Source: a virus
Reading direction: 5' to 3' (one strand)
Length of the DNA stretch: 51,484 bases
IMG/VR virus record: IMGVR_UViG_3300047409_000125
Location: 1-51,484 of that record
A model generated the notes under the pieces. That model was not told where the DNA came from, made no database searches, and saw only the letters and a list, made by a program, of their open reading frames with translations. Below, piece after piece: positions 1 through 51,484 of the stretch (position 1 is the first letter of the stretch; each line of letters begins with the position of its first letter). The translations under genes were made by a program, and so were the position numbers.

Positions 1-127
1 ACGCCAAGACCGGTGAAGCCCGGCGTACCGGGAACACCTACGGTGCCGGGAGGGCTTGGACTGAAACCGGTAGCAGTCATGCCGGGAGGTGCAACACCAA
101 CAACGCCGGGAGGGCTTGGACTGAAAC
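1..127. repeat. Terminal direct repeat, left copy (assembly overlap)
   Basis: Positions 1-127 are identical base for base to 51358-51484. A length of exactly 127 is a common assembler k-mer size, so this is most simply the overlap of a circular contig rather than a biological terminal repeat. A reading frame continues in phase across the join, which supports true circular continuity (circular molecule or circularly permuted ends). Confidence 0.93.
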
Positions 128-1322
128 CGGTAGCGGTCATGCTGGCAGGTGGTGCTGGCGGCGGTGCGGGTACGTTCAGCCCGATGTTAGCCGGTGCCGG
201 TGCGAAACTGCCGAACGGCGCGTTATTAAATCCGGTGACGGCAGCGATTGATGGACTTGCTGGTGGTGCCGTAGGCGTTGCTTGCGGTGTTGCTGGCACC
301 CCAAGAATGCCATCAATGACATCTTTCGCCTCTAGTGCCTGCTGCATGGCGATGTTGATTGCTTGCTGTTCAAAAGATTTTGGTGATGTTTCTTCCTGTT
401 GTGCTTCCTTTGCTTCCTTTGCATCTTTCGCATCAATCGCAGCCTGTTGCTCGTCTATGGTCATGCCAAGCAATCCTTGCATATTCTCCTGAACGCTCGT
501 TTCCGGAGCTATCGCAAAACTTGCCTGCTGACCGAACGGGCTTGGCGCATTCACAGTCGGAGCAATGCCAAACAATCCAGTTTGATCGACGCTTATCTGA
601 CTTGGTATGGTTGCTTGCGGTGCAGTGATCGCATTCAAACCTAGTTCTGCATCCATTGATGTTGGCGGTGCCGCAATCGTACCAAAAGGCGATGCCGGTG
701 TACTATGGCTCAATCCCGGCGGTGCGATACCCATCACCGCATTAATAGCGTCCTGTTCAGCCTGCGAGTTGATCGTAGCCTGACTGAGCGCACCGGTATC
801 GTCAAAGCCAAGGTTTACGCCGGGAATGCCAAAGCCTTCGTTGGCACTTGTGAAACCACCGATGTTGCCGAAGCCCATTCCAAGACTACCGGCATCAGTA
901 CCTTGGGCAGCACCTATCGAAGCGTTACCTGTGCCGCTTATTCCGGTTGAACCAATCGACGGTCCAAAACCGAAACCGCCGATGTTACCGACACCAAGTC
1001 CTAAAGTGCCAACGTCGCCATACTGCGATGCCATGGCGTTCAGGGACGCTTGCGCGTCAGCCTGTGCGCTTAGTGCGGACTGACCGATACTCTCGCCACT
1101 AGTGTCATCCTCGCTGGCGTTGTCGCTAACACCGGGAGCGTTGGCATTGTCGCTGACACCAAGACCCGCAGCCGCAGCAGCATTTGCGCCATCGCTGCCA
1201 TCGCCGCCATCGCCGCCGTCGCCGCCATCGCCGCCGTCACCTTCACTGCAATAAAGAAAATTCACGCCATCAATGGCGGCGTGGATTTTCCTCAAGGCAC
1301 CGCAAGGCGGAAACAGCAGCAT
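1..1322 (-). CDS. Pro/Gly-rich structural protein, N-terminal two thirds; continues across the join to 50721
   Basis: Read on the minus strand from ATG at 1322 (AGGA Shine-Dalgarno 8 nt upstream), the frame stays open to position 1 and continues in phase from 51357 to the stop at 50721: 653 codons, 652 residues. The N-terminal half carries a GGD triplet run (about residues 28-42) and glycine-rich blocks with a repeated GNIGGF motif. A Glu/Gln/Lys/Ala-rich, probably helical part follows near residues 275-335. A Pro-rich part then contains a 20-residue tandem repeat beginning MTATGFSPSPPG, encoded by a 60-bp DNA period (45-80 and 105-140). The start overlaps the end of the C1q-like gene (1332) and the end overlaps the terminase start (ATGA). 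No family recognised; the position suggests a virion or tail-associated protein. Confidence 0.8.
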   Translation of the reverse strand, partial: MLLFPPCGALRKIHAAIDGVNFLYCSEGDGGDGGDGGDGGDGSDGANAAAAAGLGVSDNANAPGVSDNASEDDTSGESIGQSALSAQADAQASLNAMASQYGDVGTLGLGVGNIGGFGFGPSIGSTGISGTGNASIGAAQGTDAGSLGMGFGNIGGFTSANEGFGIPGVNLGFDDTGALSQATINSQAEQDAINAVMGIAPPGLSHSTPASPFGTIAAPPTSMDAELGLNAITAPQATIPSQISVDQTGLFGIAPTVNAPSPFGQQASFAIAPETSVQENMQGLLGMTIDEQQAAIDAKDAKEAKEAQQEETSPKSFEQQAINIAMQQALEAKDVIDGILGVPATPQATPTAPPASPSIAAVTGFNNAPFGSFAPAPANIGLNVPAPPPAPPASMTATGFSPSPPGVVGVAPPGMTATGFSPSPPGTVGVPGTPGFTGLG

Positions 1323-1331
1323 CAGTCATTC

Positions 1332-2087
1332 CTACGGCAAGAGTAGTGCAGAAAAAGCCGGACTTGATCCAGTACTTTGCATAGTGCCTTGAGCACCATA
1401 AGCCCAATAGCGAACGAAGTCGGTTGTCCCATTCATTTGTCCGAAGCAAGTTACTGACTGCCACGTCCATATTTGAGAATTAACCATTCCAAGAACAGTA
1501 TCTGGTCCAGTGTTAGAGAGATCACCATCGTCATTTTTAACAATTGCGATACCTCCGGATGTTCCGCCTGTATTGGGAGAACCACGAACATTGAATGCGT
1601 AGTAACCCGCTTGTTTCGGTGTAAATTTTTTCGTAGCGTTGTCCCAGCCCCCCATCGTATCAACTTGTGGCGTTGCAGTGAGAGGCACAACTCCCCACGC
1701 ACTAGTACTTATTGCCACTTGGCTTTCTTGAGTAATCGCAAATACGAGTGTTGTAGTACCCACTGCTCCATCTCCTCCGTTGCCACCACCACCACTATCA
1801 GTGCTGCCGCCGCTGCCATGAAACAACTCCGGTGTCGCCGGAACGTATGTGGAACCATCCCACAAAAACAACGCACCTTCACTTGAGAAACTAGGATTGG
1901 CTGGTCGAAACCATGCTGTCCCAATTTGATTGGATGCTGGCGCTGTCGCAGAAGTTACGACCCTGAGAAGACCAGCACGGTTAAGTGCTGCCACCACAAA
2001 ATCCAGCCCCGGCATTTCGCCTTTTTCGACACCGCCTGAAACGGCACGCCAGAGACCTACGAAGTCGCTTGGAGGGTTATACGACAT
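1332..2087 (-). CDS. Tail-fibre-like protein with C1q/TNF-like C-terminal domain
   Basis: 251 residues. The N-terminal part (1-90) has a short WFRPANPSFSSEGALFLWDG segment resembling the display modules of the neighbouring fibre proteins. A Gly/Ser linker (about 92-108) is followed by a beta-rich C-terminal domain with the look of C1q-like trimerisation heads (GYYAFNVRG, then a hydrophobic strand pattern and FSALLLP at the end). Expected role is host-surface binding at the tip of a tail fibre or decoration. It overlaps the next gene upstream (2077-2712) by 11 bp, so the locus is translated as one operon. The C1q assignment is by pattern only. Confidence 0.65.
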   Translation of the reverse strand: MSYNPPSDFVGLWRAVSGGVEKGEMPGLDFVVAALNRAGLLRVVTSATAPASNQIGTAWFRPANPSFSSEGALFLWDGSTYVPATPELFHGSGGSTDSGGGGNGGDGAVGTTTLVFAITQESQVAISTSAWGVVPLTATPQVDTMGGWDNATKKFTPKQAGYYAFNVRGSPNTGGTSGGIAIVKNDDGDLSNTGPDTVLGMVNSQIWTWQSVTCFGQMNGTTDFVRYWAYGAQGTMQSTGSSPAFSALLLP

Positions 2088-2712
2088 GATTGTCTTCCAC
2101 CGTATAGAGGGGGTTAGTCGTCAAGAGAACCAGTTGTCCAGTGCTTGGTACGCCAACCGGTGTCACAGGCTCGCCCGGATTGGCAGTGACCGATAGCGGA
2201 ACAATATATTCGTCCATCAGCCCGACAGCCCACAATCTGGTGCCTGACAAATCTTTTGCATCCGGACCGCTATCCATCAATCCAACTGAACGAACATCAG
2301 ATACCGCAATAACCGGGGTACCGGTATTGCCCGGTCCCTCACCATTCTCAGGCCAGCCGGATACGAGTTTCGGACCCCAGATTTTAAGCTGCATGCCGTA
2401 ATTGTCGTAGCCAGCCCATTGCAGGAAAAAATCACCGGGTCTGCCAAGCGTATTGGCAGGCCCGCTTGGTCCAAACCACTTCATGGAATTTCTGTATTGC
2501 GACGGCACTACCCAGAGATAGTGGCCCCAATCGTCCCTGTCGTTGACCTCGCGTTTTTCAAACAGCTGATAAGTCAGGTTGTCGATATAGAGATCGCCAA
2601 GCACACCAGCTTTCGGGACCGGCGGTCCCCAGCCGCGCAGGATCGAACCATACTGCTTCGATATGTTATCGATGCCCCAGATATTCGAACGGGTGGTTGA
2701 AAACCCACTCAT
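2077..2712 (-). CDS. Tail-locus structural protein, unknown family
   Basis: 211 residues, soluble, rich in Gly, Trp and Pro, with no signal peptide or membrane segment. The composition (many aromatic residues, alternating hydrophobics) suits a beta-rich virion protein. It sits between the C1q-like gene and a 138-residue gene, overlapping the former by 11 bp and the latter by 4 bp (ATGA), so it is part of the minus-strand tail operon. No motif lets me assign a function. Confidence 0.65.
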   Translation of the reverse strand: MSGFSTTRSNIWGIDNISKQYGSILRGWGPPVPKAGVLGDLYIDNLTYQLFEKREVNDRDDWGHYLWVVPSQYRNSMKWFGPSGPANTLGRPGDFFLQWAGYDNYGMQLKIWGPKLVSGWPENGEGPGNTGTPVIAVSDVRSVGLMDSGPDAKDLSGTRLWAVGLMDEYIVPLSVTANPGEPVTPVGVPSTGQLVLLTTNPLYTVEDNHVV

Positions 2713-3125
2713 GCGTTCGCTCCCGTGTCAGCAGTCCTTGTGACTTGCAGCGCCATCGCAACACCGGTCCCGTCAGTGTTGTTGATGTTGAGAATACGCA
2801 GTCGAACAAATCCGGCGCGATGTATCCTCACGCCTGTCGCAACGACAACATTCTGCCACTGGTCAATCGGCCATGCTTCCGCATGCTTCTGACCGCCGAT
2901 TGATTTCAACTCCAGCAAGACTTGGACTTCCGGTGCAGTCACTTCCTTTGTCACCATCGATGACGCAGCTGACTGAAAATTAATAGACGCGCGAGCTACG
3001 TTGACCGCGCACCAGTCGCCCCGGTTACACGGCAGCCAACCGGTAGCGCCATCGATAGCGTCACAAAAAATTTCGTCATACTGGACGTTGATACGATCAC
3101 CAAAACCGCCCGGACGAAAAAACAT
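2709..3125 (-). CDS. Tail-locus structural protein, unknown family
   Basis: 138 residues; predicted all-beta by its alternating pattern (for example VNVARASINFQSAASSMV and AMALQVTRTA). It carries two Cys in the first 40 residues and no export signal. It overlaps the downstream gene by ATGA and starts one base before the end of the small basic protein gene upstream. Likely a minor virion or fibre-associated protein by position; function unknown. Confidence 0.6.
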   Translation of the reverse strand: MFFRPGGFGDRINVQYDEIFCDAIDGATGWLPCNRGDWCAVNVARASINFQSAASSMVTKEVTAPEVQVLLELKSIGGQKHAEAWPIDQWQNVVVATGVRIHRAGFVRLRILNINNTDGTGVAMALQVTRTADTGANA

Positions 3126-3368
3126 TTATTTCTTGCCCCGACTGAAAGCGTTCACGCCTTTACGGAATGTCGTACCGGCTTCACCAGTGCCGACTTTGGC
3201 CTTGGCCAGACGGCGGTTGCCGCTGGAAACATCCAGACTGGGATAGCGATCCAGCTTGCCCTTGGGGAAGCCAGCCGATTTGGGGCCGCACCATTTAGTG
3301 ACGTGCTTGCTCATGTCATCGCCAGCACTATTACCGAAGGCGTTGACGCTATTCTTGAATATCGTCAT
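3126..3368 (-). CDS. Small basic protein, unknown
   Basis: 80 residues, strongly basic (ending NAFSRGKK), with Gly/Lys/Ser bias. The start ATG at 3368 is preceded by AAAGGA about 11 nt upstream. It is the first gene after a 123-bp gap containing a large inverted repeat and leads a contiguous set of three genes. The basic charge could suit nucleic-acid binding or packing inside the virion, but nothing specific is recognisable. Confidence 0.55.
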   Translation of the reverse strand: MTIFKNSVNAFGNSAGDDMSKHVTKWCGPKSAGFPKGKLDRYPSLDVSSGNRRLAKAKVGTGEAGTTFRKGVNAFSRGKK

Positions 3369-3416
3369 TTCGATTTTTCCTTTATTTTGGCTGGCTTGGC
3401 GAACGCCAGTATAAAC

Positions 3417-3485
3417 GGCTGACCGGGACGGAACAAGCCGGAATGCTTGGCCAGAAGGTAAGTGTCTACACTGGGCCGGTCAGCC
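3417..3485. repeat. Inverted repeat in the gap between two tail genes
   Basis: A perfect 10-bp inverted repeat, GGCTGACCGG at 3417-3426 and CCGGTCAGCC at 3476-3485, encloses a 49-nt loop. It lies just downstream of a minus-strand stop and upstream of the 3368 start. No T-tract follows on the minus strand close to the arms, so it is not a classic terminator; it could be an mRNA processing or stability element. Confidence 0.4.
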
Positions 3486-3491
3486 AGACGA

Positions 3492-3629
3492 TTATCCCTT
3501 GCGGGTGACCGGGGCTTCGCCTTTTTTCCTTTGGGCATTGAAAATCCTCGCTGCTTTCTTCTTCGCAGGCTTGTCCTTTAAGCCTTCTTTCTTGAACTTG
3601 TCTCGCATCGCTTCATATTTTGCTGGCAT
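3492..3629 (-). CDS. Small lysine-rich phage protein
   Basis: 45 residues starting MPAKYEAMRDKF, very rich in Lys/Arg/Ala and predicted helical. The start at 3629 has GAGGA 8 nt upstream, within the end of the upstream gene (overlap 17 bp). The pattern of a MPAKYE start followed by KAARIFNAQRKK resembles a small protein I associate with many phages of alphaproteobacteria, with no known role. The strong basic charge suggests nucleic-acid contact. Confidence 0.6.
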   Translation of the reverse strand: MPAKYEAMRDKFKKEGLKDKPAKKKAARIFNAQRKKGEAPVTRKG

Positions 3630-3888
3630 TCCTGAAGTCCTCGTAGGTGAGTGGTGGTTCGCCTTCGAACGTTCGAAGGCGATTTTCGTGATCGAACAAA
3701 ACCAGTTGCTCCGATGTCGGCGGTGGCGGTGGCGGCAGTTCAGGCGGCACGTATGGATCAGGCACGCCGCCGTCCTCGACCCACTTAAGATATTCCACAT
3801 AGTCGCGGTTAGCGGGATCGCTGGGAATGCAGGCACCGTCTGCGGTGCGGATGATGCTGTCAGTGATGGTGAGTTGATAGTCTGCCAT
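3613..3888 (-). CDS. Small tail-locus protein with polyproline stretch
   Basis: 91 residues from ATG at 3888; a GTG nine codons upstream is possible but this ATG has GAGG 5 nt before it and overlaps the upstream stop as TGATG. The middle holds a run of six prolines (ELPPPPPPTSEQ) followed by an acidic/basic tail. Similar short Pro-rich proteins follow fibre genes in many phages and are sometimes fibre-assembly factors. That role is inference only. Confidence 0.6.
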   Translation of the reverse strand: MADYQLTITDSIIRTADGACIPSDPANRDYVEYLKWVEDGGVPDPYVPPELPPPPPPTSEQLVLFDHENRLRTFEGEPPLTYEDFRNASKI

Positions 3889-4919
3889 CAGAGCCTCGCA
3901 CTCAGGGCAAGCCACCCCGCACCAGTGTTTACCGCCATATAAAATCGCCCCGCCGTCAGCCCCGTGAAATTATCAAGATTGTAGGTGCCCGCGTCGCTGG
4001 TGTTGGACAAGGCAGCGATATGCGCGGCGCTTTGGTTATAATTTCCCAGATAGACATCGGTAATCCCGAAGCCACCAACCACTACGCCAGCTGTCGGAGC
4101 ACCACGCATGCCGGGATGCGACGCCCACATTGAAACCGCTGTTGTCGAATAGGCGATCCCGGTCAAAAACTTGGTTAGCTGCCAGTACCGTTTGCACGCC
4201 GCCAGTTCGCTGGCGTAATCCGGCACCATAAACGGCGGCGCTACGGTGCCTTCGGTGAGCGAAACACTGCCAAGCGTGCCCGTATTGAACTCGACGGACA
4301 TCACCGTTCCGTCTGTCTGTCCTGTTATCAGCAGAGGACTGGCTGCATAGGCACCTGCTGGCGTCAACGTATTTACTCCAGCGCGAGCCTGCGCGGTGCC
4401 GGTCCACGCCAATACGTAGCTCCCGCCACCTGTAACCCTGACATCCTCGATTGGCTGTATCAGGGTTTTACCCACCGCAATCGTTATCGTGGTGCTGCTT
4501 GCCGATTGCGTGAAGGAATAATCACCTCCAGCCGCACCCGCTTTCCATTGGTCGTGCCCATACGCAGCAGCGGCAAGCACAGCAGCGGAAACATAACCGC
4601 CTTGATTAATCTGAAACGCACCGTTGATGACGTAATTCTTCTTCGTCACGTCGATGTTGGCGCGGGCCTGCGAACGCTGCGCTGATGTCAGGCTCTGCGC
4701 GGTGTCGTAGCGCACCGCCTGCGCGGCGGCGTCGGAGGGGTGGATATGATCCTCGCGCGCATACTTGACCGACGTGCCGACTGCCGCCGTGCCGTCGATG
4801 ATCGGGGGCGCAGTCGCGGGGCTTGGTATGGGCGTGTTGCTGTTCCACTTTTCGCCATCCCAAATCCAGCCCTGAAAGACTTGGCCGACGGTTGGCGCGT
4901 TCGGGAAATCGAATGCCAT
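3888..4919 (-). CDS. Tail fibre / receptor-binding protein
   Basis: 343 residues. Residues 5-25 carry the module FPNAPTVGQVFQGWIWDGEKW, which recurs in the 98-residue protein at 7277-7573. A linker with KYAREDHIHPSDAAAQA (typical of phage fibre repeats) follows. Around residue 95 a domain starts with KNYVINGAFQINQGG and continues beta-rich to the end, the pattern of carbohydrate-binding fibre tips. It likely binds host surface glycan. Tail operon context on both sides; coupled to the downstream small protein. Confidence 0.72.
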   Translation of the reverse strand: MAFDFPNAPTVGQVFQGWIWDGEKWNSNTPIPSPATAPPIIDGTAAVGTSVKYAREDHIHPSDAAAQAVRYDTAQSLTSAQRSQARANIDVTKKNYVINGAFQINQGGYVSAAVLAAAAYGHDQWKAGAAGGDYSFTQSASSTTITIAVGKTLIQPIEDVRVTGGGSYVLAWTGTAQARAGVNTLTPAGAYAASPLLITGQTDGTVMSVEFNTGTLGSVSLTEGTVAPPFMVPDYASELAACKRYWQLTKFLTGIAYSTTAVSMWASHPGMRGAPTAGVVVGGFGITDVYLGNYNQSAAHIAALSNTSDAGTYNLDNFTGLTAGRFYMAVNTGAGWLALSARL

Positions 4920-4923
4920 GGTG

Positions 4924-7275
4924 CTAGCTCAATGTCACTTGAGGGTCGATGTAGAAAGTCGTGGACGGCTTCGCCGCTCTCACCCGCGCGTGGATGTATC
5001 CGGCAAGCCCCGGCTGTGGCGACGACAGCACGGCGGCGAGCTTGAACGGCGACCAGCTACTGGGCCAGCCCGATGTAAACCCGGACGGCACCGCACCGCT
5101 GAACGCGCTGCCGCCAAAATTGGCGGTCGCGACCTCGCCAGTATTGGAGGCCCAGAACGCTGGGAATTGCGTGCCGGTTATCGTGCTGATGCTGACGCCA
5201 CCCACGCCCGTAGCAGGATTGGCGGTGCCGCTGCCGTTCCAGTTGCCCGACGGAGCGACCCTGAACCAACAGAGGTTGTTGCCGACATCGAGCGCGATGC
5301 CAATGGTATCGCCTGCTGTGCGGGCACCGAGCGTCGAACCCGAAGCGACGTTGTTGACGATGATGGTACCGAGACGAGACATAAACGCAAAACCAAGGTT
5401 GCCGGAACTAAGAGCAGCGGACGCCAACCCGAATCCAACTGAGGTACTAGACTGAGCCCAAGTGCTGACCGTAACCTCCCAGTAGTACTTGCCGGACGCG
5501 AATCCTTCCTTGGCTCGTACCCCGGATGGTGCCGCAGTGTTGGTGGCAGTCAGGTTATTGTTACTCAAAATCATTGCGAGGAGATCAGAAGGGTTCCATG
5601 TCGTAAATGCAGGCATATTCCACGTCGAACCGTCCGACGCTACCGCCGCATTGGCCGCCAGCACGTTCGACTTGGTGGTGGTGACGATGGTGCCGAGCGG
5701 CGTTGCGCTCGATCCAAGATATTCAACTTCGAGCCAGATGTCGTCGTTGTTCGGCAGTGCGCCTGCATTCACCGTGCCGCACACCGTCACCGTGACGTTG
5801 GCACCCGTCACCGCATTCCAGATCGCGTAAGGCTCTGCCTTGAACGGTCGCAGCCATTGCGCGTTCGCCGTGGTAACGATCTTGCGGCTTTGCGCTTGCC
5901 CGGTAGGATCGGACGCGCCGCCGACGCGGGTAATTGAAGTTTCGGTTGTTTCAGTGCCTTCATAGACGTAGCGCGCGGACTTGTAGGATGTGGCGCCGCT
6001 GTCGGCGCGTATGTACTGGACTGTCTGACCGGTGCTCAACGGAGTCGCAAACGTCGCGGAAGCGTTGAGTTTACAGTCCTTGACGACCCAACTACCTTGC
6101 GAAACGTTTGGCATCCCAAAAACAGAAGTAACCTGACTGAGATCAAGCGCCTCAAGTATCACACTGCTCAAGTAGCCGGTGGCAGACTGATTGAATAAAT
6201 TCGTCGGCACCGTCGATCCACTCGCCAGTACCTGTCCAGTGTTGACCCAGGTAAAATTGGCTATGCCAACAAGAATATATTGCCCGGCATTAGCAAACCC
6301 GACTTGACAGTTGTTCCAGATAACGCCCCCCGGAACGGCCTGAAATAAAACTATACCAGACGTGGCATTGGTGGTGGCTAATTTAAAAATACAGTTGTCC
6401 AAGTAGTAGAAAGCATTTTGAGGACCGAGAATAACGCTTGCCGCACCTGATTGTCCGACTCCGGCGATGAATGTCAGCCCGTAAACATAAATTGTTCCAC
6501 CAATAGGATTGAAGCTGAGATTCACCACCCCGGTCGTCGATATTGTCGCAGTGGTTCTCAGATCAGACGACGTTGGTGGATAGCTGCCAGAATGATTATG
6601 GCAAATGATCCTGCCCATCGTCGCTTGGGTCAGCGCGGGCACAATGGTTATGGCCGTCGTCTGGCTCTCCGCGTGGTTGTCACCGACATAGATAGTGTTG
6701 CCCGCCACGAACCATGTGGCGGCGCAGGCACTGGCCAGCCGAGCATGCGGAGCCTGACCTCCGGTCCAGCTCCCGATAGGCCCCAACGACATCCAGACAA
6801 TGGTGCCACTTGCTTCTGTTGTAGTCGTCCCAAGCGTGTCGCTGAAAGCAGGCTCAGAGCCGCCCATCGGAGAGACCGATGCCGCCGTACATAACTGGAA
6901 ACTGACACCGTTGTTGCGCTTGATGATCTGGCCAGCACTGGCAGTGCTGGTTACAGCTTTATACTGCGCCCACGTTGGCGTGTTTGTGGCGTCACCGTTG
7001 AGCGCACATTGACCGGTTACTTCCTGCCATTTTGCCGTGCCGTCCGTGGTAACGGCACCGCGTCCCAGCGACCACGTAGCGTCCGTAGTGTTGGCCGTCG
7101 TTCCTGCCGTATTGCAGATGAATATCCGCTCGCTGCCAACCGCTGGCGCGGTGAACTGCCTGCACAACTGCCCCGCCACCACCGCCGCGTTCTGCGGACG
7201 CAACGGCACGGCGTAGTAGCCGGTGGTGCTCTGGTTGCCCGCGTTGCAGTACCAAACGGTGTCGAAGAAGGCCAT
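4924..7275 (-). CDS. Large tail protein with beta-solenoid-like middle and SPRY-like C-terminal domain
   Basis: 783 residues. The N-terminal 180 residues look like a virion-attachment part. The middle (about 190-470) has the repeating short-strand pattern of right-handed beta-solenoids (NNCQVGFAN, DNCIFKLA, VVKDCKLNAS), as in phage spikes. The C-terminal part from about residue 605 (EGFASGKYYWEVTV, SVGFGLA, NLCWFRVAPSGNWNG, FPAFWASNTGEVATANFG) reads like a B30.2/SPRY fold. Role by context: a receptor-binding or depolymerase-type tail spike; no catalytic residues could be named. Confidence 0.72.
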   Translation of the reverse strand: MAFFDTVWYCNAGNQSTTGYYAVPLRPQNAAVVAGQLCRQFTAPAVGSERIFICNTAGTTANTTDATWSLGRGAVTTDGTAKWQEVTGQCALNGDATNTPTWAQYKAVTSTASAGQIIKRNNGVSFQLCTAASVSPMGGSEPAFSDTLGTTTTEASGTIVWMSLGPIGSWTGGQAPHARLASACAATWFVAGNTIYVGDNHAESQTTAITIVPALTQATMGRIICHNHSGSYPPTSSDLRTTATISTTGVVNLSFNPIGGTIYVYGLTFIAGVGQSGAASVILGPQNAFYYLDNCIFKLATTNATSGIVLFQAVPGGVIWNNCQVGFANAGQYILVGIANFTWVNTGQVLASGSTVPTNLFNQSATGYLSSVILEALDLSQVTSVFGMPNVSQGSWVVKDCKLNASATFATPLSTGQTVQYIRADSGATSYKSARYVYEGTETTETSITRVGGASDPTGQAQSRKIVTTANAQWLRPFKAEPYAIWNAVTGANVTVTVCGTVNAGALPNNDDIWLEVEYLGSSATPLGTIVTTTKSNVLAANAAVASDGSTWNMPAFTTWNPSDLLAMILSNNNLTATNTAAPSGVRAKEGFASGKYYWEVTVSTWAQSSTSVGFGLASAALSSGNLGFAFMSRLGTIIVNNVASGSTLGARTAGDTIGIALDVGNNLCWFRVAPSGNWNGSGTANPATGVGGVSISTITGTQFPAFWASNTGEVATANFGGSAFSGAVPSGFTSGWPSSWSPFKLAAVLSSPQPGLAGYIHARVRAAKPSTTFYIDPQVTLS

Positions 7276-7276
7276 T

Positions 7277-7573
7277 TCAGAACAGCCCTCCCGCGATGAT
7301 CACCGTGGAAGGCGGACCTGTGGGTCCGACCGCGCCAATCAGAACCCATTGCGTCGAGTTGCCGTCGTTGACAAGGATGAAAAGTTTCCCGGTATCGCTT
7401 TCCCACCAAGTTGAACCTATGGGTGTTGTAGCAATGGATGGGGGTGTGTCGCTGATTAACGTTAAACCTCCAGCGGCAGCAGGCGCTACCAGAAGCCACT
7501 TCTCACCATCCCAAATGTAATTCTGATACACTTGGTTGAGAGTTGGAGAGTTGGGGAAGTCCAAGGCAGCCAT
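7277..7573 (-). CDS. Small fibre-module protein
   Basis: 98 residues composed of two modules found elsewhere in the locus: an N-terminal DFPNSPTLNQVYQNYIWDGE (compare 3888-4919) and a central IGSTWWESDTGKLFILVNDG followed by TQWV, which also occurs twice in the collagen-like protein next door. It looks like an anchoring and display module without an adhesin tip. Stop and start codons abut its neighbours, so it is in the same operon. Confidence 0.65.
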   Translation of the reverse strand: MAALDFPNSPTLNQVYQNYIWDGEKWLLVAPAAAGGLTLISDTPPSIATTPIGSTWWESDTGKLFILVNDGNSTQWVLIGAVGPTGPPSTVIIAGGLF

Positions 7574-8605
7574 TTAGATTTGCACCCACTGAGATGATGA
7601 TCCGTCATTGTAGCGAAAAAACAGCATGCCGCTGTCGTTCTCGTACCAGAAACTGCCATCAACCGGACTGGCAGGAGCCGTAGCAGATATGACCGCAGCC
7701 GGAAAAATTGTTGGCTTATTAGTGATGCCGTTCCAATCAGTCGTACCGGCAGGACCAGTTGCACCCGCAGGACCGGTAGCGCCGGTAGCACCCGCCGTAC
7801 CGGGAATACCTTGCGGACCTTGTGCGCCAGTCAACCCGGTTGGCCCCGTTGGCCCAGCCGGTCCTTGTGGACCGGCTGGGCCGGGCGTCAAAGCAACATT
7901 CGCGACCGCAGTAGTGACGAACGCTGTCGTTGCGATTGATGTGTCGTTGTCGCCAGCTGTCGGTGTTGGCGCAATTGGATTGCCAGTAAACACAGGTGAA
8001 GCCAGCGGTGCCAGATCAGTAATCTTTTTGCCGCCATCCTTGAGCAAACTGCCATTGGTGTTGGCGTAAGTCGCGATGTCATCGACAACTGACGTTGCTG
8101 GACCGTTGACATTGCCTGAACCAGAACCGCTTGCACCGGGCGGCCCTTGTAGCCCCGGCGGTCCTTGTGGACCGCTGCCAAAAGGTACCCATTGTGTGGA
8201 ATTACTGTCGTTATATTTAAAAAACGAAAGACCGCTGTCGCTTTCAAACCACAAGCTGCTATCTGGCGCACCGACAGGCGGTGTAGTCCCGACCAATACA
8301 GATATGCCGGGCGGTCCTTGCGGACCCGGTGGTCCACCTTCCGGGCCTATCGGACCCTGCGGTCCTACCGGTCCCGGTACTGTGCTGTCGGCACCCTTTG
8401 GTCCTGCCGGTCCAATCGGACCTTGCACGCCTTGCGGACCTTGCGGTCCTTGAACACCTTGAGGGCCTTGCGGACCCGGATCACCTTTCACTCCGATGTT
8501 GGCCAGCCCGTCAATAATCTCCACCATCTCACGGTCAAAATGAACATCGACAGCTTTTACTGTTGACGGGTCAAAATATACGTCGATGGAAGTGATCTGG
8601 TTCAT
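7574..8605 (-). CDS. Collagen-like tail fibre protein
   Basis: 343 residues. After a 40-residue N-terminus come Gly-X-Y collagen repeats (about 40-100, 145-160 and 240-290), interrupted by non-collagen segments. Two of those segments hold the [15 protein letters not shown] / [15 protein letters not shown] display motif followed by QWV. The region at about 180-235 has the [16 protein letters not shown] motif common in phage fibre proteins. Collagen triplets imply a trimeric, rod-shaped fibre. It overlaps the upstream gene by 4 bp. Confidence 0.8.
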
Positions 8606-8970
8606 TTCACGCGAGCCAGTGGTTGGACCACAACATCAGAATGGGTAACATCCTGCGTCACGATTACGTTGCCTCTTAGTACGGTAAAGATATCTCCACT
8701 GGGATAAGTCAGCTGCAAATCCCAGACACCTGTTGCTGGCAGAGTACGGCTTTGAGTTGCCGTCAAACTCATGTCGATGATATTTGACGATACGGTACAC
8801 GTCAGCAGCAACTGAAAAGTGCCGCCAACTGCCTTGTCGCGAATAGTGGCAGTAGCTATCGCACCGGAAAGATCAGCAGGCACAGTTCTCTTGAGATCAG
8901 ACCATAGCTTGAACTGCCAACGCTTGGTGTCGCCCCGATAAATATCAAGGTTGCCGCTACCGGGGTTCAT
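8602..8970 (-). CDS. Tail-locus beta-rich protein, unknown
   Basis: 122 residues from ATG at 8970 (AGGA about 11 nt upstream). The pattern [17 protein letters not shown] and then [20 protein letters not shown] resembles short beta-sandwich proteins found beside fibre or baseplate genes. No signal peptide or membrane segment. Coupled by ATGA to the collagen-like fibre gene downstream, so it may be an adaptor or cap of that fibre; this is inference. Confidence 0.6.
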
Positions 8971-8975
8971 GGCAG

Positions 8976-9362
8976 TTACGTTCCTACATAATTGATCGTC
9001 ACTACGTCGCCAGTAACAGTGAAAACCTGAAGCTGGTTTGCACTGGTGGAAACATTGTTGAATGTTGCCGACTGACCTTGCAGATACTTCGTGGCAACGC
9101 CGCCCTGAGTGATCGTAACACCGGCCACTGACGTTGTGATGGTGAGCATCACCGTGGAAAACATGGTGGTGAGACCACACAATGTTCCCAGCTGCGCCGT
9201 TGACGTGTTACCGGCCACGCCAGTCAGCGTGGCCGTTCCGGTTTTCTGTGTCGGCGTCACCGCAGTTGTCATGTCAGCCGACATGAACCGCGACTGTCCC
9301 AAATCAACAGCCGCAGCCATTTTCGAGTTCGGAAACTGGTTAAGGATATCAACGCCAGCCAT
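8976..9362 (-). CDS. Small virion protein with shared FPNSKMAAA N-terminal module
   Basis: 128 residues. Residues 9-26 (FPNSKMAAA..LGQSRF) match the N-terminus of the 284-residue lectin-like protein at 42549-43403, 33 kb away. The rest is Thr/Val-rich and beta-like. A duplicated N-terminal module on two otherwise unrelated proteins suggests a common docking site on the virion. Function otherwise unknown. Confidence 0.65.
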   Translation of the reverse strand: MAGVDILNQFPNSKMAAAVDLGQSRFMSADMTTAVTPTQKTGTATLTGVAGNTSTAQLGTLCGLTTMFSTVMLTITTSVAGVTITQGGVATKYLQGQSATFNNVSTSANQLQVFTVTGDVVTINYVGT

Positions 9363-9367
9363 GTCTG

Positions 9368-10102
9368 TTACTCCGCGACGAACCCACCTGTACCACGGAA
9401 ATGCCGGGTCTTGTTGAAGGTGACCTTAGCAATGAAGCCCGCCGCAGTCGGATCGTTGCCAATTTCCTCGCCGCTCGACAGAACGCGCAGCGGCAGCGTG
9501 GCTGTGTTGGCAAAAGCCGGATCAAGCGAGACACCGGAGATGCCGAAGCGTGCCGATTGCTGACCGGCATTGGCCTTCACGTCCGCGCCGCTCATGAGGT
9601 TGAGATTGAACGCGGTGCCGGGCACCGTGGGCACGGTGGCGTACATCTCGACGTTGGGGTCCGTCTCGACCGTCAACCATGCCTCAGTGGACGCAGGGAC
9701 GTACTGGAAGCCGTTCTTGGCCATGTAGAGAGTAATGGGGCCGAAGCCGACGCAGACGCCTACGATGACGCTGGTGGCCGCCACGTCGCCGGGTACCCAG
9801 CGGGTGACGTTGCCTGCCATGGACTGGTTGCCAAGCCCGCTGCCGCCACCGCCACCGATGATAACCGATGCAGACGGGGCACTGATGTTGGCTGGGAGAT
9901 CGCCGCCACCTTGGATGCCGATAGCGGAACTGGATGACACGATGATGTCGCCCCGGAAGATTGCAGCCGCGTTGGCCGCTGGAACGTGGAAAATCCTGAC
10001 CGAAGCGTGGTGGGGGTCACCCCCGCCAAGGTTCATGGGCACTAGTCCCGAATAATGGCGGAAACCACCGCCAAGAACGGTTGCATTGACGATGTTAACC
10101 AT
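9368..10102 (-). CDS. Probable virion structural protein
   Basis: 244 residues from ATG at 10102, preceded by GAGGG 7 nt upstream. Gly/Ala/Val-rich, beta-type sequence with a glycine-rich loop (VIIGGGGGSG near residue 93), without export or membrane signals. It is the first gene of the leftward tail operon, directly behind the divergent promoter region at 10.1 kb, so it is probably made in quantity. No family recognised; a decoration or tail-tube role is possible. Confidence 0.6.
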   Translation of the reverse strand: MVNIVNATVLGGGFRHYSGLVPMNLGGGDPHHASVRIFHVPAANAAAIFRGDIIVSSSSAIGIQGGGDLPANISAPSASVIIGGGGGSGLGNQSMAGNVTRWVPGDVAATSVIVGVCVGFGPITLYMAKNGFQYVPASTEAWLTVETDPNVEMYATVPTVPGTAFNLNLMSGADVKANAGQQSARFGISGVSLDPAFANTATLPLRVLSSGEEIGNDPTAAGFIAKVTFNKTRHFRGTGGFVAE

Positions 10103-10177
10103 TTCGGTTCCCTCGTTTGGGGTTGATAATAAATACACGTTACCCTGTAACAGTGTATACAAAAAGGAGAATTTTCG
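10103..10177. promoter_or_regulatory. Divergent promoter region with GTTAC dyad and GTATAC site
   Basis: This gap separates the leftward tail operon from the rightward small gene at 10178. It holds the inverted repeat GTTAC-CCT-GTAAC at 10139-10151 and AGTGTATACAAA at 10153-10164, which is the reverse complement of the TTTGTATACACT found in two other divergent gaps. An AAGGAG ribosome site precedes the plus-strand ATG. No convincing -35/-10 pair could be placed. Confidence 0.5.
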
Positions 10178-10369
10178 ATGGACAGGAAGGTAGAAGAGGC
10201 TCTGAACAACGCCAAACGCATCCCCGTCACTGACGAAGAAGACGAACTGTTCAAGGCCGGGAAGCACGTCAGGGCTATCGCCCGCATCAGCGAACGAACG
10301 GGGATACCGCTATCGTCTGGACGTGTGGCGTATGCCCCGGCAATAAAATGTCTGCTGGTTGTCGATTAG
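10178..10369 (+). CDS. Small protein, unknown
   Basis: 63 residues, acidic N-terminal half and a hydrophobic end (CLLVVD). The start ATG at 10178 has AAAAAGGAG 9 nt upstream. It lies upstream of the SprT-like protease gene in the same direction, with a 59-nt gap holding a GTATAC site. A single helix-rich fold is likely; no function recognised. Confidence 0.6.
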   Translation: MDRKVEEALNNAKRIPVTDEEDELFKAGKHVRAIARISERTGIPLSSGRVAYAPAIKCLLVVD

Positions 10370-10428
10370 CTGTTGACGGTACCACGCAATCTGTATACGG
10401 TAGCGATATCGCAATCGGAGATATCGTT

Positions 10429-11031
10429 ATGAAGCCCATGGAAACCTACGACGTACTGCGCGAAGCCTTCAATTTTTTTAATAAGGAATTGTTCGAAGGG
10501 AAGTTGTCAGACTGCATGATCCTGCTGCACCGGCACCGAAGTGCCTTTGGTTATTTCTGGGCTGATCAGTTTGGCCAGAACGGCAGCAAGACTACAGTTC
10601 ACGAAATTGCCCTGAACCCCAACCACATTCGAGTTCGCAAGCCGGTCGATACGTTCGGTACGCTGGCGCACGAAATGGTTCACCAGCTTCAGCAAGAGCA
10701 TGGTACCCCGCCCAAAAACGCTTACCACAACAAGCAGTGGGCCGCGATGATGAAGAAGATTGGATTGCAGCCGGATGACGGCGAGGGCAACGAAACTGGC
10801 CGCTATGTCAGCCACAAGATCGTCAAGGGTGGCCGGTTCGATGCTGCTTATGCGAAGTTTGCAGCAAAACGCGACATGAGCCTGTTCGGCGGCATGCCGA
10901 ACGTCAAAAAGGCCAAAGGCAAGACTTCGAAGTTCAAATTTGTCTGCCCGGAGTGCGGTCAGAATGCTTGGGCCAAAGTCACCGCAAAACTGATTTGCGG
11001 TGACTGTGACGCAGAGATGGAGGAAGCTTAA
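10429..11031 (+). CDS. SprT-like zinc metalloprotease
   Basis: 200 residues from ATG at 10429 (GGAG 8 nt upstream). The zinc-protease motif HEMVH lies in TLAHEMVHQLQQEHG (about residues 78-92) and a C-terminal zinc ribbon (CPECGQ...CGDC) closes the protein. This is the architecture of SprT/Spartan-like proteins, whose eukaryotic members cleave proteins crosslinked to DNA. In a phage it might clear DNA-bound host proteins or act in replication; substrate unknown. Only two genes read rightward here; its 3' end overlaps the convergent gene by 4 bp. Confidence 0.82.
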   Translation: MKPMETYDVLREAFNFFNKELFEGKLSDCMILLHRHRSAFGYFWADQFGQNGSKTTVHEIALNPNHIRVRKPVDTFGTLAHEMVHQLQQEHGTPPKNAYHNKQWAAMMKKIGLQPDDGEGNETGRYVSHKIVKGGRFDAAYAKFAAKRDMSLFGGMPNVKKAKGKTSKFKFVCPECGQNAWAKVTAKLICGDCDAEMEEA

Positions 11032-11570
11032 CGACTGCGTTTACGCTTGCTCTTCTTCCCGTGTTCGTCTTCTACTTCTTCCTCCTCGTCATCATCTTCG
11101 TTTTGTTCAGCCATTATCTGGGCTTGTTCATTCTGGTCCCTGATGCGTGACTGTTCTTGGGACTGCGACGGCCCACCGGGCTGCGTAGTCCCTTTTTTCA
11201 TGTCTTCTTCCTTGGCCTTCTTTTCCGCTTCTTCAAAAACCGACCTGAACCTTTCGCCCACTTCCGGTTTGGAATTGACGCTGGCAAAAATAGCCTGAGC
11301 CTGTTCCTTCAGTTTTGTCATTGTCGTAGCGATAGTGGCTCTCTGATAGATCGGTATCTGCGGATCGGGTGGTATTCCAGCTATGACATCGTTGAAAATC
11401 TGGTTCATTCGCTCAACCAGCACAGGATCAACGTCATTCCCTTCAAGGTGCTTGTCAATTTGCTCTCTGAGTTCTTTCACCCTGAGAGTAATCTCTTCTT
11501 TAGTGTCCTGTTTCTTGAATTGATCACCGCTAGCCTGTTCCTGCGGTGAAGTCTTCGACACGTCCACCAT
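11028..11570 (-). CDS. Charged helical protein, probably virion-associated
   Basis: 180 residues, very hydrophilic and predicted helical. It ends with a strongly acidic stretch (DDDEEEEVEDE) followed by a basic tail (KKSKRKRSR). Gln/Glu-rich middle. It lies three genes downstream of the large internal virion protein in the same operon, which suggests a partner or small core protein. No family recognised. Confidence 0.6.
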   Translation of the reverse strand: MVDVSKTSPQEQASGDQFKKQDTKEEITLRVKELREQIDKHLEGNDVDPVLVERMNQIFNDVIAGIPPDPQIPIYQRATIATTMTKLKEQAQAIFASVNSKPEVGERFRSVFEEAEKKAKEEDMKKGTTQPGGPSQSQEQSRIRDQNEQAQIMAEQNEDDDEEEEVEDEHGKKSKRKRSR

Positions 11571-11715
11571 GGTCTTCTCCCTTTTTCATGCCTTGTTCAG
11601 CTGCGTCAAAAACCTCTTCAATTTTCTCCATGAACTTTGGTCCTCTGCCCGCTGCACCGAAGTACATGACAGCTACTTCAAAAACCTTAAGTTTCAGCTT
11701 TTTGAGATCGTCCAT
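11530..11715 (-). CDS. Small helical protein, unknown
   Basis: 61 residues from ATG at 11715 (AGGAG 8 nt upstream), Lys/Glu-rich and predicted helical (MDDLKKLKLKVFEVAVMYFG). Its 3' end overlaps the start of the 180-residue gene by 41 bp in another frame, so the two are probably co-translated. Virion-operon context; function unknown. Confidence 0.55.
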   Translation of the reverse strand: MDDLKKLKLKVFEVAVMYFGAAGRGPKFMEKIEEVFDAAEQGMKKGEDHGGRVEDFTAGTG

Positions 11716-11725
11716 GGCTACACTC

Positions 11726-12043
11726 CTAGTCAACGTAGTCCTCAAGTATCTTGACCGGCATTGGTTCCGCCTTGGGCACCCAAGACCGGGTTTCCTGCTT
11801 GAGGGCTACGCGGGCTACGTCAACCCCGCGACCGGTCGCCATCAAATACGTCTCGTAGGTGTGCTGCCGCTTGTTGTCGGCAACTTGGTAATCGCGTTCG
11901 TTGGACTTTGCAAACACTTCAGCTTCTTCGACCGTCCAGCCTGCCAATCCCGCTGCTGCCTTGTCGGTGTGACCAGCAGAAATTGCTTCTACAAACAGGA
12001 TGTTTGGTGGCTTCATCGTTTGATCGAAAGGATTGTATGTCAT
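11726..12043 (-). CDS. Small protein coupled to the internal virion protein, unknown
   Basis: 105 residues, soluble, mixed alpha/beta. The start at 12043 overlaps the stop of the 1536-residue protein (ATGA), so its synthesis is probably coupled to it. It might be a chaperone or partner of the ejection protein, but there is no motif to confirm this. Confidence 0.6.
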   Translation of the reverse strand: MTYNPFDQTMKPPNILFVEAISAGHTDKAAAGLAGWTVEEAEVFAKSNERDYQVADNKRQHTYETYLMATGRGVDVARVALKQETRSWVPKAEPMPVKILEDYVD

Positions 12044-15000
12044 CGCGACACCGGTACCCGTGCGCCACGGTTTTGCACAGTCGGTTTTTTCCTTGCAAGT
12101 TCATCTCCAACATCACCGCCGACAGTACCGCCAAGCGTTGACGCTGCGCTTTGAATATTTTGTTTGTACGGAGTGACATTGTTTCTGACCAGCTGGTCAA
12201 AATTGACCATCTTGCCCGCCGCCTTCATGGTCATGTAGTTGTCCCACAGACTTTTCAGCTTGGAAAGGCCAACAGTAGCAGCAACAGCACCTACGGCTTT
12301 ACCGGCAGGAGTGCCGATATAAGGAATGGCACCAACCCCGACAGCTGTAGTCCCCAGTATATAAACAAGGTCTCTGCCCTTGCCGCCCTTGTTTTTCTCC
12401 GCTTCCACCATCGCATTCATCCAGCGTTGCGCAGTCGGGTCATTCTTGGCAACTCCCATGAAAGCATTTTTTGCGTCGGTGCCTTCCGGACCGCCTTTGG
12501 CGATGGTCGCTATGATATCCTTGCGGCCAGCGTCCATGGCTTTCGCGTAACGCTCGCCCGCCTGATGAAGATGCTCGATCAAGGCATCCGCCTGCGCTGG
12601 CGGCAACGTGTGCTTGATGATCGTTTCCTGCTGCGTGCGAATGTGATCGCTGATGGCTGTGAGACCTCTTATTCTCGCATCCTGTTGAGCGTAGTCCTTT
12701 CCGGCTTCGCGCGGTATTTCCTGAGTTTTGCGTATTTCTTCCAGCACATGTGTTCGTGCCGTAGCCATGTTGTCGATTGCCTGTCCATAATTGGTGGAAG
12801 GCTTGAACATCTCGTCTTGTGCGGTTTTTGCTTCTTTTTCAAATCCTCGCGGAATGGTGCCGTGCGGATTGGTGTCGCTGACAACGGCATCAACCGGATT
12901 TACTACGTCACGGCCTATGCGGGCATTCAGTCCGGCCCGCTGGCCCATTGGCGTATTGGCATGGGCCGCGCCGACAGCATTCGGCACCTGTTGAAGTTCA
13001 TGGGCAGCATCCAGCCTCGCTGCTTCAGCAGGGCGTTTTATGACGGCAGGACCAAATTCTGTCGATCCCTTGGCTGTCGCTTCATAGTCGGCGGCAATCC
13101 TCTTCGGATCAATGCCCTTGCTTCTCAGGTAGCCTTCAGCCGTCATGTAGGCTGGATTGCCCACCTGATTTCCCTTTGCGTCTATTGTCACCGCTTTTTG
13201 CGTGGCTATGACTTCGGCGGCGTTCTTTACCGGACCATGATCGGCTATAGGCAGCCTTTCCAGATATGGAGCGACGACTTTGTTAATTCCCGCCCCTGCG
13301 AGTTCACCAGCTGCGGTACCAACCCCCGTGGAGATACCCTTGTTGATTGCGTGCTTGGGATCATTGGTTTGCAGGTAGTCCGTCAAACCAGCTACCGCAG
13401 AAGCGCCACCAGTACGAATAAGGCCACCTGTCACTCCCCCGACAGGAAGACTTTGAATACCGCCTTCAACAGCACCCCCAAGACCTGACAAAGCCAGACT
13501 GGAAGCATCCTGCTTGTCCAGATCGCCGGAAAGATAGTCTCTGGCCGGATCGCCAATGGCGCGTCCGATAGCGCCACCGGCCATGGCACCCGCAGGACCA
13601 CCAACAGCCCCGCCAACGATCTGCCCACCAGTCTGCAACGCCGCAGGAACGACATCAGCAGCTGCGTGCTGCAATCCGCGTTGAAGACCGCTGCGATCCG
13701 CTTCCCCGGTGCGTTGGGGAAGTCCCGCAGCTTTTCTTTCTCTGGCTTCCTTGTACATTTCCGATAGCGTCATATCCCCCAAAGGCTTCGGAGAAGCGGC
13801 ACCACCGGTCTGGTAGAAACTAGCGTACTTCGCCTTGCTTTCCGCGACTGTCAGCAGCCTGCCGTTACCACCTTCCCAGAAAAATTTCGGGTTATTTTTT
13901 GCTGCTTCGCGGTCAACATATTTCAACGCGGTATCGCCATCAGGCGCAGTCAAAAGTGACGATGCGCCACCTTTTCCAGCCCCCAGCTGATGCGCCACCG
14001 ACATCGTGAAATTGTTGACCGGCAGACCGGCTTTCGTCAACGCATTCGAGTTTTCTATGATCAGATGATCGTTTGCCGCTTCCTGCTGGGCGGGTGTGGC
14101 ATCCATCGCGCGCATAGCCGTCGCACCCGGTGGCTTCACTCTGTTCCAAGTTTTGTCAACCATCTGGTACTTGCCACTGGCACTCGACAGCTGTTCACCA
14201 GCCTCGTTGCGGGGTGGCGGCGCGGCATAGTTGTTATTGCTCTCACCCCTGCCCAAACCAGCCTTGTACGACTGGGGTTCAAAGCCGGGAGTGACTTGTG
14301 GCTGCACAGCCGCAGGTACGGCGGGCTGTGGCATCGCTGCCGGGGCCGCGCCGCCACCAACACCCCATGAACCGGGAAGATTAACCGGGACCGGTGGTGC
14401 CTCTTCGGCATGCGCCGTAGAGATCGGGTTGATCATGTCCAGCATCGACCTGCGCTGTGGCGCAGGCGGCGGTACAACAGGCACGCCAGCCGGTGCGTTG
14501 GGCGCAAACGGAAAAGGACTGGTGCCACCGCCGGTAAACGGACTGACAGCAGCGGGTGGCGATGGTGGTTGCTGTTGTCGTGCCCGTGCAGCAGCAGCCA
14601 GAGCGTCCGGAGTAAGTCTGCCTACGTTTCCGGCAGTGTTATTCGGCATTGGCGGGAAACGGCTGCCGACAATCGAATTGATGCTTTTCGCGTAAGACCC
14701 TGCGGGCACAAAACCGGGAGTGTCAGCGGGTATGGAATGAATATCAGGCAATTCAAACCAGCGGCCTTTGTAGATAATCCGGTCGCGTTTATCCATTTCA
14801 AGACGGGCACTTTGTTCTGCCTGATCCTGAATTGGCTTCAGATGCTCCGTTGCCTGCCTGCTGAAGCCGACATCCATGGGGTTACCGGCATGTGCGCCGA
14901 TGTAGTCGATGACGCCTCGCGTCCGCTCCAGCGTTTCGTTGCTCTTGTCGAGATTGAATTTACCAATTCTCTTGAAGCCTGCGATGACATCCGGCGACCA

Positions 15001-16650
15001 TTCGTCAGTCCTCGCTTCCATCTCAGGCGGCTCGCCAGCATCTTCACCATTGGCGCGTTGATGCAGCCAGTTCATGTACTGGCCGTAATTGGAGTAGATT
15101 TTGTTCATCGTGCTGCCCATCAACCCCAATTCGTGTTCCCAGACACGAATGAGGCCGATGTTACCGGCAGCACGCGACAGTTCTGAAATGTTGCGGAACG
15201 TACCGGCAGCCGCGTCAGCGATCAAAGTGCGGCCTTGGCTGTCCTTGTAGTTGTTTGGATCGGAAGTGGCTTCGTGAAACTTGACCGCCATGTTGTTCTG
15301 GTCGAGAACGCCTTTTATTTCGGGGTTCTCGCTGATCATCTTGGCAGCTTCTTTTTTCTCAGGCAGACCCCAAGAGTTCCACTTGCCTTTGTTAGTATAG
15401 TCCCCGAGATCGTTGGTGCTGTTCTCGTACTTCACGGCAGGCGTACCGCCCAGCCAAGGTATGCTGACAGGCTTTGCGTAGTTGCTGACCGTGCCGTCTA
15501 CCTTCACGCTGCCATTGAGTGCTGCTTCGCCTGCGGGACCGGACAGCGTTTGCGGCAGCGACAAATCCGCTTGTTGGCGCTTGTAGCCGTTCACCATCTG
15601 GAATGCTTTTTTGAAGTTTCCTTCAGCCAGATTTTTATCGAACTCTTCCCTCTTGAGCGGGATGTTGCTTGGCGTCATGCCGAAAAACTGCGAGTTCTTG
15701 ATATCTTTCGCGCCATTCAGGAGATTGTTGCGGGCGCGTTCGTAATCGTTCTGGTTCGTCGCATCTTCAAGCTTCTGAAACAGCGGCGCGGCTTTTTCGA
15801 CATCCTTGCCTGCCTTGCTCATGAACTGATCGGTGTAGCCTTTGACACGATCAGCATGCGGCGTGGCTTGCAGAGCCATGTAGGTGCCGATGTTGCCTTG
15901 GTTCGCAACTTCGTCCACGGCATGTTCGATGACCGCAGCATTGTCGGCATGGGCATCGACCGGCGTGAAGAATTGCAGGTTCTTGGCGAGAGCCTGCGTG
16001 GTATTCTGTTGCGATATCTGTTCGCGCAGGCTTTTGATTTTATCCCGAATGGCGGGGAGCTTGGTTTCGGCGTCGTCCGCGATGGACTTGTTCCAGAACT
16101 TGGTCCAGTTGCCGGTGTCCTGAACCAAATCCTTTTCCTGCTTCAGTGCTTGGTTCAGGTTGTTTTGCAGTTCGTTTCCGACCGGGTTGAAATCCGGATT
16201 TCTGTAGTCGCGCCGCCAGTTGTCCTTGACTTCCTGATCACCGGGTGACGGTGCCGGTTGCGGTGCCTGTGCATTCGGGGCTGCCGTGACCGATGGCGTG
16301 CCGATTACCGGCTGTTGCGGCGAGCGTGACTGTGCGAGCAATACCGGCGGTGCAATCGAACCTGCCGGAATGACCGGTGCCACCCGTGGCTGCGATACCG
16401 ACAGGTCCGCGCCTTGCATCAGGTTGACCGGCTGGCCGGGGGCCGGTGCCAGCGATGCGACCCGCGTTCCCGGCGGTGTGTAGGTGGTGGAGAGCGGTGC
16501 CAGCAGCGCGGATGAAGTCTCAGGGAAGACCTGCTTGGTGGTCAAGGGGACCGCGCGTATCCCGTAGGTGGGATCGAGGCTGTAGGCCGGATTGAGGTTC
16601 GGGCTTTCAAGATCAGCCGCGTCGATCAGATCGCCGGTATCGTTGGCCAT
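12040..16650 (-). CDS. Very large internal virion (DNA ejection) protein with lysozyme/transglycosylase-like domain
   Basis: 1536 residues, the longest gene in the genome. The N-terminal 170 residues are Pro/Gln-rich and disordered-looking; about 170-650 are helical and charged. Residues about 800-920 contain GLGRGESNNNYA followed by SASGKYQMVDKTWNRV and a downstream VAHQLGAGKG, the pattern of phage muramidase/transglycosylase domains that open peptidoglycan during DNA entry. Gly/Ala-rich hydrophobic stretches near 1015-1035 and 1425-1455 could insert in the membrane. This matches the role of T7 gp16-type or P22 ejection proteins. The ribosome site AAGGGG lies inside a palindrome upstream. 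Confidence 0.8.
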   Translation of the reverse strand: MANDTGDLIDAADLESPNLNPAYSLDPTYGIRAVPLTTKQVFPETSSALLAPLSTTYTPPGTRVASLAPAPGQPVNLMQGADLSVSQPRVAPVIPAGSIAPPVLLAQSRSPQQPVIGTPSVTAAPNAQAPQPAPSPGDQEVKDNWRRDYRNPDFNPVGNELQNNLNQALKQEKDLVQDTGNWTKFWNKSIADDAETKLPAIRDKIKSLREQISQQNTTQALAKNLQFFTPVDAHADNAAVIEHAVDEVANQGNIGTYMALQATPHADRVKGYTDQFMSKAGKDVEKAAPLFQKLEDATNQNDYERARNNLLNGAKDIKNSQFFGMTPSNIPLKREEFDKNLAEGNFKKAFQMVNGYKRQQADLSLPQTLSGPAGEAALNGSVKVDGTVSNYAKPVSIPWLGGTPAVKYENSTNDLGDYTNKGKWNSWGLPEKKEAAKMISENPEIKGVLDQNNMAVKFHEATSDPNNYKDSQGRTLIADAAAGTFRNISELSRAAGNIGLIRVWEHELGLMGSTMNKIYSNYGQYMNWLHQRANGEDAGEPPEMEARTDEWSPDVIAGFKRIGKFNLDKSNETLERTRGVIDYIGAHAGNPMDVGFSRQATEHLKPIQDQAEQSARLEMDKRDRIIYKGRWFELPDIHSIPADTPGFVPAGSYAKSINSIVGSRFPPMPNNTAGNVGRLTPDALAAAARARQQQPPSPPAAVSPFTGGGTSPFPFAPNAPAGVPVVPPPAPQRRSMLDMINPISTAHAEEAPPVPVNLPGSWGVGGGAAPAAMPQPAVPAAVQPQVTPGFEPQSYKAGLGRGESNNNYAAPPPRNEAGEQLSSASGKYQMVDKTWNRVKPPGATAMRAMDATPAQQEAANDHLIIENSNALTKAGLPVNNFTMSVAHQLGAGKGGASSLLTAPDGDTALKYVDREAAKNNPKFFWEGGNGRLLTVAESKAKYASFYQTGGAASPKPLGDMTLSEMYKEARERKAAGLPQRTGEADRSGLQRGLQHAAADVVPAALQTGGQIVGGAVGGPAGAMAGGAIGRAIGDPARDYLSGDLDKQDASSLALSGLGGAVEGGIQSLPVGGVTGGLIRTGGASAVAGLTDYLQTNDPKHAINKGISTGVGTAAGELAGAGINKVVAPYLERLPIADHGPVKNAAEVIATQKAVTIDAKGNQVGNPAYMTAEGYLRSKGIDPKRIAADYEATAKGSTEFGPAVIKRPAEAARLDAAHELQQVPNAVGAAHANTPMGQRAGLNARIGRDVVNPVDAVVSDTNPHGTIPRGFEKEAKTAQDEMFKPSTNYGQAIDNMATARTHVLEEIRKTQEIPREAGKDYAQQDARIRGLTAISDHIRTQQETIIKHTLPPAQADALIEHLHQAGERYAKAMDAGRKDIIATIAKGGPEGTDAKNAFMGVAKNDPTAQRWMNAMVEAEKNKGGKGRDLVYILGTTAVGVGAIPYIGTPAGKAVGAVAATVGLSKLKSLWDNYMTMKAAGKMVNFDQLVRNNVTPYKQNIQSAASTLGGTVGGDVGDELARKKPTVQNRGARVPVSR

Positions 16651-16652
16651 GG

Positions 16653-16676
16653 ATGGTACCCCTTGCGAGGTACCAT
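16653..16676. promoter_or_regulatory. Palindrome flanking the ribosome site of the ejection-protein gene
   Basis: ATGGTACC at 16653-16660 and GGTACCAT at 16669-16676 form a perfect inverted repeat with an 8-nt loop. On the minus strand the AAGGGG ribosome site lies in the loop, 8 nt before the ATG at 16650. A hairpin in the mRNA would present or mask it, so it could set translation of this large gene. Confidence 0.4.
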
Positions 16677-16681
16677 GGGTA

Positions 16682-17218
16682 TCACTTTGTTCCGGGTTCG
16701 TCCACCAGATGTGGCATGTCGTCGGCTACGCCATCATAGTTGTCGTCGGACAGGCCGGAAAATACGATGGCTTCCGAATTGCGCCGCCGGGTCAGTCCCT
16801 TGAGTTCTTTTCCTCCAGCTTTATTCCATTTTTTGAACTCGCGGGCGGCGTCGGCGAAATCTCCGTTGTTGACGTGCTTGAGCAACGTGCTTTTGTTAAG
16901 CGCTCCTGAGCCGACATTAAATGTGAAAGAAACGAGCGCGTCGAACTGATAATCGGTGAGAGGGACGCGGACAGCCTTGCGTACATCTCGCTCGAAAGTT
17001 TCCATATCTTCAAGAAATGCTTGGTGGCATTCCTCAGCCGTCCATCGGGTAGATGCATCGAATTGCCTTCCATGATGGTTCGTGTGACCCCACCCGATTG
17101 TCAGGCAATTTGCGGGACACCTGTACGCTTTGAATTTTCCTTCGTGCGGTTGCAGGCAGCTTTCGAAATGCTGGATTAATCTAGCTCCCTTTTCGGTCAA
17201 CCTTCGATCTTCGTTCAT
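16682..17218 (-). CDS. GH24 endolysin (phage lysozyme)
   Basis: 178 residues. The T4/P22-type lysozyme core is clear: catalytic Glu19 in QHFESC, then AYRCPANCLTIGWGHT, where the Cys after AYR sits in the second active-site position (as in many GH24 endolysins) and Thr in LTIG is third. It hydrolyses the MurNAc-GlcNAc bond to release progeny. No N-terminal membrane anchor (no SAR segment), so release should depend on a holin. Small membrane-protein genes lie immediately upstream. Confidence 0.92.
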   Translation of the reverse strand: MNEDRRLTEKGARLIQHFESCLQPHEGKFKAYRCPANCLTIGWGHTNHHGRQFDASTRWTAEECHQAFLEDMETFERDVRKAVRVPLTDYQFDALVSFTFNVGSGALNKSTLLKHVNNGDFADAAREFKKWNKAGGKELKGLTRRRNSEAIVFSGLSDDNYDGVADDMPHLVDEPGTK

Positions 17219-17375
17219 TTATTATCTCCGGATCGATCTGGTGGATAAAAATTTTCAATCTCTGCTGTTGCCACAACGCAGCCTGCGCTGCGGTGACGAC
17301 GACGGCATGGTGCTGCCGTGGTATCCGTCTATAGGTGTACCACTCGACAAGAACCGGTGCGTTGGGGTCTGTCAT
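17181..17375 (-). CDS. Small lysis-cassette protein, unknown
   Basis: 64 residues, basic, with a short hydrophobic run (HAVVVTAAQAALW). It starts in an ATGA overlap with the upstream membrane protein and overlaps the lysozyme start by 38 bp. Sandwiched in the lysis cassette, it could assist lysis, but it has no clear transmembrane helix, and some of it could be a spurious frame. Confidence 0.45.
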   Translation of the reverse strand: MTDPNAPVLVEWYTYRRIPRQHHAVVVTAAQAALWQQQRLKIFIHQIDPEIINERRSKVDRKGS

Positions 17376-17629
17376 TTCTTTGTCGCCATATCCACCAGCC
17401 GGTCCAGCCGTTCCTTGTTGTTTGCACTCTGGCTCTCCAGAACCGTTAAACGATTATCGATGACGTTAAGATGGGGGCTGCCCCGGATTTCCAAAGTAGA
17501 CATCCGCTGTTCAAGCCGAACCATGTAGCCCCATCCCGAAAACGCCAGACCGCCAAACAGGGTGGCCTGTGCGATCAGAAAGTAAATCAATCCTGAATTG
17601 TTCCTGAGCCACCCCTTGATTTCGGTCAT
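17372..17629 (-). CDS. Membrane protein with coiled coil, holin/spanin-like
   Basis: 85 residues from ATG at 17629 (a second ATG at 17638 is possible; neither has a strong ribosome site). One hydrophobic segment (about 12-32, LIYFLIAQATLFGGLAFSGW) is followed by a charged coiled-coil region. Its position directly before the endolysin suggests a holin, or the inner-membrane spanin; a single N-terminal membrane segment with a coiled coil fits the latter better. I did not find a matching outer-membrane spanin here. Confidence 0.55.
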   Translation of the reverse strand: MTEIKGWLRNNSGLIYFLIAQATLFGGLAFSGWGYMVRLEQRMSTLEIRGSPHLNVIDNRLTVLESQSANNKERLDRLVDMATKK

Positions 17630-17651
17630 GGGGGGCATGGTACCACACAAT

Positions 17652-17687
17652 TCAAAGAAACCGGGGAAGCATTTGCGCCTTCCCCGG
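17652..17687 (-). terminator. Rho-independent terminator (minus strand)
   Basis: Arms at 17661-17669 and 17679-17687 (CCGGGGAAG/CTTCCCCGG) form a 9-bp stem with a 9-nt loop. On the minus strand the stem is followed by TTTCTTTG. It would end transcripts of the 17722-17934 gene before the lysis cassette. Confidence 0.65.
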
Positions 17688-17721
17688 TCAAGGTGCTGGC
17701 CGGGATAATCAGGCCAGAACA

Positions 17722-17934
17722 CTAACGGTGATGCGCCGCCACACGACTGCGGCGCACCTCACTGGTCCGTGGCTTCGCTACCTCGTGCCCGCTGCGGAAT
17801 ACGGCGTGGCGCAGATGATGCGAGATCGAATGCCAAAGATCATCTTCATCACCCAGTCGCTGCCGCAGTGCGCGAAAATCTTCGTGTGCATGGCAGGCGT
17901 GGCGATGAATGGCATCGCTGTTGGTCCAACTCAC
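17722..17934 (-). CDS. Small His/Arg-rich protein, unknown
   Basis: 70 residues starting with GTG at 17934, supported by a strong GGAGG 6 nt upstream. Rich in His and Arg (HRHACHAHEDF, HSISHHLRHAVF), with no membrane segment. The His pattern might bind metal. It is flanked by terminators on both sides, so it is probably its own transcription unit. Confidence 0.55.
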   Translation of the reverse strand: MSWTNSDAIHRHACHAHEDFRALRQRLGDEDDLWHSISHHLRHAVFRSGHEVAKPRTSEVRRSRVAAHHR

Positions 17935-17964
17935 TTACTTCCTCCATTCATCTTGGAAAACGAA

Positions 17965-17999
17965 GGGTGCGCATATCTATGGGAGTAGGTAGCGCACCC
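17965..17999 (-). terminator. Terminator after the PEP-CTERM gene (minus strand)
   Basis: Arms GGGTGCGC at 17965-17972 and GCGCACCC at 17992-17999; on the minus strand the stem is followed by TTCGTTTTCC. It lies 18 bp past the stop of the PEP-CTERM gene. Confidence 0.55.
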
Positions 18000-18017
18000 C
18001 CCGCCTATCCATCTGGC

Positions 18018-18674
18018 TTACGCCAGACGGAAGCCGTGGCCTTCGCGCCTTCGCAGCAGTGAAAGACCGCCGATACCAAAGAAACCAAGGATCATCATTG
18101 CCCATGTCGCGGTTTCCGGCACCGCCGCGAGCGGGGCGGCGATGTCGATCCTGTAGTGTTCGAAATCGGTCAGGTTGCCGGTAGTGGCGACCCTGAATGA
18201 ATCGATCACCTCACCGTTGATGGCGCTCAGGGTAAATCCTGATTGGGCCGACAGGCTTAGCGTACCAAGATCGAAAGTAAACAGCTTCTGGCCGCCGCCC
18301 ACTTCGTCGGCGATCACGAACGCAACCGCATCTCCGGTGCCTTTGAGCGAGAACACGTCAGTCTGGGTTGGCAACACGATGGTGCCAGCACTGTTGAAAA
18401 CCTGAATTTTCAGGTCGTTGGTGTTGGCAATCTTGATGTCGTTGCCGTTGGCGGCACCAGTGAAACCACCGCAGCCGCCAATACAGCTAAAATCGACCAA
18501 CCCGGTATGCTGGCCGTTGAAAGAGCCAACGGCAACATTGGTGACGGCATTGAAGCTGTCGAATACCACGTTGTCGCCGGTACCGGACAGGTGGTTGTCG
18601 ATAATAACGTCGGCCTTGGCGGGCATCGCCGCAAAGGCAAGAAATGCAGTGCTGATCAATAGTAACTTCTTCAT
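18018..18674 (-). CDS. Secreted PEPxxWA-CTERM protein
   Basis: 218 residues. A typical Sec signal peptide (MKKLLLISTAFLAFAAMPAKA, cleavage after AKA) is followed by a secreted beta-rich domain with one Cys pair (DFSCIGGCGGF, about 63-73). It ends with the tripartite PEP-CTERM signal: VPETATWAMM, a hydrophobic helix (ILGFFGIGGLSLL), then RRR. Host proteins with this tail are sorted by exosortase to the outer surface in exopolysaccharide-forming bacteria. Here VPEP is VPET, a small deviation. Phage carriage is unexpected; it may alter the host surface (exclusion, aggregation). Two hairpins precede its ribosome site. Confidence 0.88.
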   Translation of the reverse strand: MKKLLLISTAFLAFAAMPAKADVIIDNHLSGTGDNVVFDSFNAVTNVAVGSFNGQHTGLVDFSCIGGCGGFTGAANGNDIKIANTNDLKIQVFNSAGTIVLPTQTDVFSLKGTGDAVAFVIADEVGGGQKLFTFDLGTLSLSAQSGFTLSAINGEVIDSFRVATTGNLTDFEHYRIDIAAPLAAVPETATWAMMILGFFGIGGLSLLRRREGHGFRLA

Positions 18675-18683
18675 TTGTATAAC

Positions 18684-18733
18684 TCCTCCAGCCGTTAGCT
18701 AAACGGCGCTAGCATTCCGGATAAGCCCGGAAT
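18684..18733 (-). promoter_or_regulatory. Two-hairpin leader before the PEP-CTERM gene
   Basis: On the minus strand the leader has hairpin ATTCCGG-GCTTAT-CCGGAAT (18714-18733), then GCCGTT-TAGCT-AACGGC (18691-18707), immediately followed by TGGAGGAG and, 8 nt on, the ATG at 18674. The layout of a hairpin directly abutting TGGAGG matches the repeated leaders at 22.2-25.3 kb, although the sequences differ. Confidence 0.55.
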
Positions 18734-18734
18734 T

Positions 18735-18977
18735 TCATCCATGGTCGAGCTTCCTGTAGCCGACCGTGCATAATTTGATAAAATCCTTTTCCTCTATCTC
18801 CATATGGATGACAAGGGTGAGCAATTCGCTTGCCAGCACCGAAACGACCATCATGGCCGCTTCCTGCGGATCGGTTTCCATCCGTTCGCAGCTGTCAACG
18901 ACATCGACCGTCAGCCTGTGCAGCTTGCTGGCATAGAACTTGCCAATGTCGTTAACCATCTGGGTGGATTTCGGCAT
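18735..18977 (-). CDS. Small helical protein, unknown
   Basis: 80 residues, mostly helical, amphipathic, no signal peptide. It is the last gene of a minus-strand operon of small genes beginning at 20018 and overlaps its upstream neighbour by 26 bp. No family recognised. Confidence 0.6.
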   Translation of the reverse strand: MPKSTQMVNDIGKFYASKLHRLTVDVVDSCERMETDPQEAAMMVVSVLASELLTLVIHMEIEEKDFIKLCTVGYRKLDHG

Positions 18978-19140
18978 CGACTACTCCCCAGTTCTTCCTG
19001 CGTGCATAGTCCATGAAGGCGGTAAAGCTTTGCCCGACTGACCAGCGCAGGACCGGTGCAGCATTTACGATTACACCATCGTTTACGAGAATGCCAGCGT
19101 AGAAATACCGGCCATCAACGGCATAGAGGTGGTTATTCAT
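18952..19140 (-). CDS. Small protein, unknown
   Basis: 62 residues, mixed beta, starting MNNHLYAVDGRYFYAGI, with VVNAAPVLRW-type strands that recall small phage proteins of unknown role. It overlaps the stop of the upstream zinc-finger gene (ATGA). Confidence 0.6.
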   Translation of the reverse strand: MNNHLYAVDGRYFYAGILVNDGVIVNAAPVLRWSVGQSFTAFMDYARRKNWGVVDAEIHPDG

Positions 19141-19610
19141 CGCTTCATCAATTCCGCCAGATCAAATCCGGTCTTCATGCAATCGCTGACCGTGACGGTT
19201 TTGCTGGCGTCAAGTTCGGTGCACACCGCGTTGTAGACAATGGCATATTTGGCAATACGCAGCCTGCCATAAAGAAAATCCTCGCCTTTCTTCGTCACTC
19301 GCCACCAGCCTGCGCGACCACCATCTTCGCGTTCAACGCTTGCTTCCTCCAGCAATCCCCAGTAGGCCAGCTTGCCCTCTTCGTGCGACCGCAGCAATAG
19401 TGCCGGGATGTAGACCCATTCGAATTTTGACTGGTTGCCGCTCATGTAGATGCGCAACAGGGACTTGACCATTCCTGCATTGACCTTGCGACGATATCGT
19501 TTTGCAAACTGGCCGCAGCAGGGACAGGTCAACCCGTCGCCCAGCCGCGCACGCAACCGCGCTCTTGCATCACTTAGCGTTTCGGTACTTTCATCCCATG
19601 GCAATCTCAT
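19137..19610 (-). CDS. Zinc-finger protein, probable DNA-binding
   Basis: 157 residues. A CPCCGQ knuckle at about residue 29 is followed by a basic stretch (KRYRRKVN) and a helix-turn-helix-like region (KLAYWGLLEEASVE, RAGWWRVTKKGEDFL) that resembles winged helices. The single CxxC pair alone would give half a zinc site. This could be a regulator of the surrounding small-gene operon. Neighbouring gene starts overlap it by ATGA. Confidence 0.6.
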   Translation of the reverse strand: MRLPWDESTETLSDARARLRARLGDGLTCPCCGQFAKRYRRKVNAGMVKSLLRIYMSGNQSKFEWVYIPALLLRSHEEGKLAYWGLLEEASVEREDGGRAGWWRVTKKGEDFLYGRLRIAKYAIVYNAVCTELDASKTVTVSDCMKTGFDLAELMKR

Positions 19611-19628
19611 TCCTCGTTCTCCTTACCA

Positions 19629-19724
19629 TCACAGTGGCCCAAACAATACCATTGCCAGCAGCGCCAGTAATATGGCGGCGAATACCGCCGCCAGCATCAG
19701 CCATGCGTCCCTGCTGTCAATCAT
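19629..19724 (-). CDS. 31-residue membrane microprotein
   Basis: A very short frame: MIDSRDAWLM, then one hydrophobic helix (LAAVFAAILLALLAMVLF) and a GPL end. The start at 19724 overlaps the end of the upstream gene. The conserved-looking single-helix design and tight operon packing argue for a real gene. Possible small holin or membrane-protein modulator. Confidence 0.5.
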   Translation of the reverse strand: MIDSRDAWLMLAAVFAAILLALLAMVLFGPL

Positions 19725-19860
19725 CCTCGTTCTCATCGTCCAGCAACGCCGTCAGTGCCATCTGCAATTTGGTGATGGCAGTGTCACGTTCCCTGCGCAG
19801 GACCGCCAGCAGGGCCGCTGCTATGACGCGGGCTATGTTGTCGCGAACTTCACTGTTCAT
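19717..19860 (-). CDS. Small helical protein, unknown
   Basis: 47 residues from ATG at 19860, coupled by ATGA to the upstream gene. Amphipathic helix (RDNIARVIAAALLAVLRRER) and acidic end (DDENEDD). Membrane-surface association is possible. Confidence 0.5.
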   Translation of the reverse strand: MNSEVRDNIARVIAAALLAVLRRERDTAITKLQMALTALLDDENEDD

Positions 19861-20018
19861 TTTAAATACCGCCAATGTGTCGCCTTGAAATAAAACAGGC
19901 CGGGTGTGCCTTCGTCGGTATAGATACCTTTTTCCTCGCGCCGGAACATCCCTTCCTTGCCGGTGACCGGCTTCCACTCCGTTTCCGGAATGATTTTATC
20001 GCAGTATGGACATCGCAT
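19857..20018 (-). CDS. Small protein with N-terminal Cys pair, unknown
   Basis: 53 residues starting MRCPYCDK, a CxxC knuckle without a visible second pair. The start at 20018 has GGAG 8 nt upstream and it is the first gene of the leftward small-gene operon, right behind a GTATAC palindrome. The charged middle (GKEGMFRREEKG) suggests a small zinc or redox-type fold. Function unknown. Confidence 0.55.
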   Translation of the reverse strand: MRCPYCDKIIPETEWKPVTGKEGMFRREEKGIYTDEGTPGLFYFKATHWRYLK

Positions 20019-20050
20019 GTAGGGTTCTCCAGCTAAAAATATTTGGGCTA

Positions 20051-20066
20051 AGTATACCTGTATACT
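20051..20066. promoter_or_regulatory. GTATAC palindrome before the leftward operon
   Basis: The sequence AGTATAC-CT-GTATACT is a palindrome of two GTATAC boxes with a 2-bp spacer, 33 bp upstream of the 20018 start. It is in operator position for the minus-strand operon. Confidence 0.6.
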
Positions 20067-20177
20067 AAAATTCTACAAGGGGTGTAATTCTATAGCCTGT
20101 CCGGCCCCGGCCTTGGCTTAACCGGTACCTGAACACGGTTGCACCACCTCTGAGCGCAAACCCGGTACCTTGCTGGC

Positions 20178-20264
20178 ATCTGGTATACTGTATACCAGAT
20201 ACCAGATGCCACCGCCGTGGTATACAGTATACCAGATGCCAAGGCTGCTGGTATACTGTATACA
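20178..20264. repeat. Array of three GTATAC-N-GTATAC palindromes
   Basis: Three double boxes at 20182-20196, 20219-20233 and 20250-20264, each GGTATAC-N-GTATAC(C/A) with a central T or A. The first lies in a longer palindrome with arms ATCTGGTATAC at 20178-20188 and its mirror at 20190-20200; AGATGCC/GGCATCT words flank the copies. The 309-bp gap 20019-20327 holds no gene. Such arrays are typical of repressor, partition or initiator binding sites. Confidence 0.75.
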
Positions 20265-20327
20265 ACACACCACATGCCAGAGCCGCGAATGGACCGGATC
20301 GGGACTATCCCGATCCGGCCTTAATCG

Positions 20328-20489
20328 TTAGTGGAGCAAGCGACCGTGGGTCAGCTTGTCGATTGTGACATAGATCACTAATACCAGTGGCGCAATGCAA
20401 ATCACCTTGGCGACGTGACTTGCAGCGCGCTCGCCGAATGCTAGTCCGATCAGGGCCAGCAACCCGGCGACCGTCAAGATTGAATGCAT
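20328..20489 (-). CDS. Two-helix membrane protein, unknown
   Basis: 53 residues from ATG at 20489. Two hydrophobic segments (ILTVAGLLALIGLAFG and VAKVICIAPLVLVIYV) separated by a short basic loop, ending in HGRLLH. Size and topology would suit a class II holin or a small inner-membrane protein. It is downstream of the 107-residue gene in the same direction. Confidence 0.55.
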   Translation of the reverse strand: MHSILTVAGLLALIGLAFGERAASHVAKVICIAPLVLVIYVTIDKLTHGRLLH

Positions 20490-20500
20490 CAGTGACCGCC

Positions 20501-20824
20501 CTAGCGCGTTTTGCGACCGGTTAGATTGCAGCTGACCGCGACAGACTTGTAGCACCACTGGTCCCTGAAAACCTCTTCGCCAAAGTGAAGCTTGAGGAGA
20601 TCAGTAGCGGGCCGATCAGAAGTAACAGACTTGATGACCGCCGTGTGCTCCGTTCCGTTTATTCGTTTGGTTCCGGTTTTTTCATCGCAGGGAACGTCAG
20701 CTGCTTTGAGATAATCCTTAATCTGTTCCATCCTGTCTTCAAGTGGTGCAACCTGTGCTTTGAGTTGTGCCAACTCATCTACGAGAGCAGCTAACGCGAT
20801 TGCTGCAATTGGTTCATGTTTCAT
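20501..20824 (-). CDS. Coiled-coil protein, unknown
   Basis: 107 residues from ATG at 20824 (AGGAG about 10 nt upstream). The N-terminal half is an amphipathic coiled coil (ALVDELAQLKAQVAPLEDRMEQIKDYL region, residues about 11-39); the C-terminal half is mixed. It resembles small phage proteins found in early regions, with no assigned role. Divergent from the plus-strand early gene at 20893. Confidence 0.55.
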   Translation of the reverse strand: MKHEPIAAIALAALVDELAQLKAQVAPLEDRMEQIKDYLKAADVPCDEKTGTKRINGTEHTAVIKSVTSDRPATDLLKLHFGEEVFRDQWCYKSVAVSCNLTGRKTR

Positions 20825-20892
20825 ATCGTTCAGTCTCCTATGTGATGTGGGATAATCCCACAACCTCATAGCGTATACAGTGGGGGCAACCA
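20825..20892. promoter_or_regulatory. Divergent early promoter region with GTGGGAT palindrome
   Basis: Contains the perfect 15-bp palindrome GTGGGAT-A-ATCCCAC (20847-20861) and TAGCGTATACAG (20869-20880). If TATACA (20874-20879) is a -10 box, the palindrome covers the -35 position, as expected for an operator or activator site. The rightward early region starts here. Confidence 0.5.
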
Positions 20893-21324
20893 ATGTCCAG
20901 TGAATTAACCGTCTTTCACGCGGCGCGCACTGAGTTACAGCAAATCCTCGATGCTGGCGCAAAGGCACTAAAACAGCCCGGCCTCGAACTAATGCCAATC
21001 AAACGTGAAATGCTCGCACTTCCTACAGATGCAGCTGATTTAGTCCTAGATGCCTGCAATCTCCTGTTCGCCGCATGCCTGTCCTACGAGGGCGCTCAAT
21101 GGACAATCGACCGGGCATCCGATCCGATTCAACTTGTCCAATCCCGCATCGAACAGGGACGCGCGCTAGGCGTGGTCGAAAGCTTATTCTACGGTCCCAC
21201 ATTCGCACTCATCCTAGCCGCCCGCGACCGTGCGCCAATCGCATTCTACGCACTAGCCAAGTCATCGCCCGCCCTGCGCATAATTGACCGCGTTACCCAC
21301 AAGCTGACCGGGCGTCCCACCTAA
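20893..21324 (+). CDS. Early-region protein, unknown
   Basis: 143 residues, helical, Ala/Leu-rich, no membrane segment. First gene of the rightward early region; the ribosome site is weak (GGGGG about 8 nt upstream of ATG 20893). It is followed by a 690-bp gap, so it is likely a separate transcript, in the position where phages often place takeover genes. No motif recognised. Confidence 0.6.
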   Translation: MSSELTVFHAARTELQQILDAGAKALKQPGLELMPIKREMLALPTDAADLVLDACNLLFAACLSYEGAQWTIDRASDPIQLVQSRIEQGRALGVVESLFYGPTFALILAARDRAPIAFYALAKSSPALRIIDRVTHKLTGRPT

Positions 21325-22014
21325 ACCCCACATCAAAACAGGGCTTTATCTTATGTGTTGTGGGGTTGGTGGGGTGGTGGGGATTGTATACGTAAGCTGT
21401 TGATATCGTTTAAACCCTTGTAAAACTACAGCATTCCGACACCTTGACCACACGGCCAGCTAGGATTTTATCCCTATTGCCTACATAAAACATACACACA
21501 TCAAGAGAAACGGCCTTTTTGACGTAGGGAAAATTAAAATAATCCAATAATTTCATAGACCGGTCATTTCAACCCTACCCGACAGGCACCCCTTGTAGGA
21601 CAGCTGTCGGACGAACTTGTCGGGTTGAAAGTCATCTGATAATCCGAAACAGCTAACATCACACATGCTAAGTCATTGATACTACTCATTAAACAATCCC
21701 ACACGGCCAGGTCGCCCTTACCACTAACCTATTGATATTGCTCAATAATCTATGACACTGAAGCGATATCGCTTGTGTGACGTTTACATCAGGTTGTAGT
21801 GGGATATCCCTACACCTGAGAACAAAAGGCGAAAACGCCACTGGTGCGTTATTTTGCCAAAACCGTATACAGACAGCCCGCATCTGTATGGCTATCCCAC
21901 AGCCCGCTAATTCAATCCTGTGCACGGTACCGTGTAACAATCCGTGATTTGCGATAACGCTATCATTTATGCTTTGATCGGTTGTTTCGTCACTCTCACT
22001 GGAGATTGTCTGCC
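21325..22014. other. 690-bp region without a credible gene; dyads and repeats
   Basis: No reading frame here has a ribosome site and plausible protein. It contains an inverted repeat AACCCCACA...TGTGGGGTT right after the upstream stop and a G-rich stretch (21361-21382). It also has a long dyad built from TTTCAACCC and GGGTTGAAA at about 21567-21632, GGGATATCCC at 21800-21809, several ATCCCACA half-sites, and GTATAC at 21386 and 21865. The 15-mer CACTGGTGCGTTATT (21839) recurs at 26354. Candidate for regulatory sites, a noncoding RNA or an origin. Confidence 0.55.
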
Positions 22015-22206
22015 ATGGTCATCCAAACTTCTTGCGGTCACTTCTATTCGGTCATCGATACCTTCGACGCTAACCTGTCTCACGTCTGGTATGGTCTGCC
22101 GGTCAAGAAGGTAAAAGGCGTTTGGCTTCACAAGACTTCGAAAAAAGGCGTCAAGATCGAGCTGGTCCGAAAGGAGGCAACCCGATTGATCGAAGCCACG
22201 CCATAG
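22015..22206 (+). CDS. Small basic early protein, unknown
   Basis: 63 residues from ATG at 22015 with GGAGA 9 nt upstream; the longer frame upstream has no ribosome site. Basic, beta-like (VKKVKGVWLHKTSKKGVKIEL). First of the small-gene series at 22-26.3 kb. Confidence 0.6.
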   Translation: MVIQTSCGHFYSVIDTFDANLSHVWYGLPVKKVKGVWLHKTSKKGVKIELVRKEATRLIEATP

Positions 22207-22221
22207 CGCAATCAACATGGT

Positions 22222-22284
22222 CTTATGCCCGGCAGCTGAAAAGCTTACCGGGCATAAGGCATCAGGGAATGGTCCCTATGGAGG
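22222..22284 (+). ncRNA. Structured leader element, copy 1
   Basis: Hairpin 1: arms CTTATGCCCGG (22222-22232) and CCGGGCATAAG (22248-22258); inside, AGCT-GAAA-AGCT forms a 4-bp stem with a GNRA tetraloop. Hairpin 2: AGGGA-ATGG-TCCCT (22264-22277). Then GGAGG (22280-22284) and ATG at 22292. The inner stem has one extra base pair here compared with copies 2-5 while keeping the GAAA loop, which supports a folded RNA. Five copies exist. Confidence 0.75.
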
Positions 22285-22291
22285 TTTCAAG

Positions 22292-22570
22292 ATGCTTGAT
22301 CGCCACTATACTTTTTTCAGCGACATGGGCCATGGTTGGCTGCGCGTCACCATTGATGACTGCAAAGCTATTGGCCTGAGCAAATCCGACTTTAGCTGGT
22401 ACAGCTATGCCGATAAGGATTGGCTGTATCTTGAAGAGGATTGCGATGCTGCAAAGTTCATTGCGGCATACGTCAGAACGGTTGGCGAGATGCCGATTAT
22501 CCATGACGTTCACACCAATGGAAACAGCGTGATCCGATCCAAGGCACGCGTTGTGCAACGGAGGGCTTGA
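22292..22570 (+). CDS. Early protein behind leader copy 1, unknown
   Basis: 92 residues; ATG 22292 is set by GGAGG 7 nt upstream, after the structured leader. Acidic and aromatic-rich (SDFSWYSYADKDWLYLEEDCD), then a mixed region and a basic end. Looks like a compact soluble alpha/beta protein. Not recognised. Confidence 0.65.
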   Translation: MLDRHYTFFSDMGHGWLRVTIDDCKAIGLSKSDFSWYSYADKDWLYLEEDCDAAKFIAAYVRTVGEMPIIHDVHTNGNSVIRSKARVVQRRA

Positions 22571-22573
22571 ACC

Positions 22574-22780
22574 ATGGCAACTTGGCATCAACAGCGAAGC
22601 CCGGTCAGATTGTACAGCGCAACGCATTGGGTTGTTGTGATCGATCCACCAAACGAATGCCGCAACTGCTATCTGGCAAGCACGCAAGAGGCTGCGGAAC
22701 GCTACCTAGAAAATCTCGCACTCAATCAACCGCGATTGGCTAAACATTCCTACATTCTCAGACCGACAGGGAAAAAGTAA
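22574..22780 (+). CDS. Small early protein, unknown
   Basis: 68 residues, starting 3 nt after the upstream stop, with GGAGGG before it. Two Cys close together (NECRNCYLAS), then a helix. Part of the polycistronic small-gene run. Confidence 0.55.
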   Translation: MATWHQQRSPVRLYSATHWVVVIDPPNECRNCYLASTQEAAERYLENLALNQPRLAKHSYILRPTGKK

Positions 22781-22781
22781 G

Positions 22782-22973
22782 ATGCAAATTTCATCCGCCA
22801 CAAAAGAAGAACTTGGATTGCTCATCAGCGGATTGCGAGCGATCTATATTCACAGTCAGGAACCATTGCGCCGCAAGCTTGCGGCTCAACTCGAAACCGA
22901 ATTGACAACGCGGTTTGGCTTGCGAGTTGGTGGTGATGACAATCAAGAGAGGAATATGGCCGATGACCGATAA
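22782..22973 (+). CDS. Small helical early protein, unknown
   Basis: 63 residues, helical, with alternating acidic and basic segments; starts 1 nt after the upstream stop and overlaps the next gene by 11 bp. No motif recognised. Confidence 0.55.
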   Translation: MQISSATKEELGLLISGLRAIYIHSQEPLRRKLAAQLETELTTRFGLRVGGDDNQERNMADDR

Positions 22974-23229
22974 AATCACCTATGGCGCTGGTGGTACCAC
23001 ATTCACCGGTCCGTTAGGCGTTGACGTATTTCAGGCTGCTGCATTGCGGTCCGGTCTAGGCTTGATGGCAGTCGGCATCAAGCCGCACCGGTCTTGGACA
23101 AGCCTGAAATTGGCACTGGACAAGGCAACATCCTACACCGGGCAAAAATATTCCGGCAAAAAGGACATTGAGCGAGCGCGGGCTGACCTGCAAACATTCG
23201 TTCAGGAATTGAAAGCCCAACTCGATTAG
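22963..23229 (+). CDS. Small early protein, unknown
   Basis: 88 residues from ATG at 22963 (AGAGGA upstream; the longer frame start is inside the previous gene). N-terminal Gly/Thr-rich stretch, then basic helices (SWTSLKLALDKATSYTG, KKDIERARADLQTFVQEL). Might bind nucleic acid or protein; not assignable. Confidence 0.55.
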   Translation: MTDKITYGAGGTTFTGPLGVDVFQAAALRSGLGLMAVGIKPHRSWTSLKLALDKATSYTGQKYSGKKDIERARADLQTFVQELKAQLD

Positions 23230-23245
23230 CACAATCAAAATTGCG

Positions 23246-23306
23246 CTTATGCCCGGCAGCGAAAGCTTACCGGGCATGAGGCATTGGGAAATGGTTCCCG
23301 ATCAGG
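23246..23306 (+). ncRNA. Structured leader element, copy 2
   Basis: Hairpin 1 arms CTTATGCCCGG (23246-23256) and CCGGGCATGAG (23270-23280, one G-U pair), inner AGC-GAAA-GCT. Hairpin 2: GGGAA-ATGG-TTCCC (23286-23299), extended by two further pairs; the A-T pair gained at its inner end relative to other copies is compensatory. The ribosome site is weaker here (AGGATTGGA) and the ATG is at 23319. Confidence 0.7.
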
Positions 23307-23318
23307 ATTGGACGCATC

Positions 23319-23546
23319 ATGAATGGACGAGACGTTAGAAGCATGACGAAAACACCAGAACTGCAACGCAGGCACTTTTGTTTCATTGCCAAGGTGCTGG
23401 CCGAAAGCAAACCCGAACCGCATTGGGACGCAAACAAGCTTGCCCAATGGCAATCGGTCGTTAACTCATTCATCGCGGCATGCCGCCGATCCAATGGCCG
23501 ATTTGACGCTGACCGGTTCCTTGAGGCATGCAGCCATGGCCGATGA
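23319..23546 (+). CDS. Early protein behind leader copy 2, unknown
   Basis: 75 residues, helical. The pattern RRHFCFIAKVLAES is similar to small phage proteins I have seen in alphaproteobacterial and gammaproteobacterial phages, without known function. Ends in an overlap with the next microprotein. Confidence 0.6.
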   Translation: MNGRDVRSMTKTPELQRRHFCFIAKVLAESKPEPHWDANKLAQWQSVVNSFIAACRRSNGRFDADRFLEACSHGR

Positions 23547-23631
23547 TCCGGTCAGCGATTGGCTAGCATTGGCAACGCTGACCTTGTTCATTGCCTCAAT
23601 GGGCTTTGGCATTGCCTGCATTCTGAGTTGA
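23536..23631 (+). CDS. 31-residue membrane microprotein
   Basis: ATG at 23536, overlapping the upstream gene by 11 bp. Acidic N-terminus (MADDPVSDW) then one hydrophobic helix (LALATLTLFIASMGFGIACIL). A single-span membrane peptide, similar in design to the one at 19629-19724. It could modulate a host membrane protein; unknown. Confidence 0.5.
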   Translation: MADDPVSDWLALATLTLFIASMGFGIACILS

Positions 23632-23635
23632 CAGG

Positions 23636-23669
23636 TAAAGCCCGATAGTGATAACGCTATCGGGCTTTA
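23636..23669 (+). promoter_or_regulatory. Perfect 13-bp hairpin before the 309-residue gene
   Basis: Arms TAAAGCCCGATAG (23636-23648) and CTATCGGGCTTTA (23657-23669), loop TGATAACG. It lies 6 nt before GGAGG and 17 nt before ATG 23686. Without a T-tract it is more likely a leader hairpin than a terminator, and it occupies the place of the repeated leader. Confidence 0.55.
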
Positions 23670-23685
23670 ACCTTTGGAGGTCAAA

Positions 23686-24615
23686 ATGGCTGATTTGAAC
23701 GATTCCCTGTCTAACCTGTTCGACGGTGATACCGGTCCGGTTCGCGTTGAGCCGATCCGCACCAATGCCGTTGAATACAAGCCTGCAACCGCTCGATTTG
23801 AAGAGGGCTGCGACAAGTGCAAAGGTACTGGCAATTTTACCAGCTGGTCCGGTCGCGTTGTCGGACAATGCTTTGCCTGCAAGGGCGCGGGAAAAAAGGT
23901 TTTCAAAACTTCGCCAATGACGCGGGAACAAAATCGCGAGCGGTCCGCAGAACGTAAGGCTGCGAATGCCGGTCAAAGCATGGTCGATTTTGCTGCTGCA
24001 CATCCCGATGTGCACGAATGGCTCAAGGCTGAAACCGCCAAGGCTGCACCATTCGCGTTTGCGGTCAGCATGGTTGAAGCAATCTGCAAGTATGGCGACT
24101 TAACCGATAAGCAATTGGCGACCTGTTACCGATTGGCTGCCAAAGCCAAGGAACGTATCGCCCAACGCGCTACGGCGGTCACCAGTGCCCCTAGCGTTGA
24201 TGTAAGCGCCATTGAGACAGCCTTTGCAAACGCTCGCTCCAAGGCTGCCAGACCGGGCCAGATGGGTATCATGGTTAAGCCGCTCAAGCTTGCTGCCGGT
24301 CCGTCAAAGGAAGATATCGCTTTCAAGGTATCTCCCGGTTCAATCGGCAGCCAATGGGAAGGACAGGTTTTCTTCAAGTCAATCGATGGGGACCGTAAAC
24401 TTGGTTATGTGAAAGACGGTCGCTTTGTTCGGCAGTTCGCTTGCACAGATGCAGAAGCGCAAGCGGTAGTGACTGTTGCGAGCAATCCCAAGGAAGGCTT
24501 GATTGCCTATGCCAAGGCTTGGAGCAAGTGCGGCGTATGTGGCCGTGGTTTGCTCAATGACGAAAGCATCGAGCGCGGGATCGGTCCCATCTGTTTTGCA
24601 AAACTTGGGTTCTAG
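23686..24615 (+). CDS. Zinc-binding early protein with DnaJ-type knuckle and DUF6011-like end
   Basis: 309 residues; start at ATG 23686 (GGAGG 5 nt upstream). N-terminal CDKCKGTG...CFACKGAG (about residues 43-67) is a DnaJ-like zinc-binding CxxCxGxG pair. The C-terminus has CGVCGRGLLNDES with IGPICFAKLG, the pattern of a DUF6011-type zinc ribbon. The middle is helical with a positively charged strand region. Likely binds nucleic acid or protein; the largest gene of the small-gene region. Confidence 0.7.
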   Translation: MADLNDSLSNLFDGDTGPVRVEPIRTNAVEYKPATARFEEGCDKCKGTGNFTSWSGRVVGQCFACKGAGKKVFKTSPMTREQNRERSAERKAANAGQSMVDFAAAHPDVHEWLKAETAKAAPFAFAVSMVEAICKYGDLTDKQLATCYRLAAKAKERIAQRATAVTSAPSVDVSAIETAFANARSKAARPGQMGIMVKPLKLAAGPSKEDIAFKVSPGSIGSQWEGQVFFKSIDGDRKLGYVKDGRFVRQFACTDAEAQAVVTVASNPKEGLIAYAKAWSKCGVCGRGLLNDESIERGIGPICFAKLGF

Positions 24616-24631
24616 ATTTTCGACATTGGTT

Positions 24632-24689
24632 CAAGCCCGGCAGCGAAAGCTTACCGGGCTTGGGGCAATAGGGAATAGTCCCTTGGAGG
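24632..24689 (+). ncRNA. Structured leader element, copy 3
   Basis: Hairpin 1 arms CAAGCCCGG (24632-24640) and CCGGGCTTG (24654-24662), inner AGC-GAAA-GCT. Hairpin 2: AGGGA-ATAG-TCCCT (24670-24683). GGAGG follows at 24685-24689 and ATG at 24698. The outer stem differs from copies 1-2 by paired changes (TAT/ATA to CAA/TTG). Confidence 0.75.
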
Positions 24690-24697
24690 TTTGAACA

Positions 24698-24877
24698 ATG
24701 GCTGTCACGCGCAAAATTACTTTCGAATATCGTCCCAACGCTGGCATGGGAGCCAAGCCCTATCATTGCGTGAAAATCATCAACAGTACCGAATACAAGC
24801 CCGGTGAATGGTTTGACGCAGAGACCGTTGAAAACCTGTGCCGATCCAATCATTGGGACGTGACGATAACGACCTAG
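24698..24877 (+). CDS. 59-residue early protein behind leader copy 3
   Basis: Frame starting MAVTRKITFEYRPN and ending HWDVTITT, with the ATG 8 nt after GGAGG. Beta-rich, basic N-terminus. It lies in the gap between leader copies 3 and 4, one gene per leader. Not recognised. Confidence 0.6.
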   Translation: MAVTRKITFEYRPNAGMGAKPYHCVKIINSTEYKPGEWFDAETVENLCRSNHWDVTITT

Positions 24878-24894
24878 CCAAATCACATCGCGTT

Positions 24895-24952
24895 CAAGCC
24901 CGGCAGCGAAAGCTTACCGGGCTTGGAGCAATAGGGAATGGTCCCTTGGAGG
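24895..24952 (+). ncRNA. Structured leader element, copy 4
   Basis: Hairpin 1 arms CAAGCCCGG (24895-24903) and CCGGGCTTG (24917-24925), inner AGC-GAAA-GCT. Hairpin 2: AGGGA-ATGG-TCCCT (24933-24946). GGAGG at 24948-24952, ATG at 24961. Shares the flank TCACATCGCGTT with copy 5. Confidence 0.75.
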
Positions 24953-24960
24953 TTAAAGCA

Positions 24961-25209
24961 ATGCCAAAGAAAACTTACTTTCGCGGAACGTTGACGCTGG
25001 TCATCGATGACAGCAACAGCGACACCCCCGCAATGGTCTATGCCCGGCGAGAAAAATTCGCATCAACGTATGACTGCGCCACTAGCGAAGGAATGGTTGA
25101 TGACGAACATCAACTATCAGAGGCTGATCTTGAATGGTTGGAAAGTCACCGTGACAAGGTGGAACGTGCTTTCGAAATTGCCCGAAAGGACCATCCCGAA
25201 TATTCCTGA
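24961..25209 (+). CDS. Acidic early protein behind leader copy 4
   Basis: 82 residues, acidic overall. Residues 1-35 look beta-rich, then an acidic helical half (DDEHQLSEADLEWLESHRDK). Small acidic early proteins are often host-protein inhibitors or DNA mimics, which is speculation here. Confidence 0.6.
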   Translation: MPKKTYFRGTLTLVIDDSNSDTPAMVYARREKFASTYDCATSEGMVDDEHQLSEADLEWLESHRDKVERAFEIARKDHPEYS

Positions 25210-25226
25210 TCCAGTCACATCGCGTT

Positions 25227-25270
25227 CAAGCCCGGCAGCGAAAGCTTACCGGGCTTGGGGCAATAGGAGG
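25227..25270 (+). ncRNA. Structured leader element, copy 5 (second hairpin lost)
   Basis: Hairpin 1 as in copies 3-4 (arms 25227-25235 and 25249-25257, inner AGC-GAAA-GCT). The second hairpin is missing: CAATAGG runs straight into AGGAGG (25265-25270). This is a natural deletion variant that separates the two hairpins. Confidence 0.7.
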
Positions 25271-25278
25271 AAATGCAA

Positions 25279-25485
25279 ATGAGCATCGAAAGCAAGCTTT
25301 GGAAAGTGGTTTCCTATGGGATGCAGATTGCAGTGCTGCAAAAAGCATCTGGGATGCAGCGTTTCGTAACAATCGGAAAATTTCCGAATAGCGAAGCACT
25401 GGCAGCAATGAGCGAGCGACAATTTGACCGGTTATGCCGTGAAACGTTTCATGACGAACCAAAACAGCGAAAGGGAATATGCTAA
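25279..25485 (+). CDS. Early protein behind leader copy 5
   Basis: 68 residues. ATG 25279 is 8 nt from AGGAGG; an ATG at 25273 is too close. Basic, with FVTIGKFPNSEALAAMSERQFDRLCRETF in the second half, predicted alpha/beta. Ends in TAATG overlap with the next gene. Confidence 0.55.
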   Translation: MSIESKLWKVVSYGMQIAVLQKASGMQRFVTIGKFPNSEALAAMSERQFDRLCRETFHDEPKQRKGIC

Positions 25486-25892
25486 TGGATACCTTACGAG
25501 CGATCAAAAAACGGGATGCTGCAATCGGTCGATTGCGTGACCTGTATAGCAGCGCGGAAAGTTTTGGCTTCACGTCCGCGACAATCAATGAGCGGTTCAG
25601 CGCAATCAATGCTGACCTGTACAAATGCCCATCATGGGTTCGGGAATATGTCGGCGGTTATCGCCGATGCCTTGATGACATGCTCTATCGCTACAAGCTT
25701 GTGCACGGCGGTTTTTATGCGGAAAAATTTTATTCGACGCATTCAAACCGATATGACTACTACGGCAGCAATGGAATTGATGCTGTCGATTATGCCGACA
25801 ATGGCCGCGTTACATTGCGCGGCCACTACTGGATCAAGCACGTTGACAAGGGCAACCCGAAACCGTTTTTTACAATGGAGAACGACCGATGA
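25485..25892 (+). CDS. Early protein, unknown
   Basis: 135 residues from ATG at 25485 (TAATG with the upstream stop; an ATG at 25479 is also possible). Tyr- and Arg-rich (YVGGYRRCLDDMLYRYK), charged, no membrane segment. Coupled to the next gene by ATGA. Unknown. Confidence 0.6.
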   Translation: MDTLRAIKKRDAAIGRLRDLYSSAESFGFTSATINERFSAINADLYKCPSWVREYVGGYRRCLDDMLYRYKLVHGGFYAEKFYSTHSNRYDYYGSNGIDAVDYADNGRVTLRGHYWIKHVDKGNPKPFFTMENDR

Positions 25893-26302
25893 AACAGCGA
25901 CCGGAAATTATGCTTTGGCTTGACGACCATCGCGGGCAATATATCCCGCGCGACTTTGCGCAATCGTTCGTTGACCGCGCTAGCGCGGTCACAGGCGTAT
26001 CTGACGACCAATGGGCGATCTTAGAAGCTGGTCCAGTTGGCGGATTAGACAGCGAAGGCGATGGCAGCGAATACTATTGGGAAGTGTGGCAAGAGGTTTG
26101 CGACTACGCCATAGTGACAGACGAGCACGGCAACAAATATCGCATTCATCAGGATGGCGCTTGCTGGCTGATCCCTGATGGAATGGAATGGTCCGATCAA
26201 GATGATTGGTTCAGATGGCCCGATGACAGCGATCCCGAATACGAGCACGAGGACAAGCTTGATCCGCCGGGATGGGAAGGCGGGTTTGCCGATAACCATT
26301 GA
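25889..26302 (+). CDS. Very acidic early protein, possible DNA mimic
   Basis: 137 residues, start in an ATGA overlap. Very acidic (DSEGDGSEYYWEVWQEVCDYA; later DQDDWFRWPDDSDPEYEHED) with many Trp and Tyr, pI clearly low. Such composition is seen in DNA-mimic antirestriction proteins, but also in unrelated small phage proteins. Followed by a strong terminator, so it ends the small-gene transcript. Confidence 0.6.
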   Translation: MKQRPEIMLWLDDHRGQYIPRDFAQSFVDRASAVTGVSDDQWAILEAGPVGGLDSEGDGSEYYWEVWQEVCDYAIVTDEHGNKYRIHQDGACWLIPDGMEWSDQDDWFRWPDDSDPEYEHEDKLDPPGWEGGFADNH

Positions 26303-26307
26303 AACCC

Positions 26308-26336
26308 AAAGCCCGGCATTGCTGCCGGGCTTTTTT
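26308..26336 (+). terminator. Rho-independent terminator after the small-gene run
   Basis: Arms AAAGCCCGGCA (26308-26318) and TGCCGGGCTTT (26323-26333) with a 4-nt loop, then T6 (26331-26336). A clean bidirectionally symmetric stem with T-tract on the plus strand. Its CCGGC core resembles hairpin 1 of the leaders. Confidence 0.85.
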
Positions 26337-26390
26337 CATGCCCTAGCGCGGCTCACTGGTGCGTTATTCCGAACAGCCCGCTAGGTGGAT

Positions 26391-26420
26391 GCCCGGACAG
26401 TGTAAGGCCATTCACCGGGC
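26391..26420 (+). promoter_or_regulatory. Degenerate leader-like hairpin
   Basis: GCCCGG (26391-26396) and CCGGGC (26415-26420) are separated by 18 nt; the inner GNRA stem of the leaders is missing. The gap 26303-26522 otherwise has a 15-mer repeated from 21839 and the 13-mer GATTGCGCTATCG (26454-26466), also at 26960. Confidence 0.4.
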
Positions 26421-26522
26421 TTCTAATCGAACAATGACACTAATCGACCTGGACGATTGCGCTATCGTAAAGCTTGAACCTTTCGCTGGGATGTGGTGAC
26501 CAATAGACAGGAAGGAATGATA

Positions 26523-26708
26523 ATGCAGGAACGTGACATCCTATTCGAGCGCGGTCCTTACTGGATCAAGGCTGCCGATACCTTCGTAGGCTTTGAAGTG
26601 TATCGTACGATACAAATCCATAGCGTGCGCGTTGCGTCGATTGGCTGGACCGGAACCGCCGGGCTGGATCGGGCAAAGGCGGAGATAGAGCGCCGCATTG
26701 CACAATAA
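26523..26708 (+). CDS. Small early protein, unknown
   Basis: 61 residues from the third ATG in the frame (26523), 7 nt after AGGAAGG. Mixed sequence with beta then helix (LDRAKAEIERRIAQ). Lies between the terminator and the iteron cluster. Confidence 0.6.
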   Translation: MQERDILFERGPYWIKAADTFVGFEVYRTIQIHSVRVASIGWTGTAGLDRAKAEIERRIAQ

Positions 26709-26731
26709 CGAGTGCGGCGCAGCATGATGCT

Positions 26732-26784
26732 GGTATACAGTATACTGTATACCACCAGCGGTGGCATCTGGTATACAGTATACA
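26732..26784. repeat. GTATAC array next to the origin candidate
   Basis: A triple GTATAC run (GGTATAC-A-GTATAC-T-GTATACC, 26732-26753) followed by GGTATAC-A-GTATACA (26770-26784). The word TGGCATCTGGTATAC preceding the latter is identical to that in the array at 20.2 kb. Confidence 0.75.
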
Positions 26785-26842
26785 AAATGCCAGCCGGGTG
26801 CGCGGCGGATCGCCCCGCGCCGCCGGGCCGGGAGTGGAGCGG

Positions 26843-27002
26843 AAAAAGCATGCTTTTTTATACAGGCGAAAAAAGCATGCTTTTTTCCTGCCCCATGGGC
26901 CAATAGCCGGGCGAGAAAAAGCATGCTTTTTATACAGGCGAAAAAAGCATGCTTTTTTGATTGCGCTATCGCTATTGGCGTGCAATAAAAAGCATGCTTT
27001 TT
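26843..27002. repeat. Five AAAAAGCATGCTTTTT palindromes, candidate replication origin
   Basis: Perfect 16- to 18-bp palindromes centred on GCATGC at 26843-26859, 26869-26886, 26916-26931, 26941-26958 and 26987-27002. The first four form two near-identical direct repeats of about 43 bp, joined by ATACAGGCG. Further copies occur inside genes at 27319-27332 and 27688-27704. AT-rich palindromic iterons just upstream of the primase-helicase, next to GTATAC boxes, are typical of origins. The 310-bp gap 26709-27018 has no gene. Confidence 0.7.
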
Positions 27003-27018
27003 ACTCAGGGAGGTTCCA

Positions 27019-27216
27019 ATGCCTACATACTATGACGACAACTACGGCTTCTGGCACGGCATGGATGACCCGGACAAGGTGGCGTTCTACCATGAGGTAC
27101 AGCGCAACAGCGTCCGCAAGAAGTGCGAGCGTTGCAATCGCATGGTCAAGATCAGGCGCGACTACGCCATCTGCAATGCGTGCGCGGAGGAGATGGAACG
27201 TGGGGGAGACTGGTGA
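27019..27216 (+). CDS. Small zinc-ribbon protein
   Basis: 65 residues; GGGAGG 7 nt before ATG 27019. The C-terminal half has CERCNRMVKIRRDYAICNAC, a four-Cys zinc ribbon. First gene after the palindrome cluster and just upstream of the primase, so a role in replication initiation or regulation is plausible. Overlaps the next gene by one base. Confidence 0.65.
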   Translation: MPTYYDDNYGFWHGMDDPDKVAFYHEVQRNSVRKKCERCNRMVKIRRDYAICNACAEEMERGGDW

Positions 27217-27392
27217 TGGCAGACGTTTCATTTTGCCCATGCGGCAGCGGATATCGCGCAGAGCCGCAGTTCGATGGCTATGCCATCTTCCTGTGCTACA
27301 CCTGCCCGCGCTGTCATGAAAAAAGCATGCTTAGATACCGTCGCGACATTCACGAACGGTATGAATGCGACGAACCGATTGACGAAGAATAG
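27216..27392 (+). CDS. Small zinc-ribbon protein 2
   Basis: 58 residues from ATG 27216 (TGATG overlap). Cys pairs CPCG and CYTCPRC could form a zinc ribbon. A GCATGC palindrome copy is embedded in the coding sequence (codons for EKSML). Confidence 0.6.
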   Translation: MADVSFCPCGSGYRAEPQFDGYAIFLCYTCPRCHEKSMLRYRRDIHERYECDEPIDEE

Positions 27393-27440
27393 CGGAGTGC
27401 TAATGTCCGCTATCGTACATTTCCTCCGAAAGCCATCATC

Positions 27441-29711
27441 ATGACACGGACAGAACTCGTCAGGCTGGCGCGCGACCTGTACACAACGCACGGCCTGATG
27501 CCTGTTCCGGTCGCTGGCAAGGTTCCGCTTGGTGGCATGGGCTGGAACCAGCTGCCGATTGATGCACGCCTTGCCATCGCAGCCAGCGAAAGCTGCACCG
27601 GCATCGGCATGCAGATGGGATTGATCTTTCATCCCGTGCTGGGACCGAAGGAAGCGAGAACAATAGACTGCGATATAGACGACCGGCAAAAAAGCATGCT
27701 TTTTGCTGGTACCCTGAACAACTACTTCCACCCTACGCATTGGCGTTGGGGCAGGCGACCGGCCACGCTGGTGTTCACTGATCCCGGTGTCATCAAGCGT
27801 GAGAAGTTTGGTGACGTGCAGTTGCTGGGCAGCGGCAAGCAGGTTGTCTACTGGGGCGACTACCTGAACAAGTTGCCATTGCTGACTGACCCCCGCGAAT
27901 ACTGGATGGAAGGCACATCAATCTTTGATCTGATGCCGCCAGTGGTGCCCGCAGGCGTGCTGCAATCGGCACTGGAAGCCGGGGTAACCGCCGCTGGTTA
28001 TACAACGCAGTCAAGGCAAATTGAAGCCGCTCCGCTCAGTGCGGATGATCTGGCGATGCTGAACGGCGATATCCTCAATCAGTTCCGTTCCGACATGCAA
28101 AGCATGCTGGACGACATAGACCGGTCGCCAACAGGCTCTGGCCGGGGCACCAAGCTGCACCGGCTGGGCATCAAGTACGGTGCGCTGATCAAGGCCAGCG
28201 GCAACGCACCGGCACTGGTGGACGCGGCACGCATCTCACCGGACTTCGTGGACTACGCGCCCATCAGCAACCCGGTGCTGGCCGAAATAGGACAGATGGC
28301 TGAAGATGCCTTTGCGCTGCTGCCGGGTTCGTTGGGTCAGGGTGACAGACGTGATTTCGCACGCGGTGTAGGCGCATCGATGGGGCTGGCGCAAGGCGTG
28401 GAGGTTCGCAAGGCGAAGACCCCTTTATTACTGCCCACTGGGCGCGACCACCCCGGTCAGACCGTCCATGACCTGATGCTGGAAAATCTTCCACCGTTGA
28501 AATTTCTGGTGGACAGGTACCTGACCGACAGCGGTTGCGTCATCCTCGCAGGTAAGCCAAAGATAGGCAAAGGGTGGATTGTTCTTGAACTGGGGATGTG
28601 CATCGCTGAAGGAAGCCAGTTCTGGGACCGGCAATGTACCCAAGGCGAAGTCCTGATGTACATGCTTGAGGACAACAAGCGCCGGGTGAGAGAGCGCATC
28701 CGCATCCTGCGGCCAGCTGGTTTCAATCCTTCATCCAAGATGCGCTTCCGCTATTCGGCAGACGGTCCCTTCTTCATCGATAGCGACGGTACCGGCACGT
28801 TGCTGGATGACATGCGCAAGCACATGACCGACTTTCCAGCCATCCGGTTCATCGTGGTTGACGTGCTGCAACGGGTTCGCGGCAAGGTCGAGCGTTCGGA
28901 CAACGCCTATCAGATCGACTACAAGGTGATTGGTGCGCTACAGAAATTCGCAGCCGGGTTCAGCGTGATGATTTTGGTTGTGCATCACGTCAAAAAGGGT
29001 AGAGTGGATGACGCTATCGATAGCGTTAACGGTTCATTTGGCGTGGCTGGTGCGGCTGACGGCGCTATCATTATCGGCAGGGAAGGCGGCATAGTACGGA
29101 TCGAAAGCAGGATGCGCGACATTCCCGATTTCGAATTTGATCTGATAAAGGAAAATGGAAGCCCAATGTGGAAGCCTGCACAAACCGTGGAAGAACTGCT
29201 TGGACCGACTGAAGGTACCAAGACGCAAGCCGTGATGCTGGCGCTGCACGCCGCTGCATGCTGCCTGACAGCTGGCGATCTTGGCGTTCGAACCGGTATC
29301 AGCGAAAAGAATGCTGCGACCTATCTGGTCCGCTTGATGAAGACCAATCAGGTATCGCGACCGTCGCGCGGCTGGTACATGGCTGTCGGACTGCCATATC
29401 GCGAACGGATCAAGGGGGTTATTGACGTACTGAAACGAATGCCCAAGACCGTGGCAACCGCCGACATCAAGGCCAAGTACGGACCCAACGTCGCACCACT
29501 TGAAGCTACCTACATGATCCTGACCCCTGTGGCGATCAAGGAAATCGAGGCTGGCTTCGTTGACGGCAAGGACTGCCTGAACAGCCTGAAGTTTCGTGGT
29601 CTGGCCGTATTTAATAGCGACACCACTTGGCTGATTGGCGATGACTGGGAACCAGCACAGCCGGTCATGAAAGAAAACCCGTTTGCTCAACAGAGGATGC
29701 CTTGGCAATGA
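27441..29711 (+). CDS. Bifunctional primase-helicase (primpol-like + RepA-like AAA ATPase)
   Basis: 756 residues. The N-terminal region has the prim-pol opening (LARDLYTTHGLMPVPVAGK, then GW) and an acidic DCDIDD motif near residue 76. The C-terminal half is a RecA-fold helicase: Walker A GKPKIGKG (about 370), FIVVDVLQ as Walker B (about 475), LVVHHVKKG, then a winged-helix-like tail. It should unwind and prime the phage genome. No separate initiator gene is visible, so it may also recognise the nearby palindromes. One palindrome lies in the coding sequence near residue 84. Confidence 0.85.
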   Translation: MTRTELVRLARDLYTTHGLMPVPVAGKVPLGGMGWNQLPIDARLAIAASESCTGIGMQMGLIFHPVLGPKEARTIDCDIDDRQKSMLFAGTLNNYFHPTHWRWGRRPATLVFTDPGVIKREKFGDVQLLGSGKQVVYWGDYLNKLPLLTDPREYWMEGTSIFDLMPPVVPAGVLQSALEAGVTAAGYTTQSRQIEAAPLSADDLAMLNGDILNQFRSDMQSMLDDIDRSPTGSGRGTKLHRLGIKYGALIKASGNAPALVDAARISPDFVDYAPISNPVLAEIGQMAEDAFALLPGSLGQGDRRDFARGVGASMGLAQGVEVRKAKTPLLLPTGRDHPGQTVHDLMLENLPPLKFLVDRYLTDSGCVILAGKPKIGKGWIVLELGMCIAEGSQFWDRQCTQGEVLMYMLEDNKRRVRERIRILRPAGFNPSSKMRFRYSADGPFFIDSDGTGTLLDDMRKHMTDFPAIRFIVVDVLQRVRGKVERSDNAYQIDYKVIGALQKFAAGFSVMILVVHHVKKGRVDDAIDSVNGSFGVAGAADGAIIIGREGGIVRIESRMRDIPDFEFDLIKENGSPMWKPAQTVEELLGPTEGTKTQAVMLALHAAACCLTAGDLGVRTGISEKNAATYLVRLMKTNQVSRPSRGWYMAVGLPYRERIKGVIDVLKRMPKTVATADIKAKYGPNVAPLEATYMILTPVAIKEIEAGFVDGKDCLNSLKFRGLAVFNSDTTWLIGDDWEPAQPVMKENPFAQQRMPWQ

Positions 29712-29842
29712 AAAAGAAAGAAATGGATGAGTGGCTGAAAAAGTTCGCAGCTATCATGGATGACGGCGAAAAAAGCAAAGCATTTAAAAAGTATATCGAA
29801 CAGCGAAAGAAAGAACTCAAAGATGAAGATCACAATTCCTAA
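29708..29842 (+). CDS. 44-residue charged protein
   Basis: MKKKEMDEWLKKF start overlapping the primase stop (ATGA). Almost all Lys/Glu/Asp, one amphipathic helix. It overlaps the next gene by 20 bp. Possibly a helicase partner. Confidence 0.5.
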   Translation: MKKKEMDEWLKKFAAIMDDGEKSKAFKKYIEQRKKELKDEDHNS

Positions 29843-30254
29843 AATTCTGGCTGGTGGTGTTGGCTTGTTTTCATTGATGTTTGTATTTGCGCTGGTGCGC
29901 GTCGAGACATCGGAGACACGCCAGACCGCAGCGATGCATGAAGTCAAGAAGGCGATTACTGAAGTGATCAACGTGGTCGAAGTGCCTGAAGCCACCAAAA
30001 TCTGGGCATTGAAACGCGGTTACCAGTTGAATGGCAATTCAATGGTGGGACCGACAATTGATCTGACCAAGGAAAGCCCTGACACCAAGGTTATTGAAAC
30101 CATTGTAGTGAAGCCGGATGAACTCAACGAAATCGACAGGGCCATGCCGGTCGAGAAGATACAGGCGCAGACGCCGGTCGAAACCAATGTCTGCACCCGT
30201 CACGGCATGAAGAAAGTCGTCAAGGGCGATAGCTGGCATTGCCGAAGACTTTAG
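29823..30254 (+). CDS. Membrane-anchored early protein, unknown
   Basis: 143 residues from ATG 29823. One N-terminal transmembrane segment (ILAGGVGLFSLMFVFALV, about 7-24), then a soluble part ending with a Cys/His pair (VCTRHGMKKVVKGDSWHC). Its last 35 bp overlap the end of the opposite-strand GcrA gene. Function unknown; membrane localisation is clear. Confidence 0.6.
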   Translation: MKITIPKILAGGVGLFSLMFVFALVRVETSETRQTAAMHEVKKAITEVINVVEVPEATKIWALKRGYQLNGNSMVGPTIDLTKESPDTKVIETIVVKPDELNEIDRAMPVEKIQAQTPVETNVCTRHGMKKVVKGDSWHCRRL

Positions 30255-30648
30255 CCCTGTGAACCTTGCACCATGATCCGTTGTTTACTGCCGGGCCGCC
30301 ACAATAGAAACCACCGCGTTTTTCGACCGGCCACAGTGGAAACCTGCAATCGCCATCGCGCAGTTCGTAAATGGTCAACTTCATGCCGGGAATGCGTTTC
30401 TTGACGACCGGTGTGATTGCGGCCATCACTTCTTTCTTCAATCGCGGCTGCACCATGTTCTTGCGCGCCCTTATACCCAGTCGTCTTCCCCTTCCGATAC
30501 AGCTACCCTTGGTAAACGTTACGCCAAATCTGTCGGTCATGATCTTGGCGATCTTGGTGTATGACACACCCGGATTTTCTTCGACCAGCTTCTTCAGTTC
30601 TTCGTCAGCCTCTGTGGTCCAGATAATTCCATTGTTGTTCTTCCGCAT
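30220..30648 (-). CDS. gcrA: GcrA-like cell-cycle regulator
   Basis: 142 residues. The N-terminus (about 9-60) matches the GcrA helix-turn-helix: WTTEADEELKKLV, then YTKIAKIM and IGRGRRLGI. The C-terminus has CRFPLW...FYCGGP...WCKVH, matching the CxxP/FCG/YCxxH zinc-like end of GcrA. In alphaproteobacteria GcrA binds sigma-70 holoenzyme and activates promoters with CcrM-methylated GANTC sites. The phage copy could redirect host transcription or timing. It is the only minus-strand gene in the early region. Confidence 0.85.
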   Translation of the reverse strand: MRKNNNGIIWTTEADEELKKLVEENPGVSYTKIAKIMTDRFGVTFTKGSCIGRGRRLGIRARKNMVQPRLKKEVMAAITPVVKKRIPGMKLTIYELRDGDCRFPLWPVEKRGGFYCGGPAVNNGSWCKVHRAKVFGNASYRP

Positions 30649-30651
30649 CTG

Positions 30652-30680
30652 TTGACTTCCCTTTTCCGATAGCGTATCCG
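30652..30680 (+). promoter_or_regulatory. Candidate sigma-70 promoter with GATAGCGTAT box
   Basis: TTGACT (30652-30657), 17-nt spacer, TATCCG (30675-30680); the spacer ends in GATAGCG. It parallels the promoter at 31335. It would drive the gene at 30707. The palindrome CTGTT-AAC-AACAG at 30685-30697 lies downstream. Confidence 0.45.
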
Positions 30681-30706
30681 ATAACTGTTAACAACAGGGG
30701 GGTACG

Positions 30707-30916
30707 GTGTCAATATCGGAAATCATCTATACAGTCGTGAGAGAAGACGGTATCTACGAAGTGCTGAGAGTAGACGGTACCCACAACTACGTAGTTGTTC
30801 AAACCAACATCCGGACAAAAGAGAAGGCAATCGAAGCATGCAGGACATGGCAACAGAGACAGACAGAAAGCCATACGACTTCGCTACTATCGGAGAACAA
30901 ATCGCAGCAGCCCTGA
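30707..30916 (+). CDS. Small early protein, unknown
   Basis: 69 residues from a GTG start at 30707 (AGGGGGG 6 nt upstream). N-terminal beta strands (IIYTVVREDGIYEVLRV), helical end. Overlaps the next gene in another frame by 79 bp. Confidence 0.55.
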   Translation: MSISEIIYTVVREDGIYEVLRVDGTHNYVVVQTNIRTKEKAIEACRTWQQRQTESHTTSLLSENKSQQP

Positions 30917-31098
30917 TCGAAGCCGCTGAAAATCAGGTGACCGCAGCTAACAACGTGCTGGCGAATGCCACAGTCGTTGCTGACGGCATCCGGGCGCAAA
31001 TTAAAAACCAGTCGGACTTGCTGGACAACGCCAACTCTCGTTTGATGTTGTTTAGCGATAGCGTCACTCAAGCCTACAATAAGTTCAACGGCGAATAA
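30838..31098 (+). CDS. Helical early protein, unknown
   Basis: 86 residues (start at 30838, or 30847 in frame). Ala/Asn-rich, predicted all-helical coiled-coil (IAAALIEAAENQVTAANNVL). The overlap with the previous gene and its one-base overlap with the next suggest operon translation. No function assigned. Confidence 0.55.
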   Translation: MQDMATETDRKPYDFATIGEQIAAALIEAAENQVTAANNVLANATVVADGIRAQIKNQSDLLDNANSRLMLFSDSVTQAYNKFNGE

Positions 31099-31355
31099 TG
31101 TACCCTTGGGAACGGCCCAAGCCATTTGACTACGTTGCTTTCATGAATACGCATATCCGCGTATCTGTTACTGTCAACGGCATGCTGAAAGGTTTGTTTG
31201 CTGTACTGGATGACGGTACTGATATGAACGTCAGTACCGTCATGCCAGACGGCACACCGCTTGTTTTCAAGGTTGAGGGACACCCCCGGACCACAGACCC
31301 GATAATGACACCAGTCCAGCTGGTAAACTATGTGTTGACAGGTAATAAGCGATAG
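31098..31355 (+). CDS. Small early protein, unknown
   Basis: 85 residues, beta-rich (TVNGMLKGLFAVLDDG, PLVFKVEGH). Start in TAATG overlap with the upstream stop. Unknown. Confidence 0.55.
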   Translation: MYPWERPKPFDYVAFMNTHIRVSVTVNGMLKGLFAVLDDGTDMNVSTVMPDGTPLVFKVEGHPRTTDPIMTPVQLVNYVLTGNKR

Positions 31356-31363
31356 CGTATACG
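31335..31363 (+). promoter_or_regulatory. Near-consensus sigma-70 promoter
   Basis: TTGACA (31335-31340), 17-nt spacer, TATACG (31358-31363), with GATAGCG just before the -10. Transcription would begin at about 31370, the A of the next ATG, predicting a leaderless mRNA. It shares the layout TTGACW-N10-GATAGCGTAT with the promoter at 30652. Confidence 0.6.
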
Positions 31364-31369
31364 TAAACC

Positions 31370-31585
31370 ATGAAATTTTATCGTGTCTCAAAATCAACTG
31401 ACGGCGGCAACAGTGCCGGATTTGAGTTTTTCACTGCAAAGTCAGATGCTGAAAAAGAAATGCGGCAATTTCTTCGTGACGATCCTACAGAATTTTCACG
31501 CATTGACGTAATTGAAATCACGCCAACCAGAACCGGGATATTGCGTGCGTTAAAACTTTATGCCAGCCATGCCGACAATGGTTAA
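31370..31585 (+). CDS. Small early protein, possibly leaderless
   Basis: 71 residues. No ribosome site precedes ATG 31370, but a promoter -10 box lies 6 nt upstream. Mixed alpha/beta. Sits directly before the SF2 helicase gene. Confidence 0.55.
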   Translation: MKFYRVSKSTDGGNSAGFEFFTAKSDAEKEMRQFLRDDPTEFSRIDVIEITPTRTGILRALKLYASHADNG

Positions 31586-31588
31586 ACC

Positions 31589-33193
31589 ATGAACCAGAAA
31601 ATGATCCTCCGAAACCACCAGACTGATTGCATAGACACCCTCTATGCCTATCCGGAGAAATACGCTGTTGCGGAAGTGAGTGTTGCTGGTGGCAAGTCCC
31701 TGATCCTTGGATCGCTCGCCAGCTACAACACTGGTCGAACGCTGATCCTAGCCCACAACAAGGAACTGGTGATCCAGAATGCCGAAGCCTGCCGACAGGT
31801 AGGTTTGAAACCCGGCATCTGTTCGGCCAGCATTGCCAAGAACGTGTACCGGCAGGTTACGGTGGGTACCGTGCAAACGGTGGTGCGTCGAACCAAGTGG
31901 TTTCAGGACGTAACGATGATCTTGGTTGACGAGGTGCATCGCACCCCGATCAACAAGACTTCAAGCTATCGACAGGTATTTGAAGCCATACCGGGTGCGA
32001 AGGTGCGTGGCCTGACAGGGACCGCGTTCCGCGCCGATGGGACCGGATCGTTGGAGAAGACATTCGGTCCCATCATCTTTAAGTACTCGTTTCTTGACGC
32101 GCTACAGGATGGCTACGTCAAGCCGCTGATCCCGGCCTATACAGACGGCAAGGCTGAAATCGACGTTGATGGCTTGAAGGTCGTTGGCGAAGACTACGAC
32201 CTTGAGGAACAGGCCAGCAGGGCGATAGCACTGTCGCCAGTTCATTCCAAGGCCATCGTCCAGACCATGGAACGGCAGCGTCGAAAGTGCGTGCTGGTGT
32301 TTGCCTGCAATATTGCACATGCCGATACGCTGGAAGAAAAGCTGAACAAGCTTGGTGTTGAAGCCGCAGCTGTTCACAGTCATTCACCCAAGGGCAAGCG
32401 CGACAAGATGGTCGCCAAGTTCAGGGCGCGCGAACTGCCCATCATGATATCGGTCGCGATGTTCGACACTGGTTTCAACGTTCCTGACGTTGACATGCTG
32501 GCATACTGTCGCGCCACCAAGTCTCCGGTGTTCTTTGCCCAGTCACTGGGTCGAGGCGCAAGGATTACGCCACATGCGCAGAACTGCGCCGTGCTTGACT
32601 TCGGCGGCAACGTCGCTCGCCATGGCTCGCTGGATCAGATCGCAGCTGCACCCGGTGCGACACTGGTTTGCGATGACTGCAACACCGGATGGGAGACGTG
32701 GGAACATGGAAGAACGTGTCCTAGATGTCAACGAGTTCACCAAAGCGCAACTAAATGCAAAGGGTGTACCGAACGGTTTGATCAACATTTCCACGGTGCT
32801 GTGTGCCCTCATTGCGGATTGCGACAAACGTCCGTTAAATCGTGTAACGCTTGTAATGGAATATACGCAACGTGGCTGCATCCGATTTGTCCTCACTGTG
32901 GATATGACAATACCAGCGTCCAGAAAGCAGGCAAAGACCTGACTGAGACCGGTGCCAACCACGAACTGATCAACGTCACCGACATCATCAAAGCCAACCC
33001 GTGGCAGGACATTTACGAACCGCCATTCAAGTACGGCACCACTTGGCAAGTGCCGACGAAGTATGCCACGGTGATCTGGCCCTATGCAGTGTTGCCAAGC
33101 GATATCGTTAGCGTATACTTGCTCAAGACAGCGAACGGACGCATAACGATCAAGGGCTGGTATGACCGGACTGGCAAGGTGCATCAGATATGA
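31589..33193 (+). CDS. SF2 DEAD/DEAH-type helicase with zinc ribbons
   Basis: 534 residues. Motif I VAGGKS (about 35), motif II DEVH (about 115), motif III GLTGTAFRADG, motif VI QSLGRGAR (about 310-317). The order matches restriction-enzyme-type or XPB-like SF2 helicases. The C-terminal part has at least four CxxC pairs (CDDC, CPRC, CKGC, CPHC), a string of zinc ribbons likely for DNA binding. In phages such helicases support replication, recombination or repair. Coupled by ATGA to the next gene. Confidence 0.88.
   Translation: MNQKMILRNHQTDCIDTLYAYPEKYAVAEVSVAGGKSLILGSLASYNTGRTLILAHNKELVIQNAEACRQVGLKPGICSASIAKNVYRQVTVGTVQTVVRRTKWFQDVTMILVDEVHRTPINKTSSYRQVFEAIPGAKVRGLTGTAFRADGTGSLEKTFGPIIFKYSFLDALQDGYVKPLIPAYTDGKAEIDVDGLKVVGEDYDLEEQASRAIALSPVHSKAIVQTMERQRRKCVLVFACNIAHADTLEEKLNKLGVEAAAVHSHSPKGKRDKMVAKFRARELPIMISVAMFDTGFNVPDVDMLAYCRATKSPVFFAQSLGRGARITPHAQNCAVLDFGGNVARHGSLDQIAAAPGATLVCDDCNTGWETWEHGRTCPRCQRVHQSATKCKGCTERFDQHFHGAVCPHCGLRQTSVKSCNACNGIYATWLHPICPHCGYDNTSVQKAGKDLTETGANHELINVTDIIKANPWQDIYEPPFKYGTTWQVPTKYATVIWPYAVLPSDIVSVYLLKTANGRITIKGWYDRTGKVHQI
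33092..33119 (+). promoter_or_regulatory. Candidate internal promoter in the helicase gene
   Basis: TTGCCA (33092-33097), 16-nt spacer, TATACT (33114-33119) within TAGCGTATAC. It would drive the small gene at 33190 and the nuclease behind it. Inside coding sequence, so moderate support only. Confidence 0.35.
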
Positions 33194-33393
33194 GTACGCT
33201 CAGTGTTACTATTGAAGAACTGAAACGAATTGGGCTTCCCTACCAAGTTGAGCACGGGGGCAAGCACATGAAAGTAAAGGCCGCAGGACTACCACTTATC
33301 GTTTGCAGTTTTTCGTGTTCAGACCATCGTGGAGAGATTGAGGCTCGTTCTCTTGTGCGAAGGCTTATCAGACAAAACGGGCTTGGAGGTTAA
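33190..33393 (+). CDS. HicA-like small protein
   Basis: 67 residues, ATGA-coupled to the helicase. Pattern LKRIGLPYQVEHGGKHMKV...SLVRRLIRQ resembles the HicA RNase fold (GG-K-H with the catalytic His, then a C-terminal helix). No HicB antitoxin partner is visible, so it may be a stand-alone RNA-binding dsRBD-like domain. Assignment by pattern only. Confidence 0.5.
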   Translation: MSTLSVTIEELKRIGLPYQVEHGGKHMKVKAAGLPLIVCSFSCSDHRGEIEARSLVRRLIRQNGLGG

Positions 33394-33394
33394 G

Positions 33395-33835
33395 ATGAAA
33401 ATTACTGTTGAGTTCGATACGTGGGAAGAACTGGAGCAGTTCCGCGTCAGTGGCAAGGCTACCCGGAAGCGCGTCAAGGATGACGAGCCGACCGTGGAGG
33501 AAGTTGCGGAGAAACAGGCGCAGATGCCGCAGCCTGCACCGGCCATCCAGCCGGTCGCAACGCCGCCTGACGTGCAGCAGCACATGCAGTCTGTTGGCTT
33601 CCCCGGTGCCAATGGACAAACTCCCCCAACCCATCCGCTGGTAACCGCAATCCTCGCGAGGATCGACAGTGCCATTGGAAGCGGTCAGCCTGCCGACGCC
33701 ATCGTGACGTGGTTTCGCCAGCAAATTGGACCGGACGCTGCGCAGGCTTCGCTCGACCAGCTAAAGCAGGTATTCATTCCGCGTATGTCGGAAGCGCAGC
33801 TGAAGCAGATCGCTCCGCAGTTGGGTATCGTATAA
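33395..33835 (+). CDS. Nuclease-operon protein, unknown
   Basis: 146 residues from ATG 33395 (GGAGG 6 nt upstream). Charged N-terminus, Pro/Gln-rich disordered middle (MPQPAPAIQPVATPPD), helical end. Its stop overlaps the start of the nuclease gene (TAATG). Possibly a nuclease cofactor. Confidence 0.6.
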   Translation: MKITVEFDTWEELEQFRVSGKATRKRVKDDEPTVEEVAEKQAQMPQPAPAIQPVATPPDVQQHMQSVGFPGANGQTPPTHPLVTAILARIDSAIGSGQPADAIVTWFRQQIGPDAAQASLDQLKQVFIPRMSEAQLKQIAPQLGIV

Positions 33836-34854
33836 TGAACGGACACGCCATCTATGCGCCATCATCTGCCTCACGCTGGATGGCGTGTCCGCCGTCTGCC
33901 ACGCTGTCACAAGGCTTGCCCGAACAGACCAATCCGGCTGCATTAGAAGGCAGCCGGGTTCATGCCGTGGTCGAACGCGCATTGCGGACCGGTGAAGAAC
34001 CACCGGCATGGGTGGTACCGGCCAACAAGAACATGCCTGACATCGAAGTGGCACGGTACATCAAGGACTATGTGCGCCAGCTTGGCGGCGGCACGGTGCT
34101 GATCGAAAATCGTGTCTTCCTGACCAAAGGCTGTTGGGGCCAGCTGGACTTCGGTCACGTCGCACCGGAGACGATCACGGTGCTAGACTATAAGAATGGT
34201 GGTTGGGACGTTCAGGCTAAAGACAACAAGCAGATGCTGACTTATGCCGCAACGTTCCTTGACGCTTATCCGCATGTGCAATGGTTTCGGCTTGTGGTGT
34301 TCCAGCCCAACAGCTGGATGAATGGTGTCAATCCGGATCAACAAGATGGCTTCAAGCAGCATGTTCACACCCGTGCCGATGTCGAGCGTCACAAGCAGCT
34401 GGTGCTGGATGCGATATCTTACACCGGACCGCCACGTCCCGGTCCGCAGTGTCGCTGGTGTTCGGCGTTCTCACGATGCCCCGCGATGTCGCAGGACGCG
34501 AACTTTCTGATGGGTGCGATTGCACGCGATCCGCAGATTTTGTTACCTATTGAACTTTTACGCATGCTCCGGATCATCCGTGGCTTATCCGATATGAAAG
34601 AATTGTTAGAGAAAGAACTGACCGACCGGCTAAAGCAAGGTGCCGCCGTGGAAGGCGCTGAATTGAAACCAATGCGTAAATGGCAGGCTTGGAATGATGA
34701 ACGACAGGCAGCCGAAACCCTGTGGCGTCTCACGGGTTCAAAGGGTGTTAAGCCGGTTACCCCGGCGGCGGCGAAAAAGCTTTCGAACGAAGCTGCGCAG
34801 TACGCTGAAATTGCGTCACACAAACCGGAAGTCGAAATGAAAGCGAGTTACTGA
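33835..34854 (+). CDS. PD-(D/E)XK exonuclease, DUF2800-like (RecB/Cas4-type)
   Basis: 339 residues from ATG 33835. RecB-family nuclease motifs: GSRVHAVVERAL (about 39-50), an Asp-to-DYK stretch (GQLDFG...VLDYKNG, about 102-122), QMLTYAA. A C-terminal Cys cluster CRWCSAFSRC may hold an iron-sulfur site. It is the phage counterpart of nucleases that process DNA ends in recombination. Forms a set with the SSB and polymerase genes downstream. Confidence 0.82.
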   Translation: MNGHAIYAPSSASRWMACPPSATLSQGLPEQTNPAALEGSRVHAVVERALRTGEEPPAWVVPANKNMPDIEVARYIKDYVRQLGGGTVLIENRVFLTKGCWGQLDFGHVAPETITVLDYKNGGWDVQAKDNKQMLTYAATFLDAYPHVQWFRLVVFQPNSWMNGVNPDQQDGFKQHVHTRADVERHKQLVLDAISYTGPPRPGPQCRWCSAFSRCPAMSQDANFLMGAIARDPQILLPIELLRMLRIIRGLSDMKELLEKELTDRLKQGAAVEGAELKPMRKWQAWNDERQAAETLWRLTGSKGVKPVTPAAAKKLSNEAAQYAEIASHKPEVEMKASY

Positions 34855-34855
34855 C

Positions 34856-35005
34856 ATGAGCAATTTCACAGAAACACTGCTGGCTAACGCCGGTAGTGAC
34901 GACATTGATGAAGTCTACGCATGTCTTGTCGAAGCCATCGAGCATATCGAAGAACTGGAAGCATCGCTGGATTGGGTGGCAGAGTACAACGCAAACCCAA
35001 GCTGA
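34856..35005 (+). CDS. 49-residue acidic protein
   Basis: Very acidic helical frame (MSNFTETLLANAGSDDIDEV...EAIEHIEELEAS) starting one base after the nuclease stop. Too small for a family call. Confidence 0.5.
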   Translation: MSNFTETLLANAGSDDIDEVYACLVEAIEHIEELEASLDWVAEYNANPS

Positions 35006-35124
35006 TGTAGGGAAGTTTCTGGTAAAAATTCCGGGGAAAAAATTTATCGAAGCCTATTGATCGAAGTTCCAGAATATGCAATACCGCTATCGTTGAAACT
35101 CGAAACTTGAACGGAGAAACACGA

Positions 35125-35895
35125 ATGGCACAAGGTCGCGTCTACAAAGCATCCGCAATCTACGACTGCCGCATCGCCGGTCTGCGGTATCTCTGGGAAC
35201 CATCCCGTGAATATCAGGGCAAGCCGGTCGAGAAGCCGAACTATCTTGTCACGGCGCTGATCAAGAAGACCCGCGCGAACTGGTACGAAGAACCGACTTT
35301 AGGTGACTTCGCAAAGTCAGCCAACGAACTTTATCAGGCTGCGATGTCGCACATCCCGTTCCCGCAAGTGGTGTGGCCGGTCAAGGACGGTGATGAACCT
35401 GATGCCACGGGAAAACCCCCGGCAGAGTGGCGCAGGGGCAGCTGGGTCTTGAACGGCTCGTCAACCACTCCGATTGAAGTGTCGATCAATCAGGGTGGCG
35501 TAATCGTCCCGCTGAAGGCACCTGTTGATGTCAAGTCGGGCGATCACGTCATGGTTTCCACGTCCATTGCCGTCAGCGCCCAGAACCCGCGCGGTGTCAA
35601 ATGCTACATCAACAAGGTGGTGTTCATGGGGCCGGGCGAAGAGATTGTCATGGGTAGCTCCGTCAGCACTGCCGAAATGATGGCGAAGGCTAAGGAACAG
35701 GGCATGAACGTGACCGGGTTCAGTGGTGGCGTTGCACCGCAGCAGGGGTTCGGGATGGGTCAGCCAGCACCGTTCCCCGGCAATGGCTCTCAGACGGGCT
35801 TTGCGCCGCCGCCTGTGCAGCCGCCGCAGCAGGGTGGGGGGTTCGCACCTCCCGGTGGTTTTAACGCACCCAGTGGCTTCCCTCCGCGCCAGTAA
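35125..35895 (+). CDS. Single-stranded DNA-binding protein, DUF2815-like
   Basis: 256 residues from ATG 35125 (GGAGA 9 nt upstream). N-terminal 185 residues are OB-fold-like (beta strands with VKSGDHVMVSTSIAV and RGVKCYINKVVF). A low-complexity Gly/Pro/Gln-rich tail follows (about 200-256), typical of SSB-type proteins, though it lacks an acidic tip. Neighbours (PD-(D/E)XK nuclease, Pol A) are the usual companions of this family. Confidence 0.8.
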   Translation: MAQGRVYKASAIYDCRIAGLRYLWEPSREYQGKPVEKPNYLVTALIKKTRANWYEEPTLGDFAKSANELYQAAMSHIPFPQVVWPVKDGDEPDATGKPPAEWRRGSWVLNGSSTTPIEVSINQGGVIVPLKAPVDVKSGDHVMVSTSIAVSAQNPRGVKCYINKVVFMGPGEEIVMGSSVSTAEMMAKAKEQGMNVTGFSGGVAPQQGFGMGQPAPFPGNGSQTGFAPPPVQPPQQGGGFAPPGGFNAPSGFPPRQ

Positions 35896-35914
35896 TGGGG
35901 TGAAGGAAGTGGAA

Positions 35915-35954
35915 CCCCTAGTGGACCCAAGCCCAAGCCCCCATCCACTAGGGG
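35915..35954 (+). promoter_or_regulatory. Hairpin between ribosome site and polymerase start
   Basis: Arms CCCCTAGTGG (35915-35924) and CCACTAGGGG (35945-35954) with a 20-nt loop. GAAGGAAG lies upstream (35902-35909) and ATG at 35963 follows. With the hairpin folded out, the ribosome site and ATG come within about 15 nt. Confidence 0.55.
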
Positions 35955-35962
35955 CCTACCAC

Positions 35963-37861
35963 ATGCTGTTTGTTGACCTTGAAACCCGGTCCAGATGCAA
36001 TCTCCTGACCGCTGGAGCTAGGAGGTACGCGGCTGACCCTTCCACTCAGATCACCACCGCTTGCTGGCATTTTCAAGGTACCATGAAAACTGCCAGCACT
36101 GTCTTTCCGCAGCTTGGTACCCACCCTATCAGCCAGCTGTACGCTGACCTCTTTGCCTGCGACCGGGTGGTAGCCCACCATGCCGCCTTCGACATCAACG
36201 TCCTGAAAGGTCAGAACCCCTTCCTCGATATCCCGGTCAGCAAAGTCTCCTGCACCATGGCGCGAGCGCAATGCCTGTCACTGCCGGGTGGGCTGGACGA
36301 ACTGTGCTCCACGCTTAACTTTCCCGGCAAAGACCCCCGTGGCCGCAAGCTGGTGCTGCGAACGTGCAAGCCGTTCGACGGCAAGTTTCATGAAAATATA
36401 AACGAGTACCGTGAACTGATAATTTACAACGTGCAGGACGTTCACTGCCTCATGAACGTTCACAGTCTGCTGCCGGAATTGAACGCCGAAGAACGCATCA
36501 TATTCGAACGGTCGTGGCGCAAGAACGATATCGGGTTGCCGATTGATCTTGAACTGGCGACGGCTATCGCCTTGCGCCGGGAGACAATCGAGAACGAATG
36601 CGCTGCGCAGTTGCGTGAAGTCACTGGCAATGTCGTAACCAAGATCACGCAACGCGCTCGCATCCTGACATGGGCCAATGAGTTTCCGCGTTCAGCCAAC
36701 ATACCCGGCACCAAGAAACATGAAGTCGCAGAGGCTTTGGAGAGCGAAGAATTACATCCTGATGTCCGCGCCGTGCTGGAGGTGATCCAAGAGAACGGCG
36801 GCAGCGCGCCCATGAAGGCGCAGGCATTGCTCGACCGGAACGTCAAGGGTTTCTACAAGGATGCTACGCGCTATCACGGTGCCCGCTCCGGTCGCGGCAC
36901 CAGCGAAGGTGCCAACTTGTTTAACATCGCGCGACCGTCTGGCAAGCATGACATTGTGGCGCTGATCAGTGGTCTGAAGGCAGGGTTCTCAAACTATGAC
37001 AACACGGCGCTCACGGATGCCTTACGCGGCTGCATTGTTGCGCCAAGGGGATACGCAATTATTGATAACGACTTGTCCAATGCAGAATTGCGACTGGCAC
37101 TATGGCAGTGCGATGATCGTGACCGCCTCAATATTCTCAAAACTGGTGGCGACCTTTACATGCACAACGCAATCACTATGTGGGGCTTGTCCAACAAGGC
37201 CACCAAAGAAACGCATCCTAAAGAACGTTACAACGGAAAGACCATCACGCTAGGCGCGAACTACCAGCTGGGATGGAAAACATACAAGGCGCACATGCGC
37301 CGCATCAGTGCCAGCATCAGTGACATCAAGGCGCAATCCGACATCGCTGACTACCGAAAGTCCAACCCGAAGCTTGTTCAGCTGTGGAATAGATTGAAAG
37401 ATGCATTCTATAACTGCTATTACGATCCACCGGGCCGGGTCTACTACGCCGGAAAGATAGCGTTGATGAAGGATGGCACCACCATCTGGATGACCCTCCC
37501 CAGCGGCAGAAGTATTCCGCATTACTCAGTGTTCGTTGGACCGGACGGCAACATGGGTTTCTTCCGTGCCAAGTTCGGCGCGATGCTGCCGCAGAAAGTA
37601 TTCGGCGGCAGCCTTCTGGAAATCAGCTGTCAGTCCATGACCCGCGATATCATTACCGCTTGCGAAAGCGATATCGAGCGGGAGCTACCTGATATTACGC
37701 TATTGCTTGATGTCTATGATAGCGTTATAGCTATCGCACCTGTAGAAATCGCGAAGCAACGCGAAGAACAAATGCGGGCTATCATGCGACGGCCCCGGTC
37801 TTGGACCGAAGAATTACCGTTGGATGCAGAAGGTTACAGCGCTGAGAGAATGAGGAAGTAG
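35963..37861 (+). CDS. Family A DNA polymerase
   Basis: 632 residues from ATG 35963 (puts DLETRS at residues 5-10, as usual for this family). 3'-5' exonuclease motifs: DLETR, HHAAFD (about 72), YNVQDVH. Polymerase motif A DNDLSNAELR (about 368), motif B KTITLGANYQLG (about 427). Motif C is DVYDS (about 582) instead of the usual VHDE; the metal-binding Asp remains. It replicates the phage genome with the primase-helicase. Confidence 0.9.
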   Translation: MLFVDLETRSRCNLLTAGARRYAADPSTQITTACWHFQGTMKTASTVFPQLGTHPISQLYADLFACDRVVAHHAAFDINVLKGQNPFLDIPVSKVSCTMARAQCLSLPGGLDELCSTLNFPGKDPRGRKLVLRTCKPFDGKFHENINEYRELIIYNVQDVHCLMNVHSLLPELNAEERIIFERSWRKNDIGLPIDLELATAIALRRETIENECAAQLREVTGNVVTKITQRARILTWANEFPRSANIPGTKKHEVAEALESEELHPDVRAVLEVIQENGGSAPMKAQALLDRNVKGFYKDATRYHGARSGRGTSEGANLFNIARPSGKHDIVALISGLKAGFSNYDNTALTDALRGCIVAPRGYAIIDNDLSNAELRLALWQCDDRDRLNILKTGGDLYMHNAITMWGLSNKATKETHPKERYNGKTITLGANYQLGWKTYKAHMRRISASISDIKAQSDIADYRKSNPKLVQLWNRLKDAFYNCYYDPPGRVYYAGKIALMKDGTTIWMTLPSGRSIPHYSVFVGPDGNMGFFRAKFGAMLPQKVFGGSLLEISCQSMTRDIITACESDIERELPDITLLLDVYDSVIAIAPVEIAKQREEQMRAIMRRPRSWTEELPLDAEGYSAERMRK

Positions 37862-37864
37862 TAG

Positions 37865-38092
37865 ATGGAAACCGAAATGACCACCGCCACCACCCCTGCC
37901 AAGTCGATCAGGAGAAGGAAGAAGGAAGTGAAGCGTCCCAACGGTCGCCCACTCCAGTATCCTGACAAGACCATTGTGCGGATGCCCAAGGGTTTTCTGG
38001 CGCGGATCAACAGGGCACTCAGGAAAGAGGAATATCAGGGCGATTTCATGCGCTCCGCAGTCGAGAAAGAACTGCGCGTGCGGCGCAAGTAG
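37865..38092 (+). CDS. Small basic ribbon-helix-helix-like DNA-binding protein
   Basis: 75 residues, very basic N-terminus (KSIRRRKKEVKRPNGRP) followed by a beta strand and two helices (TIVRMPKGFLARINRALRKEE, DFMRSAVEKEL), the Arc/MetJ pattern. Candidate for a phage transcription regulator that could read the GTATAC or GATAGCG sites. Its end abuts the convergent gene exactly. Confidence 0.65.
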   Translation: METEMTTATTPAKSIRRRKKEVKRPNGRPLQYPDKTIVRMPKGFLARINRALRKEEYQGDFMRSAVEKELRVRRK

Positions 38093-38848
38093 CTACCCAA
38101 ACAGGGTCTTGACGAATGGCAGGTTGGTGATGCCCGTAAAGATGCTGCCTAGCGCAGACCCAAACCCGGCGGACTGCGCTTGTGCAGCCGTCGCTTGAGT
38201 GGAAGCAAGGCTGCCTAGAGCGCGGGCACCTTGTGCAAGGGTGCCTGCTTCGGCTGTAGCGGCTTGCAGGCCCATGGCTTCCTGACCGTACAGGTTCTGG
38301 TAGGAAGTTTCGCGTTGTGCAAAATCCTGCTGCTGCCCTTGCTGGTACTCGTCAAATCCCTGTTTTTGACCAGCTGCCATAGCTTTGTAGTGGTCCATCA
38401 AATCCTGATTGGAGATGCCTTCGGCAATGCCAGTCTGTGCGCGAAGGTTTGCACCAGTCAGCATACCACCTTTGGCTGACGCAGAACTATCCTGTGCTTG
38501 CTGCGCAGAGTTCATCAGATACTTTGCACCTTCACTTTGGTTGTACGTGCTTGCAAAGTTTTCAAAGTTAACCGGATCAGGATTACTGAATGTATTTGGA
38601 TTGTAAGCATTTGGAGAATTAATGCGTGTGTTTCCAATATTGGATGAAGCTGTGCTGTCACCCAGCAAATTCTGAGCAACAGGACCAAGATACGACGCTC
38701 CAACTTCATTGTACGGGGCCAGCTGTATCGCACCAAGCTGTGTCATCTGATTGACGCTGTTTACGCCGCCTTGAATGGCGTCGTTGACATTGGATGAACC
38801 AAACAGATTGCCAATAAGACTGCCGACACCACCAGCTAAATCTGCCAT
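38093..38848 (-). CDS. Internal virion / DNA-ejection-type protein
   Basis: 251 residues, N-terminal Gly/Ala/Leu-rich hydrophobic stretch (about 5-17), Gln/Ala-rich helical middle (AAGQKQGFDEYQQGQQQDF) and a hydrophobic Ala/Gly end. The composition resembles P22 ejection proteins (gp7/gp20-like). First gene leftward of a divergent gap. Assignment from composition and context. Confidence 0.5.
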   Translation of the reverse strand: MADLAGGVGSLIGNLFGSSNVNDAIQGGVNSVNQMTQLGAIQLAPYNEVGASYLGPVAQNLLGDSTASSNIGNTRINSPNAYNPNTFSNPDPVNFENFASTYNQSEGAKYLMNSAQQAQDSSASAKGGMLTGANLRAQTGIAEGISNQDLMDHYKAMAAGQKQGFDEYQQGQQQDFAQRETSYQNLYGQEAMGLQAATAEAGTLAQGARALGSLASTQATAAQAQSAGFGSALGSIFTGITNLPFVKTLFG

Positions 38849-38910
38849 GACGTTTGACTTCCTGATTTGTATACACTATCTTAACCTGAATATATCAGAG
38901 GGAGGCCACT
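38849..38910. promoter_or_regulatory. Divergent gap with TTTGTATACACT
   Basis: Separates the leftward ejection-type gene from a rightward lipoprotein gene. TTTGTATACACT at 38866-38877 is identical over 12 bp to the site at 44974 and, on the other strand, to 10153-10164. AGAGGGAGG precedes the plus start. Confidence 0.5.
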
Positions 38911-39084
38911 GTGTGGAGGGCCTTGTTCATAGCTTTGCCACTCTGTGGCTGCGTTCAACGCGAGGTTATCGTATCGCCGCGTTTCTATGATCAGAGCGAA
39001 ATCGACGCAATAAACTCCGAAGCCGAATGCAAAAGACTGGCGAGGAACCTCGTTCAAATAGCACGGTGCAGTACAAGACGATGA
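38911..39084 (+). CDS. Small lipoprotein
   Basis: 57 residues from GTG at 38911 (GAGGGAGG 5 nt upstream). VWRALFIALPLCGC is a compact lipoprotein signal peptide: one Arg, a hydrophobic core and a lipobox LCGC, with lipid attachment to Cys14. The mature part is short, charged and Cys-containing. It ends in an ATGA overlap with the next gene. Size and type fit an Rz1-like outer-membrane spanin or a surface-exclusion lipoprotein. Confidence 0.65.
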   Translation: MWRALFIALPLCGCVQREVIVSPRFYDQSEIDAINSEAECKRLARNLVQIARCSTRR

Positions 39085-39287
39085 CAAAACCAAGAATTAA
39101 AGGTAACCAGACTGTTGTAATCCACGGCAGAATAAGCACTGCCATGGCTGCAAGGTTTGACTGGTTGATAAGGAACCACGATGCAGTTGAAGACAGGGCA
39201 GGTGGCGTCAAGGAAGCCGTCGAAGCGTGGATCAAAACCCGTGAGCGCGAAGCCCTCTCCCAAGGTCTCTTCCCGCCCAATTTCTGA
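39081..39287 (+). CDS. Small ribbon-helix-helix-like protein
   Basis: 68 residues; start at 39081 fixed by the ATGA overlap with the lipoprotein stop. QTVVIHGRISTAMAARFDWLI then a helix ending ..VEAWIKTRERE: one strand and two helices as in RHH proteins. The next gene overlaps it strongly in another frame. Confidence 0.55.
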   Translation: MTKPRIKGNQTVVIHGRISTAMAARFDWLIRNHDAVEDRAGGVKEAVEAWIKTREREALSQGLFPPNF

Positions 39288-39618
39288 AAAAGAAATCCAT
39301 ATGCATGCGTGGCAGTGGGTCAAGGAAACTCACCCTGACCTGTTGATCTTTCACGTTCCGAATGGTGAGGCACGCGACATCACCGTTGCTAACAAGCTGA
39401 AACGCATGGGAGTGATGCCGGGCGTTGCTGACTTCCTGATGTTTGCAAAGGGTGCCAATGTTGCCATCGAATTGAAAGACAAAGGTGGCAAACCATCAGA
39501 CGCGCAAAAGCTTTTCAAGGAGAAGTGGGAAGCTTGTGGTAACCACTACTGGCTGGCACGGTCGCTGACAGATTTTCAAAACATAGTTGCTACGTATCAC
39601 TGGCCGTGGGTCAAATGA
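39181..39618 (+). CDS. VRR-NUC domain nuclease
   Basis: 145 residues with ATG 39181; ATG 39301 would cut off part of the domain's first helix. The PD-(D/E)XK pattern of VRR-NUC is clear: EKEIHMHAWQWVKETHP, LLIFHVPNGEARD, KRMGVMPGVADFLMF, NVAIELKDKGGKPSDAQ, where D (PGVAD) and E-x-K (IELKD) are catalytic. It cuts branched DNA, useful in resolving replication intermediates. The N-terminal 35 residues are basic and overlap the previous gene. Confidence 0.75.
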   Translation: MQLKTGQVASRKPSKRGSKPVSAKPSPKVSSRPISEKEIHMHAWQWVKETHPDLLIFHVPNGEARDITVANKLKRMGVMPGVADFLMFAKGANVAIELKDKGGKPSDAQKLFKEKWEACGNHYWLARSLTDFQNIVATYHWPWVK

Positions 39619-39661
39619 TTTTAAAATGTGCATGCGGAAAAACGTTAACAGAGAGTGACGT

Positions 39662-39865
39662 ATGTCCGATCCCGAGTGGGCGAAAATGCAACTACCCCGC
39701 AGATATCACACCGGTCAGATCGTTTTTTCGAACACCTCTCGCGGCAGAGTTCACTCCGTGGCTGACAACACCTTCAGTGTCATCTGGGACGGTGGAGACG
39801 GCTATGCCGTGGTCTACCCCACCGAAATTTCCATGGTGAGACCGGCCTACCCGTGGGAAGCCTAG
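39662..39865 (+). CDS. Small SH3-like beta-barrel protein
   Basis: 67 residues; GQIVFSNTSRGRVHSVADNTFSVIWDGG...VVYPTEISMVRP reads like a KOW/SH3 barrel. A competing frame begins at 39615 in an ATGA overlap with the nuclease stop and carries KCACG and CPIPSGRKC; one of the two is a shadow, and I prefer this one for its fold pattern. The 3' end overlaps the convergent fibre gene by 4 bp. Confidence 0.55.
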   Translation: MSDPEWAKMQLPRRYHTGQIVFSNTSRGRVHSVADNTFSVIWDGGDGYAVVYPTEISMVRPAYPWEA

Positions 39866-40326
39866 ACGATCTGTACCCATGCCCCGGCCACCTTGACACT
39901 GATGTGCTTGGCTGACGTGTCGGCATACCAGTCCCCGTTGGCACCAAGACCGGCAGCAGGCGCAGTAGTCCCGTTCAAGACTTGCGACCGTACAGCCAGT
40001 GCGGATATCTGACCGGTATGGGTTGATATAGCTGACGTGTTCGCTGCGATATCTGATGTGTTTGTCGCGATGTTATTCGTATTCGATGTGATGCCTGCCC
40101 TGTTTGTTGCAATGTTGGCTGTGTTTGTTGCGATATCATCTGTGTTCGCTGCGATGTTGTCTGTGTTCATTGCAACATCCGCAACCAGAGTATCCCAACC
40201 CGGTATCTGGCTGGTATCAATTCCGTTCGAACCTATGAAAGCCGATATGTCGTGAAGCCACCGATTGAAGATTGGATCGTTGACGGCAATCGGTGGCGGT
40301 GGTGGCATCCTTTTGAGCGTTGGCAT
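39862..40326 (-). CDS. Coiled-coil tail/needle protein with NTxxIA heptads
   Basis: 154 residues. Residues about 52-105 repeat a 7-residue unit (NTDNIAA, NTDDIAT, NTANIAT, NTSDIAA and so on), visible in DNA as a 21-bp period. Such repeats form trimeric coiled coils in phage fibres and P22-like tail needles. C-terminal cap TAPAAGLGANGDWYADTSAKH is shared in type with fibre tips. Abuts the gp10-like gene, where P22 carries its needle gene. Confidence 0.7.
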   Translation of the reverse strand: MPTLKRMPPPPPIAVNDPIFNRWLHDISAFIGSNGIDTSQIPGWDTLVADVAMNTDNIAANTDDIATNTANIATNRAGITSNTNNIATNTSDIAANTSAISTHTGQISALAVRSQVLNGTTAPAAGLGANGDWYADTSAKHISVKVAGAWVQIV

Positions 40327-41796
40327 TTACATTCCTTCGCTCACCAGCACGAAAAATTCATCGATTTCAAACGGTGCTTTTGATCCGCCATAGAATAATC
40401 TGAACTGTCTGCGGCGCGTAGTACCCAAGGCTCTGGCGATAGCACGTCGCGTACCGGGTTCGGGCCATGTAATTTGCCGCTTGCCTCTCCAGCTGTTCTT
40501 GCGATCTTCTGACCACTCCAGCGTAAACTCACCTGCGTCCGGTCCCATGTAACTGGTGATGTCAATCCGGTCAGTAACATGCCGCTGTTCGTGCGTACCA
40601 ACCCACATCGTTATAATTTCACGCTGTAGCTGCCCCGCTGGTTCGCTGGCAGTTGTCAGGTCCACGTTGCAAATCTCACCTGTAACCAGACCAACGTGAG
40701 TGTCGCCGCCGATGTGTTCCACGGCACACCGGCCTACATGGTCCAAGCGGTCTGTTGATTGCCGGTATATCCAAGTCATGGTTGATAATGCTAGTTCAAC
40801 TGACCACTCGTTTTCAGAAGTCAGTACGTAAAATTCATCCCCGCCTTGCGCGTACATGTACGCTGTCAAATTCTGAAGATCAATTTGTTGCAACAGCAAA
40901 TCTATCCAGCTTGGTGACACTGGTTGACCGGTCTGGCCCTTACCCATCCATATGCGGCGGTCTGTCCCTACCCACAACACCGTACCGTGCAGATTAGCCA
41001 GTGTGCGGCGTGCCGCCATCCCGACTTCAAGCAATGAGTTCGTGAAATTGACAAACTTGAAATCGATCTGGCCGCCCGGATTGTACCACATCTCTACCGT
41101 TCGGCTGCCGAAAGGCCAGAACATCCGTCCAAGCGTTACCACGTCATATACCAAATCCGCTCTGGCTTCAGCCGTGGCAAATGCATTGGCGTCAATGACA
41201 GCCGGTGCCAACGCTTCGGACGAGTACATCTTGTCGGATTGGTTGGCGTAGAGATTGGACGCTCCGGCCCACACTGTGAAACCATCCAGCACGCATACCG
41301 AAGAAGGATCAAAGTTTATGGAATTTCCAAAATCGGCAGGAGTTACGCCAGCAGAGTACGCAGGGATGGGAGGGGGACCGGGTATGGCAGCAGTGGCTGT
41401 AATTCTTGCCGTGTAGCCACTACCGCCCAGACCGTTGGTCTGTGGAGTATTCGTGGCGATAACCAGACAAGTGCGGTCTTCTGCCAACCGAATGATTGGC
41501 GGGTCACCTACAGCCACAGTACCGGCGAATACAGGATTTGGAGTATCCACATCGTAGTAGATACTGCCATCTGCATGGGCGGACCACACCGCACCAACTG
41601 CATTACACAGTGCAAGGCAGGGAGATGTTGTTGGATGGCTAAGAACTGTCAGGCCGGGAGAACCAACCAGACGGGTTAACGCCAACTTTCCTTCTTCCTG
41701 CTTGCGCGCAATAACCCGGCAGTTCAACAGTCTTGCTTCGCCCTGATCCTGATCGAGCGGGTCTGCAAAAGAACCGAATATATTGAGTGCTGGCAT
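40327..41796 (-). CDS. P22 gp10-like tail accessory (DNA stabilisation) protein
   Basis: 489 residues, beta-rich, without export signal. The start (ARLLNCRVIARKQEEGK...LVGSPGL) and the repeated SxxTxVWAG / WVGTDRRIWMG strands resemble the P22 gp10 family, which closes the packaged genome and joins portal to needle. The genes before and after (gp4-like, coiled-coil needle-like) are in the order expected of that set. Confidence 0.7.
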   Translation of the reverse strand: MPALNIFGSFADPLDQDQGEARLLNCRVIARKQEEGKLALTRLVGSPGLTVLSHPTTSPCLALCNAVGAVWSAHADGSIYYDVDTPNPVFAGTVAVGDPPIIRLAEDRTCLVIATNTPQTNGLGGSGYTARITATAAIPGPPPIPAYSAGVTPADFGNSINFDPSSVCVLDGFTVWAGASNLYANQSDKMYSSEALAPAVIDANAFATAEARADLVYDVVTLGRMFWPFGSRTVEMWYNPGGQIDFKFVNFTNSLLEVGMAARRTLANLHGTVLWVGTDRRIWMGKGQTGQPVSPSWIDLLLQQIDLQNLTAYMYAQGGDEFYVLTSENEWSVELALSTMTWIYRQSTDRLDHVGRCAVEHIGGDTHVGLVTGEICNVDLTTASEPAGQLQREIITMWVGTHEQRHVTDRIDITSYMGPDAGEFTLEWSEDRKNSWRGKRQITWPEPGTRRAIARALGTTRRRQFRLFYGGSKAPFEIDEFFVLVSEGM

Positions 41797-41797
41797 T

Positions 41798-42478
41798 TCA
41801 ACTTCTCACGAACCTGAGCCATTGTTGGCCTTTCGACCAGTCGCGCCAGCGACGGTCAACAGCTTCGCTGTCAGCCAGCACCGCAGCAATCGCCTGTGGG
41901 TTACGTCCGTAACTGCCGTGGATGCGCCTGCCCAACATCAGCGTTACGTCATGAATGCCTTCAGGCGGTAACCCTACCTCGTCGCTTCCATCCGCTTCGG
42001 TCAAAGCATTTATGCGACCGCCATATTCGATCAGGCATCGTGTTGACTGACGCGGTGGTTGCCACGCAGTCACCAGAACAGAACCGTCGATCTGCCGTTC
42101 CTGATGCCACTTGGTAATGATGCCGGGGTACGTGGTACGGACGCAATCGGCAATCGGTGCCTGTCGCGTTTCGCGATTGACGGTGGGGCTGATGTCGTTG
42201 CACCAGATGGACCTGATCGCTACCGCGTCGATCTGTACGTAATCAGGTTTTGCGATGCCAAACCCAATCTCGTAAACATTGCCTTGGGTACCGGACGGTA
42301 ATGTGGTGATCGCACGGCGCATCAGATATTGCGCGGCCCCATCGACATGCTCACTGCGAAGCAGATCGTTCAGCACTATCGTATTGTTGGCAATATCGAC
42401 AGGCGACGGCTGTTCTGTCTGGTCAATGATACCGTACAGCTTCAAGGCGTTTTCTATGACGGCGGCGGCAGTTGTCAT
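41798..42478 (-). CDS. P22 gp4-like tail accessory / head completion protein
   Basis: 226 residues from ATG 42478 (GGGGG about 4 nt upstream; ATGA with the 25-codon frame). Helical N-terminus (AVIENALKLYGIIDQTEQPSPVDIANNTI...LNDLL) typical of gp4-type adaptors that bind below the portal ring. Directly upstream of the gp10-like gene, as in P22-like phages. Confidence 0.68.
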   Translation of the reverse strand: MTTAAAVIENALKLYGIIDQTEQPSPVDIANNTIVLNDLLRSEHVDGAAQYLMRRAITTLPSGTQGNVYEIGFGIAKPDYVQIDAVAIRSIWCNDISPTVNRETRQAPIADCVRTTYPGIITKWHQERQIDGSVLVTAWQPPRQSTRCLIEYGGRINALTEADGSDEVGLPPEGIHDVTLMLGRRIHGSYGRNPQAIAAVLADSEAVDRRWRDWSKGQQWLRFVRS

Positions 42479-42552
42479 GATACCCCCACGGCGGTCATGT
42501 AGGCTGAGGTCAGCGTGTAGGTGGAGGCGGTTGCGCCGGGGATGTCGGTCAT
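42475..42552 (-). CDS. 25-codon frame linking two structural genes
   Basis: MTDIPGATASTYTLTSAYMTAVGVS, joined by ATGA to the gene before (stop 42549) and the gene after (start 42478). It looks like the C-terminal end of an Ig-like domain (GATxSTYTLT). It may be a translational coupler or the remnant of a larger adhesin. Confidence 0.35.
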   Translation of the reverse strand: MTDIPGATASTYTLTSAYMTAVGVS

Positions 42553-43403
42553 GCCCCACACCAACTTTTGAAACTTGCTATGATGGTCGCACGGTCGATT
42601 GCATTCGGCACGGTAGTCCACGTAGCAACCTCGAAAATCTTGCCGGTAAAGGTAACAGCACCATCGCCGCCAAGATAGAAACCCGTACTCGGAACTGCGG
42701 TATTGGTGCCTGCCGCAATCGAAGTCTCTGCACCGCCATCCATGCTGAAGTAGAGCACCCCACTATCGTGCCGCCACACAAATACATGCGGAACGCCCAG
42801 AGTGACTACGGCAGAGTTTGGCGTAACCCTTGCGGCGGTATCCCAATTATAAGAATAACCAACGCCACCAGATATATTCTTCAGATACATACCCGTGTTC
42901 TGAAAGCCGTCATCATTCCATAGCGGATCACCTCCCCATGGGTTTCCGGCGGTGTTGACAATAGCGGTAGGCAACGCACTGATAACAACAAAACCAGAAC
43001 TGCCGGATATGAACGACGAGAGGAGATTACCAATAGTTTGCAGATAATTTCCTGCTCCATTCCATGTTGCACACGCACGACTGTTGGGGCCAGCCGTTGT
43101 CGCGGTTGGGCTATGGCTCGAATTACCTCCATCAAACAGATTGTGCCCACCGCCGGATTGATCGTTGAGAGTATTAACAGCGCTCGCAGTGGCGGAGTAA
43201 AAACCACCCGCATATGCAGTAAGCAGCTTTCGAGAAAACGACCACGCACCAGTTGGAGAAAATCCGTCCAGAGGCGTAGTCCCGCCGCCGCCAGATACAA
43301 GAACGTTCGTTGCGTCTCCTGAAACAAATCTAGACTGCCCCAACTGGGCAGCCGCAGCCATTTTCGAATTTGGAAATTTTGTGATGTCCCCAATGCCAGC
43401 CAT
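42549..43403 (-). CDS. Lectin-like (LamG/concanavalin-type) virion protein
   Basis: 284 residues. N-terminal module FPNSKMAAAAQLGQSRF as in 8976-9362, then a jelly-roll domain (about 55-284) with the usual WRHDSGVLYFSMDGG and GFYLGGDG...FTGKIFEVATWT strands. Likely glycan binding on the virion surface (head or tail decoration), encoded beside the capsid gene. Confidence 0.7.
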   Translation of the reverse strand: MAGIGDITKFPNSKMAAAAQLGQSRFVSGDATNVLVSGGGGTTPLDGFSPTGAWSFSRKLLTAYAGGFYSATASAVNTLNDQSGGGHNLFDGGNSSHSPTATTAGPNSRACATWNGAGNYLQTIGNLLSSFISGSSGFVVISALPTAIVNTAGNPWGGDPLWNDDGFQNTGMYLKNISGGVGYSYNWDTAARVTPNSAVVTLGVPHVFVWRHDSGVLYFSMDGGAETSIAAGTNTAVPSTGFYLGGDGAVTFTGKIFEVATWTTVPNAIDRATIIASFKSWCGA

Positions 43404-43957
43404 TATCCCAAACCTTTAACGACCGTCCATGGAGGAAACCACGGATTAACTAGCTTCACTTCTTCAAGTTGCTCGTTTGCATCCGGTGGGTCAACTGTGC
43501 GTACTGAATTAGACGGAACAAATGTGCCGTCATAGGTCTGCGGATCGACATACTGTAGCGTAGCACGATCTTGGTTCTGGTCGAGGCTGGTTTTGTAGTT
43601 GGTGAAATCAGCGGTGCCGCGATTATTTGTAGCGGGCTTCAGGAGGGCGTTCAAACGCACTGCATCGCTTGGAGCGAGCGTGTACATCGTATTGACCGAC
43701 CAGATGTCATCAAGCCCCCAGCGGGCCGGTAGCGGCTCTGGAGGGGCTTCTATCGAGCGATCCGGATGGACTTGGAAGTCGAAGACTGCTGGCCATGGAT
43801 CGAGGCACGGTTTGACCGGTCTGCCGCTTGAAGACGTGCAGACGAGTAGACCGGTCAGCCGCTCACGCGCGAGCGTGTTATAGGCTACCCGCGCGCCGCA
43901 ACGGCTACAGGCACCCCAAGTCTCGAAACGTTCGAACCGTGGCTTGCTCGCATGCAA
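43403..43957 (-). CDS. Head-region protein with zinc knuckle
   Basis: 184 residues from a TTG start at 43957 just after the capsid stop, with GGAGC 8 nt upstream. N-terminal CSRCGARV and VCTSSSGR could form a zinc knuckle. A Pro-rich stretch follows (EAPPEPLPARWG). Position after the capsid suggests head completion or decoration. Unknown family. Confidence 0.6.
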   Translation of the reverse strand: MHASKPRFERFETWGACSRCGARVAYNTLARERLTGLLVCTSSSGRPVKPCLDPWPAVFDFQVHPDRSIEAPPEPLPARWGLDDIWSVNTMYTLAPSDAVRLNALLKPATNNRGTADFTNYKTSLDQNQDRATLQYVDPQTYDGTFVPSNSVRTVDPPDANEQLEEVKLVNPWFPPWTVVKGLG

Positions 43958-44884
43958 TCAGGTTGCTCCGGGGGACATATAGACAGAACGCCAATCGATG
44001 ATCGACGCCGAACAGCGGAACCAGATCGCGATCAGTGAAGCCTGATTGGACCAGTTGCTGTCTTCGCGCGTTTCAAGACCGGAGCGTTCCCAGAACGTAA
44101 AGCCTTCGCCATTGTCCATGTCTTGGATGCTGGTCTGGATGAAGTAGTCATCCTTCGAAACAAGGTACGGCGTTTCGATCACTTCCGGCAAGGCACCGGT
44201 CGCCCGCAGAACGTTGATGTTGTTCGTTTGCGCATTCCATTGCAAAGGCGAGCCAAGGATGCGGCGGGTTTCCGGCCCACTCTCCGGAGAAAGAATGACG
44301 CGCTTCGGAAGCGTATTGATCAGGAAGCCCCTGCCGTTGCGGGTGTAGCCAATCTGGATCACGGCGTTTTCAAAGGCCAGTTCGCTGACATTAGCAGAAA
44401 CCAGAAGATTAGACTGCAAGCCAGCAGCAGTTGGATGAGAAGCAGAAGCGAGTGGTACACCATCCGCGCGAATACCGTTAACAGCATCGATGGCAACCTG
44501 AAGCGGCGCATGTGCAATGTACTCTTCGGTCTGACGAGCGGAGTAAGCCAACTCTTTCATCATTCGCGAGGCGACATCTTCGTAGAGGTTGTCGTCCTTG
44601 GCTTCCCGCGATATCGCTACCCCCAAGCCGTAGCTGGCGTGAGTGACCTGAGTGCGATAGCCTTCGTTTGGAAAGTCAAACTGCACCGGTTCAAGTTCGG
44701 GCTGCTGAACTGCGAGGCCAAGACCGGCCCTCTCCGTCATAAATTCTTCGAACGCTTTCTCCGAACTTTTTTCATCGAAGAAGCTGGTGTAGATAGGCGC
44801 AAGCCTCTCGTAGTCCATGCCAAACAAGGCATGAAGGCCGGGCCAATACTGCGAGGGCTGAAGCGATCTATCGATGACTTGCAT
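43958..44884 (-). CDS. Major capsid protein
   Basis: 308 residues from ATG 44884 (GGAG 9 nt upstream; an earlier ATG at 44941 is possible). Pattern PGLHALFGMDYERLAPIYTSFFDEKSSEKAFEEF...GLGLAVQ, then HASYGLGVAISREAKDDNLY and RQTEEY, is the common HK97-fold capsid family of podoviruses and siphoviruses of alphaproteobacteria. Forms the icosahedral shell. It is divergent from the portal gene, which is uncommon. Confidence 0.85.
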   Translation of the reverse strand: MQVIDRSLQPSQYWPGLHALFGMDYERLAPIYTSFFDEKSSEKAFEEFMTERAGLGLAVQQPELEPVQFDFPNEGYRTQVTHASYGLGVAISREAKDDNLYEDVASRMMKELAYSARQTEEYIAHAPLQVAIDAVNGIRADGVPLASASHPTAAGLQSNLLVSANVSELAFENAVIQIGYTRNGRGFLINTLPKRVILSPESGPETRRILGSPLQWNAQTNNINVLRATGALPEVIETPYLVSKDDYFIQTSIQDMDNGEGFTFWERSGLETREDSNWSNQASLIAIWFRCSASIIDWRSVYMSPGAT

Positions 44885-45004
44885 TTGGGCGTTCTCCGGA
44901 GGGTTAGCCCAAATGGGCTGTGTGCAAGGTACCACTACCATATTTAGTGGGTTCCTGTAAAATAATACTTGACTTTGTATACACTCTGTCATGAGGGTTG
45001 CCCG
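44885..45004. promoter_or_regulatory. Divergent capsid/portal promoter region
   Basis: 120 bp between capsid (minus) and portal (plus) starts. It contains TTTGTATACACT (44974-44985) and an AGGAACC site that would serve the upstream capsid ATG 44941. TTGACT at 44969 precedes the GTATAC too closely for a simple promoter. Late promoters for both arms must lie here. Confidence 0.5.
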
Positions 45005-47050
45005 ATGGATTTTGAAAGCCCCGAGCTAAAGCTGAAGCTAGAGGCACCGGAAGATATCGGTAACCTCGCGGAAAAACTTGACGACAGTGAATGCCGCAAA
45101 CTTGCCGACCACGTTATCGAACTCGTAAAGATCGATGAACGGTCCATGTCGGAGTGGCTTGGCAAAGCCAATGGCTACCTTGACGAAATTGACAAGGACG
45201 GCAATGAGACCATGCCGGGCATGGGGGAGCAAGCTGGCAGCGGAGAGGATCAAAGCCAGCCCTCTACATCGCTAACGCTATCGTCAGTCATTCAGGCTAC
45301 CGCACGTATCGTAGGTGCTTTACTTTCAGAACCGGATTTGGTGAAGGCATCAGAACCCGGTGGCGAACCCTTGGCCAACTGGATTTGCTCGCAGCTTCGC
45401 ACCATAGACCCGGACTGGGTGACCGACACAGACCCGCTTATCATGCATATGTGCGTGACCGGTCTGGGATGGCGCAAACGCTGGTTTGATGAACACGAAG
45501 GCGAGTTTCGCAGTTCGTTCCTCAACATCAACGAAGTCATTATAAACAGCACTGCAAAGACGCTTGATCGCGTGCCGCGCATCACCCACAAGATTATAAA
45601 GTACCCCTACGAAATCAAACGTTCGATCCAGATGAAACACTGGGTTGATTACGAACCGAACTTCGATGACATCGATCCGCAAGAACCGCAGGAATTTTAC
45701 GAAGTCGATATGTGGCTCGATATGGACGGTGACGATTACGACGAACCATACACGGTCACGGTAAATCTTGAAGACGTTCCTTGCGTAGTCAAGTGCATTC
45801 CACGGTGGACCAAGAAGACGCTCGTCAAGGACAAGGACTATCTGGTGTTCCGGCCAGTGCGCCGCTACTACGCCTACAAGATGATACCGGATACCAAAGG
45901 ATCGTTCTTCCCCCGTGGCTTCGGCTGGCTCTTGAGCAAGACAGAACATTCAGCCGACCGCTTGCTGGCTTCCATCGATGACACCGCAAAGCTTTCGTCC
46001 GAGAACGGTGGTGTTGCGTCAACTGGCGGCATTGGTCTGCCTGAGAAGATCGAGCTAAGAGGCAACCGTTTAACGTCCATCAATACGGACGGTCGCCCCA
46101 TCAGTGAAGTGGTGTCGTTCTTCCCTACCAAGCAAGTTACGCCGGGAATGTTTCAGTCGCTCGACAAGATGATGACCTTGGGCGACCGTTTGGCTGGCAC
46201 CCTGAACTTGCTGGAAAACGCCCCGGCTTCGATGACCGCTACTCTGGCGAAAGGCATCATCGACAACGGCGCACAACAGCACAGCGCGGTTCATCGTCGT
46301 ATCATTGGCAGCATGACGGAAGAGGTTCGTGCGTTCGCCCGCATGGCAAATGCTTTAGGCGTTCTGCCGGAAAATATCGACGCTCATAATGCTGTTGAAA
46401 TCACTGCCGATCCGAACATGGCAACCGAACTGCATCGTGGTGCAACCGCACAAGCCTATCATGACATGCTTCAAATGCCGATGGTGTTCAACCCGCATGA
46501 AGTTGGACTGCGTTTCTGTCAGATCATGCGCTTCCCCGACCCGAAGAAACTGATTGCACCGCCGCCGCCACAGCCTGAAGCAACGCCGCTGGAACATGCG
46601 GGAATGATGCTGGACATGGAGAAAGAAAAAACCAACCGCCTCAAGGCAAACGCACAAGCAGCAATGCAATTCGCGCAAGCCATCAAGGCGCTGTCGGAAG
46701 CCGCACAGGTGCCGGGAAATATCGCCTTGATGAACGTGCAAATCGCGCAGCTTGAAAAAACAATGGAAGCGATAAACAATGACGCAAGCAGTAATGTCGG
46801 CACAGCAAACGCGGGAATGGGTGGACCACCCGTGCAGCCGCCACCTCAAGCAGCTGGTCCAGCTGCGCCGGGACCGGCTGGTGGGGGAACTCCTTTCGGG
46901 AGTGCCAGCCAACCCAATCCGGCAGGGCCAAGCGGTGGCCCTCCAATGGGTACTCCAGTTGTTGGACCTCCCTCCGGAGCAACTAATGGAGCAATTCAGC
47001 CGCCCGGACCAGTAGAACCGCCAGCACCACCAACAGGATTTATTCAATAG
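45005..47050 (+). CDS. Portal protein
   Basis: 681 residues from ATG 45005 (GAGGG 7 nt upstream). Acidic N-terminus, then the mixed portal core with VPRITHKIIKYPYEIKR, conserved FPTKQVTPGMFQSLDKM, GILDN-type helices and long alpha-helical C-terminus. The last 90 residues are Pro/Gly/Ala-rich and probably extend into the capsid. Forms the dodecameric DNA channel. Heads the rightward packaging/assembly operon. Confidence 0.82.
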   Translation: MDFESPELKLKLEAPEDIGNLAEKLDDSECRKLADHVIELVKIDERSMSEWLGKANGYLDEIDKDGNETMPGMGEQAGSGEDQSQPSTSLTLSSVIQATARIVGALLSEPDLVKASEPGGEPLANWICSQLRTIDPDWVTDTDPLIMHMCVTGLGWRKRWFDEHEGEFRSSFLNINEVIINSTAKTLDRVPRITHKIIKYPYEIKRSIQMKHWVDYEPNFDDIDPQEPQEFYEVDMWLDMDGDDYDEPYTVTVNLEDVPCVVKCIPRWTKKTLVKDKDYLVFRPVRRYYAYKMIPDTKGSFFPRGFGWLLSKTEHSADRLLASIDDTAKLSSENGGVASTGGIGLPEKIELRGNRLTSINTDGRPISEVVSFFPTKQVTPGMFQSLDKMMTLGDRLAGTLNLLENAPASMTATLAKGIIDNGAQQHSAVHRRIIGSMTEEVRAFARMANALGVLPENIDAHNAVEITADPNMATELHRGATAQAYHDMLQMPMVFNPHEVGLRFCQIMRFPDPKKLIAPPPPQPEATPLEHAGMMLDMEKEKTNRLKANAQAAMQFAQAIKALSEAAQVPGNIALMNVQIAQLEKTMEAINNDASSNVGTANAGMGGPPVQPPPQAAGPAAPGPAGGGTPFGSASQPNPAGPSGGPPMGTPVVGPPSGATNGAIQPPGPVEPPAPPTGFIQ

Positions 47051-47059
47051 GAGAGTAGC

Positions 47060-47554
47060 TTGAGCTTGTATGGCTTCGAAATTCCCCACGAAGAAGGCGA
47101 ACCATGCCGCGATTACATCGCCATTCAAATTCCATACCCACCAAGCAAGGTACGCGGCCTTTGGATACCCGATGTCGCTCGCGATCTTAACCAGCACAGC
47201 GTACAGACCGGCATCATCCGTCAGATGGGACCGCTGGCCTTCCTGCAAAAAGATGGCAACGGCCTGAACAAGCAGCGCGCCGAAGTTGGTGACTGGGTGC
47301 TGATCCGTTGGGGTGCGGGCACCATATTCACGGCAGGCAGAGGCATGTTGAATGCTGTCGGCGGATGGCGCTATATCTCCACCTTCAATGACGTGATTAA
47401 AATCTTCCCGGCCAGAGTGATGCCCGACCCGGCCACGCTGGAGTGGACCGACGAAGGTGTCGTAGATGGCCCGCTACCAGCGCAAGCCGAACTTCCTCTC
47501 GATCCTAATGCTGGCATTCGCGAACGTGTAATCTACGGAGCTAACCATGGCTAA
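47060..47554 (+). CDS. GroES-like co-chaperonin-fold protein
   Basis: 164 residues from TTG 47060 (GGAGAG 5 nt upstream). Residues 17-90 follow the Cpn10 order: RDYIAIQIP, GLWIPDVARD, TGIIRQMGP, EVGDWVLIRWGAGT, with the mobile-loop region after IPD. A C-terminal extension is Pro-rich. Probably assists folding of the capsid protein by host GroEL, like T4 gp31, or is a structural adaptor. Confidence 0.7.
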   Translation: MSLYGFEIPHEEGEPCRDYIAIQIPYPPSKVRGLWIPDVARDLNQHSVQTGIIRQMGPLAFLQKDGNGLNKQRAEVGDWVLIRWGAGTIFTAGRGMLNAVGGWRYISTFNDVIKIFPARVMPDPATLEWTDEGVVDGPLPAQAELPLDPNAGIRERVIYGANHG

Positions 47555-48167
47555 CGATCTTGAACAGATGCTGAAGAACCAGCTTCAGAACAACATCGTC
47601 TATCGTCTCGACAGTGCTACGCAGGCTGGTGATATCCAAGCGGCCAGAAAGGCCGCTCTGGAGCTATCCGAATTTCAGGCCAAGAACAGACCAGCTGATG
47701 TGCCGTCTTTCACCAATGCCGACATCCGCACGGCCATCAAGGCCAAGGCACCATGGTTCGGTGTCGATCCGCGCCGCAGTGCCAAGGTGGTCGAGTTCGG
47801 CAAGAACATGGAACCGGCCAGCTTCAAGAGCGCAGAAGAATTTGCAGACAAGGTGATAGAAGCAATCGAGGAAGAATACGAAGAAGGCGACGAAGAGGAA
47901 GATGACGGGCCGGAAGAAAAAGAAGTAAAGAAACCGGAACGCAAAAAGACCGACGCGCCATCTTCCAGCGGTGCCCGTGCGATCCCTCGCCGTTCAGCTG
48001 GACCGTGGTCGAAACTGTCCGATGCGCCGAAGGAAATTGCCGACACCATCAAGGCGTCAGCCGACAAGTTTACCCGCAACGCCACCAAGGAACAGCGCGA
48101 CAAGTATATCTCGACCGCGCTTGGTACCGCGTACAATGCAGACTTGAGGGCCAAAGGGAGGAAGTGA
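47547..48167 (+). CDS. Scaffold-like acidic protein
   Basis: 206 residues, overlapping the previous gene by 8 bp. Helical N-terminal half; very acidic run (EEEYEEGDEEEDDGPEEKE, about 108-126) followed by basic Ser/Lys-rich linker and helix. This charge layout is seen in phage scaffolds (acidic N-part, basic C-terminal capsid contact). Context next to portal supports assembly role. No protease gene visible. Confidence 0.55.
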   Translation: MANDLEQMLKNQLQNNIVYRLDSATQAGDIQAARKAALELSEFQAKNRPADVPSFTNADIRTAIKAKAPWFGVDPRRSAKVVEFGKNMEPASFKSAEEFADKVIEAIEEEYEEGDEEEDDGPEEKEVKKPERKKTDAPSSSGARAIPRRSAGPWSKLSDAPKEIADTIKASADKFTRNATKEQRDKYISTALGTAYNADLRAKGRK

Positions 48168-48379
48168 TGATTGGCACGCTTATAGGAATTATTGTCACTC
48201 TCATAATCGTTGGTGTTGTCTGGTGGGCTATCCAGCAGCTGCTTCCGCTTATCCCGATAGCTGAACCATTCGGGACAATCATCCGCGTGCTTATGACCGT
48301 GGTACTGATCCTGATTGTCCTGTGGGTGATCCTGTCATTGCTTGGCTACGCTGGTGTACACACTCCCTTTCGTTTCTAA
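48167..48379 (+). CDS. Two-helix membrane protein, holin-like (Thivi_2564-like)
   Basis: 70 residues from ATG 48167 (AGGA upstream, TGATG overlap). Two hydrophobic helices (IGIIVTLIIVGVVWWAI and VLMTVVLILIVLWVILSLLGY) around an amphipathic link. Similar small proteins (Thivi_2564 type) occur in phages and are candidate holins. It is far from the endolysin gene (17.2 kb). Confidence 0.55.
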   Translation: MIGTLIGIIVTLIIVGVVWWAIQQLLPLIPIAEPFGTIIRVLMTVVLILIVLWVILSLLGYAGVHTPFRF

Positions 48380-48441
48380 CGACGAACCACCGCTGCCACC
48401 GGCAGAACCTTTTCATCCTAACGTATGCAGGAATTGCTGAC

Positions 48442-49008
48442 ATGCCCGTTACACCTCCATTTTCACCATTCGTCCCGACAGGCGGCCTGTCTGAAAACCT
48501 GATCCCGAACCCACCAGCTGACATACCCGAAGCGCCTGAAGTCAACGACGCCACAGCATTCATGGCAAAGACGCCTGAAGCGCAAGAGGTTGATGACATT
48601 ATCGCTGGCCTGACTTTGAACCGTGAACTTCCACTCTACATTCCGGAGCGGGAAAAACACATGGAGAAGTCGTTTCATATCATCAACGACACACCACAGG
48701 AACTGGCGGCGGCGATGCGCCAGCACTGGAGACCGGAAACTGATCCACATATACTGGCGCTGTTCGAAGGCAAGGTTTCCGGCGTGGACAAGACCGGCAA
48801 GATCATGAAGCCAATGCTGATGCAACGTGATATCCGCATCACGCAGGCTTACGACAAGCTGAAGCGTCAGCAGTTGCATGACATGTACAAAGGCATGGAC
48901 CCGCGTAACCGCAGCTTCAACAGCAAGTATGCCGACACCGAAGCTGTCATCAACTCAGGCACAACCAAGGGCCAGTTCTCAGGGGCCGGATGGAGGATCA
49001 AGGTATGA
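48442..49008 (+). CDS. Virion-region protein, unknown
   Basis: 188 residues from ATG 48442 (AGGA 9 nt upstream). Pro-rich N-terminus (PPFSPFVPTGG, IPNPPADIPEAPE), then charged helices with QRDIRITQAYDKLKRQQLHDMYKGMDPRNRSF. ATGA overlap with next gene. Possibly assembly factor; not recognised, and not convincingly a small terminase. Confidence 0.55.
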   Translation: MPVTPPFSPFVPTGGLSENLIPNPPADIPEAPEVNDATAFMAKTPEAQEVDDIIAGLTLNRELPLYIPEREKHMEKSFHIINDTPQELAAAMRQHWRPETDPHILALFEGKVSGVDKTGKIMKPMLMQRDIRITQAYDKLKRQQLHDMYKGMDPRNRSFNSKYADTEAVINSGTTKGQFSGAGWRIKV

Positions 49009-49184
49009 AAAAACCAACACCAAAGAAAGCAGCAAAGCCTAAAGGTCCAACAGCCGACGATCACCGCAAGCTTGCGGACATGCATCGTGCCAAGAGCCGA
49101 CTGCACGAAGCCAAGGCTGACATGCTGGATGTAGACGATCCGCCAAAGACCAAAGGCAGCAAGTTCAACATCAGACCTTACTAG
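49005..49184 (+). CDS. Small basic protein, unknown
   Basis: 59 residues starting MKKPTPKKAAKPKGP, Lys/Ala-rich, predicted disordered then helical. ATGA start; its 3' end overlaps the convergent terminase gene by 14 bp. Possible nucleic-acid binding. Confidence 0.55.
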   Translation: MKKPTPKKAAKPKGPTADDHRKLADMHRAKSRLHEAKADMLDVDDPPKTKGSKFNIRPY

Positions 49185-50724
49185 GCTGCAAGGCGTAATC
49201 GTTGATACCGAAGCTGTTAACGATAGCATCCAGCCGGTCAGGCGAGTGACCGATTTCCATTCTGATCTTTTCCTTCGGTGTCATGAACAGCCGTGCGAGT
49301 TCGTCACGGCGACATCCACCCGTGCCCCATTTGTAGCTGGCACATTCCTCTTGCAGTATCTTGTCGTTGGGCATCCGTACCTGACCCTGCAACCACATCT
49401 GGAATTTAAAGTGTAGCTCCGCACGCTTATTGCCGAACTGCACGGCGTTGTTGGCACCGCTGCCAAAATTGACCGCCACTACGCGGTCAGCCTTGTCGCG
49501 CATTCTCAACCGGCACGCATCCACCAGTCCCTTACCAAGACCGCCACTATCCACAAGAATAACGTCCATGCCAAAGCGGCGATAAGCAGAAACAAGCCAA
49601 TCAGCTTGGACATTCTGGTCCTTCGACTTGATGGCTCCCCAAATCCTTTTTCCGATGACGCATCCCTGACGGTCACAAACCCATGGGTCATCGCTGCCAT
49701 CTCCAGCCGGATCGACACTGATAATCTTGATCGTACCGATTGTAGGCTCGACCACCGAAGTCATAGCCTGCTGCACCAGTGACGCTGCAAAGAAATCCAG
49801 CGTGCTATCGGTCATGAAGCATTCAGCGTAGGTGGCTGGAAACTCTTGCTTCGTCAGCCGATGGATTGCATCAGGCGTGCCACCGTTCATCACTGCGAGT
49901 GTATAGTTCTCGCGATAGAACCAGTATATCTGTTGAGGCGACAGGCTGTGTAACTTGCCGTATTCTGCGAACTCTCTGGGTGCTTCCCATCCAATTGGCG
50001 GTTCATGCACGTATTCCGGCATGATGTGCCACGCCAGAAAATGCAGCCGCCAAAGTCCACGGTTCTTGTCGCGATGCGCCTGTTCACACATATCGAAGAA
50101 CATGCCGCTCGCACCGTTGCCGGTGCTTTCCATGATCACTTCGGTGCCGGGGATATCCAGCACGGTCTTCATCAGGCCGGATGACAAGTCTTCGCTGTTA
50201 TCGAAGAACGCCGCTTCCGACATATGCAGGAGATGCGTGTCATCTGACCGCCCGATATCTCCACCTTCTGCGCTCGACACTTTGTAGGTCGATTGCAGCT
50301 TGTCGAAGATCAGTTCGCGAGCGTTCGACGCGCCTAGAGAGGGCCGGATGTAATCCGGCAGTCCAACGTAGAACTCTTTGACTTCCCGGTGGATGTTGGT
50401 GGCGCTGTCGTTTCGATGAGCCACCACATGGGCGCGAACACCGCGTTGTGTTGCAGTGCGGTGGAAGAACCGCCCGGATATGTAGGTGGAGACACCCATT
50501 CGCCGGGCTTTGGGGACCAACGACCGGAGGTTTCCGTGCTGCTTTAGTTCCTCGTTTAAACGCTTGTTCAGGACCGTCTGGGCAGCGTTGATGCGAAATA
50601 ACGTCCTAGCGCCACCTTCCCTTGGGCGGATAAAAAGGTGATTTTCACGGTACCATTCAAAGTCCTTCAAGCGGCTCACAGCCTTTGCGTGCTTGTCGTC
50701 AGGTAGCGCCCAAGGGTAGTTCAT
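49171..50724 (-). CDS. Terminase large subunit
   Basis: 517 residues. ATPase: Walker A-like PKARRMGVSTYI (about 70-81) with arginine before the G-S-T; Walker B in the LLHMSEAAFF region. Nuclease (RNase H-like) acidic residues: SVDPAGDGSDD (about 346), DSGGLGKG (about 395) and SPDRLDAIV (about 498). It cuts and packages DNA through the portal. Its start overlaps the Pro/Gly-rich gene stop by 4 bp (ATGA). No small subunit recognised nearby. Confidence 0.92.
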   Translation of the reverse strand: MNYPWALPDDKHAKAVSRLKDFEWYRENHLFIRPREGGARTLFRINAAQTVLNKRLNEELKQHGNLRSLVPKARRMGVSTYISGRFFHRTATQRGVRAHVVAHRNDSATNIHREVKEFYVGLPDYIRPSLGASNARELIFDKLQSTYKVSSAEGGDIGRSDDTHLLHMSEAAFFDNSEDLSSGLMKTVLDIPGTEVIMESTGNGASGMFFDMCEQAHRDKNRGLWRLHFLAWHIMPEYVHEPPIGWEAPREFAEYGKLHSLSPQQIYWFYRENYTLAVMNGGTPDAIHRLTKQEFPATYAECFMTDSTLDFFAASLVQQAMTSVVEPTIGTIKIISVDPAGDGSDDPWVCDRQGCVIGKRIWGAIKSKDQNVQADWLVSAYRRFGMDVILVDSGGLGKGLVDACRLRMRDKADRVVAVNFGSGANNAVQFGNKRAELHFKFQMWLQGQVRMPNDKILQEECASYKWGTGGCRRDELARLFMTPKEKIRMEIGHSPDRLDAIVNSFGINDYALQPSKV

Positions 50725-51484
50725 ACCGGTATGCTGTAGAGGCTCTGCATGGCTATAGCCGCCGTAGCAGGGAAACCAGCAGCTACTGCTGCCGCAGCTA
50801 CCGGCCCGTTGGTGGCAGCAATGTTGGCTAGGCTGGACCCCGGCGTGAAACCGGTGATCCCCGTGCCTAGCGTGCCCCGTGACAAGCCTAAACTCTCCAG
50901 CGCCTGCTGCTGCGATTGTGCGAACTGTTGTGGCGTGACCGGCGAAGGCAGCACCCCAAGGGGTGCTGGTGCCACTTGGTTCTGCGCGTTCATTGATGCA
51001 GGGGGTGCTGCAACAGCAGCCATCTGCCCAAACGCATTAACCGTAGGACCAATCAACCCGGTCGTATTGCTGAAGCTTGTAGGTGGAGTTGCTGCTTGCC
51101 CAAAAGGACCGGTAGGAGGACCAACCACCCCGCTAGGCGGCGTGTCCAGAGAAGTAGGAGGACCGACAATACCAGCGTTGGGCAGATTAGCAGCGTCCGG
51201 TCGCGACACCGGCATTGGCACCTGTACCTGCGGCGACAGCATTACCGGGGGAGGTAGTGTTTCTTCAGTGATAGGTGCTGGCCTTCCTAATGGTGGCGAG
51301 TATGCCGGGTTGTCAGGATCGACCGGCGTTGTCGGCGGCGCGGGATTGTCGGGATCGACGCCAAGACCGGTGAAGCCCGGCGTACCGGGAACACCTACGG
51401 TGCCGGGAGGGCTTGGACTGAAACCGGTAGCAGTCATGCCGGGAGGTGCAACACCAACAACGCCGGGAGGGCTTGGACTGAAAC
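50721..51484 (-). CDS. Pro/Gly-rich structural protein, C-terminal third; start lies at 1322 across the join
   Basis: Same gene as the minus-strand frame at 1-1322, seen at the other end of the window; positions 51358-51484 duplicate 1-127. This end is very Pro-rich (PPPVMLSPQVQVP, TPPTSFSN) and repeats GPP/GQ motifs; the C-terminus is Ala-rich and hydrophobic (AAAAVAAGFPATAAIAM). The ATG at 51437 is internal, not the real start. Coupled by ATGA to the terminase gene. Confidence 0.8.
   Translation of the reverse strand, partial: FSPSPPGVVGVAPPGMTATGFSPSPPGTVGVPGTPGFTGLGVDPDNPAPPTTPVDPDNPAYSPPLGRPAPITEETLPPPVMLSPQVQVPMPVSRPDAANLPNAGIVGPPTSLDTPPSGVVGPPTGPFGQAATPPTSFSNTTGLIGPTVNAFGQMAAVAAPPASMNAQNQVAPAPLGVLPSPVTPQQFAQSQQQALESLGLSRGTLGTGITGFTPGSSLANIAATNGPVAAAAVAAGFPATAAIAMQSLYSIPV
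51358..51484. repeat. Terminal direct repeat, right copy
   Basis: Identical to positions 1-127; see the left copy. Bases 51358-51484 should be removed when the genome is circularised. Confidence 0.93.

What the first reader, a model, noticed from the sequence alone, without database searches (positions are those of the whole stretch)
22222..25270. Five-copy structured RNA leader family in front of small early genes, with base-pair covariation
Seen directly: five leaders (22222, 23246, 24632, 24895, 25227), each ahead of a different small unknown gene. Hairpin 1 has a 9-11 bp outer stem ending in CCGG and an inner AGC-GAAA-GCT tetraloop stem; hairpin 2 abuts the ribosome site. Compensatory changes: outer stem TAT/ATA versus CAA/TTG; inner stem 3 versus 4 bp with the same GAAA loop; hairpin 2 GGGA/TCCC versus GGGAA/TTCCC. 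Copy 5 lacks hairpin 2. Genes behind them do not resemble each other, so the leader is a portable module. It could be a translation switch, an antitermination element (like HK022 put), a processing site or a homology anchor for gene-cassette exchange.
Basis: partly seen in the sequence, partly recalled or inferred. Interest (0 to 1): 0.86.

Follow-up and report, generated by a model that had tools for sequence, protein, structure and literature searches.

The report
Stop-codon-anchored RNA hairpin cassette joints
Phages and prophages of Bradyrhizobium-type bacteria repeatedly carry the same folded RNA piece, set a fixed distance after one small gene's stop codon and just before the next gene, and unrelated small genes are gained or swapped between these pieces as units.

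Summary
Five copies of one RNA hairpin module lie at 22.2-25.3 kb; no sixth copy was found in the window. A covariance model built from 38 copies led to 83 distinct copies in about 45 phage contigs and prophages, next to unrelated small genes (59 upstream, 65 downstream protein clusters). Pairing is strongly supported: 105 double-sided compensatory changes against 26 in shuffles, and G-U outnumbers A-C on the sense strand. Nothing matches in Rfam, nor among cultured phages at BLAST sensitivity.

First, the module is spaced from the upstream stop codon (18-23 nt before the stem in 51/56 copies, confirmed in a second set) and only loosely from the downstream start: it is an intercistronic element, not a free 5' leader. 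Second, related phages differ by whole [module+gene] units of about 296-298 bp, so it works as a gene-cassette joint.

The molecular function is not shown. I favour a cistron-boundary RNA that stays folded just beyond the terminating ribosome and sets stability and translation of the next gene. RNA-polymerase antitermination, RNase processing and DNA-only exchange are rivals; an integron attC site was tested and not met.

The parts
22204..22206 (+). stop codon (TAG) of the gene in front of copy 1 (ORF 22015-22206)
   Evidence: sequence; stop anchoring in 51/56 copies
22207..22291 (+). copy 1, whole module between stop and start codon
   Evidence: R1 69.5 bits, E 2e-25
22220..22260 (+). copy 1 hairpin 1: 13-bp outer stem, C/UA internal loop, AGCU-GAAA-AGCU inner stem
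22264..22277 (+). copy 1 hairpin 2 (AGGGA-AUGG-UCCCU)
22292..22570 (+). gene behind copy 1 (92 aa, unknown); 44% identical homolog behind a copy of the module in a Bradyrhizobium-genus genome (L147)
23230..23318 (+). copy 2, whole module
   Evidence: R1 61.3 bits
23243..23282 (+). copy 2 hairpin 1
23283..23302 (+). copy 2 hairpin 2 (GGGAA/UUCCC core)
23319..23546 (+). gene behind copy 2 (75 aa, phrog_34049, unknown)
24616..24697 (+). copy 3, whole module
   Evidence: R1 65.2 bits
24630..24664 (+). copy 3 hairpin 1 (extends to 24625-24669 by AUUG/CAAU)
24670..24683 (+). copy 3 hairpin 2
24698..24877 (+). gene behind copy 3 (59 aa, no family)
24878..24960 (+). copy 4, whole module
   Evidence: R1 58.7 bits
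24890..24929 (+). copy 4 hairpin 1
24933..24946 (+). copy 4 hairpin 2
24961..25209 (+). gene behind copy 4 (82 aa, no family)
25210..25278 (+). copy 5, whole module; no hairpin 2, so UAGGAGG is linker end and ribosome site at once
   Evidence: R1 64.4 bits; sequence
25222..25261 (+). copy 5 hairpin 1
25279..25485 (+). gene behind copy 5 (68 aa, no family)

Best explanation
It is an intercistronic RNA module of roughly 70-115 nt that occupies the gap between two co-directional genes. Order: stop codon of the gene in front; 12-14 nt holding a loosely conserved CAACAUCG block; hairpin 1 (outer stem up to 13 bp, a 1x2 internal loop C/UA, 3-4 bp inner stem, a stable tetraloop); a linker ending in RNYAG; an optional hairpin 2 that starts within 0-3 nt of YAG; then ribosome site and start codon. 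SHOWN: the fold by covariation, the sense-strand bias, the stop-codon anchoring, the unrelated genes on both sides, and gain or loss of [module+gene] units. INFERRED: it acts in the mRNA as a cistron boundary. Hairpin 1 begins just beyond where a ribosome sitting on the stop codon should reach, so it stays folded however strongly the upstream gene is translated. There it would block run-on of ribosomes or 3' exonucleases, and with its conserved C/UA loop and YAG foot dock a host factor (ribosome, RNA-binding protein or RNase), so that the next gene starts from its own ribosome site with its own stability (hairpin 2). Because every module carries this function plus homology, genes can be added, lost or exchanged between modules by recombination and still be expressed. 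A host reader is preferred because the phages carrying it share no common protein.
For: Covariation on the alignment not fitted to structure: 92% of cells paired, 67 double changes vs 15 shuffled; extended set 105 vs 26; Bradyrhizobium-genus set 41 vs 14; outer extension keeps covariation. G-U 53 vs A-C 22 over 83 copies. Loop interchange GAAA, GCAA, UUCG, CUUG with internal loop C 53/54, U 47/54, A 48/54 and the linker's AG near-invariant. Stop triplet starts at -18..-23 from the stem in 51/56 copies, 40 of them at -19/-20, against about 1 per offset further upstream; 22 of 27 stop triplets at -18..-21 in the second set, although the stop lies outside the model. Hairpin 2: summed energy z about -7 over 83 copies. 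Cassette units: L007 vs L017 share upstream gene (97%) and downstream gene (91%), L017 has one extra 66-aa gene + module (296 bp); L012 vs L015 likewise with another 66-aa gene (298 bp). No protein cluster is common to all carrier contigs. No SD masking predicted in the window copies.
Against: No expression, probing or transcript-end data. Fixed spacing to the stop could partly reflect genome compaction against a conserved 5' block. Hairpin 2 is absent in a minority of copies. A pure insulator would not need a conserved internal loop and linker, so an unidentified specific reader must be assumed. Contigs are fragments and ORFs under 50 aa were left out, so a shared phage factor could have been missed. 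G-U/A-C counts are not corrected for relatedness.
Confidence: 0.4

Rival explanations
1. RNA-polymerase-acting element (put-like antitermination or anti-polarity): the folded nascent RNA binds the elongating polymerase in each untranslated gap and prevents Rho-dependent or intrinsic termination.
For: Position in the longest untranslated gaps, clear of ribosomes; two hairpins as in put; no phage-encoded partner needed.
Against: No strong intrinsic terminator inside the window operon, while a clear terminator ends it at 26310-26334 (seen by eye). Never seen at the operon start, and repeated several times in 3 kb, which a processive antiterminator would not need. R1 finds nothing in HK022 24-34 kb.
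Confidence: 0.2
2. mRNA processing site, as between T7 early genes: an endonuclease cuts in or next to the linker, hairpin 1 becomes the protected 3' end of the upstream message and hairpin 2 the 5' cap of the downstream one.
For: Hairpin 2, of changing sequence, begins 0-3 nt after the invariant YAG; hairpin 1 sits as a 3'-end hairpin would, 12-14 nt after the stop.
Against: Hairpin 1 is short for RNase III; the linker is not AU-rich; some copies have no hairpin 2; R1 finds nothing in T7 500-8000.
Confidence: 0.18
3. Operator for a phage or host repressor that controls translation of the gene behind (translation switch).
For: Conserved asymmetric internal loop and YAG foot look like a protein site; the ribosome site follows directly; CxxCxGxG zinc-finger-like proteins lie directly in front of the module in four phages.
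Against: Tight spacing is to the stop codon in front, not the start; no conserved SD-masking fold; no protein shared by all carriers.
Confidence: 0.12
4. DNA-level joint only: a recombination site or simply homology for cassette exchange, an integron attC-like system, with no RNA role.
For: Units of [gene+module] are gained or lost exactly module to module; hairpin sites with variable sequence are typical of attC.
Against: attC boxes absent together in 83/83 copies; the folded strand by G-U bias is the sense strand; fixed orientation with genes; stop spacing and ribosome site retained.
Confidence: 0.07

Closest known systems
Start Associated Sequences / Extended SAS of Cluster K mycobacteriophages (PMC3203893) and Cluster EF Microbacterium phages (PMC7302621)
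   Same: Many copies per phage, at translation starts of a subset of non-structural genes of different families, in unusually long intergenic gaps, part of them with an inverted repeat upstream; function unknown.
   Different: Those are a 13-bp motif on the ribosome site plus 17-bp inverted repeats for which the authors found little support for an mRNA hairpin. Here the hairpin is the conserved part, with strong covariation; spacing is to the upstream stop; host group differs; no SAS motif in the window and no R1 hit in TM4 27-52 kb.
Integron gene cassettes with attC sites
   Same: Promoterless small genes alternating with a structure-conserved hairpin site placed after each stop codon; cassette gain and loss.
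   Different: No attC boxes, sense-strand fold, ribosome site included, no known integrase dependence.
HK022 put RNAs
   Same: Phage-encoded two-hairpin RNA acting in cis (from general knowledge).
   Different: put lies at the start of two operons; this module is intercistronic and repeated; no R1 hit.
T7 early intercistronic RNase III sites; Rhodobacter puf intercistronic hairpins
   Same: Hairpins between genes of one transcript that set separate message ends and stability (from general knowledge).
   Different: No sequence or model similarity in T7; processing not shown here; the module is mobile between phages.
Pakpunavirus intergenic hairpins (PAK_P2, Adele)
   Same: 23-nt stretch 96% identical to the hairpin core in most of them.
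   Different: In the two examined it lies between converging genes, as a two-way terminator would; chance likeness.

Membership tests
any Rfam 15 family | match at or above the curated gathering score | tested here: not met
   no match in the window; permissive search of the region gave nothing on the copies
SAS/ESAS of Cluster K phages | 13-bp motif GGGATAGGAGCCC at the ribosome site | tested here: not met
   0 matches with up to 2 mismatches
SAS/ESAS of Cluster K phages | repeats at translation starts of unrelated non-structural genes | tested here: met
SAS/ESAS of Cluster K phages | same RNA family (model hit) | tested here: not met
   no R1 hit in TM4 27-52 kb, filters off
integron attC site | RYYYAAC and GTTRRRY boxes flanking the hairpin | tested here: not met
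   0 of 83 copies have both
integron attC site | gene plus site gained or lost as a unit | tested here: met
integron attC site | dependence on an IntI integrase | not tested
   no IntI-specific search was made; contigs are fragments
put antitermination RNA | two hairpins in the nascent RNA | tested here: inconclusive
   hairpin 1 in all, hairpin 2 in most but not all copies
put antitermination RNA | makes RNA polymerase ignore terminators | not testable with these tools
   needs a read-through assay
lambda-type nut site (boxA/boxB) | GNRA-like loop recognised by an N protein | tested here: not met
   UUCG, CUUG and other loops replace GNRA
intrinsic terminator | U tract directly after the hairpin | tested here: not met
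   none of the copies is listed by the scan; sequence after stem is AAGGC/TTGGGGC
REP element | 5' GTAG/GGAG foot and either orientation relative to genes | tested here: not met
   all copies run in gene direction and the conserved YAG is at the 3' foot

The most novel reading that the evidence does not exclude
A general RNA-based gene-cassette joint of Bradyrhizobium-family phages: one host-read RNA module, positioned by the stop codon in front of it, serves at once as expression unit and exchange joint for an open-ended pool of small accessory phage genes, in phages that share nothing else.
Probability: 0.35. Interest if true: 0.85.

Novelty: new variant of a known kind. Interest (0 to 1): 0.72.

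Why it matters
Phage early regions are full of small genes of unknown role that are swapped freely, and it is unclear how a newly gained gene gets expressed at once. This module offers a concrete, testable answer in one host group: the joint itself is a structured RNA with fixed placement after a stop codon. It also gives a search handle: genes flanked by the module are likely accessory or host-directed genes and can be collected with the covariance model.

Tried and rejected
Rfam, gathering and permissive: nothing on the copies. BLAST of the region and of the consensus against cultured phages: no related element; Pakpunavirus matches are hairpins between converging genes in the two cases examined. 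Most of the 39 whole-genome pattern hits were GC-rich chance matches, only the Bradyrhizobium ones held up. In the family search, 18 genomes passed E 1e-4, but by inspection only six carry real copies; the others looked like chance matches, several inside one conserved coding sequence. Boxes of attC: absent. boxA likeness of the 5' block: seen in single copies (TGCTCTTA in L016) but not conserved. Pairing of the 5' block with hairpin 2 as a switch: noticed by eye in some copies, absent in others; instead the block's GCC pairs with the linker's GGC. ops/RfaH likeness of GGCGGTAG: only in a few copies, not conserved. SD masking: not predicted. Shared phage protein as reader: none found. Terminator-like function: no U tract. 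Functions of the genes behind the copies: no Pfam, NCBIfam or PADLOC family; one unknown PHROG.
Full report
Observation. The window is a 51,484-base virus record. Five copies of one element lie at 22.2-25.3 kb on the + strand, each in the gap between two small genes. The core CCGGCAGCGAAAGCTTACCGG occurs four times exactly (expected by chance 0.00), and the first copy has a 4-bp inner stem instead. Rfam has nothing on them. The full leaders fold more stably than dinucleotide shuffles (z -2.9 to -4.8).

More copies. Pattern scans of viral contigs and of bacterial genomes gave 38 usable copies. They were aligned by sequence only (A2), so the alignment was not fitted to the fold. On it 92.4% of cells pair, 10 of 14 pairs change on both sides, and 67 cells are doubly changed against 15.2 in shuffles. 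Caveat: the patterns fixed some letters (parts of CCGG, GC/GC of the inner stem, one T), so conservation there is partly by selection; the variation elsewhere, and everything found later by the model, is free of this. The covariance model R1 then found only the five copies in the window (next best 14 bits) and further copies elsewhere. After removal of duplicates I work with 83 copies.

Fold. In the extended set 90.7% of cells pair, with 105 double changes against 25.7 in shuffles, and sliding the partner by one base drops the covariation score from 0.44 to 0.13 or less. The set from genomes of the genus Bradyrhizobium gives the same result (41 vs 14). G-C core pairs flip (CCCGG/CCGGG, CCGGG/CCCGG, CCCCG/CGGGG), inner stems change freely, and the loop is GAAA, GCAA, UUCG, CUUG and others: the loop is a generic cap. 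What stays is the internal loop (C 53/54; U 47/54 and A 48/54) and the linker end YAG (A 53/54, G 54/54). A pyrimidine-pyrimidine mismatch in the lower stem is common (39/56 and 27/27), but the window copies pair there. G-U pairs outnumber A-C mismatches 53 to 22 on the sense strand, as expected of RNA of that strand; relatedness of the copies is not corrected for. Hairpin 2 follows YAG at once in most copies, with changing sequence (summed z about -7), and is missing in others, among them window copy 5.

Anchoring. Stop triplets were counted by distance from the stem. In the first set 23 copies have one at -19 and 17 at -20, 51 of 56 at -18 to -23, against roughly one per position further upstream; nearly all end an open frame of 60 codons or more. 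In the second set 22 of 27 stop triplets fall at -18 to -21. The stop lies outside the model, so this was not selected for. The distance from linker to start codon ranges mostly from 11 to 46 nt. I did not find a copy at the head of an operon with no gene before it, though a few copies have no assignable upstream frame. In the window, 12-14 nt separate the stop codon from the base of the long stem. A ribosome on the stop codon should cover about 10-12 nt beyond it (general knowledge), so the hairpin would begin just outside.

Genes and cassettes. The 83 copies have 59 clusters of upstream proteins and 65 of downstream proteins. The gene behind window copy 1 has a 44% identical homolog behind a module copy in a Bradyrhizobium-genus genome. 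Window gene 22574-22780, with no module next to it, has a 58% identical homolog directly in front of a module in L019. Related contigs show the step itself: L007 and L017 share the upstream gene (97%) and the downstream gene (91%), but L017 has one more 66-aa gene and one more module between them, and the single L007 module aligns with both L017 modules, an offset of 296 bp. L012 against L015 shows the same with a different 66-aa gene, 298 bp, and a gene replacement at the next module. Copies of one record are somewhat more alike than copies of different records (75% vs 69%).

Where it occurs. R1 hits 18 of 266 genomes of the genus of Bradyrhizobium sp. MOS002 at E 1e-6, six of 297 of its family by inspection, none of 384 other members of the class and none of 248 others of the phylum at E 1e-7. 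In MOS002 four copies follow each other some 400 nt apart. No cultured phage record carries it at BLAST sensitivity. The carriers are different phages: many contigs belong to one related group, but the window, MOS002, L045 and others share few or no proteins with it, and no protein cluster is common to all. This favours a host reader or none; small ORFs and missing contig parts limit the claim.

Mechanism. The data fix the level (RNA of the sense strand, at a cistron boundary, spaced from the upstream stop), not the activity. I favour a boundary element that stays folded beyond the terminating ribosome and gives the next gene its own ribosome site and stability (0.4). A polymerase-acting RNA is next (0.2): against it stand the repeated internal positions and a clear terminator at the end of the operon. 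A processing site (0.18) would explain why hairpin 2 starts right at YAG. A repressor operator (0.12) and a DNA-only joint (0.07) are less likely; the attC boxes were tested and are absent.

Known relatives. The nearest described elements are SAS/ESAS of Cluster K mycobacteriophages (PMC3203893) and of Cluster EF Microbacterium phages (PMC7302621): many copies at translation starts of a subset of non-structural genes. Their motif is absent here, the authors found little support for an mRNA hairpin, and R1 finds nothing in TM4, HK022 or T7 stretches. Open-access literature searches found no description of this element. I therefore call it a new variant of a known kind: phage gene-boundary repeats, here with a proven covarying RNA fold, stop-codon anchoring and visible cassette exchange.

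Noticed in passing
window 20174-20272 and 26729-26794: Related TATAC palindromes (TGGTATACTGTATACCA type) in opposite orientation flank the early region; possible operators or replication sites.
   Followed up: no
window 26843-27003 and 27687-27704: Repeated perfect palindrome AAAAAGCATGCTTTTT, several copies before and inside the primase-like gene.
   Followed up: no
window 23639-23668: A different hairpin (GCCCGATAG...CTATCGGGC) in the same kind of place, after a stop and before a ribosome site, without C/UA loop or YAG; R1 only 9.6 bits. Possibly a stand-in for the module.
   Followed up: partly
window 23686-24615; L007, L017, L023: Proteins with CxxCxGxG zinc-finger-like motifs (in the window with a DUF6011 domain and a sub-threshold Anti-TRAP match) lie directly in front of the module in four phages.
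   Followed up: partly
L119 about 9820 and 10006-10036: Decayed or truncated module copies in the Bradyrhizobium sp. MOS002 array, beside four fuller copies.
   Followed up: no
L022 1894-1946 and 7307-7359: Two remote model hits (24.6 and 18 bits) with another hairpin but the tail TTGAGGCACYAG; perhaps a sister family.
   Followed up: no
L119, L151, L152, L157: Several genes behind the module in Bradyrhizobium genomes start like secreted proteins (signal-peptide-like N-termini).
   Followed up: no
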